Source: an uncultured Flavobacteriaceae bacterium (lineage in GTDB: Bacteria > Bacteroidota > Bacteroidia > Flavobacteriales > Flavobacteriaceae). From it: a DNA stretch of 64,000 nt. The stretch spans positions 62,001 to 126,000 of the forward strand of contig CANLVG010000010.1 of NCBI GenBank assembly GCA_947494565.1. The letters are read 5' to 3'. Both the position numbers and the translations under genes were made by a program. Below the pieces are notes generated by a model. That model had not been told where the DNA came from. It made no database searches and was given only the letters and a program-made list of their open reading frames with translations. Of this stretch, positions 1-64,000 are shown one piece after another (position 1 is the first letter of the stretch; each line of letters begins with the position of its first letter).

Positions 1-397
1 TGAAATAGGTCAAGACGTCTTGCCGAGAAGCTCCGGATGAAGCACTAAACGGGCTTACCGTTCTACTCGCGTCTCCATCAAGAGGATTCACGTTACTTGA
101 AGAGGCGGAAGTGTAGGCTGAAATACCTGCATCGACGGTCAGTACATCGTCTTCGTTGAGCGGAATCTTAACCACAATACTTGAGGTAGCATCGGTCAAC
201 TCTTCGGTACCTTCACCACCTGTTACTGCTGCATTCTGACCATCTTGACCATAGTAACTGAATAGCAATTCAATTTCGGTAGCCTCTAAAACCCGTTTTT
301 TATAACTCGTATCTTCTTGGGCAAAAGAGACCGTTCCTACGAACACGATAACGAAAAGCAGCAATTTGTTCAAAAAATAATATTTCAGGTGTTCCAT
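1..397 (-). CDS. DUF3570 family protein, N-terminal part (cut by window edge)
   Basis: The reading frame starts at ATG 397 and runs open off the left edge, giving about 132 residues. It has a hydrophobic signal peptide (residues about 10-26, cleavage near SFA-QE) followed by a mature N-terminus that resembles the DUF3570 family of predicted outer-membrane proteins. Residues 121-124 read SGAS, which fits the [S/T]-G-A-[S/T] core of ApbE flavinylation sites; an ApbE gene lies two genes upstream. It is the last gene seen of a run with DUF4266, ApbE, thioredoxin and Rieske genes. The family call rests on gene context and the visible N-terminus only. Function is unknown; covalent FMN attachment is an inference. 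Confidence 0.7.
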   Translation of the reverse strand, partial: MEHLKYYFLNKLLLFVIVFVGTVSFAQEDTSYKKRVLEATEIELLFSYYGQDGQNAAVTGGEGTEELTDATSSIVVKIPLNEDDVLTVDAGISAYTSASSSNVNPLDGDASRTVSPFSASSGASRQDVLTYF

Positions 398-490
398 TTA
401 TACTACTAAAAATCCTTCGGTTGGCCAGGATGAACATTCATCTCTTTGTGGTAAAACAAATCTGTGTCATGTTGGCCTCGAACATCTTGT

Positions 491-700
491 TCAATTACAC
501 CCACAACCGCCACCCGATTTGCCTCCATTGGCACCAGCGGCCGCTTCTCTATAAATTTGAAAATTGGTTTCAAAACGTTCCATGCTCTTGGCCGACAGTT
601 GCATCTCATCATCGTTCAGGTACACTTTTTCGTACTCCTTGACCGCTACACAAGAGGTACTAAGAACTGCGAACGACACTACTAATGCTACTTTCCCCAT
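491..700 (-). CDS. DUF4266 small lipoprotein
   Basis: A 69-residue protein with a lipoprotein signal peptide (lipobox LSTSC, Cys17) and a short mature chain. It ends in a glycine/cysteine tail, GGGCGCN, a feature I associate with DUF4266 proteins. It starts 9 nt after the ApbE stop codon and precedes the DUF3570 gene, so it is probably co-transcribed with both. The two C-terminal cysteines could bind a metal or be redox partners of the thioredoxin-like protein in the operon, but nothing in the sequence proves this. Probably anchored in the envelope and exposed to the periplasm. Confidence 0.8.
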   Translation of the reverse strand: MGKVALVVSFAVLSTSCVAVKEYEKVYLNDDEMQLSAKSMERFETNFQIYREAAAGANGGKSGGGCGCN

Positions 701-709
701 ACTATAAAA

Positions 710-1705
710 TTACGGTTTTCGGTCAAACAATATTCCACTACTTTTATGTACTTTGTTATCGGTGTCAAACAAGATGACTTCAGTACCTCCCAATTGATTG
801 ATCAACGAAAGTCCTGCATCTTTACCCATGATAAAAACGGCTGTTGCCAAGGCATCACACAACTCGGCACTTTTGGCGAAGATGGTGACTTGGGTAATTC
901 CTGAAGAGGGATACCCTGTTCTTGGATCGATGATGTGTGAATATCGTTTTCCATCGAAAGTGACGTATTTCTCATAATTACCCGAAGTTGCTACGGAAGA
1001 TTCCACTACCGGTAACCATGACACTATTTTGTCTTTGCTTAAAGGGTTCACAATGCCTATAATCCACTTTTTTCCGCTGAGATCGGTACCCCAGGTAGAT
1101 AGGTCTCCTGCGGCATTGATGATTCCCCCGACCACTTGCTTCGACACTAAAAGTTCTTTCGCCTTATCTGCCGCATACCCTTTTCCTATAGCCCCAAAGG
1201 AGATTTTCATGCCTTTTTGCTCGAGAAATACGGTCTGATTATCATGATCTAAGATGATTTTTCTGTAGCCCACCTTAGCAACCGAATTCTTTATCTCGGT
1301 CGCACTGGGCATTTTTTCCATACTGCCGTCGAATTTCCAGATCTTATCCATGGAGGAGTAAGAAATATCGAAGGCACCATCGGTCAGTTCGGAAATCTGC
1401 TTTGAACGTTCAATCAACTTGAACAGCTCTAGGCTAACCTTGACGGGTCTTATTCCCGCATTTCTGTTGATCAATGCCGTTTCGGAGTTTTCATCCCATG
1501 CTGAAATTATTTTTTCGATACGGGTAATCTCGGCCGCTGCTTCTTCAATGTTGATATACCCCAGCTCTTCATCAATAGCCAGAACGGTAATGTCAAAACG
1601 ACTGCCCATGAGTTTCATCGTTCTTTTGACGGTCACGTGCTTGGAATCCTGCGAAAAGCCGGAAAAAACAAGAAAAACGAAAAAGATCGAAAAGAGAAAC
1701 CTCAC
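710..1705 (-). CDS. apbE: FAD:protein FMN transferase (ApbE)
   Basis: ApbE moves FMN from FAD onto a Thr/Ser of target proteins in the periplasm, using Mg2+. The 331-residue protein has a signal peptide (residues 1-18) and the family motifs GAIGKGYAAD (171-180), NAAGD (197-201), SGNYEKY (241-247), HIIDPRTGYP (257-266) and a metal-site DALATAVFIMG (284-294). Length matches the family. Its start overlaps the stop of the thioredoxin gene by 4 nt (ATGA), so translation is probably coupled. The neighbouring DUF3570 protein carries an SGAS tetrapeptide and is a candidate substrate. Confidence 0.95.
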   Translation of the reverse strand: MRFLFSIFFVFLVFSGFSQDSKHVTVKRTMKLMGSRFDITVLAIDEELGYINIEEAAAEITRIEKIISAWDENSETALINRNAGIRPVKVSLELFKLIERSKQISELTDGAFDISYSSMDKIWKFDGSMEKMPSATEIKNSVAKVGYRKIILDHDNQTVFLEQKGMKISFGAIGKGYAADKAKELLVSKQVVGGIINAAGDLSTWGTDLSGKKWIIGIVNPLSKDKIVSWLPVVESSVATSGNYEKYVTFDGKRYSHIIDPRTGYPSSGITQVTIFAKSAELCDALATAVFIMGKDAGLSLINQLGGTEVILFDTDNKVHKSSGILFDRKP

Positions 1706-2136
1706 TTTATGAAGGTGTTTAAGTGTGTTATATACTCCGAAGGCGTCACTTTCTTAAATCCGGTTGTTCCCAATACCTCCTCACTTCCGTTTAGGAGGAC
1801 CACTAGTGGAAAATAGCCTTTAGGATTGAATCGGTCGGCCAATGACCTGTTTTGAGCCACCAACTCTTTTGATAGTCCGTTGTCTTTTTTGCGTGGAAAA
1901 TCGGCCCGATACAAGACATAGTTCTCCTTGGCATACGATCGAAATTCATCCGATTGCCAAATCCATTTATCCAGTTTTATACAGGGCGCGCACCAATCAG
2001 AACCGGAAAAAACAAGAATAAGTGGCCTTTCACGCTCCACTGCCAAGGTTATTGCCTCGGTATATGAGGGTTGCCAATCTTGTGCATAGCTACCGGCCAT
2101 GCTAAGCATTATGACAAGGAAAAAAAGCTTTTTCAA
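1702..2136 (-). CDS. Secreted thioredoxin-like protein
   Basis: A 144-residue protein with a signal peptide (cleavage near SYA-QD) and a thioredoxin_7-type fold. The redox motif WCAPC lies at residues 48-52 within GSDWCAPC. It ends 4 nt inside the ApbE gene and starts 17 nt after the Rieske stop, placing it in the same operon. Expected to act in the periplasm as a thiol-disulfide oxidoreductase, perhaps keeping the cysteines of the DUF4266 lipoprotein or the Rieske protein reduced; the partner is an inference. Confidence 0.88.
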   Translation of the reverse strand: MKKLFFLVIMLSMAGSYAQDWQPSYTEAITLAVERERPLILVFSGSDWCAPCIKLDKWIWQSDEFRSYAKENYVLYRADFPRKKDNGLSKELVAQNRSLADRFNPKGYFPLVVLLNGSEEVLGTTGFKKVTPSEYITHLNTFIK

Positions 2137-2153
2137 TTTATTTATTTTGAAAA

Positions 2154-2609
2154 CTAAGATTCGAAAACGCGAAGTACATTTTCCTCCTCGTTCAATTCGG
2201 TGTTGTAGACTTTTAGTTGTCTCGCGGGATTACCGTCTACTTGATTCAAAGGTGATCCATTCTGGGCAAAGCGTGAACCATGTACATCACAATAAAAAAT
2301 ACCACCATCATTTTCTACAAATCGCACTTGATCGTATGCTTCATGACTGCAAACTTGGCTGGCAGCTACAAATTCGCCTTCGAGGTTCTTCACCACAACA
2401 ACTAGATTCTTAAGAATAAAACCTCCATTATTAGCCAGTTTTGTAGCTTCCGAAGACATTAAATCTATAGTAAAATCGACACCTGATGGCTCTTCCACAA
2501 TAGTACCCGGGGTTTCCTGATTATCGCTCGAACATCCATGAAGACAAGGGAATGTCAATGCAAAAGCTGCACCGGCACCCAAGCTCTTTAAAAACTGCTT
2601 TCTTTCCAT
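2154..2609 (-). CDS. Rieske [2Fe-2S] lipoprotein
   Basis: A 151-residue protein with both Rieske ligand pairs: Cys87-Ser-His89 and Cys107-Asp-Val-His110, 17 residues apart, enough for a complete 2Fe-2S cluster. The N-terminus (MERKQFLKSLGAG, then a hydrophobic stretch and lipobox LHGC, Cys26) indicates an exported lipoprotein; a KR/RK pair rather than RR makes Tat export uncertain. It is the first gene of the thioredoxin-ApbE-DUF4266-DUF3570 group, so an envelope electron-transfer role is likely. It is not linked to cytochrome b genes here, so it is not a bc1 subunit by context. Confidence 0.9.
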   Translation of the reverse strand: MERKQFLKSLGAGAAFALTFPCLHGCSSDNQETPGTIVEEPSGVDFTIDLMSSEATKLANNGGFILKNLVVVVKNLEGEFVAASQVCSHEAYDQVRFVENDGGIFYCDVHGSRFAQNGSPLNQVDGNPARQLKVYNTELNEEENVLRVFES

Positions 2610-2657
2610 AGCTTTTATTTACTATACAAAACGCAGTTTTAGAGGTAATCGTATGCC

Positions 2658-3836
2658 TTAATAACGGTATGTTCCGAACGGGCTCTGAATCGTTAATTTT
2701 TTGGAAGAATTCTCTTCCACACGACCTATAATTCTACCCTCAATACCGAATTGTCCGGCTATGGCAATAATGTCATTCGCAATGGAACCGTCCACATAAA
2801 ACTCTAGACGATGACCGCAGTTGAACACTTGGTACATTTCTTTCCAATCCGTTCCCGATTGTTCTTGAATCAATCGGAACAGTGGTGGTATCGGAAACAG
2901 GTTGTCTTTGATCACATGCAACCGGTCGATAAAATGAAGTATTTTAGTTTGGGCACCCCCGCTGCAATGCACCATGCCATGTATGGATTTCGCATCGTAT
3001 TTTTCCAAAACTTTTTTGACGACTGGAGCGTACGTACGCGTTGGTGAAAGCACCAACTTACCTGCATCGACCGGGGAGTTTTCAATGGGGTCGGTCAACT
3101 TCACGTCACCTGAGTACACTAGTTCATTCGGTACGGCCCCATCAAAGCTTTCGGGGTATTTTTCGGCCAAATATTTCGAAAAAACGTCATGCCGTGCCGA
3201 AGTGAGTCCATTACTACCCATACCTCCATTGTATTCCTTTTCATAGGTAGCCTGACCGAAAGAGGCCAGTCCCACAATAACATTCCCCGCCTTGATATTG
3301 GCGTTATCTATGACCTGGTTTCGTTTCATTCGCGCAGTAACGGTCGAGTCAACGATAATCGTACGTACCAAATCACCGACATCGGCGGTCTCTCCGCCGG
3401 TTGAATGGATGGTGATGCCGTGGGATCTTAAATCAGCAATGAGTTCTTCGGTGCCATTGATAATAGCCGAAAGGACTTCTCCGGGAATCAGATTCTTATT
3501 TCTTCCTATGGTCGAGGAGAGCATGATATTATCAGTTGCCCCTACACATATCAAATCATCGATATTCATAATGAGGGCATCTTGCGCAATACCTTTCCAA
3601 ACTGATAGATCACCGGTTTCTTTCCAATACATATAGGCCAACGAAGATTTAGTGCCGGCACCATCTGCATGCATGACCAAACAGTACGCTTCGTCATTGG
3701 TCAAATAATCCGGTACTATTTTACAGAAGGCCTTGGGAAACAATCCCTTATCGATATTCTTGATGGCATTATGAACGTCTTCCTTTGAGGCGGAAACCCC
3801 TCTCTGGCTATATCTCTCACTATGGGATGAACTCAT
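2658..3836 (-). CDS. purM: Phosphoribosylformylglycinamidine cyclo-ligase, Bacteroidetes type
   Basis: Catalyses ATP-dependent ring closure of FGAM to AIR in purine synthesis. The protein matches the divergent, about 390-residue Bacteroidetes PurM form, with the SKEDVHNAIKNIDKG start region, MHADGAGTKSSLA (Mg-ATP loop), TGGETADVGD and HCSGGAQTK motifs. I place the start at ATG 3836 (MSSSHSERY) rather than the in-frame ATG at 3854, because a -7-like box (TATTTTTG on the minus strand, 3859-3852) covers the upstream codon. Monocistronic as far as can be seen; 48 nt separate it from the Rieske gene downstream, with no clear terminator. Confidence 0.9.
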   Translation of the reverse strand: MSSSHSERYSQRGVSASKEDVHNAIKNIDKGLFPKAFCKIVPDYLTNDEAYCLVMHADGAGTKSSLAYMYWKETGDLSVWKGIAQDALIMNIDDLICVGATDNIMLSSTIGRNKNLIPGEVLSAIINGTEELIADLRSHGITIHSTGGETADVGDLVRTIIVDSTVTARMKRNQVIDNANIKAGNVIVGLASFGQATYEKEYNGGMGSNGLTSARHDVFSKYLAEKYPESFDGAVPNELVYSGDVKLTDPIENSPVDAGKLVLSPTRTYAPVVKKVLEKYDAKSIHGMVHCSGGAQTKILHFIDRLHVIKDNLFPIPPLFRLIQEQSGTDWKEMYQVFNCGHRLEFYVDGSIANDIIAIAGQFGIEGRIIGRVEENSSKKLTIQSPFGTYRY

Positions 3837-3897
3837 TCTATAAAGTTTGTGCAAAAATAGAAGAATAAGTCTAACGAAGTTGTTGCTTTAACGAATA

Positions 3898-3924
3898 AAT
3901 CCCACTCCTTTTCGGAGCGGGATT
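3898..3924. terminator. Hairpin terminator after the curli operon
   Basis: An 11-bp stem (3898-3908 with 3914-3924, one G-T pair) and a 5-nt loop lie 26 nt beyond the stop codon of the beta-propeller lipoprotein gene. The T-tract on the minus strand is weak (ATTTATT), so termination efficiency is uncertain. It separates the curli operon from the purM promoter. Confidence 0.65.
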
Positions 3925-3949
3925 CACCAGATTTCAATGTAATTATCTG

Positions 3950-5476
3950 TTATTCCCAATCGGGCATAAAGGCATCGGTAAAGAGCGGTTCTTTTCGAAT
4001 GTTGTTACTATTATTATCGACCGTACGATATATTCTTTTTTCCGAAATGCCATCATTCGATGTATTCACGAAGATAATAGCGCCGTCGTCAGGGGCATAT
4101 TTTGGATCTAGGTCATTTGTTCCACTCTCTTTTATGGTATCGATTTCGCTCGTACTATTGTCGGTTAGATTATACTCAAAAACACGGGAATCCAATTGAC
4201 GATATTCGGCATTTTCAACTCCTGAAACGTCTCGGGTGAACAAAAGCCTGTTTCCATCGGCCGAATAATCCAATCCGCCCATACCTCCATTTTGGCCGTT
4301 GGATACCACTTCGACCTCCGAATCGGAATCGACGTCTACCACAACTATCCGGGCATTATACCCATCAAGGTTATTTGTTTTTAGGGCCACTAGATTATTG
4401 GCGGGATTAACCGCTACTTCTGAAATCAAGACACCCATAGCAGTGGAATACACCACTTCTAAACCTGAACCATCAGCATTTATCGAGTATAGCTTGTTAA
4501 AACTCGGATAGTACAGTTTGGCCCCATTATCATACCACGTAAATTCAACCTCTTCTTGCCTAAATCCAGCGACAGGTACAGCCTCGGTTACCTGAGTCAA
4601 TCCGGTTCCATCGGTGTTAATAGTGAAGATATGTGTCTCGGCCCCTACCGATCGTAGAAAGGCAATCTTATTGACCGTATTGTCCTTTTTAGGTCGATAA
4701 CTGTTGGTGTTCGAAGGAGTCAATTGCAACTCGTTTTGGTTCAATTCTTCATCATCGTTTCCTACAGGCTCTCCTCCTGAAAAAATGATATTATTGCCCG
4801 CAATGTCCCTAACATACAAGAACCGATTTGAGGTTCCCCCATCGGTCGAGAAACCTGCCAATGGGCTTTTCACTGAAGTATTAACACCATCTGAAGCCGT
4901 CACCTGCCAAAAATAGTTCTTGCCAATAGCCAGATTATCGACAAGTAGGGTCGTATCCCTCAAATCGCCAAAAGTCTCTATTTCGTTGGTTGCCCCATTT
5001 CGCAATTCCAAGGTATAGTTGATGTCGTCATCATCGTTTTGTGAAGAGGACCAAGCAAACTCAGCCTGTGTACCTATATTCGTCGCCCCATCTTCAGGAA
5101 ATAACAACATTGGAGTCAAGGGTACGAGATTGTTCACTTCTAAAGAGTCAAGTTCAAACACGATATTTACCGTTTTACCCTCCAAGATGTTCGCCGCTTC
5201 AAAGGCCGTCTTGAAATCGGAAAGTTCGGCCTGTATGGAATATTCCCCACTCTGAACCTCCCCAATCTCAAAATTACCTTCGGCGTCGGTAAAGACAGTC
5301 GTCGATACAGGCGTAGAAGAAATCTTTACATTGGGCAATGGGGTATTGTCACCCTTAGCCACTACTTTTCCCGTCAATGTACCGAATGTGCTTTCATCGA
5401 TCGGCTCTTCAGAGCAGGCACTGATCAAGAATAGTATCATCAGATAGAAAAAGGTTTGTTGCGTACATTTTCTCAT
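3950..5476 (-). CDS. Lipoprotein with carboxypeptidase-regulatory, Ig-like and beta-propeller domains
   Basis: About 508 residues from the ATG that starts a clean lipoprotein signal (MRKCTQQ..., lipobox ISAC). The frame extends 17 codons further upstream to 5527, but those residues precede the signal peptide and are probably untranslated. Domain order: CarboxypepD_reg-like domain (roughly 30-110), a fibronectin/Ig-like domain beginning with FPEDGATNIGTQ, then a TolB/PD40-like propeller with repeated NADGSGLE and DYSADGNRLLF blades. It is the last gene of the curli operon, 86 nt after csgG, so it is likely exposed on the outer membrane and may assist or decorate fibres. That role is inferred from position only. 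Confidence 0.75.
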   Translation of the reverse strand: MRKCTQQTFFYLMILFLISACSEEPIDESTFGTLTGKVVAKGDNTPLPNVKISSTPVSTTVFTDAEGNFEIGEVQSGEYSIQAELSDFKTAFEAANILEGKTVNIVFELDSLEVNNLVPLTPMLLFPEDGATNIGTQAEFAWSSSQNDDDDINYTLELRNGATNEIETFGDLRDTTLLVDNLAIGKNYFWQVTASDGVNTSVKSPLAGFSTDGGTSNRFLYVRDIAGNNIIFSGGEPVGNDDEELNQNELQLTPSNTNSYRPKKDNTVNKIAFLRSVGAETHIFTINTDGTGLTQVTEAVPVAGFRQEEVEFTWYDNGAKLYYPSFNKLYSINADGSGLEVVYSTAMGVLISEVAVNPANNLVALKTNNLDGYNARIVVVDVDSDSEVEVVSNGQNGGMGGLDYSADGNRLLFTRDVSGVENAEYRQLDSRVFEYNLTDNSTSEIDTIKESGTNDLDPKYAPDDGAIIFVNTSNDGISEKRIYRTVDNNSNNIRKEPLFTDAFMPDWE

Positions 5477-5562
5477 TGTATCATTTTTTCGCAACGCTAT
5501 CGAAATAGTCGGATTTTGCGGTTGCACATTGCATTTATAGGCCCAAAGCCCTTCATTCTTGG

Positions 5563-6966
5563 TTACTTGCTAGTTTTGGCTAGCGATTTTTTAAACTTGT
5601 ATTTCAAACCGATGCCGAAATTATAGTAGTAATCATCTCGTTTACCACTTACTATACCATCGAGTTCATCGGTGAAAGTAAAATTGCTTTCTATGAAAAG
5701 TCGAATGTCGACTTTATTGGAAGCACGATAGTTCAGTCCTCCACCCAACTGAAGTTTTGGGGTGGTCATCGTAGCACTATCTTCTGAATCAGATTCCGCG
5801 ATATCAAAAATCACTCCCCCACCTCCATAGACGTATGGAGACAATTGATCATAGGGCAAGATCTTCAGTTCAAGATTAAGCTGGGCGGAAACGTTCTCAC
5901 GGGAAAAGGAATTTCCTCCTTTTAAATTAAGATAATCCATACTGAGCGCAAGGTTCATTTTAGGACCTAAGGCCCGTAAATAACCAAAATTAAAGCCGGG
6001 CGAAAGTGTTTTATTTCCCAAATCGCCATTTAATACCGAGGAAGTACCACTCAAGGTCAATGCATTTTTCGACTGCTCCGTTGTCTGTAATCGGTCATAT
6101 AACAATTGTGATTCTTCAAACTCTTTTTCGGCCTTATAGGCGTCCATCAATTTTTTATTGGTCAATCCGCCTTCCTTAGTCGTCCAAAGCCCTTCTTCGA
6201 TGCCCTCTATAATCAGTGCTTCGACTGCTTTCTCAATGGCATCCTTCATGGCCAATTGCACAGGCTCGTTCTTTGTGAAGCCCGTTTCGGCCTCCAATAA
6301 ACGTTGAAAGCTCACATAGCGAAACAGACTAGCATCCACTGATTGTGACAAAATGGTCTTGGACACGTATACCGTTTTCAGAATTTTACCGTTACTGGTC
6401 GAGACGGCCCTTAGGTACATTGAAATTCGATCTTGACGGTATTTGGTTGAGGCTCCGGCTCCAAAATAACGAGCTCCGGCCCCACCGGTAATGATATTGG
6501 TATCATAAGATACTACGCCTCCTTCCAGAAGTATTCCGGCATATAACAATGGGGGCAACGCGGGTTGGCGTACGCTGGCATTTCTTGAAAATTCTTCCCT
6601 AGTAGAACGAATGATGTTACGTTCATTGAGTAAATTCCCCAGATTCTCACGTTCAATTGGTGTAAACCATCTCGAATCTTTCAACGACTGGATCAACATT
6701 GTGGTGGCACCTTGTGAAACGGCCGTACTAAAGGTACTGCCCCCTTCTTGTGCCTTGTATTGCCCGGTTTGATCCTTGAAATTATACACCCCGACCACAA
6801 TCTCTTGATAGGGTTCGGGAAAATTTCTCAGCACCTCGGTCTTTGAGGTCAACTCACCGATTCTGGCATCTTGAGGCGCATAGGGCTGACTCAGGTAAGC
6901 ACCACAACCCGTTAAAACAAGGGCAAGCGAAGGCAAAACAATCCTAAAAATGTGTTGGGACATCAT
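5563..6966 (-). CDS. csgG: Curli secretion channel CsgG with extra C-terminal beta-barrel-like region
   Basis: CsgG forms the nonameric outer-membrane channel that exports curlin subunits. Residues 1-270 align with E. coli CsgG: lipobox LTGC (Cys21), YNFKDQTGQYK, FSTAVSQGAT, LKDSRWF, NLLNERNIIR, GGAGARYFG and SKTILSQSVDASLFRYVSFQRLLEAE. The constriction stretch keeps the Phe (E. coli F56) but has no Tyr at the Y51 position and Thr where N55 sits. Unlike the 277-residue E. coli protein it continues for about 195 residues, a linker then alternating aromatic strands (SPGFNFGYLRA to FGIGLKYKFK) typical of a small OmpA-like barrel. Starts 14 nt after csgF. Confidence 0.92.
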   Translation of the reverse strand: MMSQHIFRIVLPSLALVLTGCGAYLSQPYAPQDARIGELTSKTEVLRNFPEPYQEIVVGVYNFKDQTGQYKAQEGGSTFSTAVSQGATTMLIQSLKDSRWFTPIERENLGNLLNERNIIRSTREEFSRNASVRQPALPPLLYAGILLEGGVVSYDTNIITGGAGARYFGAGASTKYRQDRISMYLRAVSTSNGKILKTVYVSKTILSQSVDASLFRYVSFQRLLEAETGFTKNEPVQLAMKDAIEKAVEALIIEGIEEGLWTTKEGGLTNKKLMDAYKAEKEFEESQLLYDRLQTTEQSKNALTLSGTSSVLNGDLGNKTLSPGFNFGYLRALGPKMNLALSMDYLNLKGGNSFSRENVSAQLNLELKILPYDQLSPYVYGGGGVIFDIAESDSEDSATMTTPKLQLGGGLNYRASNKVDIRLFIESNFTFTDELDGIVSGKRDDYYYNFGIGLKYKFKKSLAKTSK

Positions 6967-6980
6967 AAATGTAGGTATGA

Positions 6981-7376
6981 TTAGTTTGGAACGATTATCT
7001 GCGTCTGTTCTCCTGTAGCTGTATCCAAAATATTGATGACCAGGCCTTCACCTGTCTCAAATATTTCTAGGGCCAAATCGCCCACATTGAACGAACCTTC
7101 CTTGAGTTCATCACCAAGTTGAGAACTAAAGACATTTCGTGAAAGACTGCTCAATAGTTGGTTGTTCAGGTTCTCTTGAAAGCGTTCAAGTTCAGTTTGG
7201 TCTTCATCTGAACTATTCGGATCCGTAAAAGAGTTTTGCGCCTGGGCGGAACTCAACAGCCACTGATAGTTAAATGTATTCCCACCAAAAGCCGGATTGA
7301 CAGGGGTATATACCAACTGCTGCCCAAAGCCATAGCTTGAACACAGAATTGCAAAAAGGATTAAATATCTTTTCAT
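6981..7376 (-). CDS. csgF: Curli assembly protein CsgF
   Basis: CsgF caps the CsgG channel and couples secretion to nucleation at the cell surface. This 131-residue protein has a signal peptide (1-18) and the hallmark N-terminal segment LVYTPVNPAFGGN, which in E. coli CsgF inserts into the CsgG pore, followed by WLLSSAQAQNSF. Length is close to the 138-residue E. coli protein. The C-terminus (LVINILDTATGEQTQIIVPN) matches the beta-hairpin end of the family. It lies 9 nt after csgE and 14 nt before csgG. Confidence 0.95.
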   Translation of the reverse strand: MKRYLILFAILCSSYGFGQQLVYTPVNPAFGGNTFNYQWLLSSAQAQNSFTDPNSSDEDQTELERFQENLNNQLLSSLSRNVFSSQLGDELKEGSFNVGDLALEIFETGEGLVINILDTATGEQTQIIVPN

Positions 7377-7385
7377 AGCTAGGTA

Positions 7386-8144
7386 TTAATATCTTGTAAT
7401 TTGATCTTTGGTATCCTTTAGCCTCTGGAAGTGGGCATTTACCCTATATATCGATTGATCGGCCATTTGCCTTAAGTATTGTGTTCTTGGATTTACAAAG
7501 AATTGCACTACTGTTTCATCGCCGATCAAAATATTGATTTGGGTCGTATTACCTATGGCCAATCGTTCTTCAATTTTTACGATTTTTTCACCATTGATAT
7601 TATTGCTTAGATACGAGGAATAGAACATATCATAAAAGTCATTGCCGGCTTTGGTCTTGGTATCCTCGATTACCATTCCCCTTAAAATAAATCCATCTTC
7701 ATTTGTATTCTTTACATCAATACTCTCCAATGGTTTTATTAAATTTCGCACCTCATCGGTTTCTCCTTCAATACCGTTCAACACCTTTCGGTCTTTTCCA
7801 ATGATCTTACTTTCTTCATAGATGAGTAACAGTATAATGGTTCTATCACTTTCATTGACATTTATACTCGTATGCGATAGATTTTGCTTTTCACCGGGTC
7901 CTAAAACAAAACGGCCCTCTTGTTTATTGGTACTTTTGTTACTTCCGGCCTTGATGACCGACAACGAAAAGCGCAGGCTTTTGTCAATCTGTGTTTTGTT
8001 GTGTCCGGATCCCGTTATCTTAATGATACTATTATCTTCTACCTGAAAATCAATAGCTGCTGAGACCTCTTTGTTATAAATCTGCGAGTTCACCGAAAAC
8101 GGCAGGACTATAAGACACAATAAGATGACGAAGGAATAGTTCAT
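7386..8144 (-). CDS. csgE: CsgE with an N-terminal CsgC/CsgH-like domain
   Basis: CsgE is the periplasmic adaptor that caps CsgG and gives substrate specificity. Here it is 252 residues, about twice the E. coli length. After the signal peptide (1-20), residues 25-115 resemble the small Ig-like curli inhibitors CsgC/CsgH: a TNKQEGRFVLGPGEKQ stretch followed by SINVNESDR and alternating hydrophobic strands align with the KQE...SLNISPDDR region of E. coli CsgC. The CsgC CXC pair is absent. Residues 150-240 are the CsgE domain (GNDFYDMFYSSY, INGEKIVKIEERL, VVQFFVNPR). No separate csgC was seen in the operon, so one polypeptide may do both jobs. Confidence 0.9.
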   Translation of the reverse strand: MNYSFVILLCLIVLPFSVNSQIYNKEVSAAIDFQVEDNSIIKITGSGHNKTQIDKSLRFSLSVIKAGSNKSTNKQEGRFVLGPGEKQNLSHTSINVNESDRTIILLLIYEESKIIGKDRKVLNGIEGETDEVRNLIKPLESIDVKNTNEDGFILRGMVIEDTKTKAGNDFYDMFYSSYLSNNINGEKIVKIEERLAIGNTTQINILIGDETVVQFFVNPRTQYLRQMADQSIYRVNAHFQRLKDTKDQITRY

Positions 8145-8156
8145 TGGGCTTTGGGA

Positions 8157-8663
8157 TTAGTTGAAATTGCGAATCGTAATCGTCTTTGAATTGCCCTGTA
8201 AATTCAAAAATATTTTATCGGTAAGTGCATTACTACCATATATGAATACGCCCTGATTGCTTCCGTTTTGGATGATATTTCGTTCCAAATCAAGGTTGGG
8301 GGTATTTCCATACTCTAGTAAAAGATTATTATTACCATTTTGCGTCAACGTATGCTTTAGTGTCTCGCCTACCGCTTTTATCCTTACGCTGTTCGCATTT
8401 CCGTTTTGTATCAAATCAAATTGACTATTGGTCGCCCTAATGTTCACCAAGGAAGAGTTATTTGAGCCTATTTGTTGAATGTATACCGAGTTAGATTCCA
8501 CTTCCGGGAGTAATATTTGTGTTTGGGAAACGGTTTGAAGGTTCTCGGTACCTAACTGTTCTACGAGAGTCGAGGTATGTTCCCCGCTACTTTTGTCTTG
8601 ACCGTAGCATTGACCTAAGGCCAACAATAGGAACAAGATCCATAAAACACTTTTTTTTGCCAT
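8157..8663 (-). CDS. csgB: Minor curlin / CsgB-like nucleator
   Basis: A 168-residue secreted protein (signal peptide 1-21, cleavage near CYG-QD) with curlin-type strands of the form IxQxGxxNxxx: IQQIGSNNSS, LIQNGNANSV, LTQNGNNNLL and IIQNGSNQGV. It is short and its repeats are less regular than those of the neighbouring large curlin, as in CsgB nucleators. It starts 204 nt after the large curlin, beyond a hairpin, and is followed 12 nt later by csgE. The csgB label is by position and size; it could instead be a second fibre subunit. Confidence 0.8.
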   Translation of the reverse strand: MAKKSVLWILFLLLALGQCYGQDKSSGEHTSTLVEQLGTENLQTVSQTQILLPEVESNSVYIQQIGSNNSSLVNIRATNSQFDLIQNGNANSVRIKAVGETLKHTLTQNGNNNLLLEYGNTPNLDLERNIIQNGSNQGVFIYGSNALTDKIFLNLQGNSKTITIRNFN

Positions 8664-8815
8664 AATTTTAGTTGTAGATCTACTACTTCTTATTTAGAAC
8701 CTAAATTTCGTAAACAATCATTGGGTCTAAAAAAAAAACAGTTCAATGTATTAGTTTTTCGCTTATCGGTTATTTATCAAGGTTTTATAGATCCATTCAC
8801 TATAAAAATCGAATA

Positions 8816-8844
8816 ATGGGATGGCAAATCAATTACCATCCCAT
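8816..8844. terminator. Hairpin between major curlin and csgB
   Basis: A perfect 9-bp stem (ATGGGATGG 8816-8824, CCATCCCAT 8836-8844) with an 11-nt loop lies 24 nt after the curlin stop codon. On the minus strand it is followed by ATTTTTAT. It can act as a partial terminator or mRNA stabiliser, letting the major subunit be made in excess over the secretion machinery. Confidence 0.65.
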
Positions 8845-8867
8845 CAAAACTTAAACTAGTAACGTAT

Positions 8868-10499
8868 TTAGTTCGATTGTGTCACTTTGATCATATTATT
8901 CGACCCTACCTGCATTACTCCACTGGTATTCAAAGCCCCAGTTTGAGTAACGATAGCCTTATTGCCAGCTCCACCAGATTGGCTGATATCACTCAGGTTT
9001 CCGGTGCCGTCTTGGGTAACTCTGGCGATACCACTGTTACCGCCTTGGGAAATTGTACTAACGTTCAATAACCCATTTTGGCTTAATACAGCGTTATTAT
9101 TATTTCCTGATTGGTCGATATCACTCACATTAAGGGATATTATACCACCTCCACTTTGTGTCGCTTTAGCCGTATTTCCGTTTCCACTCTGTGTTATAGC
9201 GCTTAGGTTCGTTCCTGTTTGATCAACAGTGGCCTTATTGCCGTTTGCCGATTGATCTATCGAACTAAGGTTTCCACCTACTTGGGTGACCTTGGCGGTA
9301 TTATTGTTTCCACCTTGATTGATTGAACTTCCATTCAAATTCGTTTGATCTACAACGGCTTTGTTACCATCACCGGACTGATCGATATCACTCAAATTAC
9401 CGGCGATAAAGAAAAATGCTGTACCCTCTTGGGTGACATTCGCCGTATTGTTACTTCCGGTTTGATTGATGAAACTTTCATCTGAAATACCGGCAGTTTG
9501 CGTTACTTTGGCCTTATTACCATTACCGCCAAGGGCCTGGGTGATTTCACTATAGTTGTTCAAACCGGCTTGATCTACCACAGCATTGTTATTGTTGCCC
9601 CCCTGCATGATATCACTTTCCGAATTCACACCACCCTGCACGACATTGGCCATATTACCATTACCGCTCTGATCGATATCACTATCGGCATTGAATCCGG
9701 TTTGGCTAGTTTTTGCCGAATTGCCGTTACCTGACTGATCGATATCGCTCAACGAGTTGATTCCATCTTGAAAACTGTTCGCGCTGTTATTGTTCCCCAT
9801 CTGGTCAATAAATATTTCGCCCGTTCCGGTTCCGTTCCATTGCTCGGTAACAGCTCTGTTTCCGTCTCCAGACTGGTTGATCTGTGTAAAATCGTTATCG
9901 CCATCTTGATCTACTTCCGCGTAGTTATTATTGCCTGTTACCGTAATCGTGGCGAAATTATCGTTACCGCCCGGCGCATGTTGGCGAATTTCAGCGTAGT
10001 TGCCATTGGCCTCACCGGTTCCTCCATTGTCACCAATTTTGATGAAACCCTCATTATTGTCACCGGTTTGTTCCGTTTTTGCAGTATTGTTATTGCCGTA
10101 AATATCAACGCCACGAGGTGCAGCCGAAAACTCAGCACCTGCATGAAGATTATTATTGTTTTCACCATCTTGTGTCATTCTAACGGTATTTCCGTCTCCT
10201 GCTACGTAGACCGTGGCATTATTATTCTCGCCCGACTCTTGGGATACATTGACCTTATTACCGTCTGAAGAACCATTGCCGGCAACCTGGATTACTGCAT
10301 TCTGATCGCTCCCCTTTTGGGTTACATTAGTCTTGTTTGAGTTACCAAAGACGCGAATTACCGATCTTTGATCCGCACCTTCTTGTGCAACCGCACCTGA
10401 ATTATTGTTCCCGTTCTGATTCACAGTACTTGAACTTTGTGCGTGCACATAGCTGCCCATTGAAAGGAGCATGGTGCCTAAAATCACTTGTTTGATCAT
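8868..10499 (-). CDS. csgA: Major curlin, CsgA-like, about 40 strand units
   Basis: A 543-residue secreted protein (signal peptide 1-20, cleavage VHA-QS) made almost wholly of 10-12-residue curlin strands such as IDQSGNGNSAK and VTQDGTGNLSD. About 43 strands can be counted, i.e. roughly twenty CsgA-type strand-loop-strand repeats against five in E. coli CsgA. From about residue 230 two unit types alternate: one ending GNGN-A-x-V/K and one with G-x-N-x-SD. Several units are lengthened, for example the AEFSAAPRGVD and AFFFIAGN insertions. First gene of the curli operon; the 407-bp region upstream should hold its promoter. Confidence 0.92.
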   Translation of the reverse strand: MIKQVILGTMLLSMGSYVHAQSSSTVNQNGNNNSGAVAQEGADQRSVIRVFGNSNKTNVTQKGSDQNAVIQVAGNGSSDGNKVNVSQESGENNNATVYVAGDGNTVRMTQDGENNNNLHAGAEFSAAPRGVDIYGNNNTAKTEQTGDNNEGFIKIGDNGGTGEANGNYAEIRQHAPGGNDNFATITVTGNNNYAEVDQDGDNDFTQINQSGDGNRAVTEQWNGTGTGEIFIDQMGNNNSANSFQDGINSLSDIDQSGNGNSAKTSQTGFNADSDIDQSGNGNMANVVQGGVNSESDIMQGGNNNNAVVDQAGLNNYSEITQALGGNGNKAKVTQTAGISDESFINQTGSNNTANVTQEGTAFFFIAGNLSDIDQSGDGNKAVVDQTNLNGSSINQGGNNNTAKVTQVGGNLSSIDQSANGNKATVDQTGTNLSAITQSGNGNTAKATQSGGGIISLNVSDIDQSGNNNNAVLSQNGLLNVSTISQGGNSGIARVTQDGTGNLSDISQSGGAGNKAIVTQTGALNTSGVMQVGSNNMIKVTQSN

Positions 10500-10906
10500 A
10501 ATATATAATGTTTAAAGGTTAAAATACACTACTAGGTACCACCTTATACTTGTCATTAAAGCAGGTCAAATTTTTAGACCACTTTATAAAAAAGTATAAA
10601 CATTAGTATTATAAATACTTAAGTAAGATAATGTGGGGTTATCTTCTTAAAATCATTACGGGGGATGAATTTTGGAAATTATCTTAGCAAATTCGCAAAT
10701 GAACTTGAAAATCCCGAAGCTCCGAACCGTAAGGGTTTACATGTTCGGTTTCTGAAATCTTCGTCTTTTACAAATCGATAGATACGCGGGAAAAATACGT
10801 GATTACCAGACCGTTAATCAAAAGATCCGATGAAATGCAAATTTCTTTGCTGATTGACCTATTCTTGTTAAAGGACTGAAAAACCCAATGGGTTGAAGAA
10901 GTATCC
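10500..10906. promoter_or_regulatory. Curli upstream region and glutamine synthetase 3' end
   Basis: No convincing gene. The part nearest the curlin gene is AT-rich and holds two dyads: GGTCAAA/TTTAGACC at 10564-10580 and AAGTAT/ATACTT near 10591-10621, possible regulator sites for the curli promoter. A CCGAAC/GTTCGG inverted repeat lies near 10716-10752. A short AACCC/GGGTT hairpin (10882-10894) with three T residues on the minus strand may end the GSIII transcript. No csgD-like regulator gene is present in the window. Confidence 0.4.
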
Positions 10907-13093
10907 CTATTTGATGAACAAAAGCTCTCTGTATTTGATCAAGGGCCAGTCCTTATCATCAATCAACTGTTCCAATTTATCGCAATGATATCGAATTTCA
11001 TCAAAGTGTGATTTGACCCGCTCGGAATATACGGTCGCTTTTTTAAGGCTATCGTCTAATTTATTTGCGCTTTTACGCGCATCGATCATCGTATCGGTCT
11101 TTTCCTTTAGGATTTTCATATGTTCGGAAATCTTTTGTATGATATCCAATTGTCCGCCTGTCATCTTTACATGACCTGCTCCATAGAGTTCTTTGTGCCC
11201 CATCACATTTTGTATGATCTTATTCTGATAGTTGATTACCGCTGGAATCACAAAATTGTATACCAATTCATTTAGAACCCGACCCTCGATTTGTAAATGC
11301 ATTATATAGGCATCAAGTTCGATCTCTTGACGAGCCTTGACCTCTACCTCGCTCATCACATGCATTGATTTGAACAATGCTAAGCTCTTTGCCTCGGTCA
11401 ACACTTGAAGTGCTTCAGGAGTAGTTCTGTTGTTGCTTAGCTTTCTTTTCTTCGCCTCCTTTTCCCATTCCAAACTGTAACCATCACCGTCAAAACGAAT
11501 GCGCTTGGATGTTTTTATATATTCGCGAAGGACATTAAAGACCGCCTCGTCTTTCTTCAAATTCTTGGTGTCGATTAAAGCATCTACCTCCTTTTTGAAT
11601 TCTTGTAACTGTTTGGCAACGATAGTGTTCAGAATCGTCATGGGTTTGGCACAGTTGGTTTGTGAACCCACACCTCTCATTTCAAATTTATTACCTGTAA
11701 AGGCAAAAGGAGATGTTCGATTGCGATCGGTATTATCCAACAAAATCTCCGGAATTTTACCGACAACGTTCAACTTCAATTCGGTTTTCTCCTCCGGGGA
11801 CAGTTTACCCATAGAAACCCCTTCGAGTTCGTCAAGCACTCGACTCAATTGGGCTCCGATAAAAATCGAAAGAATCGCAGGCGGAGCCTCGTTAGCACCC
11901 AGTCGGTAGTCATTACCTGCCGACGCGATGGATGATCTAAGCAATTCTTCATAGGTATCGACCGCCTTGATCGTATTCACAAAAAAGGTCAGAAACTGTA
12001 GATTTTTCATTGGGGTCGAACCAGGACTCAATAAGTTAATTCCCGTATCCGTAGCCAAAGACCAATTATTGTGTTTGCCCGATCCGTTGATCCCAGCAAA
12101 AGGTTTTTCATGAAAAAGTACTTTGAATCCATGTTTATCAGCAATTTTATCCATGACATCCATCAAGAGCAGATTATGATCTACCGCAAGGTTTGCCTCT
12201 TCAAAAACCGGGGCCAATTCAAACTGATTTGGGGCCACCTCATTGTGACGTGTCTTTACCGGAATACCGAGTTTGGTGCACTCTTGTTCCAAATCGCTCA
12301 TAAAACCCAGCACTCGAGTGGGTATCACACCAAAATAATGATCATCAAGTTGTTGTCCCTTGGCTGCCGAATGCCCCACAAGAGTGCGGCCCGTCAACAA
12401 GATATCGGGCCTCGATTCGGCCAATGCCTTATCGATGAGAAAATATTCTTGCTCCCACCCCAGGGTGGCATTTACCTTCGATACGTTTTTATCAAAATAC
12501 TTCGCCACGGCCGTGGCTGCCTCGTCAACAGCATGTAGTGCCCTCAATAGCGGCGCCTTATTATCTAAGGCCTCACCTGTATATGAGACAAAAATCGTGG
12601 GAATACATAAGGTGGTTCCGTAAATAAAGGCGGGAGAAGTAGGGTCCCAGGCGGTATAGCCTCTTGCTTCAAAAGTATTTCGGATTCCCCCACTTGGAAA
12701 ACTTGAGGCGTCGGGCTCTTGTTGCACCAATTGCCTACCCCCAAATTTTTCGAGAGCCCGGCCATCGGGCAATAAATCGAAAAAAGCGTCATGCTTTTCG
12801 GCAGTGGAGCCCGTTAATGGCTGAAACCAATGCGTGTAATGCGTGGCCCCCATCGTAATGGCCCATGCTTTCATCGCTTCGGCAACCTGATCCGCTATTT
12901 TGGTATCGATTTTAGATCCCGAAAAAATAGCACTCTCAACACTTTGTAGGGCATCTTTCGTCAGGTATTGGAGCATGCGTTTTGTATTGAAAACGTTCAT
13001 AGCGAAAAGCTCGGAACGCCTTCCTTTTTCTTTAATTTCCAATCGATTTCTTTTTTGACTTTCGGCAATGGCGGCAAATCTTCTTTCAGACAT
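10907..13093 (-). CDS. glnN: Glutamine synthetase type III
   Basis: Makes glutamine from glutamate, ammonia and ATP in the cytoplasm. At 728 residues it has GSIII length, with the GSIII signature region FPSGGIRNTFEARGYTAWDP, the metal/glutamate-binding GWEQEYF, NEVAPNQFE and GINGSGKHNNWSL, and the FEMRGVGSQTNC segment. It is divergently transcribed from a GSII-type enzyme at 13296, and the 202 bp between them contain repeated CCCC-centred motifs. Two different glutamine synthetases back to back suggest expression at different nitrogen levels; this is inference. Confidence 0.95.
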   Translation of the reverse strand: MSERRFAAIAESQKRNRLEIKEKGRRSELFAMNVFNTKRMLQYLTKDALQSVESAIFSGSKIDTKIADQVAEAMKAWAITMGATHYTHWFQPLTGSTAEKHDAFFDLLPDGRALEKFGGRQLVQQEPDASSFPSGGIRNTFEARGYTAWDPTSPAFIYGTTLCIPTIFVSYTGEALDNKAPLLRALHAVDEAATAVAKYFDKNVSKVNATLGWEQEYFLIDKALAESRPDILLTGRTLVGHSAAKGQQLDDHYFGVIPTRVLGFMSDLEQECTKLGIPVKTRHNEVAPNQFELAPVFEEANLAVDHNLLLMDVMDKIADKHGFKVLFHEKPFAGINGSGKHNNWSLATDTGINLLSPGSTPMKNLQFLTFFVNTIKAVDTYEELLRSSIASAGNDYRLGANEAPPAILSIFIGAQLSRVLDELEGVSMGKLSPEEKTELKLNVVGKIPEILLDNTDRNRTSPFAFTGNKFEMRGVGSQTNCAKPMTILNTIVAKQLQEFKKEVDALIDTKNLKKDEAVFNVLREYIKTSKRIRFDGDGYSLEWEKEAKKRKLSNNRTTPEALQVLTEAKSLALFKSMHVMSEVEVKARQEIELDAYIMHLQIEGRVLNELVYNFVIPAVINYQNKIIQNVMGHKELYGAGHVKMTGGQLDIIQKISEHMKILKEKTDTMIDARKSANKLDDSLKKATVYSERVKSHFDEIRYHCDKLEQLIDDKDWPLIKYRELLFIK

Positions 13094-13295
13094 AATACAA
13101 ACGCTAAATCAGGATTATTGATTTGTCAAAATTACTATCAAAAAATAGATATTTCATAAATATCCCCTCAAAAAATAGGGGTATACTAAAAAATAATAAC
13201 TTTTAATAAAAATACCCCCTTCTAAATTATGATAATTGATCAAAAAACATATTTTTGTCTGTCTTTTAAAATTCGAGAAATTAACGACCGATATT
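13094..13295. promoter_or_regulatory. Divergent promoter region of the two glutamine synthetases
   Basis: An AT-rich 202-bp region with three copies of an ATA(C/T)CCCC-like motif: ATATCCCC at 13160-13167, GGGGTATA at 13178-13185 (reverse orientation) and AATACCCC from 13211. The first two form a CCCCT/AGGGG dyad. A -7-like box TATTTTTG lies at 13250-13257 for the GSII gene, leaving a leader of about 30 nt to ATG 13296. The CCCC motifs are candidate sites for a shared nitrogen regulator. Confidence 0.5.
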
Positions 13296-14312
13296 ATGAG
13301 TAAAACAAAATTAGAGTACATCTGGTTGGATGGTTATTTCCCAACACAAAACATGAGAAGTAAGACCAAAGTAGTAAATGACTTTGGCGGAAAACTAGAA
13401 GATTGTCCGATGTGGTCATTTGATGGCAGTTCAACGAGACAGGCCGAAGGTGGTTCTTCCGATTGCTTGTTGAAACCTGTGGCTATTTTTCCAGATCCTG
13501 CTCGAAAAGACGGGTTCTTGGTGATGACCGAAGTTTTAAATGCAGATGGTACCCCGCATGTATCAAACGGGCGTTCGACCATTGATGATGATGATAATGA
13601 TTTTTGGTTCGGATTTGAACAGGAATATTTCATTATGGATACCAAAACCCAGTTACCCTTAGGTTTCCCGGTAGGTGGTTATCCTGCGCCCCAAGGAATG
13701 TATTACTGTTCAGTCGGTGGAAAAAACACCCACGGTCGCGATTTGGTCGAAGAACATGCCGATTTATGTATCGAGGCGGGAATCAATTTTGAAGGAATCA
13801 ATCAAGAAGTTGCTTCTGGGCAATGGGAATTTCAATTGTTCGCCAAAGGCGCAAAGAAAGCTGGTGATGAAATTTGGGTCGCTCGATATTTATTAGATCG
13901 ATTGACTGAAAAATATGGGTACTATATTGAGTATCATCCAAAACCTTTAGGTAAAGACATGGACTGGAACGGTTCAGGTATGCATGCCAACTTCTCAAAT
14001 ACTACTTTGAGAACATGTGGTGATCAAGCGACTTACGAAAAAATATGCGAGGCCTTCCGTCCAGTTGTGAAAGAGCATATTGCCGTTTACGGTGAGTTCA
14101 ACGACCAACGTTTGACCGGTGAGCATGAAACACAATCCATCGACGAATTCAGCTTTGGTATTTCTGACCGTGGCGCTTCTATTCGTATTCCTATAGCAAC
14201 TGTTGAAAGTGGTTGGAAAGGTTGGTTGGAAGATCGCAGACCTGCCTCAAACGGTGATCCTTATAAAATTGCTGGTAGAATTGTAAAGACCGTCAAGTCA
14301 GCGGGAGTCTAA
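13296..14312 (+). CDS. glnA: Glutamine synthetase, eukaryotic-like type II
   Basis: A 338-residue cytoplasmic glutamine synthetase of the short GSII type: YIWLDGYFPTQNMRSKTKV at the start, WSFDGSSTRQAEGGSSD, the metal-binding WFGFEQEYF, GVNFEGINQEVASGQWEFQ-type core, WNGSGMHANFS ATP-site region and RGASIRIP near the end. I start it at ATG 13296 because the in-frame TTG at 13236 lies upstream of a probable -7 box (13250-13257). Transcribed divergently from GSIII and followed by a strong terminator that overlaps the end of the convergent gene. GSII enzymes are decameric; activity is expected to be intact. Confidence 0.95.
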   Translation: MSKTKLEYIWLDGYFPTQNMRSKTKVVNDFGGKLEDCPMWSFDGSSTRQAEGGSSDCLLKPVAIFPDPARKDGFLVMTEVLNADGTPHVSNGRSTIDDDDNDFWFGFEQEYFIMDTKTQLPLGFPVGGYPAPQGMYYCSVGGKNTHGRDLVEEHADLCIEAGINFEGINQEVASGQWEFQLFAKGAKKAGDEIWVARYLLDRLTEKYGYYIEYHPKPLGKDMDWNGSGMHANFSNTTLRTCGDQATYEKICEAFRPVVKEHIAVYGEFNDQRLTGEHETQSIDEFSFGISDRGASIRIPIATVESGWKGWLEDRRPASNGDPYKIAGRIVKTVKSAGV

Positions 14313-14332
14313 CAGCTACTAATTGTTGTACG

Positions 14333-14370
14333 AAAACCTCCTTGGAACAGCAATGTTTTAAGGAGGTTTT
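14333..14370. terminator. Bidirectional terminator after the GSII gene
   Basis: Perfect 11-bp stem AAAACCTCCTT (14333-14343) and AAGGAGGTTTT (14360-14370) followed by T residues on the plus strand. The complementary strand also has a T-rich end, so it can serve the convergent gene that stops at 14370. Confidence 0.85.
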
Positions 14371-15980
14371 TAATTTTGCAACCCTGGCAGCGGCGTATTC
14401 TTCCAATACTCGCTTTTCATGTCTTTATCGGTTATAGGTTGCAGTGGACTATCCAAAGGTTGATCCTTGTTCATCAAATCACTTGTGTCGCCGATTTCAT
14501 CTTGCATAAAACGGGTCTCTTGAGTAAAGAATTCGCGGTATTGATGCATATATTCCCATTTTCTTTTATCCAATTCATTTCCTGCATCGTCTTTAATGGC
14601 ACTATAGGCATACTTGACTTCGGAAACCTCTAGATTCTTCCGTTCCAGAAATAGATCCTTCAAAAGTTCTCGGGTAGCTTCATAAGATGTATGTGGACAT
14701 ACTACAAAAACCCGTTCATCTTCCCGAAACCAGACATCTTTTATGGGTACACTGACATTCTTATAGCTGATTTTGAAATTTCCGCTCTTGATTCTGTCGA
14801 GATTGGCCGGTATCTTATTCAGCCGAATGCGGAATGAATTATCCTCAAGGTTAATTGCAAATCGGGATTTAAATTCCGCAGGTCTCTGCACTAAGATCTT
14901 GTTATAAAACGAAATGTAATTCAAAAACATTTTTCCATTGCCACCCCTCGTATATTCTGTTTGAATATGATAAAGCATTTCGCCATTGGTCTTCTTAAAA
15001 CCATCGGTAAAACGCTCATTGGGGTTTTCTGCGCTACTAAAAACACCCGGTTTCTTACGTTTATAGACCGCATAATCCAGTTTATGAATGGCAAAATCAT
15101 CGGTGTTTACGAAAATCTTTCCTCTGGCCCGATAGTTGTCATTTTTGAAGACCATATCAATTTCATAAATGGATTCTTTCTCGTAATTCGATTTTCCACG
15201 GAGTCGAAAACGATGCTTTTCGATAAAATCGGAGGACAGATCATCAACAAATGAAAAAGATTCTACGCCATAATTACGAATGGCATCATGAATACTTAAG
15301 GTAAGCAGTTCATTGCCGCCATCGTTATTCATTTTCGCACCGGGGATCACCTTGTTATAGCGCTTGTAGTCATACGGTTGTTCGGCAAAGGTATCTACCT
15401 GAAAATCACTATTCTTGGTATAGGAAATCAGTTGATATTGATTATTGAAGTTGTTGTTGCGTTCAAAACCAACGTCCAATACCTTGACAATGGCCTCGTT
15501 AAGGTTGGTATACGCTTTATTTTTGACCTGATAATCGCGATAATAGCCCACCAAGCTGAACGCATCTTTAGGAAAGTTTTGTGGAATGCTGTTTACCGCT
15601 ATCTTGACAATCTGTTGGGCACTGAGCTTTTTGATATTCGCCGATACAATCGCTTCGTTAAGCTCTAGATTACCAGGTTCAAGAATGATGATATTACTTC
15701 GGCCTTCGAATAGATCCGCCATTGGAATTTCTTTACTAAGGTAACCAAGGCACGAAATTTCTACTACTTCACCCAATGCCTTGTAGCGCAAGGGTATCTT
15801 AAAAGTACCGTCAATATTCGAGATAACGCCCAAGGACCTATTCTTGATTTTAATGGTAGCAAAAGGTATGGGTTCGTTTTGCACGGAGTCAACCAGCTGA
15901 CCGAACATATAGTTTTTTGCCTGCCCAAAGGAAAACATGGATGTCATCAAAAAAACAATACACAGACACTTTATTTTCAT
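14370..15980 (-). CDS. Carboxypeptidase-regulatory-like surface protein, paralogue 1
   Basis: A 536-residue secreted protein (signal peptide 1-20, cleavage near FG-QA). Residues about 25-105 form a CarboxypepD_reg-like beta-sandwich (PFATIKIKNRSLGVISNIDGTFKIPLRY). The remaining 430 residues share motifs with the three neighbouring paralogues: GYYRDYQ, YTNLNEAI, GGNELLTLSIHDAIRNY, IQTEYTRGGN, FLNYISFYNKI, QYREFFTQ and the C-terminal YWKNTPL. No catalytic motif is recognised. Last gene of a tandem array, 12 nt after paralogue 2. Probably exported to the envelope; function unknown. Confidence 0.8.
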   Translation of the reverse strand: MKIKCLCIVFLMTSMFSFGQAKNYMFGQLVDSVQNEPIPFATIKIKNRSLGVISNIDGTFKIPLRYKALGEVVEISCLGYLSKEIPMADLFEGRSNIIILEPGNLELNEAIVSANIKKLSAQQIVKIAVNSIPQNFPKDAFSLVGYYRDYQVKNKAYTNLNEAIVKVLDVGFERNNNFNNQYQLISYTKNSDFQVDTFAEQPYDYKRYNKVIPGAKMNNDGGNELLTLSIHDAIRNYGVESFSFVDDLSSDFIEKHRFRLRGKSNYEKESIYEIDMVFKNDNYRARGKIFVNTDDFAIHKLDYAVYKRKKPGVFSSAENPNERFTDGFKKTNGEMLYHIQTEYTRGGNGKMFLNYISFYNKILVQRPAEFKSRFAINLEDNSFRIRLNKIPANLDRIKSGNFKISYKNVSVPIKDVWFREDERVFVVCPHTSYEATRELLKDLFLERKNLEVSEVKYAYSAIKDDAGNELDKRKWEYMHQYREFFTQETRFMQDEIGDTSDLMNKDQPLDSPLQPITDKDMKSEYWKNTPLPGLQN

Positions 15981-15992
15981 AGGGCCATATAC

Positions 15993-17612
15993 TTAATTCA
16001 TTTTTCCTTGAAGTGGGGTATTCTTCCAATATTCGTCAACAGCTTCGTTGGAAATCGGTTGCTCGGGACTGTCCAATGGCAGTAAGCGAATCATCTGATC
16101 TCTCTTATTGATCCAAACTGCGTTAGGTTCGGTATCTTGGGTGAAAAATTCGCGATATTGATGAAGATACTCCCATTTTCTTTCATTGAGCTTATTGCCT
16201 TCGTCATCTACAAGTTCGTATGCATGGGTCACATCAGCTACTTCGTAGTTGAAGTTTTCAAATAGTTTCCCTGTCTGTAGATCATCCAAATCTGGACAAA
16301 CAACAAAAGTGAGTTCGTCTTCAAGAAAATAGAACTCTTCAATGGGAATCAATTCTTTCTTGTAACGAACCTTAAAGTCCTTCTTTTTGACCCTATTCAA
16401 TTTCGCGGGCATTTTATTCAATCGAATTCGAAACGAAAAATCATCAAGGTAGATAACGAACTTCGATTCGAACCTGGGAGGTCTTTGAACCAATATCTTG
16501 TTATAAAAAGAAATGTAGTTCAAATACATCTTCCGTTCCGGTCCCCGCGTATATTCAGTTTGAATGCGATACAGGAGTTCACTGTCCATTTTTCTAAAAC
16601 CATCGGAAAAGCGCTCTGACGCATTCACTATGACACGTAAGTCTGTATTTTCCTTTTCTTCATCGGTTTCATTATCCAGCTTATGCAACTCATAGTCTAA
16701 TTTATGTATTGAAAAATCCGTGGTATTGATGAAAATCAAACCTTGGGCTCTATAATGGTCGTTGCTATAAGCGATCTCAATCTGATACACCGATTCGTTC
16801 TTATGCTTCGATTTCCCGAGCATCTTAAAGGAATGGGTATTGACGAAATCATTCCTTAAGTCATTGATAAAGGAAAATGAGGGTTCCTTATAGTTTCGAA
16901 TGGGGTCGTGCATGCCCAATAAAATAAATTCATTGCCCCCATCATTTTTCATTTTTGCGTTCGGCACAATCTTGTTGTGCCCTTTGTAATCATAGGGTTG
17001 TGCGGCAAAACGGTCGATTTCGAAATCTTTGTTGCTCGTGTAGGACAATAGTTGATATTGGTTGTAAAAGCTATTTTCGCTGTCGAACCCCTCATCCCTC
17101 ACCTTGATAATCGCCTCGTTCAGATTAACATAGGCATTATTCTTAACTTGATAATCACGATAATAACCGACGAGGTTAAATTCGTTTTCCGGGTAGTTCA
17201 TAGGTATGTTGTTCACGGCGGTTCGAACAATTTCTTTGACATTGACCTTCTTTTCCCGCGCGGAAACTATTGCTTCCGCAAGCTCAAAAGCACTGGGTGT
17301 TAATTTGATACCTGAGCTCTTGAAAGTATCCAATTCGTCAATGTGCAACTCTCTGGTCTCGTAGCCCAGGCAGGATATTTCAAGAACCTCGCCCTGTTCT
17401 TTATATCGCAATGGTATTTTGAAGGTTCCGTTCATATTCGAAATCACACCGAGGGCCTTGCCCTTTATACGTATCGTGGCAAACGGAATGGGGTCATTTT
17501 GGGTCGCATCCACCAATTGACCGAAAATAAATTCCTGTTGCTGGGCCATGGTAGCTGCCGAGACCAATAGCACGCCCAATAAAAGATACGTTTTGAACCT
17601 GTGCATTTCCAT
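15993..17612 (-). CDS. Carboxypeptidase-regulatory-like surface protein, paralogue 2
   Basis: A 539-residue secreted protein (signal peptide 1-23, cleavage MA-QQ), the closest relative of paralogue 1 by eye: PFATIRIKGKALGVISNMNGTFKIPLRY in the regulatory domain, then GYYRDYQVKNNAYVNLNEAI, GGNEFILLGMHDPIRNY, MYLNYISFYNKILVQRPP and a YWKNTPL end. It starts on the base directly before the stop of paralogue 3 ends, so translation is probably coupled. The close match to paralogue 1 suggests a recent duplication. No known enzyme motif. Confidence 0.8.
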   Translation of the reverse strand: MEMHRFKTYLLLGVLLVSAATMAQQQEFIFGQLVDATQNDPIPFATIRIKGKALGVISNMNGTFKIPLRYKEQGEVLEISCLGYETRELHIDELDTFKSSGIKLTPSAFELAEAIVSAREKKVNVKEIVRTAVNNIPMNYPENEFNLVGYYRDYQVKNNAYVNLNEAIIKVRDEGFDSENSFYNQYQLLSYTSNKDFEIDRFAAQPYDYKGHNKIVPNAKMKNDGGNEFILLGMHDPIRNYKEPSFSFINDLRNDFVNTHSFKMLGKSKHKNESVYQIEIAYSNDHYRAQGLIFINTTDFSIHKLDYELHKLDNETDEEKENTDLRVIVNASERFSDGFRKMDSELLYRIQTEYTRGPERKMYLNYISFYNKILVQRPPRFESKFVIYLDDFSFRIRLNKMPAKLNRVKKKDFKVRYKKELIPIEEFYFLEDELTFVVCPDLDDLQTGKLFENFNYEVADVTHAYELVDDEGNKLNERKWEYLHQYREFFTQDTEPNAVWINKRDQMIRLLPLDSPEQPISNEAVDEYWKNTPLQGKMN

Positions 17613-19205
17613 TTAGTTAAGATTTTCCAACAAGGGGGTATTCATCCAATAGTCACCATAGTCTTTAGGTTTGGTCACATGCTGACTTTCAAAAACGGGT
17701 TTTCGCTTATCCATAAAATTAGTATCGAACGGAGCTCTCGAATCGGGCTTGATCCGTTGTGAAAAAAATTCCCTGAACTGTTGGTACTCTCGCCGTATTG
17801 TCCGGTTGACCAAATTGCCGTGCTCGTCTTTGACATTACCTACCCTAAAATCAAGAAAATCCCTTACACCTACCTTGGTCGTATCGAGCTGACTCAATTC
17901 ATTAAACATCGGGATTGTGGCTTCATCATTTGAATCGGGAAACAAGTAAACCCTCTTTTCAGTCGTTGTAATCATTTTTAGTTTTACCGGCTGGTCTCTG
18001 AATACGACCGCATAGTTCAACACTTTTTTTGCCGACTCTTCTTCAGGTATGTCATTGAATTCGACTACGAAACACTTTCTATAAAGATCAACGGTCATAT
18101 CTATCGTCTTAAAAACCGGAGGAATGTTCAAGATAAAGTTATTATTCAGTGAAATATAGTTCAAGTACATTTTATCGTTTATTTTTTGGTAGTCAGTGGT
18201 GATATCAAAAATCGCCTTTTGCCTATGCCCGTGCTCGTTCTTTTCGCCAGTGGCATTCCGTTGGTTTTCGTCATACATCGTATATTCCAACTTATAAATG
18301 GCGAAATCCAATTTAGAAATATACAGTGTGCCGTTGGCCCGAAAGTTCGGATAACTCGCCCTAAGGCCAATACGGTACAAGTCTTCATCGTTGATTCGGG
18401 TGTCATTCTTCCTAGTGAAGGAATGATTGTCAATCAGATCTGTTTTGAGCGTACCGATGAAATCGTATGAAAACACATTGTAGTTTCTTATGGCATCATG
18501 AATTCTTAAAATTCGGAATTCGTTTCCACCGGAGACATCCAAGATGGCTTTTTCCGCTGTTTTAGAAAATGACTCATAATTATAGGATGCGCGGGCCATG
18601 GAATCTTGTTCAAAATCACCGTTCATCTGAAAATAAAACAAACGGGTATCGGAAGTGGCATCATCAAGTTGATCAAATCCTTGATCGAATACTTCGAGAA
18701 TCGCCTCATTCAAATTAATATACTGCCCTTTACCTTTCTGATAGTCGCGGTAGTAGCCTATAGTGGAAAATGAAGTCGTGGGGAAGTTTCGGGGAATGGC
18801 GTCAATGGCCCTTTGTACAATTTGCTTGGCACTCAGACGGCGTTTTCCTTTCGCCTTGACCACAGCTTCTTGTAAACTGATCGCTGCAGGACTTATCGTT
18901 ACTATATTTAATTCATCTTGGCTAAAGTCATTGATGGGTAACTCTTTGGTTTCGTAGCCCATGGATGAGATTTCGATAATATCACCGTACTCCTTATACT
19001 TTAAAGGAATTCTAAAGCTACCATCTACATTGGTGATAATACCCACCGCCCGATCTTTTATACGGATGTTGGCAAATACTACCGGCTCATTGGTTTCCGA
19101 ATCAAACAGTTTCCCGACCATATAGTCTTGCTGTTGCCCAAAAGCGACCGACGAAATGGAGATAAGTACAAGAAAAATTATGGGAAAAAAGGCTTTAGTA
19201 TTCAT
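17613..19205 (-). CDS. Carboxypeptidase-regulatory-like surface protein, paralogue 3
   Basis: A 530-residue secreted protein (signal peptide 1-23, cleavage FG-QQ) with the regulatory-like domain (VFANIRIKDRAVGIITNVDGSFRIPLKY) and the shared family motifs GYYRDYQ, YINLNEAI, GGNEFRILRIHDAIRNY, MYLNYISLNN, QFREFFSQ and YWMNTPL. It resembles paralogue 4 more than 1 and 2, for instance in the KEYGDIIEISSMGYETKEL stretch. Starts 1 nt after the remnant gene 19207-19452. Function unknown. Confidence 0.8.
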   Translation of the reverse strand: MNTKAFFPIIFLVLISISSVAFGQQQDYMVGKLFDSETNEPVVFANIRIKDRAVGIITNVDGSFRIPLKYKEYGDIIEISSMGYETKELPINDFSQDELNIVTISPAAISLQEAVVKAKGKRRLSAKQIVQRAIDAIPRNFPTTSFSTIGYYRDYQKGKGQYINLNEAILEVFDQGFDQLDDATSDTRLFYFQMNGDFEQDSMARASYNYESFSKTAEKAILDVSGGNEFRILRIHDAIRNYNVFSYDFIGTLKTDLIDNHSFTRKNDTRINDEDLYRIGLRASYPNFRANGTLYISKLDFAIYKLEYTMYDENQRNATGEKNEHGHRQKAIFDITTDYQKINDKMYLNYISLNNNFILNIPPVFKTIDMTVDLYRKCFVVEFNDIPEEESAKKVLNYAVVFRDQPVKLKMITTTEKRVYLFPDSNDEATIPMFNELSQLDTTKVGVRDFLDFRVGNVKDEHGNLVNRTIRREYQQFREFFSQRIKPDSRAPFDTNFMDKRKPVFESQHVTKPKDYGDYWMNTPLLENLN

Positions 19206-19206
19206 A

Positions 19207-19452
19207 TCACTGGTTTTTTTTTAAGGGCGTATTATTCCAATACTCATCAAAATTATTGGGTCTTGTAAGGGGTTGATTATCAAAAATAGGACGGTTTTTT
19301 TGCATCAAAACCACTTCTCGGAATATCATTCGATAAAGGTATCCATTTATAGTATCGATGAGTAGTCCTTTATTACGACATCTTTCTTGGCAGAAAACAA
19401 AAATGCCAAGCAAAAGAAACAACCCTGAGGAGAAACGGATTTGATACGACAT
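19207..19452 (-). pseudogene. Deletion remnant of a fifth paralogue
   Basis: An 81-residue frame with a signal-peptide-like N-terminus (RFSSGLFLLLGIFVF) joined to a C-terminal tail that clearly belongs to the neighbouring family: IFREVVLMQKNRPIFDNQPL then NNFDEYWNNTPL. The 400-odd residues in between are missing. It sits exactly between paralogues 4 and 3 in the same orientation with gaps of 1 and 3 nt. The frame is still open, so a small secreted peptide may be made, but it is best read as the product of an internal deletion after tandem duplication. Confidence 0.75.
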
Positions 19453-19455
19453 GGT

Positions 19456-21153
19456 TCAGTTGTTTATGGTCTTCAAAGGTGTATTCATCCAATAATCTCC
19501 AAAATTATCCGGCTTCACAATGGGCTGCTCATCAAAAATCGGTTTTCGATTGTTCATAAATAAGCGTTGTTCCGGTACTCGATCGTCCGCTTTGACCTCC
19601 TGCACAAAAAACTCGCGAAACTGATGATAGTCCTTGGTTGTCCACCTCCCTATCGCATTACCGTTAAGATCTTTTAGACCTTTGGTCTTTACTTTGAGTA
19701 TTTCTTCATTTATACCTTCATTCTTCGCAATAAATTCAAGCTCATCAAGTATCTCAATTTGTCTATTGGTATTTACTTTCGGATATAAGACCACCTGATT
19801 GTCAGCTACGAGGAGTCCCTCGAGTGCAATTTTTTTTCCTTTGAAATGAACATTGAACTGATTCGTGTTCTTGGCGCTATCGGCATTCAAAAACTCACTA
19901 AACGTCAAAACGATCCATCTCTTCTTGAGAGTGAGGCTCAATCTTGGGTGGATGGCGTTATCAAAACGGATGTCCACTCGATCGAGCGTCAGTTTTGGAG
20001 GCTCCCAAATTTTGAATACGTTATTGAAAGAAATATAGTTGAGATACATCTTATCCTTATACCTTCTATACGACGTCGTTACTTCAAAAACAGGTTGCTT
20101 GTAGGTTCCATTCTTATCAGGTACCCCTGTTCTATTGTTCTTGGTTTCGTCATAGACGGCGTAGTCCATCTTAAAAATGGAATAATCGGATTTTGAAATA
20201 TAGAGCCTACCATACGCGGTATGAACCGGCAATTTGCGTATGAACTTTATGGTATACAGCGATTCCTCCCCTATTGAAGAATCATCGTCTCGTGAAAACG
20301 AATGTTCCTTTAACAGATCGGTATCGAAGCGATGTACAAAGGAATAGGAATTGATCCTGTGATTACGAATAGCGTTATGAACGCTTAGAATAGTGAATTC
20401 ATTTCCTCCATAAGCACTTAGGTATCCCTTCTCGATAATTTTCGTATCTCCCTTAAAGCTATAGTTGTATGGCTTTCTAGCCAGTGTATCACGACGAAAA
20501 TCCAGGTTCGCCTTGTAATCATATAAAGCTGCCCTTGTCGTCGCCGAATCGATAGCATCAAAGCCCTGATCATGAACGGCCATTATCGCCTCGTTCAAGT
20601 TTACATATTCATCATTGTCCAGTTGATAATCCCGATAATATCCAACTTGAACGTAGGGTTCGATTGGATAGTTTTCCAAAAGGGCATCAATGGCTTTCTG
20701 TACAATCTCTCTTGGCTTCATTCGTTTTCTTTTCCGCTTGGCACTAACAGTTGCCTCTGACAATTCGAAAACAGCCGGTTGAAGTCTAACCGTATTGGTG
20801 ACAAATCTTGAAAAGTCATGGATCAATAACTCCTTGGTACGATATCCCATAGATGATATTTCTATGATATCACCGTACTCTTGATACTTCATCGGAATTC
20901 TGAAACTTCCATCCAAATTTGAAATGACCCCTAGCGCACGGTCTTTGATCCGAATACTAGCAAAAACTATAGGTTCCAGAGTTTTAGCATCTAACAATTG
21001 ACCACGTATGAACTCATCGCGTTGCGCAACAACGAAGAGGTGTGACAAAAAAAGGAATGAAAAAAATAAGCGCTGTGTAGTTTTTATCCCATGGGTTTTC
21101 TGTTGTTGTTTAGCGTATCGTAAAAAAAATAAATACGACATAAACACCCACAA
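19456..21153 (-). CDS. Carboxypeptidase-regulatory-like surface protein, paralogue 4
   Basis: A 565-residue frame whose real secretion signal (KTTQRLFFSFLFLSHLFVVAQ) begins about 24 residues in; no closer in-frame ATG exists, so the start at 21153 or at the fifth codon is uncertain. It overlaps the end of the antiporter gene by 44 nt. After the signal come the regulatory-like domain (VFASIRIKDRALGVISNLDGSFRIPMKY) and the family motifs GYYRDYQ, YVNLNEAI, GGNEFTILSVHNAIRNH, MYLNYISFNN, QFREFFVQ and YWMNTPL. First of the tandem array. Function unknown. Confidence 0.78.
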   Translation of the reverse strand: MWVFMSYLFFLRYAKQQQKTHGIKTTQRLFFSFLFLSHLFVVAQRDEFIRGQLLDAKTLEPIVFASIRIKDRALGVISNLDGSFRIPMKYQEYGDIIEISSMGYRTKELLIHDFSRFVTNTVRLQPAVFELSEATVSAKRKRKRMKPREIVQKAIDALLENYPIEPYVQVGYYRDYQLDNDEYVNLNEAIMAVHDQGFDAIDSATTRAALYDYKANLDFRRDTLARKPYNYSFKGDTKIIEKGYLSAYGGNEFTILSVHNAIRNHRINSYSFVHRFDTDLLKEHSFSRDDDSSIGEESLYTIKFIRKLPVHTAYGRLYISKSDYSIFKMDYAVYDETKNNRTGVPDKNGTYKQPVFEVTTSYRRYKDKMYLNYISFNNVFKIWEPPKLTLDRVDIRFDNAIHPRLSLTLKKRWIVLTFSEFLNADSAKNTNQFNVHFKGKKIALEGLLVADNQVVLYPKVNTNRQIEILDELEFIAKNEGINEEILKVKTKGLKDLNGNAIGRWTTKDYHQFREFFVQEVKADDRVPEQRLFMNNRKPIFDEQPIVKPDNFGDYWMNTPLKTINN

Positions 21154-22048
21154 GAATCATACCATCCCGCCACCCAAGACGTAGTCCTTTTGGAATAAAA
21201 ACCAAAGGTAAGACCAGAAACGATATTCCTAGCATCCAGAAGATATCATTACTCAATAAACCTTCATCAACCACCTTCACCGGAGTGATTATAGAAGTAA
21301 TCCCCAAAACAGCCAACAAGTTAAAGATATTCGACCCCATAAGATTGCCCAATGAAATCGCTTTTTCCTTTTTGATCACTGCTATAATGGAGGCTGCCAA
21401 TTCAGGAATACTGGTGCCAATAGACACTACTGTAATTGCAATGACCCGCTCGCTTATACCATACTTCATTGCCATTCCGACCGCACCGTTGATCAGCAGT
21501 TCAGAGCCGCCCCACAAAGCTACTCCGCCCAGCCCTAAGAACAATACGGTCTTGTATAGCGGTAACTCCACATCATCCTCGGGCAATTCATCTACCACAG
21601 CGGTCTTTTGAAATCGAAGTAAATACACAAGAAAAAGAAAAAGAAGCACCACCATAATGATTCCCTCATACTGTTGTAGCTCACCATCAAAATAGATAAA
21701 CCCACAGAACAAGACCGAAGCGAGCATCATCACGGGCCAATCGGTCTTATAAAAACTTCTATTGACGTCAATACTACCTAGAAGTACGGTGATCCCAAGG
21801 ACAAGACCCAAATTGGCGATATTAGATCCTACGACATTGCCCAAGGCCAGATCTGGATATCCCTCAATGGCCGAATTAATACTAACAATGAGCTCGGGAG
21901 CCGAAGTCGCGAAGGAGACAACGGTCATGCCGATTACGATTTTAGGAATATTTAATTTCAATGATAAGGCAACAGCGGATTTCAATAACCAATTTCCCCC
22001 GGCTATAAGAAGCACTAGCCCAGAAATTATAAAAAGAAGATTCTGCAT
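21110..22048 (-). CDS. CaCA-family calcium/sodium antiporter
   Basis: A 312-residue inner-membrane protein of the YrbG type with about ten membrane segments and both alpha repeats: GMTVVSFATSAPELIVS with GNVVGSNIANLGLVLG, and ITVVSIGTSIPELAAS with GNLMGSNIFNLLAVLG. Each repeat carries the Glu of the ion-binding site. Expected to exchange Ca2+ for Na+ (or H+). Its 3' end overlaps the first surface paralogue, suggesting co-transcription of the array from this gene's promoter. Whether calcium export is connected to the surface proteins is unknown. Confidence 0.92.
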   Translation of the reverse strand: MQNLLFIISGLVLLIAGGNWLLKSAVALSLKLNIPKIVIGMTVVSFATSAPELIVSINSAIEGYPDLALGNVVGSNIANLGLVLGITVLLGSIDVNRSFYKTDWPVMMLASVLFCGFIYFDGELQQYEGIIMVVLLFLFLVYLLRFQKTAVVDELPEDDVELPLYKTVLFLGLGGVALWGGSELLINGAVGMAMKYGISERVIAITVVSIGTSIPELAASIIAVIKKEKAISLGNLMGSNIFNLLAVLGITSIITPVKVVDEGLLSNDIFWMLGISFLVLPLVFIPKGLRLGWRDGMILVGVYVVFIFFTIR

Positions 22049-22133
22049 TCCACGTATTTTAACAAATATAGCGGAAGATTTTGAAATAAATAGGGTGGAT
22101 CAGATGAACAAAAAACTAAGTTTTACTAAACAT

Positions 22134-22188
22134 ATAGTTAAATAACTACAAAATTAGTTGTTTAACTATAAAAATAGTAATATGTTTG
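22134..22188 (+). promoter_or_regulatory. BlaI-type operator over a consensus promoter
   Basis: A 15-bp inverted repeat with one mismatch, ATAGTTAAATAACTA (22134-22148) and TAGTTGTTTAACTAT (22155-22169), separated by 6 nt. Its right arm covers a -33-like GTTG (22157-22160), which is followed 20 nt later by a -7 box TATGTTTG (22181-22188). A repressor bound here would block the promoter of the BlaI/M56 genes, as expected for autoregulation. Confidence 0.75.
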
Positions 22189-22206
22189 GAAACCAAAAAA
22201 AGTACG

Positions 22207-22566
22207 ATGCAAAAATTAACCAATAAGGAAGAAGAAATCATGAAAATTCTTTGGCGACTTGAAAAAGCCTTTGTCAAAGAAATACGGGCCGAGTTAGAGG
22301 GTCAAAAGCCCCATTACAATACCTTATCGACCATCGTGCGAAATTTGGAGGATAAAAACTTCGTGAGACACGAAGCCTTTGGAAATACACATCGATACTA
22401 TCCCGTAATTACAAAGGAAGAGTACCGAAAAAAATATATCAACACCAGTATTGTGGACTACTTTGGCAATTCATACAAAAACGTAGTGTCGGCCTTCGCC
22501 AAGGAGGAAAAGATTTCGGTAAAAGAGCTCAAGGAAATCATCAACCTGATCGAAAACAAGGATTAA
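22207..22566 (+). CDS. BlaI/MecI/CopY-family repressor
   Basis: A 119-residue winged-helix repressor: MQKLTNKEEEIMKILWRLEKAFVKEIRAEL, then YNTLSTIVRNLEDKNFV as recognition helix and the VSAFAKEEKISVKELKEIINLIE dimerisation end. I use ATG 22207, because the upstream in-frame TTG at 22186 is inside the -7 promoter box. It is followed 1 nt later by an M56 peptidase gene. Family members repress their own operon until cleaved by the partner M56 protease; here the operator dyad at 22134-22169 fits that scheme. The physiological signal in Bacteroidetes is not known. Confidence 0.92.
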   Translation: MQKLTNKEEEIMKILWRLEKAFVKEIRAELEGQKPHYNTLSTIVRNLEDKNFVRHEAFGNTHRYYPVITKEEYRKKYINTSIVDYFGNSYKNVVSAFAKEEKISVKELKEIINLIENKD

Positions 22567-22567
22567 A

Positions 22568-24190
22568 ATGGAAACCGTGGTTATCTATCTACTTAAATCT
22601 GCATGTGTGCTGTTTCTTTTTCTCAGTTGCTACCAACTTTTTTTGAGAAAAGAGACCTTGTTCGCCTTCAATAGGTGGTTTCTGCTATTTGGAGTTATTG
22701 TAGCTCTTTTTCTTCCATTGACCTACTATACCGAAACCGTTTATTTACCCGCTGATATCGGGGCAATGAGTATTGAAAACTCGAAAGAGGGGCAACCATT
22801 CAATGCACCTTCTTTTTCCTGGACCTTCATCCTGTTCAATATCTATATTTTGGTAACGCTTTTCTTTGCTGTTAAACTTGTCATTGAACTATATACCGTG
22901 TTCGGGTATCTCAAAACTGGAATTAGAACGACCACAGATGGCTATGTGCATATTAGGAGTACGGAAAATATCAAACCCTTTTCATTTTTCAATTTCATCA
23001 TCTACAATCCCAATAACCACAGTGCTGAAGATCTAGAACTCATTCTGGCCCATGAACAGGTTCATACCCGTCAAAGGCACTCCTTTGATATTCTCTTGAT
23101 GGAAATCGTTCTTTTAACACAGTGGTTCAATCCTATCGCTTGGCTATACAAAAGAGCCATTATGCAAAATCTGGAGTTTTTAGCGGACACTCAAAACTCC
23201 GTTGTACAAAAAAACAGAAAACAGTATCAATACCTCTTGCTAAGACAGTCGGTAGATACGCGTAACCTATCTATAATAAATCCTTTTTTTAATTCATTAA
23301 TCAAAAAACGAATCGTCATGATCAATCAAATCCCATCACGAAAAATAAACGCATTTAAGACCCTAGTTGTACTTCCGTTTCTTGCGCTCTTCTTTTTCAG
23401 TTTCAATGCCAAGACCGAATATCAACTATATGATTCAGCTGGCGAATTGGTCGCCGGAAAATCGATTGAACTGCTCATTAACAAAAATACCACGGAAAAG
23501 GAGTTGACAAAAATGAAAAAAGACCTTCAGAAAGATGGTATTGATTTTACCTATACGGTCAATCATAATGAGGCCAAGGAGATTGTTGACATTTCGATTC
23601 GAATTTCCGGAAAGGGAGCTAATGGTTCAACGTTTAACAACGCTTATAACTCATCTAACGATGATCAGGCCATTTCGCCCCTTGTCATCTACATTGACCA
23701 AGATCAAAACTTGGTTTCCATTGGAACAAAAGGTTCCTATCACTCCAATTCGGTGCATATTGACTCTGATGACGGACAAGTATGGATCAACTCCGGTGAT
23801 GAGCGGCATAGGGATATTCGAATTACAAAGAAAAACGGGAAGAAACTCATTATCGTAGATGGGGAGGAAATCTCTGAGGAAGAGTTTGAAAAAATGGATG
23901 TACACATGGGGAAAGGGTCTTCGAAGGTATTTATCCATACTGATTCTGATGATGACCATGATATTAAGGTAGTCGAAGATGAAGGAAATGGCTTTTTCTT
24001 TATTGACACTGATGGAGACGAAGAACCGGTTTATGTTATTGACGGAAAAGAGAGCACTTCAAAGAAAGTGAAGCAACTCGATCCGAGTGAAATCGAGTCC
24101 ATCGATGTTTCCAAGGGAGAAAAAGCACTAGAGCGTTTTGGCGAAAAAGGTAAAAACGGCGTAGTCGAAATCACCACCAAAAAGAATTAA
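22568..24190 (+). CDS. M56 (BlaR1-type) membrane metalloprotease with TonB-plug-like tail
   Basis: A 540-residue inner-membrane protein. Hydrophobic segments near residues 5-25, 35-55 and 85-110 precede the zinc-protease motif HEQVH (162-166) with a downstream NLEFLAD (about 201-207) supplying the third ligand. A further membrane span lies around 265-285. The C-terminal half is an Asp/Gly-rich extracytoplasmic domain that ends with EIESIDVSKGEKALERFG and GVVEITTKKN, resembling the plug of TonB-dependent receptors. Starts 1 nt after the BlaI gene. Likely senses an envelope signal and inactivates BlaI by proteolysis; no penicillin-binding domain is seen. Confidence 0.9.
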   Translation: METVVIYLLKSACVLFLFLSCYQLFLRKETLFAFNRWFLLFGVIVALFLPLTYYTETVYLPADIGAMSIENSKEGQPFNAPSFSWTFILFNIYILVTLFFAVKLVIELYTVFGYLKTGIRTTTDGYVHIRSTENIKPFSFFNFIIYNPNNHSAEDLELILAHEQVHTRQRHSFDILLMEIVLLTQWFNPIAWLYKRAIMQNLEFLADTQNSVVQKNRKQYQYLLLRQSVDTRNLSIINPFFNSLIKKRIVMINQIPSRKINAFKTLVVLPFLALFFFSFNAKTEYQLYDSAGELVAGKSIELLINKNTTEKELTKMKKDLQKDGIDFTYTVNHNEAKEIVDISIRISGKGANGSTFNNAYNSSNDDQAISPLVIYIDQDQNLVSIGTKGSYHSNSVHIDSDDGQVWINSGDERHRDIRITKKNGKKLIIVDGEEISEEEFEKMDVHMGKGSSKVFIHTDSDDDHDIKVVEDEGNGFFFIDTDGDEEPVYVIDGKESTSKKVKQLDPSEIESIDVSKGEKALERFGEKGKNGVVEITTKKN

Positions 24191-24224
24191 AAGACCCCTT
24201 TTTATTGCTTCAATCAAGCTGCAG

Positions 24225-24249
24225 AAACCGACTTTTTTAAAGTCGGTTT
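24225..24249 (+). terminator. Terminator of the BlaI/M56 operon
   Basis: Perfect 11-bp stem AAACCGACTTT (24225-24235) and AAAGTCGGTTT (24239-24249) followed by a run of T residues, 34 nt after the M56 stop codon. Confidence 0.9.
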
Positions 24250-24566
24250 TTTTGTGGTGGGAAACGAAATGCTCAAAATCATCAAATTTTAGACTAAAAA
24301 ATCCCTTGTCTGTAAAAGAAACCTCAAAAAAGCCTCTACAAATACTACATTTCATAACATTAATCACCTATCATTATTACATTTTAAAACATGTCACAAG
24401 GACTCATCTAAAACATTAACACTTATATCGTTATTTTGATTTCAATTGTGTATTCAGTTGTATCGATTTTGATCTAAATCCTTGCAGGTGAACATTTTTT
24501 ATATATATCTTATTTGGATAATCGATTATCACAAAACAATTATTAACCCCTAAAAACCCATTACAT

Positions 24567-24629
24567 ATGATTGCACTAGCTAAAATTTTATTGTTCTTGA
24601 TGTTATCCTTGATCACGATAATAGCTTAA
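24567..24629 (+). CDS. Putative 20-residue hydrophobic peptide
   Basis: ATG 24567 to TAA 24629 encodes MIALAKILLFLMLSLITIIA, one short membrane-spanning segment. It lies alone in a 537-bp gap, about 340 nt after the M56 gene, and is followed 24 nt later by a strong terminator (24654-24677), so the region looks like a separate short transcription unit. It could be a small membrane peptide of the toxin or regulatory type, or the terminator could belong to a non-coding RNA. No Shine-Dalgarno sequence is obvious. The rest of 24250-24566 shows no gene. Confidence 0.4.
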   Translation: MIALAKILLFLMLSLITIIA

Positions 24630-24653
24630 GTAGAATCATATAGGCCTATATAA

Positions 24654-24677
24654 AAAGACCGCCTTAGGGCGGTCTTT
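24654..24677 (+). terminator. Terminator after the 20-residue peptide
   Basis: Perfect 10-bp GC-rich stem AAAGACCGCC (24654-24663) and GGCGGTCTTT (24668-24677) with a 4-nt loop. It lies 24 nt after the peptide stop codon and 50 nt before the band-7 gene. Confidence 0.85.
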
Positions 24678-24727
24678 ACAATTACTCAATTGAACACCCT
24701 TCTTTTTTAACCTTAAACTCTAGCATT

Positions 24728-26065
24728 ATGATACTATATATTGGAATTGCGATAGCCCTTTTAGGGGCAGTCGCGCTACTACTCAAACCATTTTTTAAGA
24801 CCAATGCCCTTCTTTCCAAATTCTCTGTAAAACAAAGTTTACAACTTTTGGGCATAGGGGTCTTGTTGAGCATCATCTCAGGAGCCTTCTTTTATGCCGA
24901 ACCCGGTACCGCATATGCGGTTCAATATCCTTGGGGTGGTCAAAAAGCTGTTTTTAGGCAAGGTATCAACACTAAAATGTGGGGAAGACTCATTCCTCTA
25001 CAATTTGAATTACCCATTAAATACGTTATTCCTAATTCTGAAGGTGATTTAGGGGAGCAAAGTGAATACGCGAATGTCGATGCGGCCAAGTATTGGGCGT
25101 TTAGCGATGCCGTAAAAGCAAGAATAGCCACTTCTGTGGTAATCAGTATCAATACCGAAGACGAGCATCAATTTCTGTCCGTCGCCGATCGCAATAAAAC
25201 AGAAGAAAACATGATTCGTTCCCGGATCATTCCAAATATTGATCAATCCATAAAAAATACCTGTAAACTGATGGACGCCCAAGATTACATTTCGGGTCAG
25301 GCCTCTGATTTCGATCGTTATTTTAGAGATCAATTGGAAAATGGCATGTATGTCCTAGAAGAATATGTTATGAATGAGCAACGAGATATTATCGGTGATA
25401 GTGCCACGATACGCACGGTAGTGAACAATGAAAGTAAGCAAAAGCGATTTCGTGTTAAGATGGTAGATGGAAGTCCACTTCGTGAGGAGGGGAATTCATT
25501 GAAAGCCTACGGCCTCACCGTAGTGCAAGCTGTAGTCACCGAAATTGATTGGGAAGAAACTTTTGACAATCGCTTGCAATTGCAAAAGGAAGAGGTAGCC
25601 CAAACACAGCTTGAAAAACAACAGGCCGAACGGGAGTTCTATCGTGCCCAAAAAGAGAAGGCCCATGGTGAAGCCGAAAAAGCGACTGAACGTGCTCGCT
25701 TGGAAAAAGAGCAGATCCAAAAGACCATCGCGGCTGAAACCGAAGCTAAAGTTGCTGAATTCAATCTCATTAAAGAAAAGAAGCAATTTGAGGTTGAAAA
25801 ATTTAAGGCACAAAGTAAAAAAGTGGCGGCCGAGGCCGAAGCTTATCAGAACGCGAAACTCGTCAACGCCGGACTCACGCCCCAGGAACGTGCTGAATGG
25901 GATTATAAAACGGCTGTGGGTGTGGCACGAGAGCTTAAAGACCTTAATCTACCCGAGTTTTATATTGAAGGAGGTGGCAGTAGTAAAGCCTCGGGCGATA
26001 ATTTGCTTACGTCGCTTATTGGCGCTGACATTGCGAAAAAAATGACCAATAGGAACAAGGAGTAA
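24728..26065 (+). CDS. SPFH/band-7 (prohibitin-like) membrane protein
   Basis: A 445-residue protein with two N-terminal membrane segments (residues 3-22 and about 38-57), a band-7 domain (PGTAYAVQYPWGGQKAVFRQG onward, roughly 60-290) and a long charged coiled coil (about 290-390, KEEVAQTQLEKQQAERE repeats). The end is flexible and Gly/Ser-rich. Such proteins form membrane-associated oligomers that organise microdomains or control proteases. The coding sequence follows a free-standing terminator and has its own terminator, so it appears to be monocistronic. Confidence 0.9.
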   Translation: MILYIGIAIALLGAVALLLKPFFKTNALLSKFSVKQSLQLLGIGVLLSIISGAFFYAEPGTAYAVQYPWGGQKAVFRQGINTKMWGRLIPLQFELPIKYVIPNSEGDLGEQSEYANVDAAKYWAFSDAVKARIATSVVISINTEDEHQFLSVADRNKTEENMIRSRIIPNIDQSIKNTCKLMDAQDYISGQASDFDRYFRDQLENGMYVLEEYVMNEQRDIIGDSATIRTVVNNESKQKRFRVKMVDGSPLREEGNSLKAYGLTVVQAVVTEIDWEETFDNRLQLQKEEVAQTQLEKQQAEREFYRAQKEKAHGEAEKATERARLEKEQIQKTIAAETEAKVAEFNLIKEKKQFEVEKFKAQSKKVAAEAEAYQNAKLVNAGLTPQERAEWDYKTAVGVARELKDLNLPEFYIEGGGSSKASGDNLLTSLIGADIAKKMTNRNKE

Positions 26066-26077
26066 ACCGCTACTCAA

Positions 26078-26100
26078 AACCCAGCTTAAGAAGCTGGGTT
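26078..26100 (+). terminator. Terminator of the band-7 gene
   Basis: Perfect 10-bp stem AACCCAGCTT (26078-26087) and AAGCTGGGTT (26091-26100) with T-rich sequence after it, 12 nt past the stop codon. Confidence 0.9.
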
Positions 26101-26119
26101 TTTATTTTTATATTTGAAG

Positions 26120-26281
26120 ATGTCCTTCAGAAAATCGTTCTTCACGTTCTTGGCCAAGATGAATAAGGTGGTGCTTCCCTCCTACTCCAAAAAAAGGCTG
26201 GATCTCTCGAAAGCGTCCAAATTGCAATTGGCTATTGTGGGTTGGCGGTATTATGTGACGACCAATGCCCTGGATCAATAA
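26120..26281 (+). CDS. Conserved 53-residue flavobacterial protein
   Basis: ATG 26120 to TAA 26281 encodes a small basic protein: MSFRKSFFTFLAKMNKVVLP at the start and a hydrophobic QLAIVGWRYYVTTNALDQ end. I recognise this as a short family common in Flavobacteriia, sometimes labelled 'SsrA-binding protein' in annotation, although it is far too short to be SmpB. The function is unknown. It sits just after the band-7 terminator and overlaps the 3' end of the convergent apt gene by 7 nt. Confidence 0.75.
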   Translation: MSFRKSFFTFLAKMNKVVLPSYSKKRLDLSKASKLQLAIVGWRYYVTTNALDQ

Positions 26282-26787
26282 TGCATCAAGGAGTGTAGGT
26301 TGTACTTCTTCAATTTTTCCGCTCCGTTCAAAAAATCAAGCTGGATCAAAAAATTACATTGTACAATCTGTCCGCCCAAACGTTCCACTAGTTTACAGAC
26401 TGCCTCGGCAGTTCCGCCGGTAGCCAATACATCATCATGTATTAAGACCCGTTCTCCTTCTGCTATAGCATCTACATGAATCTCTAGTCGATCCTCTCCA
26501 TATTCCAATGCGTAGGTCTCGGACATGGTTTGATAAGGGAGTTTCCCAGACTTGCGTACAGGAACAAAACCAGCCTCTAAATGGGAGGCCAATAAGGGTG
26601 CGAAAAAGAATCCCCTACTCTCCATACCGACCACTTTATCAATTTGTTGATTACCAACCAAATGCAATAGTGCTTGCGTCGCTCTTTGAAGAGCGCCCTT
26701 ATCTTTTAAAAGCGGTGTAATATCCTTAAAAATGATACCTTCCTTAGGAAAGTCTTTTACATTACGTATATAGCTCTTGAAATCCAT
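26275..26787 (-). CDS. apt: Adenine phosphoribosyltransferase
   Basis: Salvages adenine to AMP using PRPP in the cytoplasm. The 170-residue protein has the family start (DFKSYIRNVKDFPKEGIIFKDITPLL), the GMESRGFFFAPLLA segment, GKLPYQTMSETYALEYGED and the PRPP-binding loop VLIHDDVLATGGTAEA. Length is typical. Its 5' end faces the tRNA-Arg gene and its 3' end overlaps the 53-residue gene on the other strand. Confidence 0.95.
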   Translation of the reverse strand: MDFKSYIRNVKDFPKEGIIFKDITPLLKDKGALQRATQALLHLVGNQQIDKVVGMESRGFFFAPLLASHLEAGFVPVRKSGKLPYQTMSETYALEYGEDRLEIHVDAIAEGERVLIHDDVLATGGTAEAVCKLVERLGGQIVQCNFLIQLDFLNGAEKLKKYNLHSLMHY

Positions 26788-26806
26788 TTCTTTTGTTCGC
26801 AGTTAT

Positions 26807-26837
26807 TTTGTGCTAAAAGTAAAAAGAAATATATTTG
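26807..26837 (+). promoter_or_regulatory. Consensus Bacteroidetes promoter of tRNA-Arg
   Basis: TTTG at 26807-26810, a 19-nt spacer and TATATTTG at 26830-26837 match the Bacteroidetes primary sigma consensus (TTTG, TAnnTTTG). It lies 23 nt before the tRNA. It serves as a within-window reference for the different -33 box found in the stress island. Confidence 0.8.
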
Positions 26838-26860
26838 CAGCCCGTTTACAGGGAATTATC

Positions 26861-26934
26861 GGCCTCGTGGCGCAACTGAATAGCGCATCTGATTACGGCT
26901 CAGAAGGTTACAGGTTTGAATCCTGTCGAGGTCA
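26861..26934 (+). tRNA. tRNA-Arg (anticodon ACG)
   Basis: A 74-nt cloverleaf: acceptor stem GGCCTCG pairs with CGAGGTC (one G-T), anticodon stem TCTGA/TCAGA with loop TTACGGC placing ACG at the anticodon, and T-arm ACAGG-TTTGAATC-CTGT. CCA is not encoded. ACG reads CGN Arg codons after deamination of A34. It is followed by a strong terminator. Confidence 0.95.
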
Positions 26935-26938
26935 CATA

Positions 26939-26979
26939 AAAAAATGCAACTACCTTATTATTATGTAGTTGCATTTTTT
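26939..26979 (+). terminator. Terminator of the tRNA-Arg transcript
   Basis: Perfect 15-bp stem AAAAAATGCAACTAC (26939-26953) and GTAGTTGCATTTTTT (26965-26979), directly after the tRNA. The A/T-symmetrical ends allow function in both directions. Confidence 0.9.
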
Positions 26980-27124
26980 AATTGCACATACCGATACCAA
27001 CCATTTTTCAAGGGTATATTTTTGGTGATTGCTGTATAAGACAAGACCCATATGACCCTCATCGCTCATCCAAAGTTCGACATCAGAACAGGGTCTGTCT
27101 CTGGTATTTCAGGATTGGTAAAAA

Positions 27125-27223
27125 AATTGAAAAATCAAGACCGTCGTGTTCAGTAGCCCCGTCAGGGGTAGACCCTCTAATACCTGTCTTGTGTTCTATA
27201 GCCGTGTAATTGATTTTTCAATT
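27125..27223. repeat. Inverted repeat in the tRNA-cls intergenic region
   Basis: A perfect 14-bp inverted repeat, AATTGAAAAATCAA (27125-27138) and TTGATTTTTCAATT (27210-27223), encloses 71 nt that contain a smaller GCCCCGTCAGGGGT hairpin and AGGGTCT/AGACCCT complementarity nearby. No reading frame of interest runs through it. It may be a structured RNA or the 3' end of the convergent cls transcript. Confidence 0.35.
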
Positions 27224-27240
27224 ATCAATAGGCTTTGCTT

Positions 27241-28665
27241 TTATAATAAGGGACTGAAGAACTTGGCAAGCCCTTCACAAAACTTTCTCCATGATGAACG
27301 ACGTTTAAAACTTTCATAATCTAGACAAATTGCATCGGAGCAATTCAGGATGAATTCGTCAGTGATCCTACTCGCCAAGATTCTGTCATAAAGTAATGCG
27401 TTAGCTTCAAAATTATGTTCGAAGCTACGATAGTCAAAGTTTCCTGATCCTACTGAAGCTATTTCTTGATCAATTACAATGACCTTACTATGCGAAAAAT
27501 CAGATCGCAAATAAATATTTACGCCCGTGGCCAACAAGTTTTCAAAATTCGAAAACATACTAAGTCTTGCAATTAATGAGTCCGATTTTTTAGGAACAAG
27601 TAAATTTACTTCAACACCACTCATAGCAGCCATTTTTAAGGCCTCAAGAACGGGAATACCTGGGATGAAATAAGGATTCGCAATGTAGATGCTCTTCTCG
27701 GCCAAATTAATCATTGTTACATACTGTTGCATAATCGCAGGATGTTTCGAATCTGGCCCACTTATTACCATTTGCACTACTGAATCACCTCTACTTGATA
27801 TATCTGGAAGGTATTTTTTTTGCAGTAGTAGTTTTTCGTCCCCAGAGAAATGATAGTCTTTGATAAAAATACGATGAAGACTATTGACCACCGGACCTTC
27901 TATTTTCAAGTGAAAATCATTCCAGATTCCGAGATGGTCCTCCGGTTTGATGTATCTATCTGAAATGTTTACGCCCCCGGTGAATCCAATATTGCCATCA
28001 ACGATGATAATTTTCCTGTGATTCCTATAGTTTAGGGTAAATAAAAGATTGCCAAATCGTAGCGGCATTATCGAATGCGCTTTAACGCCAATATGCCGAA
28101 AACGTTCAATTGCCTTTCCCCGGAAAGAAAAGCTACCTAAGGAATCGTAAATCATTCGAACTTCTAAGCCTTCTTGTATTTTTTCCTTTAAAAGTGCAAA
28201 TAATCTATCCACAATTGCACCTTCTTCAATAATAAAGTACTGCAGGTGAATAAATTTTTTAGCATTTCCTATAGATTCAAAAATAGCCTCAAAAGTTTCG
28301 TCGCCGCTATTTAAAAGGGTGACCTGATTTCCCGAGTAGGCCGACGTTAAACTATTGCTTTTGACTAATTGGGAAAGTCTGGCATTTTTTTGGGAGTCAA
28401 AATCTTCAATGAACTGTTCGTAATCATTCAATTCTTGAATACGGGAATCGTAAAGCTTGCGTCTCTCTGTTTGCTTTAATTTGAAAAGTTTGAATTTTCG
28501 TCTGTTTACTCCAAAAAGATAATATAATAGAGGCCCTGCCAAGGGTAAGGCAAGAACTGCGAGTACCCAACTGATTGATTTGGTTGGTCTGGAACCATGA
28601 AAAATTATACTAATTAAAGACCAAATTGTAATGAATAGATAAAATGCTAAAAGAACCATTTTCAT
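27241..28665 (-). CDS. cls: Cardiolipin synthase
   Basis: Joins two phosphatidylglycerol molecules to cardiolipin at the inner membrane. The 474-residue protein has two N-terminal membrane segments with the PLDc_N pattern (SISWVLAVLALPLAGPLLYYLFG) and two phospholipase-D HKD motifs: HRKIIIVDGNIGFTGG (about residues 217-232) and HSKVIVIDQEIASVGSGNFD (about 393-412). Length is as expected. It lies at the end of a run of small membrane-protein genes on the minus strand and may be co-transcribed with them as part of an envelope-stress group. Confidence 0.93.
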   Translation of the reverse strand: MKMVLLAFYLFITIWSLISIIFHGSRPTKSISWVLAVLALPLAGPLLYYLFGVNRRKFKLFKLKQTERRKLYDSRIQELNDYEQFIEDFDSQKNARLSQLVKSNSLTSAYSGNQVTLLNSGDETFEAIFESIGNAKKFIHLQYFIIEEGAIVDRLFALLKEKIQEGLEVRMIYDSLGSFSFRGKAIERFRHIGVKAHSIMPLRFGNLLFTLNYRNHRKIIIVDGNIGFTGGVNISDRYIKPEDHLGIWNDFHLKIEGPVVNSLHRIFIKDYHFSGDEKLLLQKKYLPDISSRGDSVVQMVISGPDSKHPAIMQQYVTMINLAEKSIYIANPYFIPGIPVLEALKMAAMSGVEVNLLVPKKSDSLIARLSMFSNFENLLATGVNIYLRSDFSHSKVIVIDQEIASVGSGNFDYRSFEHNFEANALLYDRILASRITDEFILNCSDAICLDYESFKRRSSWRKFCEGLAKFFSPLL

Positions 28666-28746
28666 ACGTAAGAAAGATAACCAATATGGATTACATTCAC
28701 CCTGGTTGAGCTTTGAAGTAAGTAAAGGGCAATATCTGGAAAGAGA

Positions 28747-28863
28747 TTATAGAAAAACGCTATACGCAATGTATATCAAAAATAGAATACTCACAATGAA
28801 CATAACTCCGCCAATTTTTACCGTCTTCTTAATTCTCTTTCTTCTAATTAATTTTCTGGCCAT
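28747..28863 (-). CDS. Small membrane protein, 38 residues
   Basis: ATG 28863 to TAA 28747 encodes a strongly basic N-terminus (MARKLIRRKRIKKTVK) and one hydrophobic helix (IGGVMFIVSILFLIYIAYSVFL). It lies between the small acidic lipoprotein gene and cls, same strand, 81 nt before cls. Single-span positive-inside architecture is plausible, but no family is recognised and the frame is short. Confidence 0.45.
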   Translation of the reverse strand: MARKLIRRKRIKKTVKIGGVMFIVSILFLIYIAYSVFL

Positions 28864-28939
28864 TATTTTATTTTAGTTTAACAAAAAAGGCAACCATAGT
28901 TAAATGCCTGCCCGTTTTTTCATATTCAATACGATAAGA

Positions 28940-29119
28940 CTAATTGTCGTCGGTGGCATCGTCAATTTCATCTTTAATTTCCTCTGCTCCTTCTTCAATA
29001 CCTTCCCCGACCTCTTCAATTCCGTCTTCAATTTTCTCTCCGGTGGTCTTTTCCCGGCAACTGGAAGCTGCTATGATCATAACAATTGCGAATAGGAACA
29101 TGTATAGTGATTTTTTCAT
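28940..29119 (-). CDS. Small acidic lipoprotein, 59 residues
   Basis: ATG 29119 to TAG 28940 encodes a lipoprotein signal (MKKSLYMFLFAIVMIIAASSC, Cys21) and a highly acidic mature part (EKIEDGIEEVGEGIEEGAEE, then DEIDDATDDN) with heptad-like glutamates, probably a short helix. Similar Glu/Asp-rich mini-lipoproteins occur next to stress genes in flavobacteria. It follows the DUF1328 gene by 49 nt and is probably in the same transcript. Function unknown. Confidence 0.75.
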   Translation of the reverse strand: MKKSLYMFLFAIVMIIAASSCREKTTGEKIEDGIEEVGEGIEEGAEEIKDEIDDATDDN

Positions 29120-29168
29120 TTTGATTTATTTTAGTGTTAATACTTAATTTTCTTTCTAAGATTTGGCC

Positions 29169-29330
29169 TTATATTCTTTTTCTTCCGGTAATCAAGGATA
29201 TGATAAAAAGTACAATAAAAATGAAGAATAAGATTTTTGCGATACTAGCAGCACCAGCTGCGATTCCTCCGAATCCGAAAACTCCCGCGATCAGTGCTAA
29301 AATGATAAAAGTAATTGTCCAACGTAACAT
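29169..29330 (-). CDS. DUF1328 (YtjA-like) membrane protein
   Basis: ATG 29330 to TAA 29169 encodes 53 residues with two membrane helices and the DUF1328 pattern: [38 protein letters not shown], ending TGRKRI. Members are small inner-membrane proteins often induced by stress. Upstream lies the two-box element at 29391-29431 that is repeated word for word at 39705-39745 in front of another small gene. Confidence 0.85.
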
Positions 29331-29390
29331 GTGATATGGTTTTTAAGGTTAATATTCAACAACTTATTTTCTATAAGCTCTCTTGTACAG

Positions 29391-29431
29391 TACAAAAATC
29401 GTGATACGGTATAGTTCTGTTTAACGGTATC
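29391..29431 (-). promoter_or_regulatory. Stress-island two-box promoter S1 (DUF1328)
   Basis: On the minus strand GATACCGTTAA (29431-29421), 20 nt, then GATTTTTGTA (29400-29391). Both boxes and the spacer length are identical to those at 39705-39745. The second box resembles the Bacteroidetes -7 element; the first takes the place of the normal TTTG. A second TTTGAGTTAAG motif lies just upstream (29451-29441), its GTTAA 21 bp from the first. Confidence 0.7.
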
Positions 29432-29589
29432 AATTGAATTCTTAACTCAAATGATAATACGATTCAATTAATTGAAAACCAACACTCTATATTCGATATT
29501 TTTTATTGAACTTAACTTGGAAAACATGTTTCTTACTTGCTGGTATCATGTTCAAAATAGATTACCTTTAGTTACTTAATTACTGTTTT

Positions 29590-30633
29590 ATGAAAACCAA
29601 GATTGAGGTTAAAGATCTAGATGTTCAAGATGTAGTTCGAGACATTGCCAAAGATTTAGGGATATCGTATGAGTCCGATAACAACGAAGTATGTCTTGAC
29701 ATTCCTGAAACTCTTGGTACGGGCTATATAAAAGCCGTTTCTTTTGATAGCGGTATGGGTACCATTGAAATGGATTTCAGGTTGAATAAAGAAGTTCGCC
29801 TAGAGATGAACGAATCTTCAGTTCAACCTTTGAAGATTATATTTAACAGGGAATCTACGATCAGACATGAATTCAGGGGGAAGAACGAAATCAATGAGAT
29901 AAAACAATTGGAAAGTGCTATATTATCAGGTAATCATAAGCATGAGAATGTGTTGATACTACCGGCCAATGAACCGATTTGCATCTTTAGCCTAGAAATC
30001 AATAGGAAATTATTCGAGGAAAAGATCGAGGGCTTCCTCTCCGAAATGAACAATGACCTAGAGGCCCTTTTCAGAGATGTTAACGGTGTAAATCTCTTTT
30101 ATTATAATGGGCATTATACATTAGATATTGCCCAATGCATTGAAGAATCTATTGAATGTGAGCTTACCGGTTTTACCCGATCCGTCTTTCTAGAAGGAAA
30201 AAGCTATGAAATCTTGGCGCATCACTTACGCCAATATGTGGATGACCTCACCGATCCCGATAAAAGAAAAATTTTAAGGCAAGCTACTATAAGTAAAATT
30301 CGTGAGGCCGCCACCATTATTGAAACCGAGCTAGAAAATATGGATAATATCATTGCATTAGCTCGAAGAGTAGGGCTGAATCAAAAAACACTGCAAAACG
30401 GATTTAAACACCTGTATGACAGTTCGGTAAACCAATATATCAGAAATTCTAGAATTGAACTAGCAAAAAAGTTAATGGAAACGACGGATTTGAATATAAC
30501 CGAAATCACTTATAAAATCGGAATTAACTCTAGAAGTTACTTTTCAAAGCTATTTAAGCAGCGCTATGCTATGTCACCTAAGCAATATGTACAACAGGTA
30601 CGAGATAAATCGGGAGAAGTAAAAACCGCTTAA
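29590..30633 (+). CDS. AraC-family regulator, stress-island paralogue 1
   Basis: A 347-residue protein with a C-terminal AraC-type double helix-turn-helix (about 240-340: SKIREAATIIETELENMDNI, ALARRVGLNQKTLQNGFKHL, LNITEITYKIGINSRSYFSKLF, MSPKQYVQQ). The N-terminal 220 residues are a sensor domain shared with the paralogues at 30785, 32750 and 36867, with an SFDSGMGTIEMDF start motif. No ligand is known. It stands alone, 259 bp after the divergent DUF1328 gene, so it may control that neighbour. Confidence 0.88.
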   Translation: MKTKIEVKDLDVQDVVRDIAKDLGISYESDNNEVCLDIPETLGTGYIKAVSFDSGMGTIEMDFRLNKEVRLEMNESSVQPLKIIFNRESTIRHEFRGKNEINEIKQLESAILSGNHKHENVLILPANEPICIFSLEINRKLFEEKIEGFLSEMNNDLEALFRDVNGVNLFYYNGHYTLDIAQCIEESIECELTGFTRSVFLEGKSYEILAHHLRQYVDDLTDPDKRKILRQATISKIREAATIIETELENMDNIIALARRVGLNQKTLQNGFKHLYDSSVNQYIRNSRIELAKKLMETTDLNITEITYKIGINSRSYFSKLFKQRYAMSPKQYVQQVRDKSGEVKTA

Positions 30634-30706
30634 TTCATACATAGTGAACTTTCGTTAACAAAATATTTCATCTGATAATGCACCCATTTGTGTTATTTTA
30701 AGTTTC

Positions 30707-30747
30707 AATACTGTTAATCTTAAAATAACGATAGGGTCAACTTTGCA
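30707..30747 (+). promoter_or_regulatory. Stress-island two-box promoter S2 (AraC paralogue 2)
   Basis: AATACTGTTAA (30707-30717), exactly 20 nt, then CAACTTTGCA (30738-30747). The first box matches 9 of 11 positions of S1/S8 and the second keeps A..TTTG. The AraC start codon is 37 nt downstream. Confidence 0.6.
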
Positions 30748-30784
30748 CTACAAAAACCATATTGTAGTAAGGAGGTTGCCCCCC

Positions 30785-31807
30785 ATGAGAGAAATTCAAA
30801 TTACCAGTATAAAAGACGAAATAATTCTAGAACAACTTCATCTTTGTTTAGAAGGTACTTTAAACGAAAGTTGGGGTGAACGGACCCTTACTTTTGACAA
30901 TTCCATTGGTAAGGGAGTTGTAAGAAGTATTTCTTTCGATTGGGGCGTTTCACTCTTAGACTGCGATGTAGAATTTTATGAAGATGTCAAGATTATATTT
31001 AAGACATCCAGTGTTTCCCCTATAGAGTTTATCTTTATTTCTAAAGGTTCTTTTCAGTATAGTGAAGATAATACGGAAGAGTTTATCGACTTAGAACAGT
31101 ATCAGAATATCATTATTGCTCCAAAACGCTATTCAAAAAAGACGTTTGTGTTTCCTCCGCATGAGGAAATAAAGGTCAACTTTATTCGTATTCTGAAAAA
31201 GGAATATTTAAAAAAGAAAAACAATAATATCACTCATTTGAATGACCTTATGTTGTCCATCTTTAATGATGAACAAGCTCAAACACCCTTTAAACATAAA
31301 GGTAATTACAGCTTAAAAATCGCAGATCAGGTCAAGGCATTGAACTCTGTTTATGATAGTGGAGTTATAAGAACATTATCTCTTGAAGGTCGATTATATC
31401 TTATTTTGGCCATGCAATTAATGGAGCATCATAACTTCGAAAATGACTTGGCCTTGCCAGAATCCTTATCAAAAAGTGATATTAAGAAAATACATCAATT
31501 ATCAGAATATATAGTTGATAACATATCTGACCCTATTTCTGTCCGTAGTTTAGCCGATAGCGCAGGCCTTAGCCCTAAAAAATTACAGTTGGGCTTTAAC
31601 GTACTTTATTCTAAATCGGTTAATGAATATGTAAGGCAATTGAAGTTAGAGATTTCCCGTGACTACTTGAAGAATACGGATTTATCCGTTTCGGAGATTG
31701 TTTATGCCATAGGGATAAAGAGTAGAAGTTATTTTTCAAAGATTTTTTTCGAGGCATATGGTATCCTTCCAACGGATTACAGGAAGCAACTTGCCAAGAA
31801 AAGTTGA
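30785..31807 (+). CDS. AraC-family regulator, stress-island paralogue 2
   Basis: A 340-residue regulator with the shared sensor domain (RSISFDWGVSLLDCDVEFYED) and a C-terminal AraC domain (SVRSLADSAGLSPKKLQLGF, LSVSEIVYAIGIKSRSYFSKIFFEAYG). I choose ATG 30785 over the in-frame TTG at 30743, since a strong AAGGAGG (30769-30775) lies 9 nt upstream, unusual in this AT-rich genome, and the TTG is part of the predicted -7 box. Convergent with the SRAP-like gene, 4 nt apart. Confidence 0.9.
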   Translation: MREIQITSIKDEIILEQLHLCLEGTLNESWGERTLTFDNSIGKGVVRSISFDWGVSLLDCDVEFYEDVKIIFKTSSVSPIEFIFISKGSFQYSEDNTEEFIDLEQYQNIIIAPKRYSKKTFVFPPHEEIKVNFIRILKKEYLKKKNNNITHLNDLMLSIFNDEQAQTPFKHKGNYSLKIADQVKALNSVYDSGVIRTLSLEGRLYLILAMQLMEHHNFENDLALPESLSKSDIKKIHQLSEYIVDNISDPISVRSLADSAGLSPKKLQLGFNVLYSKSVNEYVRQLKLEISRDYLKNTDLSVSEIVYAIGIKSRSYFSKIFFEAYGILPTDYRKQLAKKS

Positions 31808-31811
31808 TCGT

Positions 31812-32516
31812 TCATTCATCAGTTGGCAAGTCTTCATATTCGTAGCGTTCTAGCATACTATCATAGGAAATATTTTGACCAAAAATTTCTTTGGCTATTG
31901 GGTCGGCGTGAAGCTTCTGTTCACTAGGTTTGGATAAAAAATACTGTATTTCTTCTAGAGGTACGGTTTGGTCGAGCCAAAAGTCCATCAGGTTTTCTGT
32001 AATGGCTATTGGCATACAATCAACCAGGTTTTGAAATTTTCGGATGTAGCGACTAGACCTACCTACTACTAACGAAAATGTGATAAAGCCATCTTCTAGA
32101 ACATTATACATTCCTGCTAAACAAAACGGGCCACCAGATTTCAGCCCGATATGATAGGGATAGGTAACTCCATCTTTCAAAAAAGTAGTAAAGTACCCAG
32201 TGACCAAGATCAGACATCTTCTTTTCTCCAAGGACTCTTTGTACCATAAATCACCTTGAATATGCCTTTCATCAATAGTAAGGGTATTGGTCAGACTTTG
32301 GAATTTTGCCCAATCATCTTTATAAAATTCTGGTAAAATACCCCAAATACCCAAATTTATACTACTTGGCTCGCTAGAAGTGATAATGGGAAGATTGGAC
32401 TCATTATGTCCGTTTAATACCACTTCTGGCCGATACAGTTTGGGGTGTTTGAAGAATGCTCCGAACGAACGTTCCAATCTTTCCCTATCTGAGGTATTTG
32501 AAAGTTTATAGTACAT
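31812..32516 (-). CDS. SRAP/YedK-family protein lacking catalytic residues
   Basis: SRAP proteins (YedK, HMCES) cross-link abasic sites through Cys2, helped by an Asn, a Glu and a His. This 234-residue protein keeps the fold's landmarks: WGILPEFYKDD, RRCLILVTGYFTTF, YPYHIGLKSGGPFCLAGMYN and MPIAI. At position 2 it has Tyr (MYYKLS), the usual NARSET is replaced by TLTIDERHI, the Glu of GFFEW by Thr, and the His before RMP by Gln. I start at ATG 32516, which aligns with the family; the frame extends 13 codons upstream to 32555. Probably a non-catalytic relative, or a decaying gene. Confidence 0.75.
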   Translation of the reverse strand: MYYKLSNTSDRERLERSFGAFFKHPKLYRPEVVLNGHNESNLPIITSSEPSSINLGIWGILPEFYKDDWAKFQSLTNTLTIDERHIQGDLWYKESLEKRRCLILVTGYFTTFLKDGVTYPYHIGLKSGGPFCLAGMYNVLEDGFITFSLVVGRSSRYIRKFQNLVDCMPIAITENLMDFWLDQTVPLEEIQYFLSKPSEQKLHADPIAKEIFGQNISYDSMLERYEYEDLPTDE

Positions 32517-32641
32517 ATAGTAATGGAAATATACCGCAAGTAACAAAAAGGGCATTCAAAGCATTGTTTCATTTGAAATAAAATGTAACTCATTACAAAT
32601 TAATTGCTTAGCCTTTTCTTGCAATAGCCTGTAAATGACCC

Positions 32642-32681
32642 GATAACGTTAAACCTTTCTTTTAAATCGGTAAGCTTTAGG
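32642..32681 (+). promoter_or_regulatory. Possible two-box promoter S3 (AraC paralogue 3)
   Basis: GATAACGTTAA (32642-32652) matches 10 of 11 positions of the S1/S8 first box. The best second box, AAGCTTTAG (from 32672), is weaker and needs a 19-nt spacer. It lies about 70 nt before the AraC start. Confidence 0.4.
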
Positions 32682-32749
32682 GATAGATCCAAGTAATTTT
32701 GATGGTCGATGATTGAGTTCAAAATAAAGGCTTTCATTAAAAAAGGAGT

Positions 32750-33784
32750 ATGCTGACGAGAAAAAAAATAGCGATGCGAGAACTGAAAGAACTTCAACGT
32801 TTTCTAAAAGGGGAAGTTCTTAACGAAAACGGAGTACAGGTCTTAAAAATCCATCATTCTATTGGTGAAGGTAAGGTGCAGTGTATCTGTTTCGATGATG
32901 GTCTTATTGCGATGGAATTCGATATACTAATAAGAGAGAACAAAACGATTCATTTGAATGATGAAAAACAAAGCATGGCTTATTTCCTGTATTGTTTGCA
33001 GGGAAATTGTTTACACCAGTTCAAGGAAGATGCGATAATTACCAAATTGGAAGAATTACAAACCGCTGTTGTTAGCAATGATTCAGATTTACAAAGTAGA
33101 CTCTTGATTCGAAAAGATGAACGGCTTATTTTAAACCTTATTCGTATCGATACAGAGAAATACATGAAAAAAATTAAAAGTGATTATGAGGGGTTTGATG
33201 CGAAGACCATCTCTTTATTAGACTCTTTTAAGGCGAATCAGGGCTACTTTCATTTGGGTAAAATCAATCTTGAAATAGGAGAACTGATTAAAATGCTTGA
33301 AAAGGCGAAATATGTAGATGATCTATCTACCCTAATGCAGTTCGAAGGTATTTGTCATTTAATTCTCGCCAAGCAGATTAGGCAATTCAAGTTTGAAATG
33401 GAATTCGGCAAAACTTCAGCTTCAACGCTGTTGAAGAAAGAACTCAAAGAGATTAGTGAGATCAGCGATTTTATTAGAGAATCCCCAGAGTTACAACACT
33501 CAATAGCAACCTTATGTACCAAATCAGGACTTTCAGCTTCAAAACTTCAACAAGGTTTTCGCTTTTTAAATAACATGACCGTCGGTGAGTTTATTCGTGA
33601 AACTCGATTGAAAATGGCCGAAGAGCTTTTGCGAACTTCCGAAATGAATGTTTCAGAAGTTGTGTATTCTATAGGGTTTACGAGTCGAAGCTATTTCTGT
33701 AAAATATTTAAGGCAAAATACCGCTGTAATCCTAAACAGTACAAACAAAATTTAGTTTTAACCGTTGTAAAAGAGAAAGCATAA
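32750..33784 (+). CDS. AraC-family regulator, stress-island paralogue 3
   Basis: A 344-residue regulator with the sensor domain (CICFDDGLIAMEFDILIREN, YFLYCLQGNCLHQF) and an AraC DNA-binding end (HSIATLCTKSGLSASKLQQG, MNVSEVVYSIGFTSRSYFCKIFKAKY). Two starts are possible: ATG 32750, which has AAGGAG only one base before it, or ATG 32774 (MRELKELQ), which aligns better with paralogue 2. It is followed by a clean terminator and faces the PA2169-type gene. The target genes are unknown. Confidence 0.88.
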   Translation: MLTRKKIAMRELKELQRFLKGEVLNENGVQVLKIHHSIGEGKVQCICFDDGLIAMEFDILIRENKTIHLNDEKQSMAYFLYCLQGNCLHQFKEDAIITKLEELQTAVVSNDSDLQSRLLIRKDERLILNLIRIDTEKYMKKIKSDYEGFDAKTISLLDSFKANQGYFHLGKINLEIGELIKMLEKAKYVDDLSTLMQFEGICHLILAKQIRQFKFEMEFGKTSASTLLKKELKEISEISDFIRESPELQHSIATLCTKSGLSASKLQQGFRFLNNMTVGEFIRETRLKMAEELLRTSEMNVSEVVYSIGFTSRSYFCKIFKAKYRCNPKQYKQNLVLTVVKEKA

Positions 33785-33812
33785 AAAAAGGGAAGCCATA
33801 GCTTCCCTTTTT
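33785..33812. terminator. Bidirectional terminator after AraC paralogue 3
   Basis: Perfect 12-bp stem AAAAAGGGAAGC (33785-33796) and GCTTCCCTTTTT (33801-33812) with a 4-nt loop, between two convergent genes. Confidence 0.92.
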
Positions 33813-33833
33813 GTTCTTCCCAATTCTTTCGAA

Positions 33834-34283
33834 TCAGTGAATATCCTCTAGGCGCTTTACTGTTGAGAGGGCACTTTGGATACTGCTCTTTTGATTTTTC
33901 AGAATCATAGCGGTGCTTGGTGGTAATGTATGTTCTTTCAATACATCATTATATTCATCTAGTGATGCTTTTTCACCTCTAATTGCTTCCTCCAACATCG
34001 CCTCATCGTTATCTGAAGAGAATAGCGCTTTGACATCCATCCAAGTGCGATGCGCCTTACTTGTAAGACTGTCTCCCTTATCCACTTCTTGACCAAAAGA
34101 CTTGATTTCGTTTTTCAATTCATGTCCGAAATCATATCGCTGTTGCGCTTTTTTTTCAAAATATGATTTCAAATAGGTGTGTTCGGTATTTGCCGCTGCT
34201 TTTTTGAAGCCCTTTTCCGCATCATACGTTTTCTCTAAAAGGCCATTCAATTTTTCTCCTACTGCTTCTGAATATGTACTCAT
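33834..34283 (-). CDS. PA2169-family four-helix-bundle protein (DUF2383)
   Basis: A 149-residue soluble, helical protein: SEAVGEKLNGLLEKTYDAEK, AANTEHTYLKSYFEKKAQQR, then a second half with DEAMLEEAIRGEKASLDEYN and LKNQKSSIQSALSTVKRLED. This matches the ferritin-like DUF2383/PA2169 family, which is frequently found with stress genes. No clear di-metal ligand set can be assigned by eye. It starts 70 nt after the stop of the small membrane protein at 34354-34632 and is probably co-transcribed with it. Confidence 0.85.
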   Translation of the reverse strand: MSTYSEAVGEKLNGLLEKTYDAEKGFKKAAANTEHTYLKSYFEKKAQQRYDFGHELKNEIKSFGQEVDKGDSLTSKAHRTWMDVKALFSSDNDEAMLEEAIRGEKASLDEYNDVLKEHTLPPSTAMILKNQKSSIQSALSTVKRLEDIH

Positions 34284-34353
34284 GTCTAAAAATTTTAAAT
34301 GAACAGTAATTTGTTTTATGGATGCTTACTGTTTTACATCCCAAAAGCAAGAA

Positions 34354-34632
34354 TTAACTTTGGTAAAATCTATTTCTGTACTTGAAACTTTCAATTTTGT
34401 CTTTCAATCCACTCACAGAAACACCTTCCACAGGTACGCTATCATCTTCCATTATCGAATTATGGATTTTGATTAAAGGTGAAGCGCGCTTGTCTAAATC
34501 GGTGATTTGCATCTGTGGCGCGTTAAACTCGTCTACCCCTCTTTGATTTACAAAAGATGCTACAATGGTAAGAGCAATTCCAAGACCGAAAGCCAAAACG
34601 CTAAATGCAATAACCTCAATTTCAGTAAACAT
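34354..34632 (-). CDS. Small membrane protein, 92 residues
   Basis: A 92-residue protein with one N-terminal membrane helix (IEVIAFSVLAFGLGIALTIV) and a soluble tail (DLDKRASPLIKIHNSIMEDD, KDKIESFKYRNRFYQS). No family is recognised. It is preceded by a two-box element (34651-34691) of the stress-island type, and the PA2169-family gene follows it. Confidence 0.65.
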   Translation of the reverse strand: MFTEIEVIAFSVLAFGLGIALTIVASFVNQRGVDEFNAPQMQITDLDKRASPLIKIHNSIMEDDSVPVEGVSVSGLKDKIESFKYRNRFYQS

Positions 34633-34650
34633 AATTCTTGTTTTGTTGAG

Positions 34651-34691
34651 AGCAAAGTTATCGGTGGTTAGGGGAACGGTTTTGTTCGAAT
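34651..34691 (-). promoter_or_regulatory. Stress-island two-box promoter S4
   Basis: On the minus strand ATTCGAACAAA (34691-34681), exactly 20 nt, then TAACTTTGCT (34660-34651). The second box is a good TAnnTTTG -7 element; the first resembles the dps box (ATATGAGCAAA) at 8 of 11 positions. Confidence 0.55.
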
Positions 34692-35021
34692 GCTTAAATT
34701 ATTGACTCATATCCTATAGCACACAATTTTGACGGGATTGGGCTAATACTAACACCTTGCATGAATCGTCTAAAATAAAAATGGTTCCCGTGCAAAGAGG
34801 ACACAGGAACCATTTAACCAACCAAACTAGACTTTATTTACACTATTCCACTTATCTGTCAGGATTAATAGATAACGTACGGCGTCAAAATTAGTGGCCA
34901 TAGCATTTAGAAATGTGCTGTATACAATTTATTCTTAATCTGTTCAAGAGACTTGAACAATTTCTAAGCTGGCACAAAATGTAAAATCCTAATACAATGT
35001 ATATGTGTCAATATCAATTGC
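34692..35021. other. Intergenic region with an orphan minus-strand terminator
   Basis: No established gene. A 10-bp hairpin (AAATGGTTCC 34779-34788, GGAACCATTT 34806-34815) is followed on the minus strand by TTTATTTTAG, a plausible terminator with no known gene upstream. A 24-codon minus-strand frame (34901-34827, starting MATNFDAVRYLLILTDKW) ends 12 nt before it. A perfect TTCAAG-AGA-CTTGAA hairpin lies at 34942-34958. This may be a small RNA or micro-gene divergent from dps. Confidence 0.35.
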
Positions 35022-35062
35022 ATATGAGCAAAAGTACTTTCCTACTTGACTATAACTTTGTA
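35022..35062 (+). promoter_or_regulatory. Stress-island two-box promoter S5 (dps)
   Basis: ATATGAGCAAA (35022-35032), exactly 20 nt, then TAACTTTGTA (35053-35062). The first box matches the YtxH box at 8 of 11 positions, and the second is a perfect TAnnTTTG. The dps start codon is 57 nt downstream. Confidence 0.6.
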
Positions 35063-35119
35063 GTGTTAGGAAGAGAGAATGTGAAAGTCACGTTCCACAT
35101 GAATTAAAAAAATAAGAAG

Positions 35120-35629
35120 ATGAATTACTTGAATATCAACGACAAAAAATTAGTACCCGTAGTTTCCGAGTTGAACTTACTACTGGCAGATTATAGTGTT
35201 TATTATCAAAAACTGAGAAGCTATCATTGGAATGTCGTGGGAAAAAATTTCTTCGATCTACATAATAAGTTCGAGGAGCTCTACAATGATGCAAGAATAA
35301 AGATAGATGAAGTTGCTGAGCGAATTCTAACCTTAAGATATCATCCAGTAAGTAATTTTAAGAAATACCTCGAAATGTCTTCGATTAAAGAAGCATCCCC
35401 ATTTAAAGCAGATACCGAAATGGTGAGTGACATTCTATCAGACCATCAAAAACTTCTGATGCAATTGAAAACAACACTTGATAAAGCTGATCAGGCAGGT
35501 GATGAAGGTACGGTGGACATGCTAGGAGCTTATATTGGGGAATTAGAAAAAGCTAGTTGGATGCTTGATGCTTTCAATCAAGATACAAGTGACCAGTTAA
35601 AGGTCAGCGATATGGAAAAGGTATCATAA
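35120..35629 (+). CDS. dps: Dps ferritin-like DNA-protecting protein
   Basis: Dps dodecamers store iron, consume peroxide and coat DNA in stress and stationary phase. The 169-residue protein has the ferroxidase ligands at the dimer interface, His36 (SYHWNVVG), His48 (FFDLHNKFEEL) and Glu64 in KIDEVAERI, and the typical four helices. There is no long Lys-rich tail, so DNA binding may be weak. It lies upstream of mscS with a 49-bp gap, so the two may share a transcript. Confidence 0.93.
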   Translation: MNYLNINDKKLVPVVSELNLLLADYSVYYQKLRSYHWNVVGKNFFDLHNKFEELYNDARIKIDEVAERILTLRYHPVSNFKKYLEMSSIKEASPFKADTEMVSDILSDHQKLLMQLKTTLDKADQAGDEGTVDMLGAYIGELEKASWMLDAFNQDTSDQLKVSDMEKVS

Positions 35630-35678
35630 ACATACTGTAAACCAAAACAGGCGTCATTACTAATTAATTAATTCAAAG

Positions 35679-36578
35679 ATGAATCAAGAAATACAAAAAT
35701 CTTTTGCCGATATATATGAAAAACTACAAGGTTGGGTGACCAGTCTAATTGAAAACTTGCCGAACCTATTAGTGGCCATAATAGTTATGGTCGTTTCATA
35801 CTACGCAGCTCGTTTCATTAGTAAATGGGTAGTCGTCTTAGCTTCAAAAAGAATTCCACAACAAAGTATATCACAGTTAATAGGGCGAATATCCGCAATT
35901 GCCGTGGTTTTAGTAGGACTATTTCTTGCACTTGGTGCGTTGGATTTGAGCAAAACTTTAAACACCCTCTTAGCTGGAGCCGGAATTTCAGGTTTGGTTA
36001 TAGGTCTTGCTTTACAAGGTACACTTTCAAATCTTTTATCTGGTATCATACTTTCATTTCGAAAGAAAATACGATTGGGTAACTGGATAGAAACAACGGG
36101 TTACGCGGGCGAAGTAGTAGACATTAATCTAAACAGTCTTGTTTTAAAGGAATTCGATAATAGCTTGGTCATCATCCCCAACAAAACAATTATTGAAAAC
36201 CCATTAAAAAATTACTCTCTTACCAACAAAATGAGAGTAGCTATTGAATGTGGAGTTGGTTACGAGTCTGATTTGGAAGAAGTTGAAAAAATTGTAAAAG
36301 AAGCCATAGGCAGCATATACCATCAAAACAACGGTACGGAAATCGAAGTTTATTACACTAGTTTCGGAGATAGCGCTATCAACTTTGTATGTCGTTATTG
36401 GGTTGATGCTACGGACGCGAAAAATCGACTTGATGCTAAGAGTGAGGGGATGATAGCCATCAAAAAGGCCTTTAATCGCAAGGACATAAACATACCTTTC
36501 CCTATCAGGACGATTGAGTTTAACAGCCAACTCGACTTGAATACCAAAAGGGTAAATGATACTGTGCTGCAGAACTAG
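35679..36578 (+). CDS. mscS: Small-conductance mechanosensitive channel (MscS family)
   Basis: A 299-residue inner-membrane channel with three membrane spans; the pore helix is GAGISGLVIGLALQGTLSNLLSGIILSF, with the Ala/Gly pattern of MscS TM3. It is followed by the beta domain (KKIRLGNWIETTGYAGEVVDIN, VIIPNKTIIENPLKNYS) and the C-terminal alpha/beta domain. Length matches E. coli MscS. Releases solutes on hypo-osmotic shock. Follows dps and is ended by a hairpin near 36712-36739, consistent with a dps-mscS unit. Confidence 0.93.
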   Translation: MNQEIQKSFADIYEKLQGWVTSLIENLPNLLVAIIVMVVSYYAARFISKWVVVLASKRIPQQSISQLIGRISAIAVVLVGLFLALGALDLSKTLNTLLAGAGISGLVIGLALQGTLSNLLSGIILSFRKKIRLGNWIETTGYAGEVVDINLNSLVLKEFDNSLVIIPNKTIIENPLKNYSLTNKMRVAIECGVGYESDLEEVEKIVKEAIGSIYHQNNGTEIEVYYTSFGDSAINFVCRYWVDATDAKNRLDAKSEGMIAIKKAFNRKDINIPFPIRTIEFNSQLDLNTKRVNDTVLQN

Positions 36579-36711
36579 GCAAAGGAAAGATTGATTATCT
36601 AAACCTTAGGAACAACTAGAATTATCGAAAGACTATCTAAGACCTTTAAATCATTTCAAGTACCCTTAGGTTAGATGTAGTCAACTAATACATTTCGATT
36701 TAGTTGATGAT

Positions 36712-36739
36712 AAAAAGCCTCTGTACGGAGGTTTTTTTG
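36712..36739 (+). terminator. Terminator after mscS
   Basis: Stem AAGCCTC/GAGGTTT with one G-T pair and loop TGTACG, followed by seven T residues. It is 134 nt after the mscS stop codon. The rest of 36579-36866 shows no gene and should hold the promoter of AraC paralogue 4. Confidence 0.75.
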
Positions 36740-36866
36740 TGCTCAAATAGAAATAAAAATAACTTGATTATAGGTTTTCAGGCCATTTACCGTAGTTCTA
36801 TGTAAAAGCTATCACTAAAAAAACTATTTTGCTGACTACAATGTTTATATTTTATCTTGTTTCAGC

Positions 36867-37910
36867 ATGACCGAAATCATAGTAGATGCTCAAAGTACTG
36901 AAGGAACCGTTCGACAAATTCAACGCGTAATCGGAGGTAAGATACAAGAGCGCTGGGGAGAATATACTTTGGATGTCAACAGTCATCTTGCCAAAGGAAA
37001 CATTCGCTTTATCACCTTCGATTGGGGGGTTAGCCTCTTGGAATATGATATTACTTTTTTTGATGAGATTTGTCTTGTCATGGATGCATCGGAATACAAT
37101 CCCATACATTTTGCCTATTGCTTAGAAGGAAACTGTGGGCATCGGTTTGGGTATCAATCAGAAAAACAAATCAAAACGCTAGAGCAATTCCAATCGGTGA
37201 TAATTACAAGTAGAGATGGAGGGTATAACTATGGCTATTTCCCAAAGAATATCAAGTTGGCCATTAACGTTATTCAAATTACCCGAAAGCAATTCTTAAA
37301 AAAGAGATTAAACAACGTTGATGAATTAAACCGAAAGCTTTATGAGGTCTTTCTCGACACGGATCATGACAATGCCTTTGCATATTTTGGTGCGTATAAT
37401 CTCAAACTGGCTGATAAAATAGGGGCGCTGCGAAAAGTAAGAACCAAAGGAATGATTCGCATGATGAAAATCGAAGGGCTGGTTTATGAAATTTTATCAA
37501 TGCATATTCTACAGCATGATAAGGCTGTAAATAATAAAATGCCTTCCACTAGTCTACTTCGGTCTGAATTGAAAATCGTACGTGGGCTAGCAAAAAAAAT
37601 CGTAAAAGACCCATCAAAAGAGTATTCGTTAGATATGCTGGCCCTGCAGTCCGGTCTTTCTCAGGCAAAGCTTCAAGAAGGGTTTAAGCTATTGTATACC
37701 AGAACAGTAACCGAATACATTAGACATGTACGCCTAGAGGCAGCACGTGACTATATTCGCACTACCGATATGAATATTTCGCAAATTGTATATACCATAG
37801 GTTTTAGCAGCAGGAGTTATTTTTCTAAAATTTTCAAAAATAAATACGGGATTAGCCCAAGTGAGTTTCAAAATAATTCGCTACAAACCATAGAGGAAAT
37901 GTACCCCTAA
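36867..37910 (+). CDS. AraC-family regulator, stress-island paralogue 4
   Basis: A 347-residue regulator, most like paralogue 2 by eye: RFITFDWGVSLLEYDITFFDE in the sensor part, FAYCLEGNCGHRFGY shared with paralogue 3, and a C-terminal AraC domain (LDMLALQSGLSQAKLQEGFK, MNISQIVYTIGFSSRSYFSKIFKNKYG). Followed by a strong terminator. Four such paralogues within 8 kb interleaved with stress genes suggest a local regulatory circuit. I found no good two-box element upstream of this copy. Confidence 0.9.
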   Translation: MTEIIVDAQSTEGTVRQIQRVIGGKIQERWGEYTLDVNSHLAKGNIRFITFDWGVSLLEYDITFFDEICLVMDASEYNPIHFAYCLEGNCGHRFGYQSEKQIKTLEQFQSVIITSRDGGYNYGYFPKNIKLAINVIQITRKQFLKKRLNNVDELNRKLYEVFLDTDHDNAFAYFGAYNLKLADKIGALRKVRTKGMIRMMKIEGLVYEILSMHILQHDKAVNNKMPSTSLLRSELKIVRGLAKKIVKDPSKEYSLDMLALQSGLSQAKLQEGFKLLYTRTVTEYIRHVRLEAARDYIRTTDMNISQIVYTIGFSSRSYFSKIFKNKYGISPSEFQNNSLQTIEEMYP

Positions 37911-37945
37911 AAAAATGATGCATTCCCATCGAATGCATCATTTTT
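37911..37945. terminator. Bidirectional terminator after AraC paralogue 4
   Basis: Perfect 15-bp stem AAAAATGATGCATTC (37911-37925) and GAATGCATCATTTTT (37931-37945) with a 5-nt loop, between convergent genes. Confidence 0.93.
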
Positions 37946-37969
37946 CAATCATCAACCAAATCAACCAAC

Positions 37970-38173
37970 TTATTTTCTGAACAGTTTCCGAATTAAATAA
38001 AGAATCCCGTATTTTTTCCCCGCAGTTAGAGCAGTGTTCATCCAGTTGTAAGGCCGTAAATCTTCCTCGATTTCGTGTTTAATTCCTTTCATCTCCTCCC
38101 AGGCAATCTGACGTTCTAAATTGAGTCGCTTCAGATCTTTATTAATATCCTCTATTGTGGTATAAGATTTCAT
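37970..38173 (-). CDS. Small helical protein of the YtxH operon
   Basis: A 67-residue protein beginning MKSYTTIEDINKDLKRLNLE and ending in a basic, slightly hydrophobic tail (KKYGILYLIRKLFRK). The first half is a charged helix, and the end could lie on the membrane. It resembles small DUF6327-like proteins that follow holin-like genes in flavobacteria, but the assignment is tentative. It is the last gene of the YtxH-holin operon, directly adjoining the holin-like gene. Confidence 0.65.
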   Translation of the reverse strand: MKSYTTIEDINKDLKRLNLERQIAWEEMKGIKHEIEEDLRPYNWMNTALTAGKKYGILYLIRKLFRK

Positions 38174-38521
38174 TTAATCGAAATATTGTTTAGCCGTTTT
38201 TTTAATGATTAGGGTATCTATTTTAGTCCTTAATTTATAAACCAAAGTGCTCACAAGAAAAATCACCGCTGCAACTATTAAACAAGCATGGACCATATTA
38301 CCCAAAAAATTGCCCAGCGCAAGAATTCCAGCGACTAGGACGAGGGTAAGCCCTATTAGAGCTAGGCTCCCAACAATCGCAATCTTACAGAACATACCAA
38401 TGATTGTAGTGAGTTGCTGAAATACTTTTAGTTTATAGTATTCTTGCGATTTTTGAATATACTGCTCGCCAATCTCTACAGCTTTGTGAGAAGTTTGATT
38501 TAAGGAATCGAATACACCCAT
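38174..38521 (-). CDS. Phage-holin-family (DUF1469-like) membrane protein
   Basis: A 115-residue protein with a charged N-terminal helix (QTSHKAVEIGEQYIQKSQEY) and two membrane helices (IAIVGSLALIGLTLVLVAGI and MVHACLIVAAVIFLVSTLVY), the layout of the DUF1469/Holin_3 family. It overlaps the YtxH stop codon by one base (TAATG), implying coupled translation. Despite the name these chromosomal members are usually stress or envelope proteins, and no phage genes surround it. Confidence 0.82.
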   Translation of the reverse strand: MGVFDSLNQTSHKAVEIGEQYIQKSQEYYKLKVFQQLTTIIGMFCKIAIVGSLALIGLTLVLVAGILALGNFLGNMVHACLIVAAVIFLVSTLVYKLRTKIDTLIIKKTAKQYFD

Positions 38522-38853
38522 TATGATGTCTTTTGAAGCTTTTTGTTTTTGGCTTTCAACTGTGCTAGTTTATTCTCCAATGTGGAGATAACATCTTCTG
38601 TTTTATAACTAACATCTGATACTAAACCTTCCATTCTACTTTCTAAGGTATCGGATTCTGAAGCTATTTTTGTTGCGATACGATCTTTTAGGTCGATTGC
38701 GCTATCCGTTAAATTCTCTTTAGTTGCCAAGGCCTGATCGGCAATTCTTTTTCGTGTATTCTCACCCTTATCCGGTGCGAATAAAACACCCAATGCCGCT
38801 CCTATAGCAGAGCCTGCCAAAATTCCTAAAACTGTATTTCCTGTAGTACTCAT
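38521..38853 (-). CDS. YtxH-domain stress protein
   Basis: About 110 residues from ATG 38853 (MSTTGNTVLGILAGSAIGAA), a Gly/Ala-rich membrane helix with the YtxH end LGVLFAPDKGENTRKRI, then a long charged coiled coil (ATKENLTDSAIDLKDRI to ENKLAQLKAKNKKLQ). The frame extends 12 codons upstream to 38889, but the shorter start gives the standard family N-terminus. First gene of a three-gene operon. Its promoter region holds two-box element S6. Confidence 0.88.
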   Translation of the reverse strand: MSTTGNTVLGILAGSAIGAALGVLFAPDKGENTRKRIADQALATKENLTDSAIDLKDRIATKIASESDTLESRMEGLVSDVSYKTEDVISTLENKLAQLKAKNKKLQKTS

Positions 38854-38899
38854 ATTGTTTGTTTTTAATTTTATGATAGTGACTCTCACTATTTGTTAA

Positions 38900-38940
38900 C
38901 ACAAAGTTCAATAAAACTCATATGTATCCTTAACTCAAAT
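38900..38940 (-). promoter_or_regulatory. Stress-island two-box promoter S6 (YtxH operon)
   Basis: On the minus strand ATTTGAGTTAA (38940-38930), exactly 20 nt, then GAACTTTGTG (38909-38900). The TTTGAGTTAAG core is also found at 29441-29451 and 39623-39633 on the same strand. The remainder of 38941-39193 shows no gene. Confidence 0.6.
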
Positions 38941-39193
38941 ACGGTAATGTTTGACTGTAATACTAGCGGTGGAAAAGGTCAAGATTCTTAGTTAAAGAGC
39001 TAATTTCCATTCCCTTCTTCTGATAATTGTATGATAAATCACCAGAAAATGAAGTAAGGCGAGGAAAATGCAAAACTGGTAAAAGAAGAAAATCGAAAAA
39101 CAATTAAAAGGAAGGTCTAACCCCGTATTCTAAATCTTCATCACAATAAATTAGCCCCCTAGTATATGTATTCAAGGGGTCTTTGAATTCAAA

Positions 39194-39580
39194 CTATTCT
39201 TTTACTAGCTCTAAGGTCTGAACATTATTTTCTCCATCTGTAGACTTCCACTTCTGAAACTTAGAGCTATTTTCCAGATAAATCCAAGTCTTGTTAATTT
39301 CACTATCGTCGCCTTCAATAGTGATATAATTTTCGGTGCTTGACCACGTAAAAGGAGCAGCGTCGGATTGTTCTATGCCCAATACAGTATAATCTAATTT
39401 TTTCTCACCCGTATTATTCTTTTTAAAAGTCATGGTACCGATATTGCTCAAGGTTGTTCCTTGTTCACCCGGCGTAACCCTTTCATATTTTTGAACCGTC
39501 CAGGTACCCACCAATCTGTGAGCGCAAGAGGTCAAAAATATTGCGATTACTAAAGCAAGGGATGCATATTTCATTTTCAT
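39194..39580 (-). CDS. Lipocalin-like lipoprotein
   Basis: A 128-residue protein with a lipoprotein signal (LVIAIFLTSC, Cys19) and a lipocalin-like start (HRLVGTWTVQKYERV), followed by alternating strands (GTMTFKKNNTGEKKLDY, FTWSSTENYITIEGDD, KTWIYLENSSKFQKWKS). Such small lipocalin_4-type proteins are common in Bacteroidetes; the ligand is unknown. Element S7 lies 14 nt upstream of the start codon, so it is probably part of the island regulon. Confidence 0.8.
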   Translation of the reverse strand: MKMKYASLALVIAIFLTSCAHRLVGTWTVQKYERVTPGEQGTTLSNIGTMTFKKNNTGEKKLDYTVLGIEQSDAAPFTWSSTENYITIEGDDSEINKTWIYLENSSKFQKWKSTDGENNVQTLELVKE

Positions 39581-39593
39581 ATAATTTAGTTTT

Positions 39594-39634
39594 CCCTAAA
39601 ATACCTACGATATCGCTGTAGGCTTAACTCAAAA
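39594..39634 (-). promoter_or_regulatory. Stress-island two-box promoter S7 (lipocalin-like gene)
   Basis: On the minus strand TTTTGAGTTAA (39634-39624), exactly 20 nt, then TATTTTAGGG (39603-39594), a TAnnTTTG box with one mismatch. The leader to the start codon would be very short. Confidence 0.5.
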
Positions 39635-39704
39635 GCCTTTTTTATTAGTCCATTCCAAAGTCCACTCTGCGAAAGCCTTTGAGATATGGGTCAAAATTTA
39701 TCGT

Positions 39705-39745
39705 GATACCGTTAACTCTACCATCCCTATTATCGGATTTTTGTA
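39705..39745 (+). promoter_or_regulatory. Stress-island two-box promoter S8 (56-residue protein)
   Basis: GATACCGTTAA (39705-39715), exactly 20 nt, then GATTTTTGTA (39736-39745), identical in both boxes and spacing to S1 ten kilobases away on the other strand. The start codon is 22 nt downstream. Confidence 0.7.
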
Positions 39746-39767
39746 ACCACAGTAACTTAAAAAACAG

Positions 39768-39938
39768 ATGATGAACAATAAGGAAAGAGAGTTAAAGAAA
39801 GGTCATGAATCAGGTGACCAAGAAAAACTTAAGGAAATGAATACTAACAAGGCCTCAAGAGTCGAAGAATCTTCAACAGGAACGGCAAAAGACGAGGGAA
39901 CGCTAGGTAAAATGAACGGGGAAACAACCGAGAGGTAA
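39768..39938 (+). CDS. Small hydrophilic stress peptide, 56 residues
   Basis: ATG 39768 (or the next codon, 39771) to TAA 39938 encodes a very hydrophilic, charged protein with no hydrophobic core: MMNNKERELKKGHESGDQEK, then SRVEESSTGTAKDEGTLGKM. The composition (Lys, Glu, Gly, Thr, Asn) is that of an intrinsically disordered, KGG-like or hydrophilin-like stress protein, but no family is recognised with certainty. It follows the perfect two-box element S8. Confidence 0.65.
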   Translation: MMNNKERELKKGHESGDQEKLKEMNTNKASRVEESSTGTAKDEGTLGKMNGETTER

Positions 39939-40487
39939 AATGAAAATATTATTTTAATTGACGTTTCACGATAAACTCAGGAAAACAGGTTTTTGGGTAG
40001 AGGAATTTGGCAACCCATATTATAAAATTCTGGAAAAGGCGGCTGACTAAAATGTTTTTTGAATACTATCAAGCCTGATTACACTTATTTTCATAGTACG
40101 AATTGGTTTAGTGTCCCTATTTAGTGGGTATTGTAAAAATATCATAACCTTTGAAATATCCAGTAAATAAATCACAAGTTCAGATTCTGTCAATGTCACG
40201 AGTAAACGAAGGAATAGTAGTGTTTCTATTACTCTTTTGTTCATTTTATCCAAGACTTGCCCAAAAACCACATTCACTTCAGGATTCAAAGAGTCTTATT
40301 GGGGTTTATCATCCCTGCTAAACTAAGGGTGAGAGTTACAAATGAGAGTGACGTTCTTTAGAAGAGAGCCTACGATCTATTCAAATATGAATTGACTTCA
40401 AAAGTGTTTTGAACTTGCCCTATTCTTTTTTCAAACTGCCCCACAAGGTTGTTTCATCCATGATTGCGAGCAAAGTTCTTTTCCACT
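39939..40487. other. Gene-poor stretch with a truncated secreted-protein frame
   Basis: About 550 bp without an established gene. On the plus strand, 40193-40321 encodes 42 residues with a clear signal peptide (EGIVVFLLLFCSFYPRLAQ) that stops soon after the cleavage site, so it may be the 5' remnant of a lost secreted-protein gene. An 80-codon frame on the opposite strand over the same bases has no recognisable features. The rest shows nothing I can support. Confidence 0.35.
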
Positions 40488-41165
40488 CTAATTAAAGAGG
40501 CTATTCACGATAACTTCCGCAGCAACTTGACTTCCTTGTAATGACGGATGAAACTCGTCTGGGCCGTAATATGAAAAATCACCGGTGCTATCAAAATGGC
40601 TTTTCCAAACGCGACCAACGGGACATAAAATGGCATTATTGGCCCTTGCACCGGCGGAGTAGTTTCGAATTACACCATCAAATGTATGGTAATAACGTCT
40701 CGAAGGCCACACCATGAAATAGGCCAATCTACTACCATTGACGGCACATAACTCCGCATACTTACGTCCATCGTTAACCAACATCTCATAACCGTCACTT
40801 TGCGATGAAGGACCTTGCTGAATGATCACAAAGTCGTAATTTCCCGTTTCTACCTGTTTTTGTACTTCGCCGTCCGACCAATGGTCGACAATGGCATAAT
40901 TGCCTTTTGCGATCATTTGGAAACCTAAAGAGATGCCTCTTTCGGCTGCCTCGGTTTTCACCAAATTCGGCAAGTCATTGTAGTAGGTAAGACTATTGCC
41001 TACAAAAAGAATATCATAATCCGATGTACTCGTATTGGGGTCCACTTCTTCTCCCCCAACCTGACCATTATTGACTTCAACAGCATCCTGAGGCCTCAGT
41101 GTGTCGTTATTGCAACCAAAGACCAAAAGAATAATTAAGTATACTAGTTTAAGTGAGTGATTCAT
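40488..41165 (-). CDS. SGNH/GDSL-like hydrolase lipoprotein
   Basis: A 225-residue lipoprotein (lipobox LVFGC, Cys18) with an SGNH-hydrolase pattern: nucleophile block ILFVGNSLTYYNDLP, the DFVIIQQGPSSQ strand, and the Asp/His block GPDEFHPSLQGSQVAAEVI near the C-terminus. This fits a periplasmic or surface esterase, possibly deacetylating polysaccharide. The neighbour at 41195 is on the same strand, 29 nt away, but functionally unrelated as far as can be judged. Substrate unknown. Confidence 0.8.
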   Translation of the reverse strand: MNHSLKLVYLIILLVFGCNNDTLRPQDAVEVNNGQVGGEEVDPNTSTSDYDILFVGNSLTYYNDLPNLVKTEAAERGISLGFQMIAKGNYAIVDHWSDGEVQKQVETGNYDFVIIQQGPSSQSDGYEMLVNDGRKYAELCAVNGSRLAYFMVWPSRRYYHTFDGVIRNYSAGARANNAILCPVGRVWKSHFDSTGDFSYYGPDEFHPSLQGSQVAAEVIVNSLFN

Positions 41166-41194
41166 TTTCAGTTTATTTAAATACTTTGTTCTTT

Positions 41195-42091
41195 CTATTT
41201 CAGAAACTGTCCTATTTCGACATAGTCAACATCATTTCGATCCTGATAAAAGTCTTTGAGCACGGCTCGATGGGCACCGCCTATTACTACCAATATACGT
41301 TCTCCTTCGTCGATATGCCGATCTATGTTAGCCATGATATGAAAATTTCGTTCCCACCATACCGAAACAAACTTGACTCCGATATAGGTATCGTCTGACA
41401 CGAACTTTGCCGTTTCCTGTATGTACTGTCGCTTATTTTTCAAGTCTTCCTTATCATTGTTCTTGAATGCATAATAGTGCTTTAACGATTTATCAGCGAG
41501 CACTTTAGAATCACTTTCATCATTGTGTTCAATACTGGCGAGAAAAGTCGAGAACTCCTGTTTCATGTTGTGCTCGGCAAAGGCAGACAATGAATCTAGT
41601 GGCACAGCTAGTTTGTAATCAATACAGAAAATGGAGTCATGACCCAGTTCTGAGGCCAAGCGGAACCCTATTTGTTCCCTCTCATCCATTTTTAGCGGTG
41701 CCCTGTTTTCCATATAGTTAGCGTAGGCGTGCTGAAAATAGTCTTGGTCCTTAAGCGTACATTCCAACAATATGGCCGTGGGTGCATAGGTCTTCAAAGC
41801 CAGCACTAATTCTTCTATTTCCTGCTGTCTTTTATCAGAATGAAAGTTGTCCATGTCCATCGAGGAATAATCGGTGGTTTCCCCAAAATGAAAGGTGCCC
41901 AATAGGGCCACGGTAGGTCTGAAAGTCGTCTGTGACGCCCGCGATTTCATGGTTTTTTGGTCAAGGGTAACAAGCTTGATGTCATATTGGTTGGCATCGG
42001 CCTCCAGATTTGATTTATACAGGGCATCCGTATCTAGCCCATAGCAACAAATGGCGATTGCAGTCAACGCAATCAAGTAACCGTATCTCAT
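41195..42091 (-). CDS. DUF5694 (TraB/TIKI-like) protein
   Basis: A 298-residue protein with a short N-terminal hydrophobic segment (LIALTAIAICCYG) suggesting export or anchoring, and the DUF5694 pattern: VALLGTFHFGETTD, APTAILLECTLKDQ, ERNFHIMANI and ILVVIGGAHRAVLKDF. The GTFHF and GGAHR motifs resemble the putative metal-binding residues of TraB/TIKI proteases. Biochemical function is not established. It may be co-transcribed with the SGNH hydrolase downstream. Confidence 0.8.
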   Translation of the reverse strand: MRYGYLIALTAIAICCYGLDTDALYKSNLEADANQYDIKLVTLDQKTMKSRASQTTFRPTVALLGTFHFGETTDYSSMDMDNFHSDKRQQEIEELVLALKTYAPTAILLECTLKDQDYFQHAYANYMENRAPLKMDEREQIGFRLASELGHDSIFCIDYKLAVPLDSLSAFAEHNMKQEFSTFLASIEHNDESDSKVLADKSLKHYYAFKNNDKEDLKNKRQYIQETAKFVSDDTYIGVKFVSVWWERNFHIMANIDRHIDEGERILVVIGGAHRAVLKDFYQDRNDVDYVEIGQFLK

Positions 42092-42329
42092 TCACGCACA
42101 ATTTCCTTCAATGTATGGAATTGGAGGTCATACGGAGTGATTATGATATGAATGACCTATTTTAAGATAAGAACGACAGGATTGCTGTGTAGATTATTAA
42201 ATATATTGCTTTAAATTATATCGCCGACCCCTTTGAGTATTATCCAAACCCTTTTTTTGGATGGTCTGCTAGGGTAGCACTTAATTTCGCCGAATTTCAA
42301 AAGAGGCTCACCGTATCAAGAGACATCAA

Positions 42330-43115
42330 ATGAAAGTTCTAATAGTCGATGATGAAATGCTAGCTCGAAAAAGAATTCGCAAGATCTTTGCGGATAACGA
42401 GGGGATTGAACTCTTTGAGGCAAGTTCGGGCAGCCAGGCCGTTTCCATGATTCAGGCCGAACGGCCTGAAATCGTTTTTTTGGATATTAAGATGACCGAC
42501 TTTTCAGGATTTGAAGTACTCCAAAGGATAGAGCCATCTATAATGCCCCTCACCATATTTGTCACTGCCTATGATGACTATGCCATTGCGGCCTTCGAGA
42601 ACCAGGCGATAGACTATGTCTTAAAACCCTATAAAGAAAAGAGAGTATTGGATGCGCTCGATAGGGCCATAAAAAAAATAGAGACCGCACAAAAAAGTGA
42701 TTCGTACGATGCCATGTATACACGGTTCAATCAACTATTCGACCAGCTGCAAGACCTAAAAAGAAATGCAAAGCCCTTTCTAGAGAAAATTGTGCTCAAA
42801 GTCGGTAGAAAATATGTTTTCGCTTACACCGAAGACATTAAGTATATCACATCTTCGGCCTATTATGCCGAGCTATTCATGGCTGATGGTAAAAAATACA
42901 TCTATCGGACCTCCATGACCGCATTGATGGAACGACTCGACCCCGATAGCTTTATCAGACTAAACCGTTCAACCATTGTTCAGATTAAATGTATAGCGGA
43001 AGTAATTAGCGAAGGATATGGAGACTACTGCGTAGTCATGGTGGATGGTCAGAAATTCAATGTCTCCAAAAGTTATAAAACCACCTTTAAAAAGCAATTG
43101 ACCCTTGGAAAATAA
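42330..43115 (+). CDS. LytTR-family response regulator
   Basis: A 261-residue response regulator: receiver domain with DD at 7-8, phospho-acceptor Asp52 (VFLDIKMTDFSG), the Thr/Lys switch residues (FVTAYDD, VLKPYKEK), a charged linker, and a LytTR DNA-binding domain (about 160-260: EKIVLKVGRKYVFAYTEDIK, RLNRSTIVQIKCIAEVI). The kinase gene begins one base after its stop codon. A CCAAA/TTTGG dyad lies upstream at 42242-42262. Targets unknown. Confidence 0.93.
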   Translation: MKVLIVDDEMLARKRIRKIFADNEGIELFEASSGSQAVSMIQAERPEIVFLDIKMTDFSGFEVLQRIEPSIMPLTIFVTAYDDYAIAAFENQAIDYVLKPYKEKRVLDALDRAIKKIETAQKSDSYDAMYTRFNQLFDQLQDLKRNAKPFLEKIVLKVGRKYVFAYTEDIKYITSSAYYAELFMADGKKYIYRTSMTALMERLDPDSFIRLNRSTIVQIKCIAEVISEGYGDYCVVMVDGQKFNVSKSYKTTFKKQLTLGK

Positions 43116-43116
43116 C

Positions 43117-44232
43117 ATGAAGGAAAAGCCATATCAATTTCTTGACCCTAAGCTGTTCAGGGTGCTTTTGGTGTATTATTTGGTCGCCTATATCATCGAT
43201 TTTATAGGGACTATCCTCATTTATAATCAGAATGATGAATCCACCGTTATATTAGGCCACCTTGTCCTCCAGTACCTGATCCTTTTTGTTTGCAAGTTGA
43301 CCTATATCGTAGTTTCGCTATGGTTAACACGAAATTCATTTAAGAAAGGAACATTTCGTTTAGGGATTATTCCCATTCATTTGGCACTTGCAGCCCTACT
43401 TTCTTTTTACACTGCTTTTATCGGGATTTTGGTTGATATTGAATTGCTTTCAAGCCCGACAACCTTGACTGCCGAAAGTATTTACATACGTGGCTTAGGC
43501 GGGTTGAGTTTTAATTTCTTTATGTACTTTTCCATGATAGCTATCGTTTACGCCTATAACTATTTTCAGCGCAAAAAGACCGATGATTTAAGAACGTCAA
43601 CGTTGAAAGCAGAGCTTCTTGACGCCAAAATTCGAGCGTTACAGGCGCAGTTAAATCCGCATTTCCTTTTCAATTCCCTCAATGACATTTCATCACTGGT
43701 TGATGAGAACACAATCAAAGCACAGAATGCCATAGCCGACCTAAGCCAGCTACTGAGAAAAACATTGCATTTGAAGGATTCGAAATTAGTAACGTTGAAA
43801 GATGAGCTTCTTCTTTTAGATACTTATGCGAAAATGGAGAAATTGAGATATGATGATAAATGGGAGCTGATCAAATCAATTCCGCAAGAATTAAACGGCT
43901 GTCTAGTACCCCCTCTTCTTTTCCAACCTTTTTTGGAAAATACGATAAAACATGGTTTTTCAGAACAACATCAAAAGATTAGGGCCGTGTTATCTATACA
44001 GGAAAACAATGAGTATCTCGAAATAATGATCATCAACAATGGAATAGCCTTACCATCCGAATCACCCATCTTAGGGAATGGAATTGGTAATATCTTAGAG
44101 CGATTGGATTCTTTATTTCACGGGGATTTTGAATTTGATATCGGCAACGAGCATGTGAATAATGAACATTTTCATGGTCCTGTTGTTCGCATTCAGATTT
44201 TATTGCCTCTTTTAAAAAAGAACATGAATTGA
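43117..44232 (+). CDS. LytS-like sensor histidine kinase
   Basis: A 371-residue kinase with four N-terminal membrane helices (about 15-150), then a His_kinase (LytS) domain with the phospho-acceptor block ALQAQLNPHFLFNSLNDISS and an ATPase domain (VPPLLFQPFLENTIKHGFSE, NGIGNILERLDSLF). I start at ATG 43117, one base after the regulator's stop (TAACATG); the frame's earlier TTG at 43105 would overlap the regulator. There is no large extracytoplasmic sensor, so the signal is probably sensed within the membrane. Confidence 0.92.
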   Translation: MKEKPYQFLDPKLFRVLLVYYLVAYIIDFIGTILIYNQNDESTVILGHLVLQYLILFVCKLTYIVVSLWLTRNSFKKGTFRLGIIPIHLALAALLSFYTAFIGILVDIELLSSPTTLTAESIYIRGLGGLSFNFFMYFSMIAIVYAYNYFQRKKTDDLRTSTLKAELLDAKIRALQAQLNPHFLFNSLNDISSLVDENTIKAQNAIADLSQLLRKTLHLKDSKLVTLKDELLLLDTYAKMEKLRYDDKWELIKSIPQELNGCLVPPLLFQPFLENTIKHGFSEQHQKIRAVLSIQENNEYLEIMIINNGIALPSESPILGNGIGNILERLDSLFHGDFEFDIGNEHVNNEHFHGPVVRIQILLPLLKKNMN

Positions 44233-44391
44233 AAAGAGGTCAACGTCATTCCTAAATTGCCTTGAGAATAGTTCCGTACGATAAATACTTCTAAAAAAAG
44301 ATAGCGGTATGGGAGTTTCCAAAATAGCATGTATTACTGGTAATCCCATAATCAGGATTCATGAAATGTACTATGGGGCTGTACAATGCTC

Positions 44392-45453
44392 CTATCTACC
44401 ATTAGCACGTTGTTTATACTCATTTGGCGTAACCCCTTCTATGTCCTTAAATACCCTAAAGAAGGTCGACCTCGATTTAAATCCACATTCCTTCGCAAGA
44501 CCGACCAAATCATAGTGGGCAAATTGTTTGTTTTTAAGAAGAGACTTAAACTCGTTGACCCTTAACCTATTGACATAATCTTTAAAGAGCCCTTTCTCCG
44601 TTATTTTAAAATAATCGATGAGTTCACGAATAGGTACCTGAAATGTGGCTGCACAGGAACCAATACTCAGATCGGTTTTCGTATAGATTTTTTCCCGCTC
44701 AAAATAACGTTCCATTAAGCTATCCAGTTTGTTCTTGTTTTTGAGCGTGTTTACATGTAGAGCGACATCCCTGGGAAGAAACAGACGTTTAAAGAAGGTC
44801 AATTCGCTTAGCCCATAAACAAGAAGGAAATATGCCAAAAGGTATAGGTAACCATATATCCCAGTTGAAATCTTAGAAGCCATAAGAACAAGAACGGAAG
44901 TATTTGAAAGCTCGAATTGCGCCATTAAGTTTCGGATGATATCCCAGAGGGGTATTTGCAATAGGAAAAAATAAAGTGAGTAAAACAAAATCATCACTTT
45001 TTTATAGGCCTTCGGGAGTACTCTTTTTTGTGTTTCCTTGACTAATTCCTGCCAGGTCAAAAAGAAATACGATAGAAAAATGACAAAAACACTGCCCGAA
45101 AACAAATGGGTCACCGCGTAATTTGTACCCGGAATCTTCTCAATCAAAAAAAAGCGAACCGTCAAAAGGGTAATATAGTATACTGCAGGTACCAGTGTAA
45201 ACTTAAAGATGGTCTTAAGCTCTAATTTCTCTCGGAAAGACCTGTAGTAAAACAATACTAAAGGACCTACGAATATGGGCTTCCCCGGCCCTATCAAGAG
45301 GAATAAAAGAAAATGGTCTTGCCAATATCCATAAAACACCTTTTTAAAAAACCATAAACCAAGAATCAGGCATAAAAATGCAAGAATCGTATTGGCCACC
45401 TTCGATCTGTATACAAAATGAAGTATGGCCACAACGAGGAGTTGCAAACCCAA
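44392..45453 (-). CDS. Membrane-anchored AraC-family regulator
   Basis: A 353-residue protein with six to seven membrane helices in the first 220 residues (LLVVAILHFVYRS, NTILAFLCLILGLWFF, FLLIGPGKPIFVGPLVLFYY and others) and a C-terminal AraC DNA-binding domain (FQVPIRELIDYFKITEKGLF, FAHYDLVGLAKECGFKSRST, FKDIEGVTPNEYKQR). This 7TM-like architecture is common in Bacteroidetes. It is unrelated in its N-terminus to the four stress-island AraC genes. Divergent from the retropepsin-like gene. Confidence 0.9.
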   Translation of the reverse strand: MGLQLLVVAILHFVYRSKVANTILAFLCLILGLWFFKKVFYGYWQDHFLLFLLIGPGKPIFVGPLVLFYYRSFREKLELKTIFKFTLVPAVYYITLLTVRFFLIEKIPGTNYAVTHLFSGSVFVIFLSYFFLTWQELVKETQKRVLPKAYKKVMILFYSLYFFLLQIPLWDIIRNLMAQFELSNTSVLVLMASKISTGIYGYLYLLAYFLLVYGLSELTFFKRLFLPRDVALHVNTLKNKNKLDSLMERYFEREKIYTKTDLSIGSCAATFQVPIRELIDYFKITEKGLFKDYVNRLRVNEFKSLLKNKQFAHYDLVGLAKECGFKSRSTFFRVFKDIEGVTPNEYKQRANGR

Positions 45454-45696
45454 TAAGAACTGAATGCCAAGGCGTAGATTTTCGATAGCTCGACGTACTG
45501 GTTTATAGGTTAAAAGTATTAATATCTGGGTATTTAAAGGGATCGCGCAACACTTTTAGAGGTATTCCCACTCTTTTGAAGTCCCAAAATGAATTTCAGG
45601 ACTTGTTGAACTGGTATGGCAACGGATTTATACCAAAATTCACTCTCCAAAATCGGTCATCCCATAAAACAGGATGGCTCTAAAATACAACGACTC

Positions 45697-46572
45697 ATGC
45701 AGCGAATTATAACACTGATCCTATTGTTGGCATCCTTTCCCTCAATTTCCAATGCACAAGAGTACCCCATTCATATCATGGAGGAGGGGCACATCATCAT
45801 ACAGGTACAACTGACCGATAGCATTACTGGAAATTTTGTTTTGGATACCGGAGCCGGGGTAACCGTCTTATCTGGAAAACTGTTCAACAAGGTATCTTCC
45901 CAAGCCAAAAAGAAGGGCTATTTTACCGGGTTTCGACATGATGGGGATCGCTTGGATGGGGAAGTATACGAAATTCCCGCATTGGCAGTCGGGGCTATTC
46001 AGCAATTCAGACCCGTGGTTGGCATTTATCCACCCTTGGATGCCATGGGCATTGATGGTCTACTTTCGCTAAAATTCTTTGAAGACAAGCCTTTTTCGAT
46101 TGATTTTAAAAATCGAAGTATCGCTTTTATCGACAATGAGCAATCATTGGTCTTGGCAAAAAACAACACTGCATTACCGTTGGAACTTTATCAACATACC
46201 AATGTTATGTTGGACATTTTTATACCAATTACAATAAATGATAGTACAGAGGTCTTGGCGGAATTCGACACTGGAAGTGGTTACGATGCGTATATAGTAC
46301 ATACAGGTTACCTCAACGACCTGAACCTGAATCCGACCGAAGGAAGGCCACAGACCTATGAAACGCAATTGTCTAGGGAAAAACGAGAGGATGTTATCCA
46401 CACCGTGAATTCCATTGCTATAGGCGAAGGTGAAGGAATGGTTAGATTGACCGATGTCGCAGTTATTTTTAGGGAGGGTTTAATATACAATGCACTCGTG
46501 GGTAGTGGGATGTTTAAGAACAAAATCATAACTATCGATATTCCAAACAGAACATTCATTGTGCATCGTTAG
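45697..46572 (+). CDS. Secreted retropepsin-like aspartyl protease
   Basis: A 291-residue protein from ATG 45697, which begins a proper signal peptide (MQRIITLILLLASFPSISNA); the frame's upstream ATG at 45616 would put 27 residues in front of it. Two aspartyl motifs are visible: FVLDTGAGVTVLSG and AEFDTGSGYDAYIV, one per half, so a monomer could form the full active site. Family members (Asp_protease_2/gag-asp) are periplasmic or surface-associated in Bacteroidetes. Substrate unknown. Confidence 0.85.
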   Translation: MQRIITLILLLASFPSISNAQEYPIHIMEEGHIIIQVQLTDSITGNFVLDTGAGVTVLSGKLFNKVSSQAKKKGYFTGFRHDGDRLDGEVYEIPALAVGAIQQFRPVVGIYPPLDAMGIDGLLSLKFFEDKPFSIDFKNRSIAFIDNEQSLVLAKNNTALPLELYQHTNVMLDIFIPITINDSTEVLAEFDTGSGYDAYIVHTGYLNDLNLNPTEGRPQTYETQLSREKREDVIHTVNSIAIGEGEGMVRLTDVAVIFREGLIYNALVGSGMFKNKIITIDIPNRTFIVHR

Positions 46573-46591
46573 GTCGTCTATTTTTCAAATA

Positions 46592-47059
46592 CTACCCTTC
46601 TTCATAAAAGTTTAAAAAAAATCTTTCCTTGGCTTTTGACTTAGCCCCGATTCGTCGATAGAATTTCATGGCCCTGGTATTAAAATCAGGAGTTTGCCAC
46701 TGCATCAAATCACAGCCCAACGCTTGGCCTTCCCCTTGTATTCTTCGTAATAGTTTTTCGCCGAGGCCCAGTCCCCGAGCAAATTCCCTTATGAAAAGGC
46801 AATCCAAGTAGATGTACTCACCGGCATCCCAGGTGGCATACTGTTTCATATAGGTGGCATACCCTATGAGCTGTCCGTCATGCTCCACTACAAGACAATA
46901 TACCTTGGGAGGTTCGGAAAATAAATCCTGAACTAGCCTCGTAGCCTGCCCATTAAATGTATAAACCGCTTTTTCGTAGGTCGCATGCAAGTGGCATAAC
47001 TTGATGATCCCCGGTACATCTTCGGGTCTTGCAAATCGTATGTTTCCCTGAATTTTCAT
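46592..47059 (-). CDS. GNAT-family N-acetyltransferase
   Basis: A 155-residue GNAT protein: start FARPEDVPGIIKLCHLHATY, core strand LVVEHDGQLIGYATY, acetyl-CoA loop CLFIREFARGLGLGEKLLRR and the motif-B end MQWQTPDFNTRAMKFYRRIG. The amino-group acceptor cannot be told from sequence; the pattern recalls spermidine/amino-acid acetyltransferases. It begins 4 nt after the DUF5916 stop codon, so translation may be coupled. Confidence 0.9.
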   Translation of the reverse strand: MKIQGNIRFARPEDVPGIIKLCHLHATYEKAVYTFNGQATRLVQDLFSEPPKVYCLVVEHDGQLIGYATYMKQYATWDAGEYIYLDCLFIREFARGLGLGEKLLRRIQGEGQALGCDLMQWQTPDFNTRAMKFYRRIGAKSKAKERFFLNFYEEG

Positions 47060-47063
47060 CGTT

Positions 47064-49697
47064 CTATTTTAAAAATCTATACGTCAACTTGACCAAGAAT
47101 ATATTCGTAATATCCTTGATATTGGCTTGCAACCCTTGTGTTAGCCCTTGATCTAAGCCTCCAAAATTCGAGGCATTCTGGCTCCATACCAAATAGAGTT
47201 CCGAACCGGGTACATACTCCCAGCGTAAAACCATATTCGAACGCCATTGTACAAAAGAAAAATCAGGGTCAGCAAAGGAATAATCTACGGTACCGTCCAT
47301 ATTTTCGTCAACTTGAAAACCTAGGTCCGTCATTGAAAGTCGGTCATCTGACAATGAGGTCAAACGCCTATCAAAATCCGATGCCAATGGATCGTTCACA
47401 ATACCGAATCCGTCGAATACTCCTTTAGAAATAAAAGGTTGTCCCCAATACTGTACACTTAAGGTTGGCGTTAAAATGTAGTCTATGCGTAACGGAATAC
47501 TGAGGGTCTGTTGTTCGATAGCGCCTAACACATATCTTGATTCTTCATTGAAAAAGGCCCTTGTAACGTACTGCAGGCTATCATTGGTCTTGGTATATGA
47601 CGGTGCCAAGGACACTGTTACCGAATTGATGGGCTGATAGGTAATAGAACCACTGAAAGTCAAACGATCCAATACATTCTCGACTGCAAATTGATTGGAC
47701 AAGGTTAGACTAAACCGTAATTTTTTACGACTGTCCGAGGTTAGTGTTCCCCCAAAAGTAAACTCCTCTGGTTGCCGAAACCTAGGGCCGCCACGCAATA
47801 AAAAATTATTAAAATTTATGGGCTTGTAATCAGCGAATAGATTGATCCAGGTGTTATCCTTGAGGTTTAGCCAAGTATTCACATTCAATAAGAGTTCGTT
47901 GAAATTTCCCCCAAAGTCGAAGGCCGCAAATTGACTGTAATTCACAAGCCAGCTCCGCATCGATCGAAGAGGCTTCGTGGTTCGATATCCCAACCATCCA
48001 TAGTACCGTAGGTCATCCGCTCTTAACTGAAAACCTATGTCGTTCAGCTCTAGTTCAGGGGAACGCCAGGTTACACCACTTTGAAAGCGCCAGTTTCCGG
48101 CTCCTTTACCTATCTGCAGATTACCCCCGGTGCCGGTCAGCACTGTCGCGTCGGCATCTACAGTAATGTGATCCGCATCTTCCCTTTGGAATAGATGGGT
48201 GATGGACTGTTGGGTCTGGGTTATGGCATTTTGGGAACCCATGACCTTGCTAAAGATGAGATTACCTTTAAAATAATAGCTTCGGTTTTTCCAGTTATGG
48301 GTTATATCAAGACCTCCTGTGTACGCCGATTTATGAAGAAAATCGAGATTATCGGTCAAACTTCGATTGGTTGCTGTAAAAATTCCGCCGATAAAAGTGT
48401 TGTTATTATTGAAGTCTTTCTGTACTCGGGTCACCAAGTAGTTCGTAAGCGGCTCAACGGCCTCCTTTCTTTCCGTAGTACCATCGGAAATTGTAGCCGT
48501 CTCTTCGGAAGTAGCTGCCTCAAGAACTCCTATCGACCATCCATCCCTTGTCTTTCCACTGAATTTCGCCGCACCCAGAATCGTTGAAATATTGGGTTGA
48601 TCACTAAACTCGTTCTCTGTTAAACTCGGAAACCCTTGCGGAGCCCTTCCGATACGTCTTGAGTAGAACAAGTTATCAAAACCAAAGGTGCGCCCGGCGT
48701 TTACAGAACTTGAAAAGGCAAAGTCGAAAATATTCTTGTTTTCAATAAAAAAAGGTCTTCTTTCTTGAAAGAAAATTTGAAAACCATCCAAGGCGATGGC
48801 AGATGGATCGGCCTCTACCTGCCCGAAATCAGGATTTATCGAAAAATCGAGTGTTAAGTCGTTAGTGACTCCCAATTTACCATCAAGACCGGCATTAAGT
48901 TTGGTCGTACTATTCTTGATCAAAGGATTACTACTTTCCATACCCAATTCATTTTGTGAGATTACAGCATAAGGCTGTATTTCCAATTGACGTTGTGGCT
49001 TCAAATTTTTCAATCCATGCAACTCTCCAAAACTACTTACCCATCCTGGAGCATTCAAGGGAGACCTTTGCCAAACGGAACGCTCTTCCTTTCTGAAAAA
49101 CCGTCGTGTCGATTGAATTCCCCATAGCTGTTCCTCCGCCTTCCCAAAACGTATTTGACTGAGGGGTATTCGAATTTCAGCTGTCCAGCCTTCCTCATCG
49201 ATGTTGGTTTTGGCATACCATATCGGATTCCATGTATTATCCCAACTTTGTCCGTCATTGGTGATGTACTCCTCCCCCTGAACTCCTGATACGGAAATCG
49301 TAAAAGAATACGCAGTACGCAAATCACCAAGGCTGCCCACATTAAGTTCTACCCAGTCGCCATCAAAACCGTCTCGTCTAGAAAGCCGACTCACTATCTT
49401 TTCCGGTTCGTTGTCATAACATCTAAAGGCAACGAACAAGCTCTTATCGTCATATAAAATCTTGAGTTTCGTCGGATACGAGGGTTCAGTATTTTCATCA
49501 GGACTCCATTCCACATAGTTGCCGCTCCAATCCACTAAATCCCAACTAGGATCATCAATACGACCATCTATTTTGGGAGGAATAGCATCACCCAAATAAG
49601 AGGTCGTATAAATGCGTTTCGGAATGCTATCCTGAGCAAGTCCGCTCTCTAAAAATAGGCATGAGAATGTCAGGGCAAAAAATAGTGTTTTTTGCAT
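47064..49697 (-). CDS. DUF5916 outer-membrane protein with CBM9-like domain
   Basis: An 877-residue exported protein (signal peptide 1-21). Residues about 30-230 form a CBM9-like domain (IDGRIDDPSWDLVDWSGNYV, LFVAFRCYDNEPEKIVSRLS, EGWTAEIRIPLSQIRFG). The rest is the DUF5916 beta-strand-rich region, beginning FSINPDFGQVEADPSAI and ERRPFFIENKNIF, ending with an aromatic strand (IFLVKLTYRFLK) typical of an outer-membrane barrel. The function is unknown; some members lie near peptidase or polysaccharide genes. Here it heads a two-gene unit with GNAT. Confidence 0.88.
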   Translation of the reverse strand: MQKTLFFALTFSCLFLESGLAQDSIPKRIYTTSYLGDAIPPKIDGRIDDPSWDLVDWSGNYVEWSPDENTEPSYPTKLKILYDDKSLFVAFRCYDNEPEKIVSRLSRRDGFDGDWVELNVGSLGDLRTAYSFTISVSGVQGEEYITNDGQSWDNTWNPIWYAKTNIDEEGWTAEIRIPLSQIRFGKAEEQLWGIQSTRRFFRKEERSVWQRSPLNAPGWVSSFGELHGLKNLKPQRQLEIQPYAVISQNELGMESSNPLIKNSTTKLNAGLDGKLGVTNDLTLDFSINPDFGQVEADPSAIALDGFQIFFQERRPFFIENKNIFDFAFSSSVNAGRTFGFDNLFYSRRIGRAPQGFPSLTENEFSDQPNISTILGAAKFSGKTRDGWSIGVLEAATSEETATISDGTTERKEAVEPLTNYLVTRVQKDFNNNNTFIGGIFTATNRSLTDNLDFLHKSAYTGGLDITHNWKNRSYYFKGNLIFSKVMGSQNAITQTQQSITHLFQREDADHITVDADATVLTGTGGNLQIGKGAGNWRFQSGVTWRSPELELNDIGFQLRADDLRYYGWLGYRTTKPLRSMRSWLVNYSQFAAFDFGGNFNELLLNVNTWLNLKDNTWINLFADYKPINFNNFLLRGGPRFRQPEEFTFGGTLTSDSRKKLRFSLTLSNQFAVENVLDRLTFSGSITYQPINSVTVSLAPSYTKTNDSLQYVTRAFFNEESRYVLGAIEQQTLSIPLRIDYILTPTLSVQYWGQPFISKGVFDGFGIVNDPLASDFDRRLTSLSDDRLSMTDLGFQVDENMDGTVDYSFADPDFSFVQWRSNMVLRWEYVPGSELYLVWSQNASNFGGLDQGLTQGLQANIKDITNIFLVKLTYRFLK

Positions 49698-49752
49698 AAC
49701 TAATTGATTTTAATTTATTTACATTGATTTTAGTTCAATCTAACCAAGTCTT

Positions 49753-50130
49753 TTAGCCATCATTCTTAGTTCGATTTGCTCCCAGTTTTCTGTAGGCATT
49801 TTTCACATGGATGAACTCCTTACTAAATTCAAAGTAGTCGCATCCACGTATTTGCTGTAAATCGGTTGTCGTATACTCCCATTCCCAGAATCCGAATTCA
49901 CCATGGATATGAATCTGAGATACTTTCGAAGCGATGGTATTGTCCATTGCGATCATTCGTTCAATTGCGCGTTGTACTTCGGCTTTTCCTTGAAATTTCT
50001 TCTTTTCATCAACAATCGAAGGACAATAGACACAGTCTTCAGTAAAAAAATCCATTATTTGCTCAATACTCTTTTCCGACCAGGCCTTTGCAAAATTGAG
50101 CAACCGTTCTTTCGTCATACTTTTTTCCAT
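49753..50130 (-). CDS. SnoaL/NTF2-like protein
   Basis: A 125-residue protein of the SnoaL-like cone fold: LLNFAKAWSEKSIEQIMDFF, TEDCVYCPSIVDEKKKFQGK, AEVQRAIERM, and the closing strands EWEYTTTDLQQIRGCDYFEF. A second possible start is ATG 50118 (MTKERLL). It overlaps the preceding 158-residue gene by 16 nt and is last in the DinB operon. Such domains serve as small-molecule binding proteins or isomerases; the ligand is unknown. Confidence 0.8.
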   Translation of the reverse strand: MEKSMTKERLLNFAKAWSEKSIEQIMDFFTEDCVYCPSIVDEKKKFQGKAEVQRAIERMIAMDNTIASKVSQIHIHGEFGFWEWEYTTTDLQQIRGCDYFEFSKEFIHVKNAYRKLGANRTKNDG

Positions 50131-50591
50131 AGTGTATCTTTAGTGTACGCCAAATAATCAGGATCATTGGCTTTAGATAAGATATGATTGATCCAAGAGG
50201 CCCGTTCGTGTGCAAAAACCTCCAATTCCCAAACGCAGAGCAATGAATTTGTGTTATACGGTGAATCCGTAATTCGCTTGGGCGTTTCATAATTAGAGAA
50301 CAGCACCTTGGTCTCGATCATTTCTCCACCGGTCCACCAGTTTAACAGAATCCAAACCCCTTCCCTTGCTTCATGAACTATTAAGAAAGCTTGCTTATAG
50401 GTAGGAAGTTTGGCGTTTTCTATTTGACCGACCCAAACCGGTACATGACGTTTGATATTTTGAAGAATATGATCTGAAGCAAATACTTCTTGATTTGTTA
50501 TGGTATACACTTTAATATTCCATCCATTGCAATACAGGGTTTCCTTGAACATGATGGACCGCGGTTGATATTGTTCAAAAACAGCGCTCAT
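50115..50591 (-). CDS. Hypothetical protein of the DinB operon
   Basis: A 158-residue soluble protein without a signal peptide. Visible features are an Arg-Ser-rich start, KETLYCNGWNIKVYTITN, the tryptophan-rich strand WILLNWWTGGEMIETKV, and a helical end (VWELEVFAHERASWINHILS). I recognise the pattern from flavobacterial hypothetical proteins but know no function. It overlaps DUF1272 by 4 nt (ATGA) and the SnoaL-like gene by 16 nt, so the genes are translated as a tight set. Confidence 0.7.
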   Translation of the reverse strand: MSAVFEQYQPRSIMFKETLYCNGWNIKVYTITNQEVFASDHILQNIKRHVPVWVGQIENAKLPTYKQAFLIVHEAREGVWILLNWWTGGEMIETKVLFSNYETPKRITDSPYNTNSLLCVWELEVFAHERASWINHILSKANDPDYLAYTKDTLWKKV

Positions 50592-50875
50592 CGTATTTCA
50601 GGTTTTAGGTTTGCATACTCGTCTTTCATCTTCTGAATCACGGTAGTGTCTTTCGGTTGATACACCCGTTTTTGCGAAACGGGATACTTGACTACCATAA
50701 CGCCCGGCCGAATAGGTCGAGGGTGAAAATTTCCTCCACAGCTCGGGCATACATCTTCAAACAAGGTCACACAGTCTTTGCAGTAGGTACATTCAAAAGA
50801 GCAGATCATTGCTTCAGTACTTGTATTCGGCAATGATGTACCACATTGTTCGCAGTTGGGCCTGATCGCTAACAT
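50588..50875 (-). CDS. DUF1272 zinc-ribbon-like protein
   Basis: About 95 residues from ATG 50875 (MLAIRPNCEQCGTSLP). Four CxxC-like pairs are visible: CEQC, the CSFEC/TYCKDC set and CPSCGG, enough to bind one or two zinc ions, as in the DUF1272 family. The last third (YPVSQKRVYQPKDTTVIQKM) extends beyond the compact domain. The frame continues 12 codons upstream, overlapping DinB, but the chosen start gives the family's normal N-terminus. Function unknown. Confidence 0.85.
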   Translation of the reverse strand: MLAIRPNCEQCGTSLPNTSTEAMICSFECTYCKDCVTLFEDVCPSCGGNFHPRPIRPGVMVVKYPVSQKRVYQPKDTTVIQKMKDEYANLKPEIR

Positions 50876-51393
50876 GACAAGTACTTTTTCATCACTATTT
50901 CCATATGCCATATATCGTGACCTGCTATAGTAAATGCAGCAGCCCTTGCGGACATCTTACTACCATCTGCTATCCCGATATGTTCAAGCTCATCATCCCC
51001 TAAACTGTTGAGTAAGATAATCGAGCTATTGCGAACAGCGGTAAATTCGGCAAGTAGGTCATCCATCGATTTTGACTTTGCCATGGAGGGTTCCATATAA
51101 ATGCTTTGGTCAAAACCTGCCAATGCCGTTTTATCATTCCTAGCGATACGAAAAAGACGGTATTGGAAAATGCGTTCGGTATCGACCAAATGTTGAAGTA
51201 CCTCCTTGCACGTCCATTTCCCAAGGTCATAAGCGTAGTCGTGTTTGTCATGTGGAATACCGTTGAAAAAAGAGACTACGGTTTCCTTGCCCAACTTAAA
51301 ACTATCCCTAAGATGAATCTCATCCGGTAGCTTTTCGATATATCTCAAATAATAAGGGGCGAACTCCGATGGGCGCAAATCTTTCTTTGTCAT
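50869..51393 (-). CDS. DinB-family protein
   Basis: A 174-residue four-helix protein of the DinB/YfiT superfamily, with the metal-ligand histidines in LQHLVDTERIFQYRL and GHDIWHMEIVMKKY near the C-terminus. Family members include metal-dependent thiol transferases and proteins of unknown role. First gene of a four-gene operon (DinB, DUF1272, hypothetical, SnoaL-like). Its promoter has a -7 box TAATTTTG (51417-51410, minus strand), and the inverted repeat at 51436-51495 lies over the expected -33 region. Confidence 0.88.
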   Translation of the reverse strand: MTKKDLRPSEFAPYYLRYIEKLPDEIHLRDSFKLGKETVVSFFNGIPHDKHDYAYDLGKWTCKEVLQHLVDTERIFQYRLFRIARNDKTALAGFDQSIYMEPSMAKSKSMDDLLAEFTAVRNSSIILLNSLGDDELEHIGIADGSKMSARAAAFTIAGHDIWHMEIVMKKYLSC

Positions 51394-51435
51394 TATATTA
51401 GTTTTAAAGCAAAATTAAAACACATATCACGTAAT

Positions 51436-51495
51436 TTAAATTTTAATATTAGGATAAAACAAAAAATAACCTATTTTTATAATATTAAAATTTAA
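51436..51495. promoter_or_regulatory. 16-bp inverted repeat between DinB operon and Lrp gene
   Basis: Perfect arms TTAAATTTTAATATTA (51436-51451) and TAATATTAAAATTTAA (51480-51495) with 28 nt between. The AT-rich dyad at about four helical turns centre to centre fits binding by an Lrp/AsnC octamer. It lies in the divergent promoter region and ends 13 nt before the Lrp start codon, so it probably mediates autoregulation and control of the DinB operon. Confidence 0.65.
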
Positions 51496-51508
51496 TTTCA
51501 TCTTATTT

Positions 51509-51952
51509 ATGAAAATTGACGAAATCAACTGGAAGATTTTGGAAATGCTACAGAAAAATGCGCGGGTAGCCCTAAAGGATTTGGCCAAGGAAGTTGGATT
51601 GGCATCACCAACCGTATCGGAACGCATACAGAAAATGGAGTATGCGGGAATCATAGAATCGTATCACACCAAAATCAACCTAGATAAACTTGGGTATTCC
51701 CTTGGGGTTTACATTACTATCAAAATACGTTTTGGACAAACACAGCGCTTTCAGGAGTTCATCCAAACTGTTCCGGAAATAAGTGAGTGTCATAAGCTTA
51801 CAGGTAGGGATTGCATGCTGCTCAGGGGGTTCGTTCGCGACCCCAAACATCTGGAAGATCTGAACATAAGACTTGCGGTCTATGGGGAACTTACCACTTC
51901 TTTGGTGCTAAGTTCAATCATGGACGGAAAAATCTACGATAAGCCCTTTTAG
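51509..51952 (+). CDS. Lrp/AsnC-family transcriptional regulator
   Basis: A 147-residue regulator with the N-terminal helix-turn-helix (INWKILEMLQKNARVALKDL, VGLASPTVSERIQKMEYAGI) and the C-terminal RAM (ligand-binding) domain (LGVYITIKIRFGQTQRFQEF, HKLTGRDCMLLRGFVRD). Length is typical. Divergent from the DinB operon with a 115-bp region containing a 16-bp inverted repeat, a likely operator. Amino acids are the usual ligands; the specific one is not known. Confidence 0.92.
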   Translation: MKIDEINWKILEMLQKNARVALKDLAKEVGLASPTVSERIQKMEYAGIIESYHTKINLDKLGYSLGVYITIKIRFGQTQRFQEFIQTVPEISECHKLTGRDCMLLRGFVRDPKHLEDLNIRLAVYGELTTSLVLSSIMDGKIYDKPF

Positions 51953-52143
51953 GAAAAAACTAAGCCAATAATTCTAAGTAGCTTCGATACTTTTATTAGC
52001 AACATCAGTTGATTGGAGTCTAAACCCTCTTAACATGCGGCGGTGTTGGTATCTTGGTCTCTTTAGGGCATGGGTTGGTAAAACGCGTTAAGTCATACCG
52101 AACAACAGGCCCTACTTCATGATATCCCCTACTCCCTTTTTGA

Positions 52144-53964
52144 TTACTCTGCATAAATACGGTCTATTTCCTTTTTGAATTTCTCGCGGATTACCCTGCG
52201 CTTCAACTTTAAGGTAGGCGTCAGTTCGGCATCCGAGCCATCTTCATGAATGGGCAACCACGGGTTGGGAGTCAGCACAAACTTCTTTATCTGTTCGATA
52301 TGACTGAACTCTGGATTGTAGGAATCGATAATTTTCCGGAAGCGTTTGAGCACTTTTTTATGCGTAATCATCTCCTCAAAGGTTGTCCAAGGAATGTTTT
52401 TATGGTCACAATAGCTCTGTAATGCGGTTTCGGAGGGAACGATGAGTGCTGAAACGAATTTTTGCTTGTCGCCAACCACCATGATCTGTTCGATCAGAAA
52501 ATCTTCCTTCATCCTATTCTCAATGGGTGCCGGAGCCACATATTTACCTCCTGAGGTCTTCAACAATTCTTTTTTCCGATCCGTGATCTTTAAAAACTCT
52601 CGACCGCCTTTTCCTTGTATCAATTTGCCTACATCTCCCGTACAAAACCATTTCTTACCATCGATTTCCTTGAAGACCTGCGCATTGATTTCGGGTTTTT
52701 TATAGTAACCCAGCATCACATTGGGGCCTCGGGCCAAAATCTCTCCCTCACCTTCTTTATAATCCCCGTTCGTGCCATCAATATACAATTCGACATCCTT
52801 AATAGCATAACCGACCGTGCCCAGCATCGTCCCGTTGGGCTCCATGGTATTTCCGGTCAAGGTCGGGGAAGTTTCCGTTAGACCGTAAGCTTCTTTAATG
52901 TTGATTCCTGCCGCACAGAAAACCCGTAAAATTTTAACAGGGCACGGGGCTGCCCCGGTAACGATCATCCGCACATTACCCCCGAGGGCCAAACGCCATT
53001 TGCTAAAAATCAGTTTGTCTGCTATTTTCCACTGAATACGTTCGCTAAGGGAATACTTTTTATCGATTTCGTAAGTGTTCGCCAGCTCCAAGGCCCAGAA
53101 AAAGAGTTTGCGCTTGATTCCTTCCAAGGTCAATCCCTTGTTATAAATCGCCTCATAGATCTTTTCCAATAGTCTAGGCACCGTAGTAAAAAGAACTGGC
53201 TTTACTGCAGCCAAGTCCCCTTCAGGGCCACTTAAATTGTCGGTACCGGCATAATGCGTCGATACGCCCAGATAGTAGTACGCCATAGAAACCGCACGTT
53301 CGTAAATGTGGCATAACGGTAAGAAACTCAGCGCACTTTCCCCTGCGTTTATCTTCAGTAAGTGGGAGGTCTCCACCACCACATGCATTAAATTCTTGTG
53401 TTGTAACATCACACCCTTCGGGTTACCTGTGGTGCCTGAAGTATAAATAATCGTAGCCAAGTCATCACCCTTGATCTTTGCCTTTACAGCTTCCAAGGTG
53501 TCCCTGCCCTCTTCAGTAAAAATAGACTTCCAAAAAGGCGCTTCTTCCTTTTCGTCGAAAGTATGGATATGCCCTAAGGTCTCGACGCTCTCTTTTGCCG
53601 TAGACAGTTTGTCAAAAAGGTCGCCTCCCCCACAAAAAGCGCTTTTCACTTCCGCCTCATTGAGAATATACACGTACTCGCGTACACTTATCGTTGGATA
53701 GAGGGGGATACTGATGATGCCCGTCATTTGCATGGCGAAATCCATGATGACCCACTCGGGGCGATTTTTGTAGACGACCATGGCCACCTTATCACCAGGT
53801 TGTAAGCCTAGTTTTAAAAGACCACAGGCCGCCCGTTCCGACGCATCGGCAACAGCTTGGGAACTGTAACTGATCCAATTGCCCTCTAAATCTCTGCCGT
53901 TCAAGGATTTTTCTAAGGGTTTGTTTTCAAGTTGATGATAGAGTAAGTCGAAGAGTCTGGTCAT
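52144..53964 (-). CDS. Long-chain acyl-CoA synthetase (AMP-forming)
   Basis: Activates fatty acids to acyl-CoA with ATP and CoA. The 606-residue protein has the AMP-binding motifs ATIIYTSGTTGNPKGVML, the YGLTETSPTLTGN block, GEGEILARGPNVMLGYYKKP, FCTGDVG and the hinge/lysine region LKITDRKKELLKTSGGKYVA, as in LC-FACS of the FadD15/FAA1 type. It is the last gene of the acyl-CoA cluster, 73 nt after MaoC. Substrate chain length cannot be read from the sequence. Confidence 0.92.
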   Translation of the reverse strand: MTRLFDLLYHQLENKPLEKSLNGRDLEGNWISYSSQAVADASERAACGLLKLGLQPGDKVAMVVYKNRPEWVIMDFAMQMTGIISIPLYPTISVREYVYILNEAEVKSAFCGGGDLFDKLSTAKESVETLGHIHTFDEKEEAPFWKSIFTEEGRDTLEAVKAKIKGDDLATIIYTSGTTGNPKGVMLQHKNLMHVVVETSHLLKINAGESALSFLPLCHIYERAVSMAYYYLGVSTHYAGTDNLSGPEGDLAAVKPVLFTTVPRLLEKIYEAIYNKGLTLEGIKRKLFFWALELANTYEIDKKYSLSERIQWKIADKLIFSKWRLALGGNVRMIVTGAAPCPVKILRVFCAAGINIKEAYGLTETSPTLTGNTMEPNGTMLGTVGYAIKDVELYIDGTNGDYKEGEGEILARGPNVMLGYYKKPEINAQVFKEIDGKKWFCTGDVGKLIQGKGGREFLKITDRKKELLKTSGGKYVAPAPIENRMKEDFLIEQIMVVGDKQKFVSALIVPSETALQSYCDHKNIPWTTFEEMITHKKVLKRFRKIIDSYNPEFSHIEQIKKFVLTPNPWLPIHEDGSDAELTPTLKLKRRVIREKFKKEIDRIYAE

Positions 53965-54037
53965 TGGTTTGGTATTTAATCGTAATAATTTACGAAAAAT
54001 ACCTAGGTTTCCATTCGGAAACTTGGTTCCAGTCTGT

Positions 54038-54502
54038 TTACTCGAACATTAAGCTGATAAACTCCGCCACACAAGCCGGTTTTTCAGTGCCTTCAATCTC
54101 CACGGTACAGGCCCATGTAATTTTCAGCCCTGTATCACCATAGTTCTCGATGGTTGAAATGCCGGCTACCAGACGTAGGCGACTTTCAACCAAAACCGGA
54201 GCAGGAAAACGCACTTTGTTCAAACCATAATTTACGCCCATCTGAACGGATTTTACCCGAATCAATTCTCCGAGCATTTTCGAAAGCAGGGACACCGACA
54301 TAAATCCATGCGCCACGGGCTTTTTAAAAGGAGAATACTTCGTTGCCTTTGCAATGTCAACATGAATCCATTGAAAATCGTCGGTAGCTTTGGCAAAATC
54401 ATTGATCATTTCTTGGGTGACCATTATCCAATCGCCTATTGGAAGTTGCTTGCCCTCCAACTCACGAAACGCCCTCAAGTCTTTTAATTCTAGCTTTGCC
54501 AT
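54038..54502 (-). CDS. MaoC-like (R)-hydratase
   Basis: About 154 residues from ATG 54502 (MAKLELKDLRAF), placed 4 nt after the SDR stop codon; the longer frame to 54529 would overlap it. Hot-dog hydratase motif DFQWIHVDIAKATKYSPFKK with the catalytic Asp/His pair, then PVAHGFMSVSLLSKML. Hydrates trans-2-enoyl-CoA to (R)-3-hydroxyacyl-CoA. The adjacent FabG-like SDR would oxidise that product, so the two probably act in sequence. Confidence 0.9.
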   Translation of the reverse strand: MAKLELKDLRAFRELEGKQLPIGDWIMVTQEMINDFAKATDDFQWIHVDIAKATKYSPFKKPVAHGFMSVSLLSKMLGELIRVKSVQMGVNYGLNKVRFPAPVLVESRLRLVAGISTIENYGDTGLKITWACTVEIEGTEKPACVAEFISLMFE

Positions 54503-54506
54503 AGAT

Positions 54507-55244
54507 TTATCTTGATGTTCCACCGTCAATCGTTAAACATATTCCGGATACGAAACGCGCTTCGTCCGAAGCCAAGTACAAATAGCCATATGCAATATCG
54601 ATAGGTTGTGCAACGGTTTTTAAGGGAATACTCGCCTGTATCGCCGCAAAATGTTCTTCCGGAATTTGGTCTACCATATCGGTCATGGTAAACCCAGGGG
54701 CAATAGCGTTAGCGGTAATACCATGTTTACCCAACTCGACTGTCCATGTCTTGGACATCGCAATCACGCCTGCTTTGGTCGCAGCATAATTGGTTTGCCC
54801 AAAATTTCCTCGCAGGCCTACATTGGAGGCTGCACTGACAATACGACCATATTTGTTGGCCTTCATATAGGGTGCCACCGCTTGGGTACACAAGAAGACT
54901 CCTTTGAGGTTCACATCAATAACGGCATTCCATTCTTCTTCGCTCATCTTTTCGAGTGTGCGATCTCGCGTGATGCCAGCATTATTAATTAGGATATCAA
55001 TACGGCCATAGCGCTCGTTTACATTGGCGAACACTGCTTCAATGGCCGATTTATCAGTCACCGATACGGCATGAAATTCCGCTTTACCCCCCTGGCCAAC
55101 GATAGCTTCCACTACCTGTTGCCCTTGCGTCAATAGATCGATTATAATCACGGTAGCCCCTTCTTTTGAAAATAATTCGGAGATGGCTTGCCCTATTCCT
55201 CTAGCTCCGCCTGTTACTATTGCTATTTTGTCTTTTAATCTCAT
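54507..55244 (-). CDS. SDR, 3-oxoacyl-(ACP/CoA) reductase-like
   Basis: A 245-residue short-chain dehydrogenase: NAD(P) motif TGGARGIGQAIS, NNAGITRDRTLEKMSEEEW, catalytic Ser and YxxxK in VSAASNVGLRG and TNYAATKAGVIAMSK, closing CLTIDGGTSR. The NNAGITRD motif is typical of FabG. Placed directly before MaoC, suggesting 3-hydroxyacyl-CoA as substrate in degradation rather than ACP-bound intermediates in synthesis; this is inference. Confidence 0.9.
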   Translation of the reverse strand: MRLKDKIAIVTGGARGIGQAISELFSKEGATVIIIDLLTQGQQVVEAIVGQGGKAEFHAVSVTDKSAIEAVFANVNERYGRIDILINNAGITRDRTLEKMSEEEWNAVIDVNLKGVFLCTQAVAPYMKANKYGRIVSAASNVGLRGNFGQTNYAATKAGVIAMSKTWTVELGKHGITANAIAPGFTMTDMVDQIPEEHFAAIQASIPLKTVAQPIDIAYGYLYLASDEARFVSGICLTIDGGTSR

Positions 55245-55264
55245 CTTATTTTATTTCTGATTTT

Positions 55265-55390
55265 TTGACTCTTGGCTCTTGGCTCTTGACTCTTGGCTCT
55301 TGGCTCTTGGCTCTTGGCTCTTGGCTCTTGGCTCTTGGCTCCTAAATCAACTAAATCGCCATCCAACTCCTAACTCCTAACTCCTAACTC
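55265..55390. repeat. 7-bp tandem repeat array H1
   Basis: Eleven contiguous heptamers (nine TTGGCTC and two TTGACTC, 55265-55341), a short irregular part with two CTAAATC, then four more heptamers (CCAACTC and three CTAACTC, 55363-55390). They fill the gap between the FabG-like gene and the quinone oxidoreductase gene. Confidence 0.92.
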
Positions 55391-55398
55391 CTAATGTA

Positions 55399-56373
55399 CT
55401 ATACCCTAATAATCAATTTCCCTTTTACTTTTCTATTCATCATTTCTTCCAAGGCTTTCGAGGTGTCCGCCAAATCATAGATAGCATGGATATGGGGGTT
55501 CAACTTTCCTTCTGCATGCCACTGCATCAAGGTCATAGTGTTTTGCATGTTCGCTTTGGGATACTTCATGGCATACCCTCCCCAGAAAACCCCAACAACG
55601 GAAACTCCTTTTAACAGCGGTAGGTTCAACGGTATTTTCGGAATAGTTCCAGCGGCGAAACCAACCACCAAAAAGCGACCGTCCCATGCGGTGCCACGTA
55701 GTGCTGCTTCCGAGTAGGTTCCCCCAACGGGGTCGTAGACCACATCCACACCTTTGCCATTGGTCATTTCCTTAAGGGTTGTTTTGAGATCTTGTTCTGT
55801 ATAATTAATCGTGCTGTCCGCTCCGTACGCCCTGCATAAAGCCAATTTTTCATCGGTGGAGGCGGCTGCAATCACATTGGCTCCCATTAGCTTGCCCAAT
55901 TCAACAGCCGCGAGCCCTACTCCCCCAGATGCACCCAATACCAAAAGTGTTTCTCCTTCCCCCAACTTTGCTCTGTTCTTCAAAGCGTAGTAAGAGGTAC
56001 CGTAAGCCATCATAAACGAGGCTGCAATAGGGAAATCCATTTGAGTAGGCTTTGGAAAACAGGCATTTGCAGGAACCAGTACTTCTTCGGCCAATGCCCC
56101 GTGAGGTACAAAACCAAATACTTCTTGACCAACTTGTACATGCGTCACGTCTTCCCCTACTTCTTTTACAATACCAGCGAGATCGCTTCCCGGCGTAAAA
56201 GGCAGTTCGGGTTTGAACTGGTACAACCCCTGAATAATTAGCGTATCAGGGAAATTCAATCCGCAGGCCTTCACGGATACCAATACTTCCGTCGCTCTCG
56301 GATTTAGACTCGCTACTTCTTCCAGCACCAAGGAAGATGGCGGACCGTATGTGTTACATCGAATGGCTTTCAT
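55399..56373 (-). CDS. NADPH:quinone oxidoreductase-like MDR protein
   Basis: A 324-residue zinc-free medium-chain dehydrogenase/reductase: VKACGLNFPDTLIIQGLYQF, PFTPGSDLAGIVKEVGEDVT, cofactor loop LVLGASGGVGLAAVELGKLM, and DVVYDPVGGTYSEAALRG. Members reduce quinones or enoyl substrates with NADPH. It overlaps the DUF4442 gene upstream by 4 nt (ATGA). In this cluster an enoyl-CoA or enone reductase role is plausible. Confidence 0.9.
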   Translation of the reverse strand: MKAIRCNTYGPPSSLVLEEVASLNPRATEVLVSVKACGLNFPDTLIIQGLYQFKPELPFTPGSDLAGIVKEVGEDVTHVQVGQEVFGFVPHGALAEEVLVPANACFPKPTQMDFPIAASFMMAYGTSYYALKNRAKLGEGETLLVLGASGGVGLAAVELGKLMGANVIAAASTDEKLALCRAYGADSTINYTEQDLKTTLKEMTNGKGVDVVYDPVGGTYSEAALRGTAWDGRFLVVGFAAGTIPKIPLNLPLLKGVSVVGVFWGGYAMKYPKANMQNTMTLMQWHAEGKLNPHIHAIYDLADTSKALEEMMNRKVKGKLIIRV

Positions 56374-56891
56374 TTTTTGGTCTTTCGTTTATTTTTAAAA
56401 TAAATCTTATCCGCTATATAAATTCGTTTCTTTACTTCGCAAAAAACCACGGACCCGTCCTTATTCATCAGTTGTGTGGTTTTTAATATCTCGGTTTCGT
56501 TATGATCCTCCACTTTTTGTTTGATAGCGGCTACTTCATTTTCGGTATACTTAAACTCTGCAAAAAGGTGTTCTTTCGCAGGACGCTTAAAGAATATTTC
56601 CGCTGATTTATCCCAAACCACATAATTCGAACCTAAAAGTTGTATCAACTGTACCATGGGTATGGGATCAACCGATGCGAACATACTTCCTCCAAAAATC
56701 GAATTCACATAGTTTCTATTTTTATAACTCAGTGGAAGTTTGATCCGCACCTGTAGCAAATCTTCTGAAACATCTATAATTCTCCCTGTACTTCTGCGAT
56801 ACATAGGGGAAAGATTGAATCCGTATTTAAAAAGTGTTGGCCTTCCGATAAATTTCGACCCTATTTGCCCTATTCTTTGATAGATTGACAT
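56370..56891 (-). CDS. DUF4442 hot-dog thioesterase-like protein
   Basis: A 173-residue protein with the DUF4442 pattern: LSPMYRRSTGRIIDVSEDLL, NRNYVNSIFGGSMFASVDPI, SAEIFFKRPAKEHLFAEFKY. The fold is related to PaaI-type acyl-CoA thioesterases. The Lys/Arg-rich C-terminal tail is unusual. Overlaps the quinone-reductase start by 4 nt, so the two are translationally coupled. Probably trims or recycles acyl-CoA; substrate unknown. Confidence 0.85.
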   Translation of the reverse strand: MSIYQRIGQIGSKFIGRPTLFKYGFNLSPMYRRSTGRIIDVSEDLLQVRIKLPLSYKNRNYVNSIFGGSMFASVDPIPMVQLIQLLGSNYVVWDKSAEIFFKRPAKEHLFAEFKYTENEVAAIKQKVEDHNETEILKTTQLMNKDGSVVFCEVKKRIYIADKIYFKNKRKTKK

Positions 56892-56979
56892 TTTTAAAAT
56901 GATGTTATTTTTGACGATTTTTATTCAAGTTGCCCTGTCCTCACTTCTCAAAATCAAAGTCCTATTCGTTTCTATCTCC

Positions 56980-57981
56980 CTAATTATCTATCACTTTCAA
57001 TACAAGTTTACCCATTTTATCACCAGTAAAAAGTCGATTGAATGTCTCTGGGAATTTTTCGATACCCTCGTAAACATCCTCTCGACTTTTGAGTTTTCCT
57101 TGCGCAAGCCATCCACCTAATATTTGAGCCCCTTCTTTGTATCGGTCCGCATAATCAAAAACGACCATACCGGTCATACTGGCCCGATTGACCAACAACG
57201 AGAGATAGTTACTCGGGCCTTTGATATTGGTCTTGTTATTGTACTGAGAAATGGCTCCACAAATCACAATTCGGGCATGTCGACGTAATCGTGTCAAAGC
57301 AATATCCAAAATCTCCCCACCGACATTATCGAAATAAATATCGACTCCTTTGGGACATTCTTCTTTAAATCGAGTGGCAACATTTTCGTTCTTATAATCG
57401 ATACAGGCATCAAAACCCAATTGCTCCACAACATATTTGCATTTCTTGGGGCCACCTGCAATGCCAATCACCTGGCATCCTTTGATTTTTGCAATCTGCC
57501 CCACAATACTTCCAACTGCCCCGGCCGCTCCGGAAACCAGAACGGTTTCCCCTTCTTTTAGCTTAGCGACTTCCGTGATACCAAAATAAGCGGTCATCCC
57601 AGGCATTCCCAATGTGCCGATGTACATGGGCAATGGGGCCAATTGTGGGTCGACCTGATAAAACCCATTTCCATCGGTTACGGCATATTGTTGTACTCCA
57701 CCAGTACCAGCAACGAATTGCCCGACTTCGAATTTGGGGTTTTTCGACGCCACAACCTGACCTACGGAACCCGCTCGCATTACCGAACCGATTTCCATGG
57801 GGGCGATATAGGATTTTCCTTCGTTCATCCACCCTCGCATCGCTGGATCCAAAGACACATAGTGTTGTTTGACCAAGATTTGACCCTCCTCGATTTCAGG
57901 AACGGGGTTGGTTACGAGTGACCAGGTAGACGCATCCGCTTCTCCTTTAGGCCTTTTTACGAATAGTAATTGTTTGTTCAT
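56980..57981 (-). CDS. NADP-dependent oxidoreductase, PTGR/CurA-type MDR
   Basis: A 333-residue medium-chain reductase of the leukotriene B4 12-hydroxydehydrogenase/CurA branch: start FVKRPKGEADASTWSLV, HYVSLDPAMRGWMNEGKSYI, cofactor loop VLVSGAAGAVGSIVGQIAKI, VDIYFDNVGGEILDIAL, and CGAISQYNN. These enzymes reduce the double bond of enones with NADPH. Second MDR protein in the cluster. It is 88 nt from the DUF4442 gene with no terminator visible. Confidence 0.9.
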   Translation of the reverse strand: MNKQLLFVKRPKGEADASTWSLVTNPVPEIEEGQILVKQHYVSLDPAMRGWMNEGKSYIAPMEIGSVMRAGSVGQVVASKNPKFEVGQFVAGTGGVQQYAVTDGNGFYQVDPQLAPLPMYIGTLGMPGMTAYFGITEVAKLKEGETVLVSGAAGAVGSIVGQIAKIKGCQVIGIAGGPKKCKYVVEQLGFDACIDYKNENVATRFKEECPKGVDIYFDNVGGEILDIALTRLRRHARIVICGAISQYNNKTNIKGPSNYLSLLVNRASMTGMVVFDYADRYKEGAQILGGWLAQGKLKSREDVYEGIEKFPETFNRLFTGDKMGKLVLKVIDN

Positions 57982-58032
57982 CGGTTTTACATTTTATCGG
58001 TAGTTACCTGATTCTCTATTTGTGTTTTTTAC

Positions 58033-58172
58033 TGCGCACTTTACGTTATACGCTGTACGTTTTATACGATGTGCTACACACTGCTTTCTGTATTCACAGC
58101 TCGTAACCTTTATTTTCAAACGGTATACTGCCAACTGTTAATTGTTCAATGCTCATTGTTCACTGTTCATTG
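58033..58172. repeat. 7-bp-period repeat arrays H2
   Basis: A degenerate TTACGTT/ATACGCT-type stretch (58033-58070), then six contiguous heptamers of the YYMAYTG type: CCAACTG, TTAATTG, TTCAATG, CTCATTG, TTCACTG, TTCATTG (58131-58172). The last unit overlaps the stop codon of the enoyl-CoA hydratase gene. Confidence 0.85.
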
Positions 58173-58940
58173 GTTCTTCCTGCTCGAAAAACTTTCCATA
58201 TAGGCTTTCATTTTTGCCCTTATCTCAGGTTTCCACCAGAGTTCAGAGGCTTCCCTTAGTGAATTTTCAGCCTTCAAATCCAATTTGTCCCAGAGGTGTT
58301 TTCGTAATTTGGCCTTGGTATTCCTTAGGATTTCCTGATCGGCTTGCATATAATGGTGCATTTGTGTTTCAGCCCGAAGCACTACATTTTCCAAAGGAAC
58401 TAGCTCATCTACCAGACCGGCGGCAAGAGCTTCTTTGCCAGAAAGTAGTTTTCCTGATAGGATGTATCTATGGGCCAAGCCGTCACCCATCCAATAGGCA
58501 TAAACCTCCGTTAAGTTTTGACTGATCTGAATGTTGACGGCCACTTCATTCAAACCGATGACATAGGTATCTCCTTCAGCCATATAGCGATTATCGCTCG
58601 TCACTGCCAATACGCAACCCCCTGCCGGGGAATGCCCGGTTATGGCGGAAATAAAGGGCTTTTTAAATTGCACGAGTTCAAGGTACAAGGCCCCAAAGGA
58701 AACAAAGAAGTCCTGAATTTGAGATTTGTCGTAACCGTAGAGTTCAATTAAATCAAGCCCCGCGGAAAAGTAATGCGGCTTCCCTGTCAAGATCACACCT
58801 TTAACGGTGTCGTTCTTTCCCAGTTCATAAAAAATATCCCTGAGGTCCTGTACCATTTCAAAATTGATGGCGTTCACCTTCCCACGGTTCATTTGAACAA
58901 TGGCATAATCGGTTTTATATAATACTTCCAATGTATTCAT
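58167..58940 (-). CDS. Enoyl-CoA hydratase/isomerase family protein
   Basis: A 257-residue crotonase-fold protein: GVILTGKPHYFSAGLDLIEL (oxyanion-hole strand), AITGHSPAGGCVLAVTSDNR, and a helical C-terminus. Only partly canonical: the usual catalytic Glu positions are not clear (GLNEVAVNI carries one Glu), so the reaction could be hydration, isomerisation or hydrolysis. It follows the SDR at 58948 by 7 nt. Its last residues and stop codon lie inside a heptamer repeat array. Confidence 0.88.
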   Translation of the reverse strand: MNTLEVLYKTDYAIVQMNRGKVNAINFEMVQDLRDIFYELGKNDTVKGVILTGKPHYFSAGLDLIELYGYDKSQIQDFFVSFGALYLELVQFKKPFISAITGHSPAGGCVLAVTSDNRYMAEGDTYVIGLNEVAVNIQISQNLTEVYAYWMGDGLAHRYILSGKLLSGKEALAAGLVDELVPLENVVLRAETQMHHYMQADQEILRNTKAKLRKHLWDKLDLKAENSLREASELWWKPEIRAKMKAYMESFSSRKNQ

Positions 58941-58947
58941 ATTCTAG

Positions 58948-59703
58948 TTATAAAGAGGTGCCCCCGTCTAAGGTAAGTGTTTGTCCGGTCATAAATTTCG
59001 AATTGTCGGAAGCGAGCCAACAAATTCCTTCGGCGATTTCGTCCGCTTCGCCAAAACGTCTCATGGGAATATACCGTTTCAAGATATCGCCCATATCCTC
59101 CCTAGTGGAAAGTAACTGATCGAGCAAGGCAGAATGAGTATAGCCAGGACAAACAGCATTGATTCGAATATTCTTATGCGCATATTCCAAAGCTGCGGAT
59201 TTCGTCATACCCACTACCGCAAATTTGCTCGCACTATAGGAGAGGTTATTGCCAGAGGCTTTTAAGCCCGCTAGTGAAGCTACATTCACCATAGCTCCGT
59301 ACCCTTGTTTCGTCATTTGCCTCAAAGCAACCTGCATGCAATAAAAAACACCTGTTTGATTTACTGCGATAACTTTATGCCAATCATCATGAGTGTGTTC
59401 GGCCGTTTTCTTTTGATGCGCTCCTCCTATACCTGCATTATTGACCATGACATCTATCTGATGGTGTTCTTTAACCGTCATGGCGATCAAGGCCTCGACC
59501 TCTTCAAAATTCGTTACATCCGTTTTGATGGCTGTAGCATTACCTCCGAGATTTTTTATTTCACCCGCTACCTCTTGGGCACTATCCAAATTCATATCGG
59601 AGACGATTACAATCGCACCGTGATGCCCGAAGAGTTTGGCAGTGGAAGCTCCAATGCCGCTTCCTGCACCCGTTATAACAACTACTTTGGTCCTTAGATT
59701 CAT
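58948..59703 (-). CDS. Short-chain dehydrogenase/reductase
   Basis: A 251-residue SDR: TGAGSGIGASTAKLFG, NNAGIGGAHQKKTAEHTHDD, catalytic region NVASLAGLKASGNNLSYSAS with Tyr-x-x-x-Lys (YSASK), and TGQTLTLDGGTSL. The start motif TGxxxGIG with Asp at the end of the second strand (SDMNLDS) suggests NAD(H). Lies between the APH-family kinase and the enoyl-CoA hydratase. Probable 3-hydroxyacyl-CoA or related alcohol dehydrogenase. Confidence 0.9.
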   Translation of the reverse strand: MNLRTKVVVITGAGSGIGASTAKLFGHHGAIVIVSDMNLDSAQEVAGEIKNLGGNATAIKTDVTNFEEVEALIAMTVKEHHQIDVMVNNAGIGGAHQKKTAEHTHDDWHKVIAVNQTGVFYCMQVALRQMTKQGYGAMVNVASLAGLKASGNNLSYSASKFAVVGMTKSAALEYAHKNIRINAVCPGYTHSALLDQLLSTREDMGDILKRYIPMRRFGEADEIAEGICWLASDNSKFMTGQTLTLDGGTSL

Positions 59704-59796
59704 GGCATTTTATTTTATTCTTTCATTCGGTTGTTCCCAACAATTATGTCGCTGCGCTTATTGGTTCTATCTTCGTTCAGTGCTCGTCCTTAATCG

Positions 59797-59824
59797 ATCA
59801 CTGCCAACTACCGATTGTTCATTG
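59797..59824. repeat. 7-bp-period repeat array H3
   Basis: Four contiguous heptamers, ATCACTG, CCAACTA, CCGATTG and TTCATTG, at the 3' end of the APH-family gene, four bases from its stop codon. Same YYMAYTG family as in arrays H2, H4 and H5. Confidence 0.75.
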
Positions 59825-59827
59825 CTT

Positions 59828-60895
59828 TCAAAACAAATTATCGATCTGTTTTTTTTGAATCGCCTGCCAGGCGGTATTGCAACACAACTCTGCCGCTTTA
59901 TTCAAATGCGCGAACTTTGGGTCACTGGTATGGCCATTCTTGTATCGGAAATAGATTTGCTGTGCGATAACTGCTATTTTAAAGAGACCGTATGCATAAT
60001 AGAATACCAGATGATCAATATTTCGACCACTCTTGATGGCATATTGCTGCACGATTTCGGTCCGTGAGGGATTCCCTTCCATAACCGTTGGGGACTGCAA
60101 CCCTTGTTTCATGATAGCAGGATCAGTGACGGTAGTCCAATACCCTAAGGAAGTTCCCAAATCCATCAGAGGGTCACCCAAGGTGCACATTTCCCAATCT
60201 AGGATGGCCGTAATTTCTTTCCATGAGCCGGATGTGAAGACTACGTTATCGTACTTAAAATCATTATGGATGAGGGTCTGGTCATATGTTTTAGGCTGAT
60301 TCTCTTGCATCCAGACCATCACCTTTTCCGCCGCGGGCACCTCATCCGTGGCCGCCGCCAAATACTGTTCACCCCAATTGGTCACTTGCCGCTCGACATA
60401 ACCCTCAGGACGACCAAGATTCTCTAATCCGGCTGCTTTGTAATCACTATTGTGAAAGGCCACAAAAGTCTCTAACCAGGTATTGGAAATCGTGTTGAAC
60501 TCCGCAGGTGTTACCTGGCGTTTTCGGGCTTCCTTCGCAGTGAGAATTTCACCTTCCACCTTACTCATAATATAAAATGGGGCTCCGATAATGGATTTAT
60601 CCTCGGTATAGGCATGTGCCTTTGGCGTTTTATCGAATACCTTGTTCAGGTTTGAGATTACCGTGTATTCCCTGCCCATATCATGTCCCCTTTTTGGAGC
60701 GGCCCGAGGCGGACGACGCAACACATATTCTTTATCCTCGATTTTTAAGAGATAGGTAAGATTAGAAAATCCGTTAGAGAACTGATCAACTTCTAACTCA
60801 CTAGTCGTATCTGAAATCAAATGATGCGCAAGAAGGAACTTCTTGAGTTGTACGGCATTCAATTCCTCACCTTCACGTACTGGTTTTATGTTCAT
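59828..60895 (-). CDS. APH-family phosphotransferase, ACAD10/11 kinase-domain type
   Basis: About 355 residues from ATG 60895 (MNIKPVREGEELN). Kinase-like motifs: YVLRRPPRAAPKRGHDMGRE (Lys/Arg nucleotide loop), catalytic LIHNDFKYDNVVF and metal-binding AILDWEMCTLGDPLMDLG. This matches the phosphotransferase domain of ACAD10/11 and bacterial homologues such as LvaA, which phosphorylate 4-hydroxyacyl-CoA. An acyl-CoA dehydrogenase of the matching type lies just upstream, so the pair may do in two proteins what ACAD11 does in one. Antibiotic resistance is unlikely. Confidence 0.85.
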   Translation of the reverse strand: MNIKPVREGEELNAVQLKKFLLAHHLISDTTSELEVDQFSNGFSNLTYLLKIEDKEYVLRRPPRAAPKRGHDMGREYTVISNLNKVFDKTPKAHAYTEDKSIIGAPFYIMSKVEGEILTAKEARKRQVTPAEFNTISNTWLETFVAFHNSDYKAAGLENLGRPEGYVERQVTNWGEQYLAAATDEVPAAEKVMVWMQENQPKTYDQTLIHNDFKYDNVVFTSGSWKEITAILDWEMCTLGDPLMDLGTSLGYWTTVTDPAIMKQGLQSPTVMEGNPSRTEIVQQYAIKSGRNIDHLVFYYAYGLFKIAVIAQQIYFRYKNGHTSDPKFAHLNKAAELCCNTAWQAIQKKQIDNLF

Positions 60896-60932
60896 GTTTT
60901 TGTTCTTCACCCTGTGCAAGGGGCAATTGTTT

Positions 60933-61022
60933 TTCGCTCTTCGCTGTGCGCTTTACGTTTTACGTTTTGCGCTTACTACTAATTATAGTTGCGGTTAACT
61001 GCTCATTGTCAACTGTTAATCG
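60933..61022. repeat. 7-bp-period repeat arrays H4
   Basis: Six contiguous heptamers TTCGCTC, TTCGCTG, TGCGCTT, TACGTTT, TACGTTT, TGCGCTT (60933-60974), then TTAACTG, CTCATTG, TCAACTG, TTAATCG (60995-61022), ending five bases before the stop codon of the acyl-CoA dehydrogenase gene. Confidence 0.85.
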
Positions 61023-61026
61023 AACA

Positions 61027-62247
61027 TTAACTCTTTCCGCTATATCTCTTAATCACATTCTTTCCTAACTGACTCATATGAACCTCATCGGGGCCATCTG
61101 CCAATCGAAGCATTCTACCAGCCGCAAAGAAATGCGCCAAAGGGGTATCGCCACAAACTCCTAGACCGCCCAATATTTGAATGGCTTTGTCCACTACCCG
61201 CAAGGTCATCTTAGGAGTCACAATCTTGATCATGGCAATTAAATCCTTTGCTTCTTTGTTTCCCAATCGATCCATTTTATCCGCTGCGGACAGGACCAAC
61301 AAGCGTGTTTGTTCAATGTCACAGGCCGAACTGGCAATGGCCTGACGTACACTACTGTAGGTATCCAATGTTCTACCAAAAGGTTTACGACCTGTGGTAC
61401 GTTCGGCCATAATTTCCAACGACCGTTGGGCCATACCGATCAGCCGCATGCAATGATGAATTCTACCCGGACCTAAGCGCCCTTGGGCAATAGCGAAGCC
61501 TTGTCCTTCACCGACCAAAAGGTTCTCTTTAGGTACGCGTACATTGTCCAGTTTTATTTCCGCATGTCCCTCTGGGGAGTCGGTATATCCGAAAACGGTC
61601 AAGGGCCTTACGATTTCAAGACCCGGCGTATCCATAGGTACCAAAATCATACTTTGTTGTAGGTGTCGTGGGGCGTCGAAATCCGTTTTGCCCATCACAA
61701 TGGCTATCTTGCAATTCGGGTCCATCGCCCCAGAAGACCACCATTTTCTTCCATTAATGACATAGGCATCGCCGTCGGCCTTGATAGAAGTTTCAATATT
61801 CGTCGCATCGGAAGAAGCAACTTCAGGTTCCGTCATTAAAAAGGCGGAACGAATGGTTCCGTTCATTAAGGGCTTGCCCCATTTTTCTTGCTGCTTTGGA
61901 GTGCCGTATTTAGCCAACACTTCCATATTGCCCGTATCAGGTGCGCTACAATTAAAAATCTCGGAGGACCACAATATCCGGCCCATAATTTCAGCGAGGG
62001 GCGCATATTCCAAATTCGTCAAACCCGGACTCAAATCACCGTAGCTTTTGGGAAGAAACAAATTCCAAAGTCCGGCTTCCTTTGCCTCTTTTTTTAGGGT
62101 TTCTAGACCAGGCCATCTTTTCCAGGCGTTATCATGATTGCCGTGGAATGCTTCCACTTCCTTTTCGACTGGCGCAACGTGTTCCGTGATAAACTTCTTG
62201 AGTTTTTCTTGATAGAACAGGGATTTTTCGCTGTATTGGAAATTCAT
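61027..62247 (-). CDS. Acyl-CoA dehydrogenase, ACAD10/11-like
   Basis: A 406-residue FAD enzyme: N-terminal helical domain, [20 protein letters not shown] (FAD/substrate strand), [60 protein letters not shown] and the end [20 protein letters not shown] with LADGPDEVH instead of the usual EGTxEV. This ending and WWSSGAMDP are typical of the ACAD10/11 branch. It precedes the APH-family kinase, 131 nt away through a repeat array. Expected to dehydrogenate or isomerise acyl-CoA from hydroxy acids. Confidence 0.92.
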
Positions 62248-62372
62248 GGATTACTTATTGATGGTTGGGTGTTAAATAAACTATATACTTCAAACTTCTT
62301 TCTTCTTATTATTTTCTGTGTGGCTCCTCATTATTTTGCTTTTTACGTCTTCCGTATTGCTCAATACCCAGT

Positions 62373-63143
62373 CTATCCCGAAATCAAATATCCGCCGTCC
62401 GCGGCATATACGCCTCCTGTCATGTATGATCCGGCATCGGAGGCCAAAAGCATGACCACTCCCGCCATTTCATCGGGGTGGGCCATTCGGCTCAATGGTA
62501 CCATTTGCTCGTAACCCGCAACCAGCTTCTCGTTGGACCACAAACTTTCGCTGAATTTCGTTTTGATGAGTCCCGGACAAACGGCATTGGCTCGAATCCC
62601 ATACCTGCCCCATTCTTTTGCCTGGTTCTTGGTCAACATAATCATCGCGGATTTCGTCATACTGTACAGTCCCAATCGAAAACCGGGGTGAACACCTTCT
62701 ACCGACGATATATTGATAATACTACCTCCGCCCTGTGCTTTCATATAAGGCTGCACTAGATTGGAAAGTAACCATGGTGCTTTTACATTGATTGCCATAA
62801 TCTTATCGAATACCTCCTCACCTGTTGCTTCAAGAGGACCATAAAAGGGGTTGATGGCAGCGTTATTCACCAAAATATCGATGCGCCCAAAAGCTTCCGA
62901 AGTTTTTGTCACCAATGTCTTGCGTTGATCGTCATCTCCGATATGGCAAGCGATTCCTATGGCTTCCAAACCCGCTTCCTTAAATTCTTCCGCCACTGCA
63001 TCTACGGCCTCTTGCTTTCTAGAACTGACGACCACTTTAGCGCCGTTCTCCGCCAAACCACGGGCAATCGATTTCCCGATACCCTTACTTGACCCAGTCA
63101 CTATGGCAACTTTTCCGGTCAGGTCGAATTTTTGTTTTATCAT
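62373..63143 (-). CDS. Short-chain dehydrogenase/reductase
   Basis: A 256-residue SDR: VTGSSKGIGKSIARGL, then VVSSRKQEAVDAVAEEF (Arg after the second strand favours NADP), NNAAINPFYGPLEATGEE, catalytic SSVEGVHPGFRLGLYSMTKS (Tyr-x-x-x-Lys) and TGGVYAADGGYLISG. Third SDR in the cluster. The intergenic stretch to the acyl-CoA dehydrogenase (62248-62372) has only weak 7-bp periodicity. Confidence 0.9.
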   Translation of the reverse strand: MIKQKFDLTGKVAIVTGSSKGIGKSIARGLAENGAKVVVSSRKQEAVDAVAEEFKEAGLEAIGIACHIGDDDQRKTLVTKTSEAFGRIDILVNNAAINPFYGPLEATGEEVFDKIMAINVKAPWLLSNLVQPYMKAQGGGSIINISSVEGVHPGFRLGLYSMTKSAMIMLTKNQAKEWGRYGIRANAVCPGLIKTKFSESLWSNEKLVAGYEQMVPLSRMAHPDEMAGVVMLLASDAGSYMTGGVYAADGGYLISG

Positions 63144-63189
63144 AGGTACACTCTTTCTATTTATTGCTCTGAATCCCTTCCTTTAAACT

Positions 63190-63571
63190 TCGTGCCGTAC
63201 GCCGTATGTTACAGGCTTTAGGTTCACTGGTACAAATTCCAAAAATCAAATTCCAAATTCCAAATCTCAAACTTCATGACTTACGCTGCATTTCATTCGC
63301 TTTTCGTCTCGCACCTCGCTATACGCTATACGCTATACGTTTAAGATATATACTTTTTGCCAACTGTTAACTGCTCATTGTCCACTGGTATAAATTCCAA
63401 AAATAAAATTCCAAATTCCAAACTTCTTGACTTGCGCTATACATCATTTGCTTTTCGTCTCACGCCTCACGCTATACGCTAAAAATATATACTTTTTACT
63501 GCCAACTGTTAACTGCTCATTGTCCACTGCCTACTGCTAACTGCTAACTCTTAATTGACAATGCCTCACTG
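63190..63571. repeat. Repeat-filled intergenic region H5 with a tandem duplication of about 150 bp
   Basis: The whole 432-bp gap is low-complexity DNA with 7-bp period. Two imperfect copies, 63224-63382 and 63383-63524, each contain an AATTCCA-type part, a CTTTTCGTCTC then GCTATAC-type part, a TATATACTTTTT spacer and an AACTG-type part. Ten contiguous heptamers from CCAACTG (63502) to CTCACTG (63571) close the array just before the stop codon of the partial gene. No reading frame or RNA gene is supported. Confidence 0.88.
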
Positions 63572-63575
63572 CCTC

Positions 63576-64000
63576 TCATTTAAAGATCTTTTCATACGTA
63601 TTCAAGGTCAATGCTTGGTTATCCATAAGAACTTCTGCCAATCCTGTGGTTTTTGGCAATTCATATTTGAAGTAGAACTGCATTGTATGAATTTTACTTT
63701 CATAGAAATCCTTGTCAAAAGTCTTGTCTCCGGTCAGTAGCGCATTTTGTGCAACGATTCCGACTTCCAACCAGAGCCAGCTGATGACAATCGTACTGAA
63801 AAATTCCATAAAGGGGGTTGCATCTGCCAAAAAGCGTTGATAGTCCCCTTTCATAGCGTAGCCCATCAACGATTGTAGTACGCCTTGTGTCAACTCCAGT
63901 TTCGTCCCGAGTTTCTGCGCATATGGTTTTAGGGACTCATGTGCCATTGCCGCCTGTATGGTACCCTGGATTTCCTTGGATAGCAACTGTAACGCCTTTC
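63576..64000 (-). CDS. Acyl-CoA dehydrogenase, C-terminal part (cut by window edge)
   Basis: An open frame from the right edge to TGA 63576; the codons at the edge (KALQLLSKEIQG) are in frame without a start, so the gene begins beyond 64000. The visible 141 residues are helical: AHESLKPYAQKLGTKLELTQ, GYAMKGDYQRFLADATPFME, WLWLEVGIVAQNALLTGDKT, FDKDFYESKIHTMQFYFKYE. This matches the C-terminal extension of long (about 600-residue) acyl-CoA dehydrogenases of the FadE/DmdC type. Probably the upstream member of the acyl-CoA cluster. Confidence 0.8.
   Translation of the reverse strand, partial: KALQLLSKEIQGTIQAAMAHESLKPYAQKLGTKLELTQGVLQSLMGYAMKGDYQRFLADATPFMEFFSTIVISWLWLEVGIVAQNALLTGDKTFDKDFYESKIHTMQFYFKYELPKTTGLAEVLMDNQALTLNTYEKIFK

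Follow-up and report, generated by a model that had tools for sequence, protein, structure and literature searches.

Gene content of the cluster

The window, a stretch of 64,000 nucleotides from an uncultured Flavobacteriaceae bacterium, contains a 10-kb cluster in which four AraC-family paralogues lie among genes of stress-type function. The genes relevant to its regulation are the following.

28940-29119, minus: 59-aa lipoprotein, downstream of the DUF1328 gene on the same strand
29169-29330, minus: DUF1328 small membrane protein, predicted target (PF07043, E 5.8e-15)
29590-30633, plus: AraC1 paralogue (HTH_18); no operator upstream, best upstream score -6.7
30785-31807, plus: AraC2 paralogue, likely target (HTH_18; upstream score 21.6)
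32750-33784, plus: AraC3 paralogue, likely target (HTH_18; upstream score 22.4)
33834-34283, minus: DUF2383 gene, downstream of the 92-aa gene on the same strand (DUF2383, E 6.7e-36)
34354-34632, minus: 92-aa protein, predicted target; no Pfam match
35120-35629, plus: dps-type ferritin-like protein, predicted target (PF00210, E 2.7e-24; Dps models below cut-off)
35679-36578, plus: MscS-type channel, mscS (MS_channel_2nd, E 1.4e-19)
36867-37910, plus: AraC4, AraC-family regulator, proposed main activator (HTH_18, fold prediction, co-occurrence)
37970-38853, minus: ytxH (38521-38853) with 115-aa and 67-aa genes (PF12732, E 1e-17; gene order kept in relative loci L121-L124)
39768-39938, plus: 56-aa hydrophilic protein, predicted target (open reading frame; no Pfam match)

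AraC2 is taken to start at ATG 30785 rather than at TTG 30743, which falls within its promoter. Because only 50 nt separate the two genes, mscS is probably cotranscribed with dps, and ytxH and the 115-aa and 67-aa genes form a probable operon.

A probable tandem operator upstream of sigma-A -7 boxes

A first-pass annotation of this DNA reported two identical two-box sites, GATACCGTTAA-N20-GATTTTTGTA, in front of the DUF1328 and 56-aa genes. These are real: the copies at 29391-29431 (minus) and 39705-39745 (plus) agree with 0 mismatches, the arrangement appears in none of 100 shuffles, and a search tolerating up to three mismatches finds no further copy. The shared geometry is likewise borne out in front of AraC2, dps, ytxH and the 92-aa gene. 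In the window, GTTAA is followed by nAnnTTTG four times at N20, whereas any other gap between 14 and 26 is seen no more than once. The comparison drawn with the tRNA-Arg promoter (TTTG-N19-TATATTTG) is correct.

The element extends beyond the box pair, which captures only half of it. Box 1 belongs to a direct repeat with a 21-bp period, of which it forms the half nearer the promoter, and a second copy of the box begins exactly 21 bp upstream, at 29446, 34706 and 38955 on the minus strand and at 39690, 30692 (as GTTAT) and 35007 on the plus strand. The full layout is thus YAWWTGAGTYAA, then 21 bp on YAWWTGAGYYAA, and 20 bp further on the flavobacterial sigma-A -7 box (nAnnTTTG). An N16 gap between the halves fits five sites, whereas N12-15 and N17-20 fit none. 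The half-site consensus is TGAGTYAA/TGAGYYAA, in which WWTGA recurs in both halves at positions not used for selection. The predicted sites, each an operator with its -7 box, are as follows; E values are those of the genome model.

29393-29454, minus: before DUF1328, GTTAA-N16-GTTAA-N20-GATTTTTG; first of the two identical sites; E 2.7e-7
30684-30745, plus: before AraC2, GTTAT-N16-GTTAA-N20-CAACTTTG; orthologous sites in L121 and L122; weak, E 1.83
32640-32701, plus: before AraC3, GTTAA-N16-GGTAA-N20-TAATTTTG; orthologous site in L121
34653-34714, minus: before the 92-aa membrane protein, GTCAA-N16-ACAAA-N20-TAACTTTG; E 2.3e-6; in training set
34999-35060, plus: before dps, GTCAA-N16-GCAAA-N20-TAACTTTG; the genome's best match, E 2.4e-8; in training set
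38902-38963, minus: before the ytxH operon, GTCAA-N16-GTTAA-N20-GAACTTTG; E 2.6e-6; in training set
39682-39743, plus: before the 56-aa hydrophilic protein; second of the two identical sites; E 3.8e-5; in training set

The AraC3 site corresponds to a "weaker case" placed earlier at 32642, whose register was incorrect: the distal half is GTTAA at 32648, and GGTAA at 32669 is the proximal one.

Direct repeats with a period of about 21 bp are the arrangement of AraC-type class II tandem operators. The proximal half lies over the -33/-35 region of a sigma-A promoter, as judged from its position relative to nAnnTTTG and from the placement of the Flavobacterium psychrophilum sigma-A box, TAnnTTTG, at -12 to -5 in PMC9723704. 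A tandem 21-bp repeat followed by a sigma-A -7 box has the architecture of an AraC/XylS-type activator operator overlapping -33 rather than that of an alternative-sigma promoter.

Number and location of sites in the genome

Whole-genome pattern counts give no excess of these sites. The triple pattern with at most one mismatch occurs 5 times vs 6 for a backwards-pattern control, and with at most two mismatches 40 vs 103 times; the plain two-box pattern gives 230 vs 496 matches. Across 199 genomes, the triple pattern with at most one mismatch shows no excess either, the control being as high or higher in most cases. Raw counts therefore carry no signal by number, so that trained models and conserved loci are needed. 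What exceeds chance is not the raw number of sites but their location and conservation: all 5 sites with at most one mismatch fall inside one 10-kb stretch of a 5.39-Mb genome. Likewise, in a genome-model scan that scored 150 of 2826 candidates, the matches listed with E<0.01 all lie inside this cluster, and the matrix finds 0 sites both in 166 kb elsewhere in the genome and in 78 kb surrounding other AraC genes. With no strong site (E<0.01) listed outside the cluster, the regulon appears to be local in this genome, and a genome-wide regulon is unsupported.

Conservation in relatives

The first-pass annotation had also proposed a matrix scan of this genome and its relatives. Although strong matches here are restricted to the cluster, related genera share the element. 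With a matrix built from five loci, this cluster and those of four close relatives, 163 sites scoring at least 18 are found in 39 of 40 held-out loci, vs 0 in reversed sequence and 0-8 when the distal block is shifted; these loci are not independent, as Aquimarina contributes 17 of the 40 and 85 of the sites, the remaining 78 being spread over eight named genera and one MAG. Genera were assigned by hand, nine being named in all; L170 is a 5.9-kb piece, and L130, L131, L132 and L152 were left out as duplicates of contigs already included, which they match in length. Spacing in the held-out loci is strongly constrained, with 118 half-site pairs at 21 bp vs 17-47 at each other spacing from 6 to 49, 87 vs 11-68 for a second pair of boxes, and 66 -7 boxes at exactly N20 vs 0-3 at each other distance. 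Of 27 non-redundant held-out sites, 21 have T at the first position of the -7 box. Orthologous promoters are conserved as well, the DUF1328 operator being present also at DUF1328 of L121, L123, L124 and further relative loci.

A survey of targets, training loci counted in, covers 221 sites scoring at least 15, of which 132 could be labelled by best BLAST match (E<=0.01) and 89 could not; no fewer than three labels are questionable (two "dps" with 31-36% identity and one "p115" that is DUF5670 by Pfam), and several of the open reading frames are implausibly short. The commonest label in relatives is ytxH, and dps is a target in many of their loci. To the genes found downstream here (dps, ytxH, DUF1328, DUF2383 and mscS) relatives add aldehyde dehydrogenase, hemerythrin, hibernation-factor and DJ-1/PfpI genes. 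Sites appear also to reach unlinked genes in some relatives. The 20 stretches inspected were hand-picked from strong and moderate matches (E up to about 0.003). The kinds of downstream gene, here and in nine named genera, fit the "stress regulon" of the first-pass annotation.

AraC4 and its association with the operator

AraC4 carries a C-terminal double-HTH DNA-binding domain (HTH_18, E 4.5e-20; HTH_AraC, E 2e-14), and its PDB matches include SoxS, AraC and MarA, with SoxS the best by sequence (E 5.8e-16). A Pfam search of the N-terminal part finds no domain; a cupin-like sensing domain, a beta barrel with linker helices, appears there in the predicted model only (pLDDT 84.6, pTM 0.63). The top matches to the predicted fold are Rns, ToxT and CsvR at low TM-scores of 0.26-0.40, and cupin proteins match too. 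In four close relatives the protein is 83-86% identical. Among 246 genomes sampled from the order, an unspecified mix of families, 7 match AraC4 at E<=1e-90, all in the family of the window. With AraC2 as query, the best match in 15 genomes of other families has E 4e-14.

AraC4-like genes and the sites co-occur. Of 19 genomes that contain a strong site, 18 have an AraC4-like gene, vs 38 of the 180 remaining ones. Strong here means E<=1e-4, a cut set after the list was seen; at E<=0.1, weak matches are present in 163 of the 199 genomes. The association is partly built in because loci were found via AraC4 and the R1 model was trained on AraC4-linked sites. This search scored 27 candidates per genome under strict filters. 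Of the 35 strong sites in the family, 26 have an AraC4-like gene no more than 15 kb away; the other 9 include 2 in G132, a genome whose best match to AraC4 (E 2e-26, in the DNA-binding part) falls short of the E<=1e-40 used to call an AraC4-like gene. Conversely, among 20 genomes whose AraC4 homologue is close (E<=1e-120), 6 lack a site at E<=1e-4.

Autoregulation of AraC4 was considered and rejected: no site lies upstream of the gene in the window, and 1 of 41 relative loci scored high (L145, 20.1; next 8.0).

Proposed mechanism and competing explanations

Each box is probably the half nearer the promoter of a tandem operator for an AraC/XylS-type activator, and that activator is most likely AraC4. 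Two protomers would occupy the two direct repeats (YAWWTGAGYYAA), which at 21 bp, or two helical turns, would place them on the same face of the DNA. The proximal protomer would cover about -44 to -33, replacing the absent TTTG -33 element, and, in class II activation, would recruit RNA polymerase with sigma-A to the -7 box (nAnnTTTG) lying 20 bp downstream. A signal would in this way turn on dps-mscS, the ytxH operon and the DUF1328, 92-aa and 56-aa genes together. A cascade may follow if AraC2 and AraC3 are switched on as well; the weakness of their sites in the genome model, where the AraC3 operator is absent among the matches listed at E<=10, counts against the explanation.

The same kind of operator might instead serve another AraC-type protein, whether AraC1-3, several paralogues sharing sites, or a protein encoded elsewhere among the 46 AraC-like matches in this genome. 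The four paralogues at the locus favor such a reading, as does variation in the proximal half, GATACCGTTAA at DUF1328 and the 56-aa gene vs ATGAGCAAA at dps, which would allow for different partners. It is nonetheless unlikely, as sites persist in loci where AraC4 is the sole AraC-family match, as it is, in one copy, in 34 of 44. LytTR regulators likewise bind direct repeats about 21 bp apart, their half-site consensus being [TA][AC][CA]GTTN[AG][TG]. A LytTR-type response regulator is encoded at about 42.3-43.1 kb of the window, and LytTR genes occur in all 16 genomes searched, among the matches listed. Use of the repeat by such a protein, or by another direct-repeat binder, is however improbable: TGAGYYAA/TGAGTYAA mismatches the LytTR consensus, tblastn finds a relative of the window's LytTR protein in 1 of 44 other loci (L157), and in the protein clusters found in at least 8 of the 44, inspected by eye, the AraC family is the only DNA-binding regulator recognized.

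An alternative sigma factor with box 1 as its -35 element, the other option raised in the first-pass annotation beside an activator overlapping -33, would account for the position of the box at -33, its departure from TTTG and the fixed N20. The -7 box is nevertheless of the sigma-A type, with no distinct -10/-7 element, whereas the alternative motifs of F. psychrophilum given in PMC9723704 differ from it, and a sigma promoter offers no role for the conserved second half-site 21 bp upstream; the activator option is supported and the sigma factor is very improbable. Chance resemblance or base composition, with which raw counts no higher than the backwards control would agree, is scarcely credible given the 10-kb clustering and is contradicted by the fixed-spacing conservation in held-out loci.

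Relation to known regulatory systems

The predicted AraC4 operator shares features with several well studied systems. At Pm, a 6-bp gap between the XylS repeats gives a 21-bp period. PMC5481539 describes two 15-bp direct repeats in tandem, the proximal one adjoining RNA polymerase, so that tandem direct repeats, a proximal repeat beside the polymerase and an AraC-type DNA-binding domain are common to both. XylS, by contrast, acts at one promoter with an aromatic inducer, whereas the half-site here is different, the genes form a stress-type cluster and the -7 box is that of Bacteroidota sigma-A. The AggR site, according to PMC6392122, lies 21-22 bp upstream of -10, overlaps -35 and is thought to contact sigma domain 4, much as the site here lies 20 bp upstream of the -7 box. 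AggR, however, uses a single site and has other target genes, unlike the conserved tandem pair found here. SoxS, MarA and Rob, which act as monomers on single sites, resemble AraC4 in their AraC-family DNA-binding domain and stress-type genes; AraC4 differs in its predicted additional cupin-like domain and tandem sites. The RpoS and sigma-B regulons overlap with the present system in their kinds of target, namely dps, YtxH, DJ-1/PfpI, a pyridoxamine-oxidase-like protein and a hibernation factor, although here a DNA-binding activator of sigma-A promoters is proposed and, in this genome, only one cluster.

The best reading of the system is a new stress regulon of the AraC type in Flavobacteriaceae. 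A literature search, with most subscription papers outside its coverage, found no description of the operator or regulon and no general-stress regulator of flavobacteria. Much more tentatively, AraC4 might be the master regulator of a general stress response in this family, acting at sigma-A promoters through a cupin-like sensing domain in the role of RpoS, sigma-B or EcfG. Its regulon would then vary in extent, from one 10-kb cluster, as in this genome, to scattered genes with roles in DNA protection, ribosome hibernation, the envelope and detoxification, in some relatives with added regulators (AraC2, AraC3, an ECF sigma factor and a PAS histidine kinase). One protein, an operator of fixed geometry and a conserved target list mean that the proposal can be tested directly in genera that grow in culture, among them Cellulophaga and Aquimarina. 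It would also show how an AraC activator substitutes for the -33 element in a Bacteroidota promoter, and the operator model is itself searchable.

Minor sites in the cluster

Two weaker matches complete the cluster.

38977-39028, plus: weak site divergent from ytxH (E 0.17; matrix score 16.7)
39598-39647, minus: possible partial site before the lipocalin-like gene (E 5.5)

The lipocalin-like site, included in the first-pass annotation at 39634 (minus), is without a convincing distal half, comes last among the 16 matches listed in the genome scan and is not borne out by the full model. The site divergent from ytxH, with an 8-codon open reading frame and no convincing one behind it, is probably a remnant.

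Operator architecture and promoter placement

The element is a real, conserved operator of the AraC type with a stress-type regulon in the Flavobacteriaceae, its binding being predicted from sequence. The exact pair of two-box sites described in the first-pass annotation is present at 29431-29391 (minus) and 39705-39745 (plus); allowing up to three mismatches adds no match, and none occurs in 100 shuffles. The N20 spacing also holds, with GTTAA followed by nAnnTTTG found four times in the window at N20; no other spacing between 14 and 26 gives more than one match. Absent from that annotation is a second copy of the box, revealed by promoter alignment exactly 21 bp upstream of the first. With the second spacing held fixed, GTYAA-like-N16-GTTAA-like-N20-nAnnTTT occurs at five sites in the window (DUF1328, the 56-aa gene, AraC2, dps and ytxH), and spacings of N12-15 and N17-20 between the halves give no fitting site. 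The site of the 92-aa gene also matches once placed in the correct register. At AraC3 a site indeed exists, but the box originally taken as box 1 is the distal half, with the proximal half and the -7 box following; no convincing distal half was seen at the proposed lipocalin site, which ranks last of the 16 genome-scan matches listed (E 5.5).

Features of the window that bear on the reading of the cluster:
30743-30785: TTG start of AraC2 in the ORF listing, inside the promoter; the likely start is the ATG at 30785
36867-37910, plus: AraC4, proposed main activator
38977-39028: weak divergent operator behind ytxH, without a clear gene (relatives often have an aldehyde dehydrogenase of 453 aa or a ~58-aa gene as divergent partner)
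42285-43600: LytTR response regulator, then a membrane-protein ORF (probable sensor), near the cluster and not conserved with it
63268-63451, minus: two similar 33-base stretches ending GAAGTTTG, ~150 bp apart, possibly a repeat

If the sigma-A -7 box lies at -12 to -5, as in an excerpt of PMC9723704, the two halves fall at about -65 to -54 (distal) and about -44 to -33 (proximal), a placement like those that excerpts of PMC5481539 and PMC6392122 give for XylS at Pm and for AggR, respectively. The operator promoters are without a TTTG -33 element, which would fit dependence on an activator; the tRNA-Arg promoter, by contrast, reads TTTG-N19-TATATTTG, as first described. Because AraC2 and AraC3 carry a site upstream, a regulatory cascade is likely; none is found in the window upstream of AraC1 or AraC4. 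The kind of control is already known, the operator and regulon being new within that kind, and no description of this operator and regulon was found in the literature searched.

Conservation in relative loci

AraC4 orthologues (set A1) led to 44 relative loci, in genera including Cellulophaga, Aquimarina, Tenacibaculum, Lutibacter, Maribacter, Croceitalea, Winogradskyella, Gelidibacter and Kriegella; with four dropped as repeats of close relatives, 40 loci (801 kb) were held out. In these, the simple pair of boxes is found at 21 bp 118 times, with all 40 loci represented, whereas every other spacing between 6 and 49 gives 17-47; a second box pair gives 87 versus 11-68. The -7 box stands at exactly N20 in 66 cases, at two other distances in 3 and 1, and at none of the remaining distances between 8 and 39. 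The matrix scan of relatives that had been proposed at first reading, trained on 19 sites from the window and four close relatives, finds 163 sites scoring at least 18 in 39 of the 40 held-out loci and none in the same sequence reversed; with the distal block displaced by -6 to +3, 0-8 sites remain. The same matrix finds no site in 166 kb elsewhere in this genome or in 78 kb around other AraC genes. Among 27 non-redundant held-out sites picked by the plain boxes alone, positions outside the selection are biased: both W positions of the distal half are A or T in 27/27, T, G and A stand ahead of the proximal box in 20, 25 and 23 sites, and the -7 box opens with T in 21.

Distribution in the genome

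The recognisable regulon is local in this genome. At up to two mismatches the triple pattern gives 40 matches in 5.39 Mb versus 103 in the backwards control, so that match number alone is uninformative; at up to one mismatch, all five matches lie inside the one 10-kb cluster. Model R1, a sequence-only model built from 36 sites (the window's own among them), was run on this genome with 150 of 2826 first-look candidates scored. Among the matches listed, the best five (E<=3.8e-5) and the sixth (E 0.17) are in the cluster, and the seventh (E 0.26) is the first outside it. The AraC2 site scores E 1.83, and the AraC3 site is absent among the 16 matches listed.

The candidate binding protein

All four paralogues have AraC-type DNA-binding domains. 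AraC4 is the sole AraC-family match in 34 of the 44 loci (four such matches occur in 5, two in 4 and none in 1, a fragment), and operator sites are kept in the AraC4-only loci. By eye, no other DNA-binding regulator was recognised in protein clusters of at least 8 of the 44 loci, window included. A ~200-aa protein, nucleotide-cyclase-related by eye (L137:8039-8638), is encoded in 17 of the 44, a possible link to a signal. The predicted AraC4 model (pLDDT 84.6, pTM 0.63) combines a beta barrel with linker helices and two HTH; over the full length it comes closest to the structures of Rns, ToxT and CsvR (E about 1e-10, low TM-scores), and in the DNA-binding domain to those of SoxS, MarA and AraC.

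An alternative sigma factor reading the boxes, an option of the first-pass annotation, conflicts with the sigma-A -7 box and leaves the distal half without explanation. A LytTR regulator would use a direct repeat of the same period, but its half-site differs from that found here, and just 1 of the 44 loci has a gene related to the window's LytTR gene. The main rival would be an AraC protein different from AraC4 as the binder. Across 199 family genomes, 19 have a site at E<=1e-4, and an AraC4-like gene (E<=1e-40) is present in 18 of these versus 38 of the 180 others (Fisher 1.9e-10), with R1 trained on AraC4-linked sites and the E<=1e-4 cut picked after the list was seen; of 35 such strong sites, 26, including five in the window, are no more than 15 kb from an AraC4-like gene. 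Counting against the link to AraC4, some R1 match at E<=0.1 occurs in 163 of the 199 genomes, strong sites are missing from 6 of the 20 genomes that have a close homologue of AraC4, and genome G132 is an exception with strong sites yet no AraC4-like gene at E<=1e-40 (best E 2e-26).

Target genes

Target labels by best BLAST match for 221 sites scoring at least 15, training loci included
ytxH 33
dps 31
DUF1328 23
DUF2383 16
SRAP 9
AraC2 6
AraC3 5
92-aa gene 4
mscS 2
AraC4, p115 (115-aa) and p56 (56-aa) 1 each
without label 89

Pfam assigns some unlabelled targets to aldehyde dehydrogenase, hemerythrin, a Hva1_TUDOR protein and a DUF2807 protein, and gives no match for 4 of the 10 proteins scanned. 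The stress regulon first proposed stands as to its stress-type target genes, here and in relatives, but not as to its spread through this genome, where it is confined to the cluster; a bolder reading would make the operator system a general stress switch of Flavobacteriaceae.

In 20 stretches fetched around other sites (18 of them >15 kb from an AraC4-like gene or on a different contig, two of these in G132), the site lies ahead of an ORF in every case. By sequence the targets include dps and mscS, divergent (L259), DUF1328 (L252, L258), DUF2383 (L265) and ytxH (L266); by Pfam, a pyridoxamine-oxidase-like protein, a PepSY-like protein, APP1 phosphatase, PAS histidine kinase, S30AE hibernation factor, FMN oxidoreductase, DUF326, DJ-1/PfpI, an ECF sigma factor and a CHRD protein. 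The Pfam scan, which left out L256, L260, L261 and L264, gave no match for the L257 target. In G132, the genes behind strong sites encode a 58-aa product and an outer-membrane-type protein (L260, L261). In G097, the start of the ECF-type sigma factor gene (L268:1429-2024) is preceded at 14 bp by a strong operator, and in some relatives the regulon may thus lead into a sigma cascade.
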